Origin: Pseudomonadota bacterium
GTDB lineage: Bacteria > Pseudomonadota > Gammaproteobacteria > Burkholderiales > Thiobacillaceae
Direction of reading: 5' to 3'
Length of the DNA: 15,584 nucleotides
Assembly: GCA_021836225.1 (NCBI GenBank)
Contig: JAKBJA010000141.1
Span: forward strand, 1 to 15,584
Shown here: piece by piece, positions 1 to 15,584 of the stretch
Layout: every line of letters begins with the position of its first letter
Numbering within the stretch: the stretch's first letter is position 1
Position numbers and translations under genes: made by a program
The notes under the pieces: generated by a model
What the model was told of the DNA's origin: nothing
What the model saw: only the letters and a program-made list of their open reading frames with translations
Database searches by the model: none

Positions 1-244
1 TGTCGCCCCATTCGTCGCCGAACTCTTCCTTCAGGCCCTTCTGCAGGAAGCGCAGGTTGGGGGCGGTGCCGTTCTGGGCGAACTGGTCGCGCATGTAGTG
101 GATGACCTTCCAGTGGTTCTCGCCCAGCTCCAGTTTGTCTTCCTTGGCCAGTTCGACAGCCAGTTCCTCGGACCAGTCTTCCAGGTTGACCAGATAGCCT
201 TCGGGGTCGGTTTCGACCATTTTGCCGTTGATTTCACGTTCCAT
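1..244 (-). CDS. DsrC/TusE-family sulfur relay protein, N-terminal part (cut by left window edge)
   Basis: The minus-strand frame reads from an ATG at 244 out of the window, giving about 81 residues that begin MEREINGKMVETDPEGYL. The pattern ETDPEGYL...DW, then ENHWKVIHYMRD, then APNLRFLQKG and a GDEWGD run fits the DsrC/TusE/DsvC family. These small proteins carry sulfur as a persulfide or trisulfide on C-terminal cysteines, for tRNA thiolation (TusE) or for sulfite reductase and sulfur oxidation (DsrC). The C-terminal cysteine arm that separates these roles lies outside the window, so the subtype is open. An AAGGA ribosome site sits about 8 bases before the start, and a sigma70-type promoter lies upstream at 283-311. 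The gene is monocistronic at its 5' side. The family is fairly sure; the exact role is not. Confidence 0.8.
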   Translation of the reverse strand, partial: MEREINGKMVETDPEGYLVNLEDWSEELAVELAKEDKLELGENHWKVIHYMRDQFAQNGTAPNLRFLQKGLKEEFGDEWGD

Positions 245-282
245 GATGCAGTCCTTGCGTTCATTAAAAATTGCGATGGCGC

Positions 283-311
283 ACAATAGAATAACCTAGT
301 AAATCAGTCAA
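283..311 (-). promoter_or_regulatory. Sigma70-type promoter for the DsrC/TusE-family gene
   Basis: On the minus strand a TTGACT -35 box (306-311) is followed by a 17-base spacer and a TATTGT -10 box (283-288). The start codon of the DsrC/TusE-family gene is about 38 bases beyond the -10 box. The spacing is ideal and each box differs from consensus at only one or two positions. No operator is evident. Confidence 0.6.
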
Positions 312-376
312 CCATTTGCCTGATGTGGGTATTCGATTTTCACGGCTACGGTGAGCGCCCAGGGGAAACCAGTCGG

Positions 377-1255
377 TCAGCGCAGGGCGAATGCCAGGAC
401 AACCGGCATGACGGCAAGCGCGGCCAGGTTGCCGAGCAGCACGATGGACGCCACCCGCTCCGGTTCCTGGCGGTACTGCTCCGCCATCAGGTAGTTCAGC
501 ACCGCGGGCGGCAGCGCGCCGAACACCAGCAGGATCGATTGCTGCACCGGATCGAGGTCGAGGAACGGGGAGACCAGCAGCACCATGACGATGCCGGTGG
601 CCGGCGACACGATGCCGCCCGCCAGGCCGATGTGCCAGTCCTCGAACGACACCTGGTTCAGCCGCACCCCCAGCGCGAACAGCAGCATGGGGATCGAGGC
701 GTCGCCGAGCATCTTGATCGCGGTGTAGAGCGGCGTCGGCAGGCTCGTGCCGGACAGGCTCACTGCCACGCCCAGCACGGTCGCCGCCATCACCGGGGTC
801 TTCAGCAGCTGCAGCAGGCGCATGCGGTGGGCCAGCATGTAGGGCCCCATCGAGAAGTGCAGCACCATCTCCACCAAAAACAGGATGATTGCCGCCCCCA
901 GCGCCGCCTCGCCGAAGGCCAGCACGATCAGCGGGATGCCCATGTTGCCGGAGTTGTTGAACATCATCGGCGGTACGAAGGTCTTGGCGTCCACCTTCAG
1001 CAGCCGCGCCAAAAGCCAGGCGAGCAGGCCCGAGCCGAGGATCACCAGCGCGCCTGCGAGCGCCAACTGCCAGTAGTGCGCGAAGTCGAAGGATTTGGAG
1101 GCCAGCGCCGCGAAGACCAGCGCCGGCACCAGCACGTCCATGCTGATCTGGCTGGTGACGCCGATGTCGGGACGCTTGACCCGGCCGTACCACCAGCCGA
1201 TGCCGATGATCGCGAAGACCGGGAAGACGATGGAGAGGATGCGCAGGGCGAGCAT
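377..1255 (-). CDS. AEC (auxin efflux carrier) family permease
   Basis: This 292-residue membrane protein has about ten hydrophobic segments spread along its whole length and no soluble domain. The segment MMFNNSGNMGIPL near residues 97-109 is the hallmark of the AEC/PIN-like transporter family, and the C-terminal half repeats the same helix-bundle layout (FGALPPAVLNYLMAEQY near 245-261). Bacterial AEC permeases export or exchange small organic anions such as malate or malonate; the substrate cannot be read from the sequence. The start is the ATG at 1255, because an in-frame TAA lies upstream and no other start codon falls between, although the ribosome site is weak. The gene lies 58 bases downstream of the rhodanese gene on the same strand and may share its transcript. 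A link to carbon uptake is possible but unsupported. Confidence 0.85.
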   Translation of the reverse strand: MLALRILSIVFPVFAIIGIGWWYGRVKRPDIGVTSQISMDVLVPALVFAALASKSFDFAHYWQLALAGALVILGSGLLAWLLARLLKVDAKTFVPPMMFNNSGNMGIPLIVLAFGEAALGAAIILFLVEMVLHFSMGPYMLAHRMRLLQLLKTPVMAATVLGVAVSLSGTSLPTPLYTAIKMLGDASIPMLLFALGVRLNQVSFEDWHIGLAGGIVSPATGIVMVLLVSPFLDLDPVQQSILLVFGALPPAVLNYLMAEQYRQEPERVASIVLLGNLAALAVMPVVLAFALR

Positions 1256-1313
1256 CGCGGGAGGGTCTGCAGAGAGATTGCAGGGTGATTACGGGGTGCG
1301 CATCAGGTGCCTG

Positions 1314-1688
1314 TTATTTGCGGGCGATTTTGCCGCCTGCCGCCTTGTACGCATCGAGGCCGCCCTCGATGTAGCGCGCCTTGACGCCGGCGGCCTGCAG
1401 GCGGTCGACCACCGTGTTCGACACGGCGCCGCCGCGCACGCAGTAGATCACCACGTCCTGGGTGAGCGGCAGGGCGCCGATCCAGGCGTCGATCTTGTCC
1501 GGGTTTTTCCACAGTGCGCCGGGGATGATCTCGTTCGATGCGGCGAAGTCGGCTTCGCGCCGCACGTCGAACACCAGCGTGGTGTCCGGGTTCAGCTTGG
1601 CGGGCTGTATGGTGCGCGGCAGGTCAGGGCATTTGTCGGTGGGGCTGCCGCAGCCGCAGCGCTTGAGGGGTTGGGTCTTGGGTTCCAT
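1314..1688 (-). CDS. Single-domain rhodanese-like protein with N-terminal cysteine cluster
   Basis: This 124-residue cytoplasmic protein has one rhodanese fold. FDVRREADF (about 40-48) is the CH2A-type motif, and the active-site loop begins at Cys83 (YCVRGGAVS), the residue that carries the persulfide in sulfurtransferases. The C-terminal YIEGGLDAYKAAGG (106-119) is the usual closing helix. Unusually, the N-terminal tail holds Cys11, Cys13 and Cys20 in CGCGSPTDKC, which could bind a metal or act as sulfur or electron carriers. The ATG at 1688 has a GAGGA ribosome site 5 bases away, and only 7 bases separate it from the end of the CHR gene upstream, so the two are very probably co-transcribed. 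The physiological sulfur acceptor is unknown. The family call is secure. Confidence 0.88.
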   Translation of the reverse strand: MEPKTQPLKRCGCGSPTDKCPDLPRTIQPAKLNPDTTLVFDVRREADFAASNEIIPGALWKNPDKIDAWIGALPLTQDVVIYCVRGGAVSNTVVDRLQAAGVKARYIEGGLDAYKAAGGKIARK

Positions 1689-1695
1689 GGTGTCC

Positions 1696-3033
1696 TCACA
1701 TCGATAACGAATAAGCCAGCCCGAGCAGGGCGCATACGCCGATCACCTTCATGATGTCGGCCTTGTATTTCCACAGGGCGACGAAGGCGGCAACGGCGAC
1801 GATGACCGGAAACCCGTCGAAGGTCCCGGCGAACGGCGCGTCTGCCGTGCCCTGCGGCCAGAAGGCGTGCCAGGCGAAGAATACCGCGAGGTTGAGGATG
1901 ACGCCGACCACCGCCGCGGTGATGCCGGTCAGCGGTGCGGTGAATCTGAGTTCGCCGCGGGTGGCCTCGACCAGCGGCGCGCCCGCCAGGATGAAGAAGA
2001 ACGAGGGCAGGAAGGTGAAGAAGGTCGCCACCGCCGCACCGGCAAACCCGGCGGCCGCAGGGTTGCCGAACACGTCCTTCGATACGCCGCCGAGATAGCC
2101 GACCCAGGTGACGACCATGATGAGCGGCCCCGGCGTGGTCTCGCCCAGCGCCAGGCCGTCCATCTTCTGCGCGCCGGTCAGCCAGCCATGGTGTTCCACC
2201 GCGCCCTGGTACACGTAGGGCAACACGGCATAGGCGCCGCCGATGGTGAGGAAGGCCGCCTTGGTGAAGAACTCGCCCATCCTGTAGAGATCGGGCACGC
2301 CGCGGATCGCCAGCATTGCGCCCAGCCAGATCAGCACGAAAATGCCGCTGGTGGCCGCGAGCCGGCTCCACGTGAAGCGCGCGTGCGCAGGCGGCGGCGT
2401 GTCGTCGTCGATGATCGCCGGGCCGAACTGCCTGTGGCTGGCGCCGTGCCCGCCCCCCGCCTTGAACTAGTGCGGCGCGAACTTGCCGCCGAGCGCGCCC
2501 AGCAGGCCGGCGGCCAGCACGATCCACGGAAAGCCGATGTCGAACACGAAGGTGCCGATGAAGGCGAGCGCGCCCATGCCCCACAGCACTTCGTTCTTCA
2601 GCGCGCGGCTGCCGATGCGCCAGGCGGCGAACAGCACCACCGCCACCACTGCCGGCTTGATGCCGTAGAAAATGCCCTGCACCAGCGGCACGTCGCCCCA
2701 CGCCAGGTAAAGGCCGGCCAGGAGCGACAGCAGCAGAAAGGAGGGCAGGAAAAACAGCACGCCGGCGATCACTCCACCTCGTATGCCGTGCATCAGCCAG
2801 CTGATGTAGATCGCCAGCTGGGTCGCCTCGGGGCCGGGCAGCAGCATGCAGTAGTTGAGCGCGTGCAGGTAGCGGTGTTCGGAAATCCAGCGGCGTTTCT
2901 CGACCAACTCCTGGTGCATCATCGCAATCTGCCCGGCGGGGCCGCCGAAGCTGATGAAGCCGAGTTTGAGCCAGTATTTGAACGCTTCGCCGAGGGTGGG
3001 GCGCGTGGGTGCGGTGGTGGGGTCGGTGTCCAA
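1696..3033 (-). pseudogene. chrA: CHR (ChrA-type) family transporter interrupted by one in-frame amber codon
   Basis: The frame encodes 445 codons of a two-domain CHR transporter with a single TAG at 2467-2469. The N-terminal half (residues 1-188) carries FGGPAGQIAMMHQELV and LLPGPEATQLAIYISW. The C-terminal half repeats the layout with FFTKAAFLTIGGAYAV and ETTPGPLIMVVTWVGY. Both halves are otherwise undamaged and lie in the same frame. The stop follows KFAPH and precedes FKAGGGH, so a TGG tryptophan codon changed to TAG is the simplest origin. The start is a TTG at 3033 with GGAG 8 bases upstream; an in-frame TGA precedes it and the next ATG is far inside the domain. Full-length members export chromate, but family members near carboxysome loci of sulfur oxidisers have been implicated in DIC uptake, which is the more interesting reading here. 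It could be a recent pseudogene, a sequencing error, or a functional split, since short two-gene CHR pairs exist. Confidence 0.8.
2467..2469 (-). other. Premature amber codon inside the CHR transporter gene
   Basis: The plus-strand bases CTA read as TAG on the coding strand, in the same frame as both halves of the gene. A G-to-A transition in a tryptophan codon would produce it. A GTG at 2337 could start the second half, but no ribosome binding site precedes it. Confidence 0.9.
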
Positions 3034-3321
3034 GAAAAATGCTCCAAGTCAAAGGATAAAAACCAGGCTTGGACGGGACACCGTCTTGCGGATGAGTCAT
3101 CCAGACGCCGGGGGCTGGTGCCCCGACTGCGGCGCATTATCGTCGTGGGCGGTGATGGGCGTCAACAAAGTACCGGGCTCTTGTATCTACATAACCCGAA
3201 CTCAATAACCATTAATTATAATGAATGATTTCCATTAATAAACAATATTGTTGTTTATGGATGTTTGTTTTTAGGATGTGCTGGCGGTTCCCAATGTGTG
3301 CAGTCTTTGCAAAGGTCAACC
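3034..3321. promoter_or_regulatory. Divergent chrA / sbtA control region with AT-rich palindromes
   Basis: This 288-base gap separates the divergent CHR and sbtA genes. Its centre (about 3180-3265) is strongly AT-rich in a GC-rich window. It holds an ATAAACAA-N5-TTGTTTAT dyad (3238-3258) containing the perfect palindrome AACAATATTGTT (3241-3252), a TAATG-N9-CATTA dyad (3219-3237) and the element TTATAATGAAT (3216-3226). The last is found again, inverted, upstream of csoS2. TATAAT within it could be a -10 box on either strand because ATTATAAT is self-complementary, but no good -35 box lies at the right distance, as expected for an activator-dependent promoter. Control by the neighbouring LysR proteins is inference. 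Confidence 0.5.
3238..3258. repeat. 8-bp inverted repeat upstream of sbtA (operator candidate)
   Basis: ATAAACAA at 3238-3245 and TTGTTTAT at 3251-3258 are exact inverted copies with 5 bases between them, nesting a 12-base perfect palindrome AACAATATTGTT at 3241-3252. The dyad lies 64 bases before the sbtA start codon. It could bind a dimeric regulator; no U-run follows, so a terminator is unlikely. Confidence 0.5.
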
Positions 3322-4296
3322 ATGTTCAGCCTGTCCAATATGCTGATCCCGGCCATCCTGTTTTTTGCGCTGGGTTTCCTGGCGCAATTGATGCGCTCGG
3401 ATCTAAAGTTCCCCCCCGATCTGGCCAAGGCGCTTTCAATTTACCTGCTGGTGGGCATTGGCCTGCATGGCGGAATGGAATTGGCCAAGATCGATGCCAT
3501 CGATGCCATCGGTGCGATTGTCGCGGCATTGGGGCTGGGTTTCGGGCTGCCCATCGTCGCCTATCTCATTCTTTCGCATATCGTTCGTGTCGAGCGCCTC
3601 AATGCCGCCGCCATCGCGGCCCACTACGGATCGGTCAGCGCCGGCACCTTCGTCACTGCGATCGCATTTCTCGATTCACTGAAGGTGCCCTACGAAAGCC
3701 ATCCGGTGATCATGCTCGCCATCATGGAGTCGCCGGCCATCATCATCGGGCTCGCGCTCGCCAACATGGCGCGCAAGGGGGATGGCAACGGCCACCAGAA
3801 GCGGGTCAGCCGCGAACTGGTGCATGATGCCTTTACCAACGGCAGTGTCGTGCTGCTGCTGGGCAGCATGCTGATCGGCGCGATCGCCCAGCCTGCCGGG
3901 CTGAACAAGATCATGCCCTTTTACGAAACGATGTTCATGGGCGTGCTGTCCCTGTTCCTGCTCGATATGGGGATGGAGGCTTCGCGCCGGATCGGGGATT
4001 TCAAGAAGGTCGGCCCATCCTTGCTGGTGTTTGGCATCGCAATGCCGCTGATCGGCGGCATGGTCGGCCTGGCTGTAGGCCACTGGCTACTGGGGTTCGG
4101 GGTGGGCGGCACGCTGCTGGTTGCCGTGCTGGCGGCGAGCGCCTCCTACATCGCGGTGCCGCCCGCCATGCGCCTGGCAATCCCCGAGGCCAGCCCGGCG
4201 TTGTTCCTTACGCTATCGCTAGGCGTGACCTTCCCCTTCAATATCATCGTGGGCATCCCGCTATACTTCAGCGCAGCCCAGTGGATCGCCCATTAA
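3322..4296 (+). CDS. sbtA: SbtA-family sodium-dependent bicarbonate transporter
   Basis: The 324-residue product is almost entirely hydrophobic, with about ten membrane segments in two pseudo-symmetric halves. Family signatures are AAHYGSVSAGTF near residues 94-105 in the first half, and ASASYIAVPPAMR plus LGVTFPFNIIVGIPLY in the second. In cyanobacteria SbtA is a high-affinity Na+/HCO3- symporter of the inner membrane, feeding bicarbonate to the carboxysome. The protein is somewhat shorter than cyanobacterial SbtA, mainly through a short central cytoplasmic loop (GDGNGHQKRVSREL). The start is the ATG at 3322, because AAAGG (3311-3315) lies 6 bases before it; the frame extends 19 codons further upstream but without family-like sequence. 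The PII-like sbtB follows after 15 bases, the classical partner arrangement. Placement beside a carboxysome operon strongly supports a DIC role. Confidence 0.93.
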   Translation: MFSLSNMLIPAILFFALGFLAQLMRSDLKFPPDLAKALSIYLLVGIGLHGGMELAKIDAIDAIGAIVAALGLGFGLPIVAYLILSHIVRVERLNAAAIAAHYGSVSAGTFVTAIAFLDSLKVPYESHPVIMLAIMESPAIIIGLALANMARKGDGNGHQKRVSRELVHDAFTNGSVVLLLGSMLIGAIAQPAGLNKIMPFYETMFMGVLSLFLLDMGMEASRRIGDFKKVGPSLLVFGIAMPLIGGMVGLAVGHWLLGFGVGGTLLVAVLAASASYIAVPPAMRLAIPEASPALFLTLSLGVTFPFNIIVGIPLYFSAAQWIAH

Positions 4297-4311
4297 TCTG
4301 CAAGGAAGCTC

Positions 4312-4605
4312 ATGAAACCGGTCAAGCGCATCGAAATCGTCATCGAGGAAATCGAGCTCGAAAACGTCATTGGCGAACTCGATCGAATCGGCGTGGTCGG
4401 CTACACCATCGTGCCGCGTGCCGTCGGTCGTGGCGAGCGCGGGGTGCGCTGCGAAAGCGTGCAGGGGCTGGGCAACGTCCTGATGACCATTGCCTGCGAC
4501 GAGCGGCAGGCCAACCAGGTGATCGAGGCCATCCGGCCCATTCTCAAGCGCTACGGCGGTGTCTGTCTGGTGTCGGACGCGATGTGGGTCGTCCACGACT
4601 CATGA
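4312..4605 (+). CDS. sbtB: SbtB-like PII-family regulator of SbtA
   Basis: This 97-residue protein has the PII-like ferredoxin fold order: a beta strand RIEIVIEE, helix ENVIGELDRIGVVGYTIV, a flexible T-loop region near 36-49 (VPRAVGRGERGVRC), strand VLMTIACD and helix QANQVIEAIRPILKRYGG. In cyanobacteria SbtB is a trimer that binds adenine nucleotides, including cAMP and AMP, and inhibits SbtA. The cysteine-bearing C-terminal extension (CGPxGC type) of some cyanobacterial SbtBs is missing; the chain ends VVHDS. AAGGAAG lies just before the ATG. The gene is 15 bases after sbtA, so the two form one transcript. Its stop overlaps the convergent LysR gene by 6 bases. A sister PII-like family is possible, but the neighbour makes SbtB most likely. 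Confidence 0.87.
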   Translation: MKPVKRIEIVIEEIELENVIGELDRIGVVGYTIVPRAVGRGERGVRCESVQGLGNVLMTIACDERQANQVIEAIRPILKRYGGVCLVSDAMWVVHDS

Positions 4606-5556
4606 TCGGGTGACGCGGCGGGCCGACCGGGCGGCGGGCCGAAGTTTCGGCTGCGGCAGGGCGATCACCCGGTTGGCCTCGTTCAGCACGAAATCGTGGA
4701 AGGCCTGCGCAATCGGCGACATGCGCTTGCCGCTGCGGTGCACCAGATACCACTCCTTCATGATCGGAAAGCCTTCCACGCTGAGAATGGCGATGCGGTT
4801 CAGCGCCAGTTCGAACTCCAGCGTGTGCAGGGAGACGATGCCCAGGCCCAGGCCGGCCATCACCGCGTGCTTGGTCGCCTCGTTGCGGCTCATTTCCATC
4901 GAGGTATTGAGCTTGATCCCGCGTTGCGAGAAAAATTTTTCCACGGCATTGCGCGTTCCCGAGCCCCGCTCGCGCAGGATGAAATTCTCCTCCGCCAGTT
5001 GACCGAGGGGGATGCGGTTCATCTGCGCCAGCGGGTGATCCGGGCGGGCGATGATCACCAGCGGATTCTGCATGAAAGCCTGCGCGGTCAACTCGATGTT
5101 GTCCGGTGGCGTGCCCATGATCACCATGTCGGGAATGTTTTCCTGCAGCTGCGCAACCAGTTCCTCGCGGTTGGTGACTTCGAGGTGCACCTGCGTGCCC
5201 GGATGGTGCTTGATGAATTCCGCCAGCAGGTAGGGGGCGAAATACTTGCCGGTGCTCGTCACGGTCAGCGACAGGGCGCCGCGCTTGACCCCCTTCATGT
5301 CATCCAGCACCGACTCGACGTCGCGGAACTGCTGCGCGATGGTGCGGCTGAAGGCATACACCTCCTTGCCTGCCTCGGTCAGGTAGATCTTCTTTCCCAT
5401 CTGCTCGAATAGCGGCAGGCCGACTTCCTGCTCAAGTTGCTTGATCTGCGTCGAGACTGCCGGTTGCGTCAGGTGCAGTTCCTCGGAAGCGCGGGTGAAG
5501 CTGGAATTGCGCGCCACGGCTTCCAGCAGCCGCAACTGGCGAAACGTCACATTCAT
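4600..5556 (-). CDS. cbbR: LysR-type regulator, CbbR-like (copy 1)
   Basis: The 318-residue protein begins MNVTFRQLRLLEAVARNSSF and has the LysR winged helix-turn-helix at about residues 17-62 (FTRASEELHLTQPAVSTQIK, then EAGKEVY). It is followed by a periplasmic-binding-protein-like effector domain containing GSGTRNAVEKFF and GLGLGIVSLHTLEFEL. This matches CbbR, which activates Calvin-cycle and carboxysome operons in response to metabolites such as RuBP, PGA or NADPH. The ATG at 5556 has GAGGGG 7 bases upstream. It is divergent from csoS2 and convergent with sbtB, the position where CbbR normally controls cbbLS-cso. A dyad and an exact TATAAT (5626-5631, minus strand) lie in the shared promoter. 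It is clearly paralogous to the LysR gene at 14558-15475, so which of the two is the orthologue of CbbR cannot be said. Confidence 0.85.
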   Translation of the reverse strand: MNVTFRQLRLLEAVARNSSFTRASEELHLTQPAVSTQIKQLEQEVGLPLFEQMGKKIYLTEAGKEVYAFSRTIAQQFRDVESVLDDMKGVKRGALSLTVTSTGKYFAPYLLAEFIKHHPGTQVHLEVTNREELVAQLQENIPDMVIMGTPPDNIELTAQAFMQNPLVIIARPDHPLAQMNRIPLGQLAEENFILRERGSGTRNAVEKFFSQRGIKLNTSMEMSRNEATKHAVMAGLGLGIVSLHTLEFELALNRIAILSVEGFPIMKEWYLVHRSGKRMSPIAQAFHDFVLNEANRVIALPQPKLRPAARSARRVTRS

Positions 5557-5723
5557 GGTCGATCCCCTCGGTTACCCGGCGTGAAAAGCATTCATTTTGG
5601 TGAATGATAACAATAAATATTATTCATTATAAATTATGCATCGACGTCCGTATATTCACCTCAAGCGCGAAACCCGAGCGCGCCCGACCCAACGATCAAC
5701 AGCTGAAGCAAAGGAAGGCATCC
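5557..5723. promoter_or_regulatory. Divergent cbbR / csoS2 promoter region with LysR-type dyad
   Basis: This spacer stands where cbbL and cbbS would normally intervene. CATTCA (5589-5594) and TGAATG (5601-5606) form an exact dyad with 6 bases between, compatible with a T-N11-A LysR box. ATTCATT recurs at 5622-5628, and ATTCATTATAA (5622-5632) is the inverted form of the element upstream of sbtA. On the minus strand TATAAT (5626-5631) is a possible -10 for the regulator. A plus-strand promoter is not clear-cut: TATAAA at 5628-5633 lacks a good -35. AAGGAAGG near 5711-5719 is the csoS2 ribosome site. Confidence 0.55.
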
Positions 5724-7715
5724 ATGAGCGACGCGACCACAAGCACCCCAGAAGCGCGGCTGAGCGGCAGAGAGGCCGCAATCGCCCGTCGGCAGGCATT
5801 GTCCCGCTACGGGAAAGCCGCGCTGTCCGGCGCCAATGCCCCGGGGATCAGCAGCGCGACCGAAGCGCGCCTTGCTGCCCGCAAGGGAAACGCCGCACCT
5901 GCGCCGGCAATCATCCAGAGCGCGACGGGCGCAGGCACGCCTGCAACCCGCTGTGGCTGTCAACACGATGAAACCTTGTCCGCACGGGTTGAATACGCCG
6001 GTTCGACCTATACCCCGGAGCCTATCTCGGCTGCACGCCAGCGGCGCATCGAGCAGTCGCTGAAAGGTCGTGGCGATGTCCCGCCCTGTCGTCCGTGCGG
6101 TCGGGTGCGCCCCGAACCGCAAAAGGTCGAGCTGGGCACCACCCTGTCCGGCAGCACGGTGACCGGCAACCAGGTCGAGCGCACCCAGCGCGTGACCGGC
6201 AATGAATCCGGTACCTGCCGCAGCATTACCGGCACTGAATATGTCGGCGCCGAGCAGTTTGGCGAGTTTTGCGGTTCGCTGCCTGCCGCGTCACCGGCCA
6301 AGGTGGGAGCCAGCAGCACGAGTCGTGGCGGTCGTGTGACGGGGACCGAAGTTGGACGCAGCAGCAAGGTGACCGGCGACGAGACCGGTACCTGCAAGCG
6401 CGTGACCGGAACCGAATATATCGCTGCCGAGCAGGCTGACGAATTTTGTGGAACGTCGCCTGAGCCGCATCCGCAAAAATCCGCTTTTGGCATGACGGCC
6501 AGGAAAAACCCGATCAGCGGCGACGATCTCGCCCGCAAGGTCGATGTCACAGGCGGTGAGTCCGGCGCAAATCGCACGATTACCGGAAGCGCCTATATGG
6601 ATGCAGCCCCGTTTCGCAGTGGGCCGGGAGAAGCGCCAAAAAAGGTGGAAACCCGTCATACGAGCGCTGGCAGCGAGGTGAGCGGCACCCTGGTGGGTCG
6701 GTCGTCGAAAGTTACCGGCGATGAGTCCGGCGCCTGCAAGCGTGTGACGGGTTCTGATTACATCAGCGCCGAGGAATTCGCATCCTTTTGCCGTGCGGAG
6801 CCTTTCCAGCCGCCGGCCAAGGTGGGCGTGTCGCGCACCTTGAAGGGCCAGGATGTTTCCGGCACCCAGGTCGGGCGCTCGGCCAGCGTGACGGGGGACG
6901 AGTATGGCGCCTGCAAGCCGGTGACGGGCACGTCCTACATCGGGGCAGACCAGTACGCCGAATTCTGCGCCATCCGGGCCGCGGCTGAAGCCATCAACCG
7001 TGCGCGTCTTGGACGCAGCGCCGAACTGACCGGTATTCAGCCCGGCCCGGATGCCAAGTTGACCGGCAATGCGCGAGGCGAGTGCCAGGACGTGAGCGGC
7101 ACCCCTTATGTGGGCGAAGTTCAGCAAGCGAGCGCCTGCGGTCGTCCGCCGATGGCAAGCCATTACCGTGCCCGTGCGCCGGAAGGCGCGACGCCTGTCG
7201 CCGGCATCACCGGCAACGCGATGGACGCGCCAAGCGGTCGCCAGCCGGGTGATTTCTCGGTGGCCTCGCCTGCCCGCACGGCGCGGGACAGCGAAACCCG
7301 TCGGATTACCGGCAGTGCCTTCGGTGGCGCCGGGCGCATTACCGGATCGCTCGCACGCGCCACCGGTCTGGTGTCCGGAACGCCCGAATTCCGTTATCGC
7401 GATGGCAGCGAACCGGTGGCAGACAAGCCTGTTGAAGTGTCCCGTCCGGTTCCCGAGCGCATCACCGGAGAAGGCCGCGAGCGCAGCGTCACGGGCGACG
7501 CCTGGGACCGCGGCGGGCGCGTGACGGGCACCGAGGGGCGCTCCGCAGCGGGTCGCAACCCGACCCAGCGTGGCGATCCGCGTGGCAACGGCGTGAGCCC
7601 CCGCGTTCCCCGCGAAGCGGTGCAACCCGCAGCAGCCACGAGCCGTATCACGGGCAGCAGCGGCAACAGCCAGGGGGGCGCAGCCGTGACCCTGTCCGGC
7701 GGTGCACGCGGCTAA
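5724..7715 (+). CDS. csoS2: CsoS2, intrinsically disordered alpha-carboxysome assembly scaffold
   Basis: CsoS2 links Rubisco to the shell. The 663-residue product has three regions. N-terminal (1-135): one clear Rubisco-binding type motif near 12-34 (REAAIARRQALSRYGKAAL), a degenerate one near 45-57, and the terminal ARQRRIEQSLKGRGDVPPC element. Middle (about 137-473): six repeats rich in VTG/ITG and paired cysteines (165/183, 224/242, 338/356, 398/415, 454/472; the third repeat has none). C-terminal (474-663): ends SRITGSSGNSQGG...LSGGARG, the conserved shell-binding peptide. The start is the ATG at 5724, behind AAGGAAGG; the frame stays open 40 codons upstream but with no CsoS2-like sequence. 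Halothiobacillus CsoS2 is well over 800 residues with four N motifs, so this one is short, mainly at the N-terminus. An in-phase A AAA AAG heptamer at 6638-6644 may yield a short isoform. Confidence 0.97.
   Translation: MSDATTSTPEARLSGREAAIARRQALSRYGKAALSGANAPGISSATEARLAARKGNAAPAPAIIQSATGAGTPATRCGCQHDETLSARVEYAGSTYTPEPISAARQRRIEQSLKGRGDVPPCRPCGRVRPEPQKVELGTTLSGSTVTGNQVERTQRVTGNESGTCRSITGTEYVGAEQFGEFCGSLPAASPAKVGASSTSRGGRVTGTEVGRSSKVTGDETGTCKRVTGTEYIAAEQADEFCGTSPEPHPQKSAFGMTARKNPISGDDLARKVDVTGGESGANRTITGSAYMDAAPFRSGPGEAPKKVETRHTSAGSEVSGTLVGRSSKVTGDESGACKRVTGSDYISAEEFASFCRAEPFQPPAKVGVSRTLKGQDVSGTQVGRSASVTGDEYGACKPVTGTSYIGADQYAEFCAIRAAAEAINRARLGRSAELTGIQPGPDAKLTGNARGECQDVSGTPYVGEVQQASACGRPPMASHYRARAPEGATPVAGITGNAMDAPSGRQPGDFSVASPARTARDSETRRITGSAFGGAGRITGSLARATGLVSGTPEFRYRDGSEPVADKPVEVSRPVPERITGEGRERSVTGDAWDRGGRVTGTEGRSAAGRNPTQRGDPRGNGVSPRVPREAVQPAAATSRITGSSGNSQGGAAVTLSGGARG
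6638..6644 (+). promoter_or_regulatory. Candidate -1 ribosomal frameshift site (A AAA AAG) in csoS2
   Basis: The bases A|AAA|AAG sit in the correct phase for -1 slippage (codons Lys306 and Lys307 at the third/fourth middle-repeat junction). This is the heptamer used in E. coli dnaX. After slippage the -1 frame adds 26 codons and stops at TGA 6722-6724, predicting a 333-residue isoform. Only weak stem-loops (such as CGCT-GGC-AGCG at 6665-6675) are visible downstream. A frameshift-derived short CsoS2 isoform is known in Halothiobacillus; use of this site is inference. Confidence 0.5.
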
Positions 7716-7737
7716 ATCAACGACACGACGGTAAACG

Positions 7738-9333
7738 ATGATGGATACCCGCAAACGCCGTGAACGCTTGCACCAGACGGCTCATGCCGCCCCGGTGGGC
7801 ATGGCGATGCGCCCCCAACCGGCCGCCGCCCCGGCCGCGGTGCCGAACTGGCCGCAGCGGCCGAGCTTCTGCCCGCCCTGCAACGGTGCGGAGGGCCGGG
7901 ACGAATGCGTGCGCGCGTCGTGCGCACCGCGTGCGCACCCGCTCGCCGACCCGGTGCAGAACGCGCAACTGGCGGACTACGAACGGGCGGTGCGGGCACG
8001 TTTCGACGCCATTGTTCCGGTGCTCAGGCAGATCGCAGCGCTGCAGCATGAAGCCGGGTTCGAGATGCAGGCGCAGGCGATCGCACGCGAGCAGCTGGGC
8101 TTCGAGTTGCCCGCCGATGTGCTGGCAGATGCCTGGGTCACCACGCTGGACATGCGCAAGCTGTATGGCCACAGCGTGCTCCACACCTTCCGTGACCTGG
8201 TGCGGGATGCCTGGGCGCAGCCGCACAACGGCGCAGCCGAGGCGGCAGCGATGATGCGCTTCTTCATCGAATGCGGCTTCCATGAAGTGGATGTGAGCGC
8301 CTGCGCCGATGGCCGCCTCAAGGGCCTGCTGCACTACATCCTGCGCCTGCCGCAACAAGCAGTGCGCCGGCACAAGTCCTACGCCGGCACCCTGTTCGAT
8401 GTCGAGGCGAATGTGAAGCAGTGGACCGAGACCGAGCTGCGCCGATTCCGCGAAGGCCTGCCGACGCTGCCGGACGCGGGTACGCGCTACCTGAAGATCG
8501 CGGTGTACCACTTCAGCAGTTCGGACCCACATCACGAAGGCTGTGCGGCCCACGGCAGCGACGACCGTCGTGCAGCCCAGGCAGCGCTGGACCGGCTGAA
8601 TGCCTTTGGCACCGTGATCGAAAACGGTTTCTGCTGCGGCGCTTCGGTGGCGACATTGCTGATCGGTGTGGATACCGACAACGATGCCATCCGGGTGCAC
8701 GTGCCGGATGCGCAGGGCAACATGAACCTCGATTGCCACGTCGACAACATGGCGCTGTTCCAGGCGACATCCGGCCGCAACGCATCCGATGCGCGCTGGC
8801 GGCTGGGCGCCAGCGTCGAGGAGGCTGCACGCCTGCATGGCCGCAGTGTGCCGGAACCGGGCATGCGTCGCCTGATCGAGCGCCTGCTGGAAAACAACCT
8901 GTCGCAGATCGACTACGTCTGTGCGCAGCATCAGGGCCGCTATGCCGACGTCGGTCACGCCGAGCGCTTCATCAGCATCGGCGACGGCTTCGACGAGGTG
9001 CACCTGCGCAACCTGGCCTACTTCGGTCACCTGCACACGGTGGAAGAAGGCGCGGCGGATATCGATGTGGGCATCCGCATCTTCAGCCGCCTCAACGTGG
9101 CGCACGGTTTGCCGATCCCGGTGGCGATCCACTACCGCTACGACAGCCAGGTGCCGGGGGCGCGCGAACGCAGTGTCGAGCGCTGCCGCCGGGTGAATGC
9201 GGCGATCGAAAACCGTTGCCCGTCGCTGGTCAGGGAGGGCCTGCTGGTGTGCGGCATGACGGTCCAGGCGAGCCAGGCGGGCAGCCCCCTGGAAGAGATT
9301 GAAGTGAACACCGTTGGCATGCACGGGCATTGA
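7738..9333 (+). CDS. csoSCA: CsoSCA, carboxysomal shell-associated carbonic anhydrase
   Basis: The enzyme dehydrates bicarbonate to CO2 inside the alpha-carboxysome (older name CsoS3, epsilon/beta-type). The 531 residues keep the three-domain layout: a variable N-terminal arm (about 1-70, proline/alanine-rich with several cysteines), a helical domain, the zinc domain, and a degenerate C-terminal duplicate (about 390-531). Zinc ligands can be placed as Cys189, His258 and Cys269, with the catalytic pair Asp191 and Arg193 (CADGR). All lie at a constant offset of 16 from the Halothiobacillus residues, which argues for an active enzyme. The N-terminal arm is the part that contacts Rubisco in Halothiobacillus. 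Translation can start at either of two adjacent ATGs (7738 or 7741); the ribosome site is weak and the gene follows csoS2 by 22 bases. Confidence 0.97.
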   Translation: MMDTRKRRERLHQTAHAAPVGMAMRPQPAAAPAAVPNWPQRPSFCPPCNGAEGRDECVRASCAPRAHPLADPVQNAQLADYERAVRARFDAIVPVLRQIAALQHEAGFEMQAQAIAREQLGFELPADVLADAWVTTLDMRKLYGHSVLHTFRDLVRDAWAQPHNGAAEAAAMMRFFIECGFHEVDVSACADGRLKGLLHYILRLPQQAVRRHKSYAGTLFDVEANVKQWTETELRRFREGLPTLPDAGTRYLKIAVYHFSSSDPHHEGCAAHGSDDRRAAQAALDRLNAFGTVIENGFCCGASVATLLIGVDTDNDAIRVHVPDAQGNMNLDCHVDNMALFQATSGRNASDARWRLGASVEEAARLHGRSVPEPGMRRLIERLLENNLSQIDYVCAQHQGRYADVGHAERFISIGDGFDEVHLRNLAYFGHLHTVEEGAADIDVGIRIFSRLNVAHGLPIPVAIHYRYDSQVPGARERSVERCRRVNAAIENRCPSLVREGLLVCGMTVQASQAGSPLEEIEVNTVGMHGH

Positions 9334-9342
9334 GGTGAAGCG

Positions 9343-9594
9343 ATGAAGATCATGCAAGTGGAAAAGACGCTGGTTTCGACCAACCGCGTCCGGGAAATGG
9401 GCCACCGCCCGCTGCTGGTAGTGCGCGAAAAGGCAGGCGCTGGGCGTCAGGTGGCGGTGGATGCGGTGGGCTGCATCCCGGGCGACTGGGTGATTTGCGT
9501 CGGCAGTTCGGCTGCGCGCGAGGCGGCGGGTGCCAAGGATTTTCCGAGCGACCTGACCATCGTCGGCATCATCGACCACTGGCAGGAGCACTGA
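9343..9594 (+). CDS. csoS4A: CsoS4A, pentameric carboxysome vertex protein
   Basis: This 83-residue BMC-P (Pfam EutN/CcmL type) protein begins MKIMQVEKTLVSTNR and contains VAVDAVGCIPGDWVICVGSSAARE and DLTIVGIIDHW, which is close to a textbook CsoS4A. Five copies close each icosahedral vertex of the shell, giving gas-tightness. The start at 9343 has AGGTGA just upstream and matches the usual CsoS4A N-terminus. It lies 9 bases after csoSCA and one base before csoS4B. Confidence 0.97.
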   Translation: MKIMQVEKTLVSTNRVREMGHRPLLVVREKAGAGRQVAVDAVGCIPGDWVICVGSSAAREAAGAKDFPSDLTIVGIIDHWQEH

Positions 9595-9595
9595 A

Positions 9596-9892
9596 ATGGA
9601 AATCCTGCGCGTGGTGTCCGACCTGGTGTGCACCCGGCGTATTCCGGGCTTGTACAGCGCCTCGCTGAGGGTGCTGGCGGACGAGAAGGGCAGGCTTTCG
9701 GTGGCGGTCGACCCCGTGGGCGTGCCGGAAGGCAAATGGGTTTTTACCGCCGGCGGCTCGGCCGCCCGCTACGGCGCCGGCGATTACAAGGTTCTTACCG
9801 ATCTGACGATCCTCGGGATCATCGATCAGTGGAATGCGGAGGAAGGCCTCCGCGAGCAGGCAGCAGGCAAGGCAGTTTTATCAACCGTGTAA
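9596..9892 (+). CDS. csoS4B: CsoS4B, second pentameric carboxysome vertex protein
   Basis: This 98-residue paralogue of the preceding gene is again a BMC-P vertex protein, beginning MEILRVVSDLVCTRRIPG with VAVDPVGVPEGKWVF, SAARYGAGDY and DLTILGIIDQW. AGGAG lies near 9584-9588, inside the end of csoS4A, so translation is probably coupled. The C-terminal tail (EEGLREQAAGKAVLSTV) extends about 15 residues beyond the fold compared with csoS4A; its role is unknown. The stop codon overlaps the ribosome site of the first csoS1. Confidence 0.96.
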   Translation: MEILRVVSDLVCTRRIPGLYSASLRVLADEKGRLSVAVDPVGVPEGKWVFTAGGSAARYGAGDYKVLTDLTILGIIDQWNAEEGLREQAAGKAVLSTV

Positions 9893-9904
9893 AGGAGAAA
9901 CATC

Positions 9905-10204
9905 ATGGCAAGCGCAATGACGGGCATCGCCCTCGGAATGATTGAAACACGTGGTCTGGTTCCCGCCATCGAGGCGGCGGATGCCATGACCAAGGCGGCC
10001 GAAGTGCGGCTGATCGGACGCCAGTTCGTTGGTGGCGGGTATGTGACCGTGCTGGTGCGCGGCGAAACCGGTGCGGTCAACGCGGCGGTGCGTGCGGGGG
10101 CCGACGCCTGCGAACGGGTGGGTGACGGCCTGGTGGCGGCACACATCATCGCGCGTGTTCACAGCGAAGTGGAGAACATTCTTCCCACCGCTGAAGCAGC
10201 TTGA
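9905..10204 (+). CDS. csoS1A: CsoS1 hexameric shell protein (first copy)
   Basis: This 99-residue BMC-domain protein has GIALGMIETRGLVPAIEAAD at residues 7-26 and the pore loop FVGGGY at 41-46. Hexamers tile the shell facets, and the central pore passes bicarbonate and sugar phosphates. AAAGGAG precedes the ATG at 9905 with good spacing, fitting a highly translated shell gene. The first 93 or so residues are almost identical to those of the next gene (visible differences at positions 3, 4 and two near 87-91). Whether to call it CsoS1A or CsoS1C cannot be decided from sequence alone. Confidence 0.97.
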   Translation: MASAMTGIALGMIETRGLVPAIEAADAMTKAAEVRLIGRQFVGGGYVTVLVRGETGAVNAAVRAGADACERVGDGLVAAHIIARVHSEVENILPTAEAA

Positions 10205-10524
10205 TTTTGATTGAAACGTACTTTTAAGGAGATCTGAAATGGCTACCGGAATGACTGGCATTGCATTGGGCATGATTGAAACCCGCGGTCTGGTTCCCGC
10301 GATCGAGGCGGCGGATGCAATGACCAAGGCGGCGGAGGTGCGGCTGATCGGCCGCCAGTTCGTCGGCGGCGGTTATGTCACCGTCCTCGTTCGAGGTGAA
10401 ACCGGCGCAGTCAACGCGGCGGTGCGTGCCGGCGCGGATGCCTGTGAGCGTGTGGGCGACGGCCTGGTCGCCGCCCACATCATCGCCCGCGTGCACGGCG
10501 AGGTGGAGGGCATCCTGCCCACCG
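9905..10524 (+). repeat. Tandem direct duplication of csoS1 coding sequence
   Basis: Bases 9905-10190 and 10239-10524 encode nearly the same protein and share long identical DNA runs, with differences mostly at third codon positions. This is a 334-base tandem spacing. Such pairs are liable to recombination or gene conversion. It is a common arrangement for csoS1 genes. Confidence 0.9.
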
Positions 10525-10580
10525 AGCCGAGCGCAGCGGGAGGTGGCCGCGATGGTGAGGTGGCGTGCGTCTTCGCCTAG
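10239..10580 (+). CDS. csoS1B: CsoS1 hexameric shell protein (second copy, longer C-terminus)
   Basis: This 113-residue BMC-domain shell protein is nearly identical to the preceding copy through residue 93, with the same FVGGGY pore loop, but ends in a 14- to 15-residue longer tail (EPSAAGGGRDGEVACVFA). The longer C-terminus resembles CsoS1B, the longer hexamer of the Halothiobacillus operon. AAGGAG lies 7 to 12 bases before the ATG at 10239. The 34-base gap to the first copy is AT-richer than its surroundings. The tail cysteine is a notable addition. Confidence 0.95.
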   Translation: MATGMTGIALGMIETRGLVPAIEAADAMTKAAEVRLIGRQFVGGGYVTVLVRGETGAVNAAVRAGADACERVGDGLVAAHIIARVHGEVEGILPTEPSAAGGGRDGEVACVFA

Positions 10581-10612
10581 GCGATGACGCACCGCTTTAC
10601 GAGGAGCAGGGC

Positions 10613-11062
10613 ATGGCAATGGATCCACGACTACTGGGTTATCTCAACCGGGCACTGGGCCATGAAATGGCAGCGGTTCAGCAGTACATGGCCCAGTCCA
10701 AACTGTGCGACCTGTGGGGTATGGCCGAGTACTGCAGCCATTTCCGCAAGGACGTCATCGAAGAACTGGGGCACGTGGAAAGCCTGATGGGCGCGCTGCT
10801 CAAGCTCGGTGTGACGCCGCATGCCACACAGCTGTCCCCGGTGCGACTGGGGCGCACGCTGGAGGAAATGATCGAAATCGACCGCGTGCTGGAAGTCGAG
10901 GCGGTTCGTCTCTACGAGGAAGCGGCGGCCTATTGCACACGGGCGCGCGATTTCTCTCATAACGCGCTGTTCGCGCAGATACTTCGCGACGAACTGCAGC
11001 ATCTGGATGAACTGGACACGATGGGGGCAGCCCTGCATGAAAAGGAGCGAAGCTATGGTTGA
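10613..11062 (+). CDS. Bacterioferritin-like protein of the carboxysome operon
   Basis: This 149-residue four-helix ferritin-fold protein is of the type found downstream of csoS1 in many cso operons. All six di-iron ferroxidase ligands are at the bacterioferritin positions: Glu18, Glu51, His54, Glu94, Glu127 and His130. The haem-ligand methionine (Met52 in E. coli Bfr) is replaced by leucine, so no inter-subunit haem is expected. Its job in carboxysome biology is unsettled; iron or redox handling is inferred. The start is the ATG at 10613, with GAGGAG at 10601-10606; the frame opens earlier, but that part overlaps csoS1 and is not ferritin-like. Its stop overlaps the acRAF start by 8 bases. 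Confidence 0.92.
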   Translation: MAMDPRLLGYLNRALGHEMAAVQQYMAQSKLCDLWGMAEYCSHFRKDVIEELGHVESLMGALLKLGVTPHATQLSPVRLGRTLEEMIEIDRVLEVEAVRLYEEAAAYCTRARDFSHNALFAQILRDELQHLDELDTMGAALHEKERSYG

Positions 11063-11324
11063 AGACGGCAATCCGATCCCGGGCTGGCAGCGGCAGGACC
11101 TGCCGCCGACGCTGAGCCGGCGTTTCGAGTTCGAGAGCTATCCGGAGACCCGGCGTTTTCTCGACGGTGTCGCCAGCCTCGCTGAAGCAGCGCAGTACTA
11201 CCCCAACCTGAGCTTCGGCAAGACCTACGTCAGCGTCACCCTCGACGCCGACGGCAAGAAACTCACCCCCGACATCGTGTCGCTGGCGCAGAAGATCGAC
11301 GCGCTGGCGACAAACGCGGGATAG
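11055..11324 (+). CDS. acRAF, pterin-dehydratase-like alpha-carboxysome Rubisco assembly factor
   Basis: This 89-residue protein has the pterin-4a-carbinolamine dehydratase fold (RRFEFESYPETRRFLDGVASLAEAA, then TYVSVTLDADGKKLT). The catalytic histidine pair of true dehydratases is replaced by Tyr48-Tyr49 before Pro50, as in the Rubisco accumulation factor acRAF found in cso operons, so pterin chemistry is unlikely. The known role is to help fold or assemble form IA Rubisco. The ATG at 11055 is chosen over an earlier in-frame start because AAAGGAG lies 7 bases before it and the upstream part overlaps the ferritin gene. Its presence is striking because no Rubisco gene is in the operon. Confidence 0.92.
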   Translation: MVEDGNPIPGWQRQDLPPTLSRRFEFESYPETRRFLDGVASLAEAAQYYPNLSFGKTYVSVTLDADGKKLTPDIVSLAQKIDALATNAG

Positions 11325-11331
11325 CCCGGAC

Positions 11332-11970
11332 ATGACCGCGTTGCGGATCGCCGTGGCGAATCAGAAGGGCGGGACCGGGAAGACCACGCTGACGGTCAAT
11401 CTCGCAGCCGGCTTCCACCGTCGCGGCAAAACCGTGCTGCTGGATACCGATCCGCAGGGTTCGGCGCGTGACTGGGTGCGTATCGGCGGCACGGACAGCG
11501 ACCTGCCGCCGCTGCATGAGGTGACTGCCGACGAGGCCAGGACGCGCATCGCGCAATTCGCCGCAGCAAGCCGGTTCGTGCTGGTCGACTGCCCGCCGCA
11601 CCTGCAGTCGGTGGCGCTGGGCCAGGTGCTGGGGGCGGTGGACCTGGTGCTGATTCCGGTCCAGCCCTCGCCGCTCGATCTGTGGGCGAGCATCGACATG
11701 GCTGCCGCGGTAAAGGATGCGCGATCCGGCAACCCGCGCCTGCGGGCATACATGGTGTTCAACCAGCTCGACAGCCGCAACGCGCTGTCGCGCTCGATGC
11801 ACCAGGCGCTGGCCGAGTTCGAGGTGTTGGCGCTGGAAAACGGACTGGCGCGCCGTGCGGCATTCCGCAACGCGGCACTGGAAGGCGGCAGCGTCTACCG
11901 TCTGGGTGCGCGCGGCAAAAGTGCGGTGAGCGACGTCGAATCAATCATCAAGGAGGTACTGAGCGTATGA
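11332..11970 (+). CDS. mcdA: McdA, ParA-type carboxysome positioning ATPase
   Basis: The 212-residue protein has a deviant Walker A KGGTGKTT (12-19, with signature Lys12), Walker A' DTDPQG (38-43) and Walker B VLVDCPP (83-89). It is a short ParA/MinD family protein without an N-terminal DNA-binding domain. In alpha-carboxysome bacteria McdA coats the nucleoid and, with McdB, spreads carboxysomes along the cell. A generic plasmid or chromosome ParA is excluded by position: it lies 7 bases after acRAF and its stop overlaps the start of the next small gene in an ATGA. No strong ribosome site is visible, so coupling to acRAF is likely. Confidence 0.93.
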   Translation: MTALRIAVANQKGGTGKTTLTVNLAAGFHRRGKTVLLDTDPQGSARDWVRIGGTDSDLPPLHEVTADEARTRIAQFAAASRFVLVDCPPHLQSVALGQVLGAVDLVLIPVQPSPLDLWASIDMAAAVKDARSGNPRLRAYMVFNQLDSRNALSRSMHQALAEFEVLALENGLARRAAFRNAALEGGSVYRLGARGKSAVSDVESIIKEVLSV

Positions 11971-12170
11971 ACAAGGTATCCAGCAAGTTGGCAGCCGGGG
12001 TGCGCAAGGTGAAGGCGCAGCAGGCTGAAGCACCCGCGGCGGCAAAGCCGTCACGTTCCGGTGGCGGAACACGTGTCACGCGAGATAGCGGCGTGGACGT
12101 GCCCGCGAAACAGGCTGCCCGCAGCGGCGCCGGTTCGGTCCAGCATCCGCAACGCGTCTGGCCGGACTAG
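11967..12170 (+). CDS. mcdB: McdB candidate, small disordered carboxysome positioning adaptor
   Basis: This 67-residue, very basic, Ala/Lys/Ser/Gly-rich protein is predicted to be disordered, with a short possible amphipathic start (NKVSSKLAAGVRKVKAQQ). It ends HPQRVWPD, with Trp65 two residues from the last. A single tryptophan near the C-terminus is the recurring mark of McdB proteins, which bind carboxysomes and stimulate McdA. The gene overlaps mcdA by 4 bases (ATGA), has AGGAGG at 11951-11956, and sits just after mcdA as McdB does elsewhere. It is shorter than well-studied McdBs and no fold can be verified, so the call rests on position plus composition. Confidence 0.78.
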   Translation: MNKVSSKLAAGVRKVKAQQAEAPAAAKPSRSGGGTRVTRDSGVDVPAKQAARSGAGSVQHPQRVWPD

Positions 12171-12190
12171 CGCCCTGAGCGCCCGCTCCC

Positions 12191-12220
12191 GGATCGGTCG
12201 CTGACGGATCGGTCGCTGAC
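12191..12220 (+). repeat. Two perfect 15-bp tandem repeats after mcdB
   Basis: GGATCGGTCGCTGAC occurs twice back to back (12191-12205, 12206-12220) and is followed by a partial third copy, GGATAGC. It lies in the 246-base non-coding spacer between mcdB and the SulP gene. It may be slippage or a regulator-binding array; nothing in the flanks decides. Confidence 0.8.
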
Positions 12221-12291
12221 GGATAGCAGACGACCGCTGTACGGCTCGCCGGGGCGCAGGGCAGGAAGGGAATCAATGCAGTGGGTTGAAA

Positions 12292-12310
12292 GGGCTCGTT
12301 TGACGAGCTC
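12292..12310. repeat. Hairpin in the mcdB-sulP spacer
   Basis: GGGCTCGT and ACGAGCTC (12292-12299, 12303-12310) form a stem of 8 pairs, one of them G-T, around a 3-base loop. No T-run follows, so this is not a canonical intrinsic terminator. Its form resembles short intergenic palindromes (REP-like). It could protect the cso transcript end or lessen read-through. Confidence 0.5.
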
Positions 12311-12340
12311 AGGGGGCTTGTCGTCCTGAAAAAGGCAGCA

Positions 12341-12370
12341 CACCGGAACGGCTGGACGCCCGCTCCGGTG
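12341..12370. repeat. 7-bp inverted repeat before the SulP gene
   Basis: CACCGGA (12341-12347) and TCCGGTG (12364-12370) are exact inverted copies with 16 bases between them, 47 bases before the SulP start. This could be an operator or a leader hairpin. No clear -35/-10 pair was found in the spacer 12171-12416. Confidence 0.4.
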
Positions 12371-12416
12371 AAGCCGGGATGGCGGGCCCTGTGTGACTGG
12401 CATGACGGAGAAACCC

Positions 12417-14552
12417 ATGAATACACGCACGACGCCTTACCTGAAACGGATATTCCCGTTTTTGTCGTGGTTTCCGATGACGCGCCAGAGCGTGCGCGCC
12501 GACATCCTGGTGGGTATCACTGTTACCCTGATCCTGGTGCCGCAGAGCATGGCCTATGCGCAACTGGCAGGCCTGCCGGTCGTATACGGCCTGTATGCCG
12601 CCTTCCTGCCGGTGATCGTCGCGTCCCTGTGGGGCTCGCTGCGCCAACTGCACACCGGGCCGACCGCCATGCTCTCGCTGATGTCGGCCGCGGCGCTGAT
12701 TCCCTACGTTGCCGTGGGCAGCGAGGACTTCATTACGCTTTCCATCATGCTGGCGCTGATGGTCGGCATCCTGCGGCTCGCTATGGGATTGTTCCGTCTG
12801 GGGCTGGTGGTGAATTTCCTGTCGCACCCTGTGATCATCGGTTTCACTAATGCCGCCGCGCTGATCATCGGCCTGTCGCTGCTCAACAAATTGATCAATG
12901 TGCCGATGCCGCGCACCGAGTTCTTCCTCGGCGATCTGTGGGTCGTGCTGCAGCAGCTGGGCAATACCCACTGGCCGACCCTGATGTTCGGCCTCGCCGC
13001 CTTCGCCATCATCTTCTTCCTGCAAAAGCGTGCGCCGCGGCTGCCCAGCGTGCTGATCGCCATCGTGATCACCACCATCGCCAGCTATGCCGTGAGTTTC
13101 GAGCGCAACGTGAAGACCGATCTCGACGCCATCCGGGATGAGGGTCTGCGCGCGCAGATCGTCCGTCTTGGCGAAATCGCTGGCGAGATCAAGCGCAACG
13201 GAGAGGAAATGAGCCACCTGCAGGCGCAATTCTCGACACTCGAGGAGCGCGGCGAGGCCACCCTGAACGAACAGCTGGACGTCAGATCTGAGATCGAGCG
13301 CCGCAAGCTCGCGATCAAAAAGCTGACCCGGGAACAGATGGATCTGCGCATCCAGCTGCATCTGGTCGACATCACCCGCCAGCCCCAGCCCGACGGCGAG
13401 GTGCATTACGTCGTCGCCGGGCGGATTGCCGGAGGCGAACCGGTGGGGGTCGGGCACTGGCGTTTCGGCAATATCGACGGCGACCAGGTCAGGCTGACCG
13501 GTGGCGGCGAGGTGGTCGGAACGATTCCCTCGGGTCTGCCCGGGTTCCAGGTGCCGCAAATCGACTGGAAACTGGTGCTGCCGCTGCTGCCGGCGGCGCT
13601 GATCATGGCCCTGCTCGGTTTCATGGAGGCGACCTCGATTTCCAAGGCCATCAGCGCGAAGACCGGGCAGCGCATCGATACCAACCGCGAGAGATCGGAG
13701 CAGGGTCTGGCGAACATCGTAGGCAGCTTCTTTCACGCCTACGTCGTCAGCGGCTCCTTCTCACGCTCGGCCGTGGCTGCCCGGGAGGGCGCCAGGACCG
13801 GGCTGTTCGCCATCGTCAGCGCCCTCGGGGTGATGCTGGTGATCCTGTATTTCACGCCGCTGTTGTATCACCTGCCGCAGGCGGTGCTGGCGGTGATCAT
13901 CATGTGCGCGGTGTTCGGTCTGGTGCGGATCCGGCCCATGGTCCAGGCCTGGAAAGTGAATCGCGCGGATGCGGCGATCGGCATCGCGACCTTCCTGGCG
14001 ACGCTCGCCATGGCGCCAGCCCTGGCCAACGGCATCCTGCTCGGCGTGGTGCTGACGATCGGGCTTTATCTAAGCCGCAACATGCGCCCGCGGGCAGAAA
14101 TCCTCGGCCGGCATCCGGACGGGGTGCTGGGCGGGATCGATAGCTACCGCCTCCCGGCCATCAGCGATCGCTATGTCGTGCTGCGCTTTGACGGCTCGCT
14201 GAATTTCGTCAACGTGGCCTATTTCGAGGAGGTGGTGCTGCAGGCCCTAGGGCGCTTTCCCGAGGCGAAAGCGATTCTCGTAATCGGCAACGGCATCAAC
14301 GATCTCGATGTGTCCGGAGGGGAAATGCTGCGGGCCCTGACGCAGCAGCTCCGTGAGGCGGGCGTGGAGCTGTATTTCAGCAGCCTCAAGCGGCAGGTCA
14401 TGGCGGCCTTCGAAAAGGGCGAACTTGCAGGCGCCATTCCGGCCGACCACATCTTCAAGACCAAGGAGCAGGCGCTCAAGGCGATGGATGAGCGCTACGG
14501 CAGCCTGGCGGACCCCCTGCAAAAGGGTCGGCCCGAGTTATGTGAAACCTGA
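12417..14552 (+). CDS. SulP-family bicarbonate/anion transporter with STAS domain and large insertion
   Basis: The 711-residue protein starts with the SulP membrane domain (about 25-226: ADILVGITVTLILVPQSMAY, AGLPVVYGLYAAFLP, then TGPTAML). Residues about 227-365 are a soluble insertion: a charged, probably coiled-coil stretch (RAQIVRLGEIAGEIKRNGEE to ERRKLAIKKLTREQ), then a small strand-rich part. The core resumes at VVGTIPSGLPGFQVP and continues to about 552. A STAS domain follows (about 574-695, with NDLDVSGGEML around Ser633). SulP proteins move sulfate or bicarbonate (as cyanobacterial BicA); next to a cso operon, bicarbonate uptake is most likely. The ATG at 12417 is chosen because GGAG (12407-12410) lies 6 bases before it; ATG 12402 is an alternative. 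The gene is 246 bases after mcdB, so it may have its own promoter, and it is convergent with the second LysR gene with 5 bases between. Confidence 0.9.
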   Translation: MNTRTTPYLKRIFPFLSWFPMTRQSVRADILVGITVTLILVPQSMAYAQLAGLPVVYGLYAAFLPVIVASLWGSLRQLHTGPTAMLSLMSAAALIPYVAVGSEDFITLSIMLALMVGILRLAMGLFRLGLVVNFLSHPVIIGFTNAAALIIGLSLLNKLINVPMPRTEFFLGDLWVVLQQLGNTHWPTLMFGLAAFAIIFFLQKRAPRLPSVLIAIVITTIASYAVSFERNVKTDLDAIRDEGLRAQIVRLGEIAGEIKRNGEEMSHLQAQFSTLEERGEATLNEQLDVRSEIERRKLAIKKLTREQMDLRIQLHLVDITRQPQPDGEVHYVVAGRIAGGEPVGVGHWRFGNIDGDQVRLTGGGEVVGTIPSGLPGFQVPQIDWKLVLPLLPAALIMALLGFMEATSISKAISAKTGQRIDTNRERSEQGLANIVGSFFHAYVVSGSFSRSAVAAREGARTGLFAIVSALGVMLVILYFTPLLYHLPQAVLAVIIMCAVFGLVRIRPMVQAWKVNRADAAIGIATFLATLAMAPALANGILLGVVLTIGLYLSRNMRPRAEILGRHPDGVLGGIDSYRLPAISDRYVVLRFDGSLNFVNVAYFEEVVLQALGRFPEAKAILVIGNGINDLDVSGGEMLRALTQQLREAGVELYFSSLKRQVMAAFEKGELAGAIPADHIFKTKEQALKAMDERYGSLADPLQKGRPELCET

Positions 14553-14557
14553 CGGAC

Positions 14558-15475
14558 TTACGACTGGGCCTGCAATGACAGCACGGTGGTCGCCTCGTCG
14601 AGCAGGAAGCTCTTGAACGCCAGCGCCACCGGCGATAGCCGTTTGTCGGCGCGGTGCACGATGTACCAGTGGCGCATGATGGGAAAGCCCTCGACCTTGA
14701 GTATGGCGAGCCGCTTCAGCGCCAGTTCCATTTCCAGCGTCTGCAGCGACAGGATGCCCAAGCCGAGGCCCGCTTGCACCGCCTGCTTGATCGCTTCGTT
14801 GCTGCTCATTTCCATGCTGCTCTGGATTTCCAGTCCGCGGGCAGCGAAGAAACGCTCCATCGCGCCGCGGGTACCGGAGCCGGCTTCGCGTACCAGGAAG
14901 GATTCGGCGGCCAGATCTTCGATGGAAATGCTTTTCTTGCGGACCAGCGGATGGTCGGGTGGGGCGATCGCCACCAGCGGGTTGTCCATGAAGCGGGTGG
15001 CCTCCAATTCCAGCCCGTCCGGCACCTGGCCCATGATGGCGAGGTCGATGCGGTTGGCGGCGAGCTGATCGAGCACCGACTCGCGGTTGGACACGCCCAG
15101 ATGGATCGACACCCCGGGATGGCGGCCGCGGAAGCGGACCAGGATGCCGGTGGCGACGGCGTTCACGGTCGAGGTCACGGCAAGGTTGAGGCGGCCGCTG
15201 TCGATGCCCTGCAGCTGCGTGAGGTTGGCCTGCAGGTCGTCGAGCCGCGCGGTGATGGCGCGGCTGGCGTGCAGCACCTCGCGTCCGGCCTCGGTCAGGA
15301 AGATCTTCTTGCCCAGCTGTTCGGTGAGCGGCAGGCCGAGGATGACCTCGATCCCGCGCACCTGCATGGAGACCGCGGGCTGCGACAGGTGCAGTTCCTC
15401 GGCCGCGCGGGAAAACGACAGGTGGCGGGCGACGGCCTCAAATACCCGGAATTGGCGGAGCGTCAGTCGGCGCAT
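14558..15475 (-). CDS. LysR-type regulator, CbbR-like (copy 2)
   Basis: The 305-residue protein has a winged helix-turn-helix at about 16-65 (FSRAAEELHLSQPAVSMQV) and an effector-binding domain with GSGTRGAMERFF, SMEMSSNEAIKQAV and GLGLGILSLQTLEMEL. The last segments match the LysR gene at 4600-5556 nearly residue for residue, so the two are paralogues of the CbbR type. The ATG at 15475 is preferred because it starts the family-typical RRLTLRQFRVFEAVAR. A GTG at 15502 would add 9 residues but lies within a palindrome (15497-15514), and neither start has a strong ribosome site. It is convergent with the SulP gene and divergent from whatever lies beyond the right edge. Carbon-supply control of the transporter or the unseen neighbour is inferred. 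Confidence 0.85.
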   Translation of the reverse strand: MRRLTLRQFRVFEAVARHLSFSRAAEELHLSQPAVSMQVRGIEVILGLPLTEQLGKKIFLTEAGREVLHASRAITARLDDLQANLTQLQGIDSGRLNLAVTSTVNAVATGILVRFRGRHPGVSIHLGVSNRESVLDQLAANRIDLAIMGQVPDGLELEATRFMDNPLVAIAPPDHPLVRKKSISIEDLAAESFLVREAGSGTRGAMERFFAARGLEIQSSMEMSSNEAIKQAVQAGLGLGILSLQTLEMELALKRLAILKVEGFPIMRHWYIVHRADKRLSPVALAFKSFLLDEATTVLSLQAQS

Positions 15476-15496
15476 GAACCTAGAAACCGCAGTTGG

Positions 15497-15514
15497 ACGC
15501 ACCCGATGGTGCGT
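15497..15514. promoter_or_regulatory. Perfect 7-bp palindrome upstream of the second LysR gene
   Basis: ACGCACC and GGTGCGT are exact inverted copies separated by CGAT, 22 bases from the LysR start codon. It could be an autoregulatory operator or a 5' hairpin. The LysR T-N11-A pattern is not matched, so the binder is uncertain. Confidence 0.45.
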
Positions 15515-15546
15515 TTGGGCGGGTGTCTGCCGCGAAGCAGCGAGAG

Positions 15547-15582
15547 CGGGGCTGTTGCCGCGTTAGCGGCTTTACAGCCCCG
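15547..15582. repeat. Strong nested hairpin at the right window edge
   Basis: CGGGGCTGT (15547-15555) pairs with ACAGCCCCG (15574-15582), and inside it GCCGC (15557-15561) pairs with GCGGC (15566-15570) around a GTTA loop. That is 14 pairs with short bulges. No T-run is visible before the window ends. It may be an intergenic repeat or a leader structure of the divergent gene to the right. Confidence 0.6.
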
Positions 15583-15584
15583 GC

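What the first reader, a model, noticed from the sequence alone, without database searches (positions are those of the whole stretch)
5557..12170. Alpha-carboxysome operon without its Rubisco genes
The sequence shows csoS2, csoSCA, csoS4AB, two csoS1, a ferritin-like gene, acRAF, mcdA and an mcdB candidate in canonical order. Yet cbbL and cbbS, which normally sit between CbbR and csoS2, are missing and there is no remnant in the 167-base gap. acRAF, the Rubisco assembly factor, is retained, so Rubisco is presumably supplied from elsewhere. The shell and cargo would then be separately regulated.
Basis: partly seen in the sequence, partly recalled or inferred. Interest (0 to 1): 0.75.

Follow-up and report, generated by a model that had tools for sequence, protein, structure and literature searches.

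The report
Carboxysome operon without its Rubisco genes
A sulfur-oxidising Thiobacillus relative keeps the genes for its carbon-fixing protein shell apart from the genes for the enzyme that should fill it, an arrangement already known in this genus, and its scaffold protein has only one clear enzyme-gripping repeat where most relatives of the usual kind have three or four.

Summary
Confirmed, but largely already known. The window (a Thiobacillus sp.) holds an intact alpha-carboxysome operon under purifying selection, with no cbbL/cbbS or trace of them. The arrangement is in print for T. denitrificans, T. thioparus and other Thiobacillaceae (PMC9164163, PMC5248467). Relatives supply Rubisco from nearby: among 60 relatives searched, all 11 genomes with this locus and at least 90% completeness carry form I (IAq-type) cbbLS, and 10 of 11 also a form II-like gene. 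The nearest genome, G001, seemed to have form II only, but its form I locus falls between two contig ends. New here: CsoS2 of this locus type has exactly one strong Rubisco-binding N-repeat in 28 of 28 full-length loci, against two or more in 60 of 64 linked loci across the class. In 31 of 31 rows the repeat's first residue (Arg or Ser) goes with CbbS residue 94 (Asp or Asn), a hint that the separate form I enzyme is the cargo, but only one independent contrast on the tree. Three genomes of another genus with cbbL also apart from the shell genes keep three strong repeats, so the single repeat marks this clade, not unlinking as such. The cargo itself is untested.

The parts
3265..4296 (+). SbtA, sodium-dependent bicarbonate transporter
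   Evidence: Pfam Sbt_1 E 8.8e-114
4312..4605 (+). SbtB-like PII protein beside SbtA
   Evidence: Pfam P-II E 3.3e-16
4600..5556 (-). LysR regulator (CbbR1), divergent from csoS2
   Evidence: Pfam LysR domains; same place in 24 of 30 loci
5557..5720 (.). intergenic region where cbbL-cbbS would sit in a typical locus; no remnant
   Evidence: tblastn best E 0.15 in the whole window
5721..7715 (+). csoS2, 664 aa, with one strong N-repeat (SGREAAIARRQALSRYGKA)
   Evidence: NCBIfam CsoS2 models, below their cut-offs; PDB CsoS2 chains E 7.5e-127; repeat scans
7738..9333 (+). csoSCA, carboxysomal carbonic anhydrase
   Evidence: TIGR02701 656 bits; CADGR at residue 189 and HEGC at 266
9343..9594 (+). 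csoS4A vertex protein
   Evidence: TIGR02703
9596..9892 (+). csoS4B vertex protein
   Evidence: TIGR02704
9905..10204 (+). csoS1 shell hexamer, first copy
   Evidence: 93% identical to the second copy
10239..10580 (+). csoS1 shell hexamer, second copy
   Evidence: NF053791 182.8 bits
10604..11062 (+). bacterioferritin-like protein
   Evidence: Pfam Ferritin E 6e-23
11058..11324 (+). acRAF (pterin dehydratase fold)
   Evidence: Pfam Pterin_4a E 3.2e-9; named acRAF from its place in the operon
11332..11970 (+). McdA, ParA-type ATPase
   Evidence: NF041546 and ParA-family hits; McdA by place in the operon
11967..12170 (+). McdB candidate, 67 aa
   Evidence: no Pfam hit; conserved after mcdA in G001 (96%), G007 (53%), G018 (51%), L139 (51%), G017 (42%)
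12393..14552 (+). SulP-family anion transporter with STAS domain
   Evidence: Pfam Sulfate_transp and STAS
14558..15502 (-). second LysR regulator (CbbR2), probable start ATG at 15475; its counterpart faces cbbM in G001
15478..15584 (.). repeat at the contig end, in place of the cbbR2-cbbM promoter of relatives

Best explanation
This is a complete, maintained alpha-carboxysome shell and scaffold operon of the unlinked Thiobacillaceae type. Shown: operon content, absence of Rubisco genes, purifying selection, the same layout in many species, and form I (IAq-type) cbbLS elsewhere in well-assembled relatives. Inferred: the form I enzyme, made from a separate locus (about 1 to 20 kb away where both lie on one contig in relatives) with its own LysR gene, folds with help of acRAF, is bound at the CbbL-CbbS groove by the single N-repeat of CsoS2, and is enclosed in a CsoS1/CsoS4 shell with CsoSCA; SbtA/SbtB and SulP supply bicarbonate and McdA/McdB space the particles. 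Because each CsoS2 has one strong grip instead of three or four, Rubisco would be tethered to the shell rather than cross-linked into a network by CsoS2 alone. Form II CbbM, next door in several relatives, most likely stays cytosolic.
For: 11 of 11 genomes with this locus at completeness 90% or more have a small-subunit and a form I large-subunit match; 10 of 11 have a second, form II-like match, checked as CbbM by tblastn in 9; G019 has none. G001's missing form I is explained: contig C358 ends inside its LysR gene and contig C113 ends inside its cbbO. CbbL residues D26, Y72, D99, F346, D360, G362 are kept in all 11 full-length form I CbbL of these genomes (Y72, D99, F346, G362 as contacts from PMC10614612 passages, D26 and D360 recalled). 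CbbS 96 is aromatic (Phe) in all 11. The first residue of the CsoS2 repeat and CbbS residue 94 agree in 31 of 31 rows: Arg with Asp 25, Ser with Asn 6. Purifying selection. T. thioparus, with the same one-repeat CsoS2, shows carboxysomes by electron microscopy (PMC5248467, passages and section 12).
Against: The 31-of-31 match rests on one independent contrast (sign test not significant), and Asn94 also occurs in form I of genomes in which no csoS2 was found. CbbL of these genomes is of non-carboxysomal (IAq) make at discriminating sites, and a non-carboxysomal CbbL of T. crunogena was not packaged in H. neapolitanus (PMC2570492, passages and section 11). The contact residues are kept in most same-genus genomes without a cso match too, so they do not discriminate. 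T. denitrificans shows no carboxysomes by microscopy (PMC9164163, section 8). The window's own genome was not available.
Confidence: 0.72

Rival explanations
1. The cargo is form II Rubisco (CbbM), encoded just beyond the operon, alone or in turn with form I.
Against: H. neapolitanus CbbM is not in its carboxysomes (PMC9040747, PMC2570492 passages). G019 (94% complete) has the operon but no second Rubisco match. In G007, L133, L139, L142 and L144-L147 the Rubisco downstream of the operon is form I. Form II lacks the small subunit that forms part of the CsoS2 site (established knowledge). In the window itself the cbbM promoter is not beside cbbR2.
Confidence: 0.08
2. The compartment works without Rubisco inside, as a carbonic-anhydrase or other compartment.
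For: No cbbLS in the operon; fewer CsoS2 repeats.
Against: acRAF and an N-repeat are kept; the repeat's first residue and CbbS94 match; I know of no use for a shell without Rubisco.
Confidence: 0.06
3. The operon is a decaying relic.
For: T. denitrificans shows no carboxysomes (PMC9164163); csoS2 of G001 has an in-frame TAG.
Against: dN/dS 0.02-0.34, intact reading frames in the window, conserved layout in many species, carboxysomes seen in T. thioparus (PMC5248467).
Confidence: 0.04
4. Assembly or binning error removed cbbLS.
For: The contig ends in a repeat.
Against: The LysR-csoS2 junction is alike in 24 of 30 loci, two of them in single-contig genomes G012 and G024.
Confidence: 0.01

Closest known systems
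Unlinked csoS1-4 loci of Thiobacillaceae (T. denitrificans, T. thioparus, Annwoodia, Sulfuritortus), PMC9164163 and PMC5248467
   Same: Gene content, no cbbLS upstream of csoS2, form I cbbLS some kilobases away in the published genomes.
   Different: Another species; SbtA-SbtB in front (also in G001, G007, G016, G029, L126), only two csoS1 genes in the operon, and a repeat at the cbbR2 start.
Typical alpha-carboxysome locus of Halothiobacillus neapolitanus and of the linked loci in the same genus (G005, G021, G023, G027 and others)
   Same: Shell, scaffold and carbonic anhydrase genes and their order.
   Different: There cbbLS precede csoS2, and CsoS2 has more N-repeats: four in H. neapolitanus (PMC4499774 Table 1), at least three strong ones in 9 of 10 linked genus loci.
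Unlinked loci of another genus, G348, G092, G240
   Same: The only large-subunit match of the genome lies about 12-13 kb from csoS2.
   Different: CsoS2 keeps three strong and one weak N-repeat, and no second large-subunit match was found.

Membership tests
alpha-carboxysome (cso) locus | CsoS2, CsoSCA, CsoS4A, CsoS4B, CsoS1 encoded together | tested here: met
alpha-carboxysome (cso) locus | form IA cbbL-cbbS at the head of the operon (typical locus) | tested here: not met
   no hit better than E 0.15
alpha-carboxysome (cso) locus | particles that enclose Rubisco | not testable with these tools
   needs microscopy and proteomics
Unlinked Thiobacillaceae cso locus (PMC9164163) | csoS1-4 complete, cbbLS separate in the same genome | tested here: inconclusive
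   met for the locus; the window's own genome is not held; met in 11 of 11 relatives of at least 90% completeness
Unlinked Thiobacillaceae cso locus (PMC9164163) | CsoS2 with at least one [RK]x5[HKR]R motif | tested here: met
   REAAIARR in the window; G007, G018, G019, G029, G033, L124, L136 have none in strict form
Carboxysome with form II cargo (hypothetical) | cbbM linked to the operon in the same genome | tested here: inconclusive
   yes in G012, G026, G030, G009, L138 and, across a contig break, G001; the window ends in a repeat
Carboxysome with form II cargo (hypothetical) | genome without form I Rubisco | tested here: inconclusive
   not testable in the window's own genome; G001's apparent lack is best read as an assembly gap; form I in 11 of 11 more complete relatives

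The most novel reading that the evidence does not exclude
A shell with exchangeable cargo: a CsoS2 reduced to one Rubisco-binding repeat lets the same carboxysome take up either the form I or the form II enzyme encoded in the neighbouring slot, so that Thiobacillus swaps the enzyme inside its carboxysomes with growth conditions.
Probability: 0.06. Interest if true: 0.85.

Novelty: new member of a known kind. Interest (0 to 1): 0.42.

Why it matters
Whether the 'non-carboxysomal' IAq Rubisco of these bacteria can be packaged is stated as open in PMC9164163. The one-repeat CsoS2 and the CbbS94 match turn that into simple binding tests, and they point to a natural minimal scaffold: current models have CsoS2 cross-link Rubisco through several repeats, yet T. 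thioparus, with visible carboxysomes, has one strong repeat. That bears on how many repeats an engineered carboxysome needs.

Tried and rejected
1. Form II as sole cargo looked strong after (G001: one Rubisco match, form II, beside the operon). It was set aside when contig ends showed the form I locus of G001 to lie in an assembly gap, and because G019 has no second Rubisco match and other lineages have form I in the slot.

2. CsoS2-contact residues in CbbL as a test of cargo: not discriminating, kept also in most same-genus genomes without a cso match. In that table the row 'G001' is CbbM, caught as best hit, and is left out of my counts.

3. 'Unlinking goes with one repeat' as a general rule: rejected, G348, G092 and G240 are unlinked with three strong repeats. 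Four linked loci have one or no strong repeat (L271, L295 one; L291, L294 none).

4. Arg/CbbS94 covariation as statistical proof: rejected, one independent pair. The pattern was first seen; nine further genomes looked at afterwards (eight in the tree, one with a partial CbbS) all agreed. G020 is labelled 'noCso' in that tree, but its CbbS place is that of the genome of L141, which holds a cso fragment with csoS2 cut.

5. cbbM just right of the window, from the window's own letters: rejected, the last 107 bases match a repeat and not the promoter.

6. The N-domain boundary rule used failed outside Thiobacillus; those counts were discarded and replaced by whole-protein scans.

7. Rows dropped from the repeat count: L100 (G001, in-frame stop), L104 (G009, N-run), L123 and L141 (csoS2 cut by contig start), duplicates of the same genome, and 3 of 71 class loci open at the 5' end. 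L286 is full length but its contig begins 6 bases before csoS2, so its linkage is unknown.
Full report
WHAT IS THERE. The window codes, left to right: a cut DsrC/TusE-like frame (name recalled), a membrane transport protein (Pfam Mem_trans), a rhodanese-like gene and a two-part Chr-type transporter (names from reading, no family search), SbtA, SbtB, a LysR gene on the minus strand, then csoS2, csoSCA, csoS4A, csoS4B, csoS1, csoS1, a ferritin-like gene, acRAF, mcdA and a 67-aa mcdB candidate, a SulP transporter, and a second LysR-type gene on the minus strand. No CbbL, CbbS or CbbM similarity better than E 0.15 exists in the window. The LysR-csoS2 junction is short and constant: 24 of 30 loci of this type have a divergent LysR gene 158-343 bases from csoS2, 4 do not (G033, G018, L136, L144), 2 cannot be told (G019, L124; 534 bases of upstream sequence without cbbS). 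Window versus G001 dN/dS is 0.02-0.34 across eight operon genes.

WHOSE IT IS. The own assembly is not held. The nearest held genome, G001, is a Thiobacillus sp. MAG (same contig as L122, isolate C41_concoct.bin.8; CsoSCA 98% identical) with 85% completeness in 390 contigs. G012 has the contig length 2,909,809, which I recall as that of T. denitrificans ATCC 25259. A csoS2 cluster on a contig of the length of G024's is named T. sedimenti. L137 is T. thioparus DSM 505.

WHERE THE RUBISCO IS. Of 60 relatives, 23 have a CsoS2 match, all among the 36 genomes of the same genus. They fall in two kinds: a short-CsoS2 kind like the window in 15 genomes, with no cbbLS next to csoS2, and a long-CsoS2 kind in 8 genomes with cbbLS upstream; one of these, G035, also has a short-CsoS2 locus with cbbLS upstream. 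CbbS before csoS2 is seen on the same contig in 9 of these 10 linked loci; L118 of G008 is cut before it. So a typical locus does occur in the genus, against the suggestion in PMC9164163 that separation may be a trait of the whole family; G004 and G035 hold two loci each and have 8 and 6% contamination. Of the 15 genomes with the unlinked kind, 11 are at least 90% complete, and 11 of 11 have form I cbbLS elsewhere; 10 of 11 have a second, form II-like large-subunit match, 9 of them checked as CbbM. The four less complete ones: G001 form II only, G009 partial CbbS and form II, G018 partial form I and form II but no CbbS, G028 partial form II only. Ten further genomes were reached through named loci with CsoSCA of this kind (in L123 the csoS2 start is cut, so its linkage is unseen): eight have two large-subunit matches, one scoring like each form (G069's second is partial); G061 and G064 have none, G064 a partial CbbS. 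T. thioparus is among the eight, while no cbbM is mentioned in its genome paper (word search; section 12 read).

THE G001 TRAP. G001 first looked like a carboxysome bearer with form II alone. Its contig C234 (ferritin to cbbR2, cbbM, cbbQ) overlaps contig C358 by an exact 94 bases; C358 carries the rest of cbbQ, then cbbO, then about 7 kb, and ends inside the form I LysR gene; contig C113 ends inside cbbO of the form I locus (its last 231 codons, 91% identical DNA to G016). The missing middle, cbbL, cbbS, cbbQ and most of cbbO, thus falls between two contig ends. That form I fills the gap is inference, a strong one.

THE SLOT DOWNSTREAM. Within about 5 kb after the last cso-operon gene, behind a LysR gene, comes cbbM in G012, G026, G030, G009, L138 and G001, but form I cbbL in G007, L133, L139, L142, L144, L145, L146, L147 (L133 is cut within cbbL). 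In other genomes both lie farther off or on other contigs (G006, G016, G017, G024, G029). In the window the bases beyond the start of the second LysR gene do not match the AT-rich cbbR2-cbbM promoter of relatives but sequence found elsewhere in G016 (three places, 86-89%) and G001 (one, 83%), with the last 41 bases at one other place in each (85%); none in G012 or G024. What lies right of 15584 is therefore inference.

CSOS2 WITH ONE GRIP. A weight matrix for the Rubisco-binding N-repeat, scored over whole CsoS2 proteins, finds exactly one strong repeat (15 bits or more; shuffled maximum 2.6 in 124) in 28 of 28 full-length unlinked loci of the Thiobacillus type, including T. denitrificans, T. 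thioparus and the window. That matrix was built from repeats that include these. A matrix from linked genus loci alone gives one match of 14.8-41.5 bits in each, plus in some a weak second match of at most 10.2 bits. Linked loci in the genus: 9 of 10 have at least three strong, G035's short one has one strong and one weak. Across the class (369 genomes searched, 72 with CsoS2, 71 loci fetched besides G001's), the 64 linked loci (cbbS within 400 bases upstream), all full length at the 5' end, have strong repeats 0:2, 1:2, 2:8, 3:42, 4:9, 5:1. G348, G092 and G240 have no cbbL before csoS2 in the stretch fetched and their only large-subunit match 12-13 kb away, yet three strong repeats; G240 has a lone CbbS-like frame 1 kb upstream. 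So one repeat marks this clade. Cai et al. 2015 (PMC4499774, passages and sections 9 and 10 read) list 2 to 5 N-repeats in seven representatives, none of the genus Thiobacillus; their full table of 165 sequences was not seen. PMC9164163 (sections 4 and 8 and passages read) says that all atypical loci have at least one motif. In strict form seven loci here have none: the first Arg is Ser in G007, G018, G019, G029, G033, L124, L136. I found no report of the one-repeat state in the searches, of which I saw listings and passages of some papers; the library lacks most subscription papers, among them Oltrogge 2020.

A HINT AT THE CARGO. In H. neapolitanus CsoS2 and CsoSCA bind one groove formed by two CbbL and one CbbS, with CbbL Y72 and CbbS Y96 prominent and CbbS D94 near the CsoSCA peptide (PMC10614612, passages); CsoS2 is reported to engage CbbS (PMC6180065, abstract). 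In the unlinked genomes the form I CbbL is of IAq make but keeps the contact residues. At CbbS 94 the residue matches the CsoS2 repeat: with Arg as first repeat residue it is Asp (25 rows, 7 of them linked loci), with Ser it is Asn (6 rows); 31 of 31 rows, from 30 genomes since G004 counts twice. The second, degenerate repeat loses an Arg in the Ser clade too (for example SAARQRR to SAAQQRR, read). On the CbbLS tree, built without the columns around 94, residue 94 changes twice and the motif once; the T. thioparus group (Asp, Arg) sits inside an otherwise Asn clade. That is one independent contrast, not significant. It is the pattern expected if the distant form I enzyme is the partner of CsoS2, and no more than a hint. 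That the Arg touches D94 is not known to me.

HOW IT LIKELY WORKS. Shown: operon, conservation, form I elsewhere in relatives, one-repeat scaffold. Inferred: form I enzyme assembled with acRAF is tethered by CsoS2's single repeat, while the multivalent middle and C-terminal regions hold the shell (roles from PMC11365436 and PMC12918739 passages). Separate LysR genes for cso, cbbM and cbbL would let shell and enzyme be set independently, as PMC9164163 proposes for separate loci. Against it: a non-carboxysomal CbbL of T. crunogena is not packaged in H. neapolitanus shells (PMC2570492, passages and section 11), and T. denitrificans has shown no carboxysomes (PMC9164163, section 8).

VERDICT. A confirmed, ordinary member of a published kind, with a new and testable detail in the scaffold.

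Noticed in passing
window 15478-15584: Repeat at the contig end, starting at the second LysR gene where relatives have the cbbM promoter; its first part recurs at three places in G016 (86-89%) and one in G001 (83%), none in G012 or G024.
   Followed up: partly
window 3265-4605 and 12393-14552: SbtA-SbtB before and SulP after the operon: a bicarbonate-uptake and carboxysome cluster in one stretch; SbtA-SbtB also in G001, G007, G016, G029, L126.
   Followed up: partly
window 1314-3033: Rhodanese-like gene and two-part Chr-type transporter; in G006, G007, G017 and G029 the same trio sits beside cbbR2-cbbM instead, so it may belong to inorganic-carbon uptake.
   Followed up: no
window 7738-7950 (CsoSCA N-terminus): N-terminus with a conserved WP[QE]RxS[FY]C stretch in the unlinked loci, absent from the linked genus loci (read); I did not see the PRLDLIEQA motif of H. 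neapolitanus in either, by eye.
   Followed up: no
L002 / L100 (G001 csoS2): In-frame TAG in csoS2 of the nearest genome, after 294 residues of the frame; sequencing error or real.
   Followed up: no
L124 csoS2: Mosaic CsoS2: N-terminal domain nearest G018/G033, next segment nearest the window and G001, most of the rest nearest G007.
   Followed up: partly
L256 2593-2835: CbbS-like frame about 1 kb upstream of csoS2 without a CbbL hit beside it, in an unlinked locus of another genus.
   Followed up: no
G004 and G035 (L114-L117): Two carboxysome loci of the linked kind in one genome each; could be contamination (8 and 6%).
   Followed up: no
G067:C1:998198-999091: T. thioparus carries a second large-subunit match scoring like form II besides form I; no cbbM mention found in its genome paper.
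   Followed up: partly
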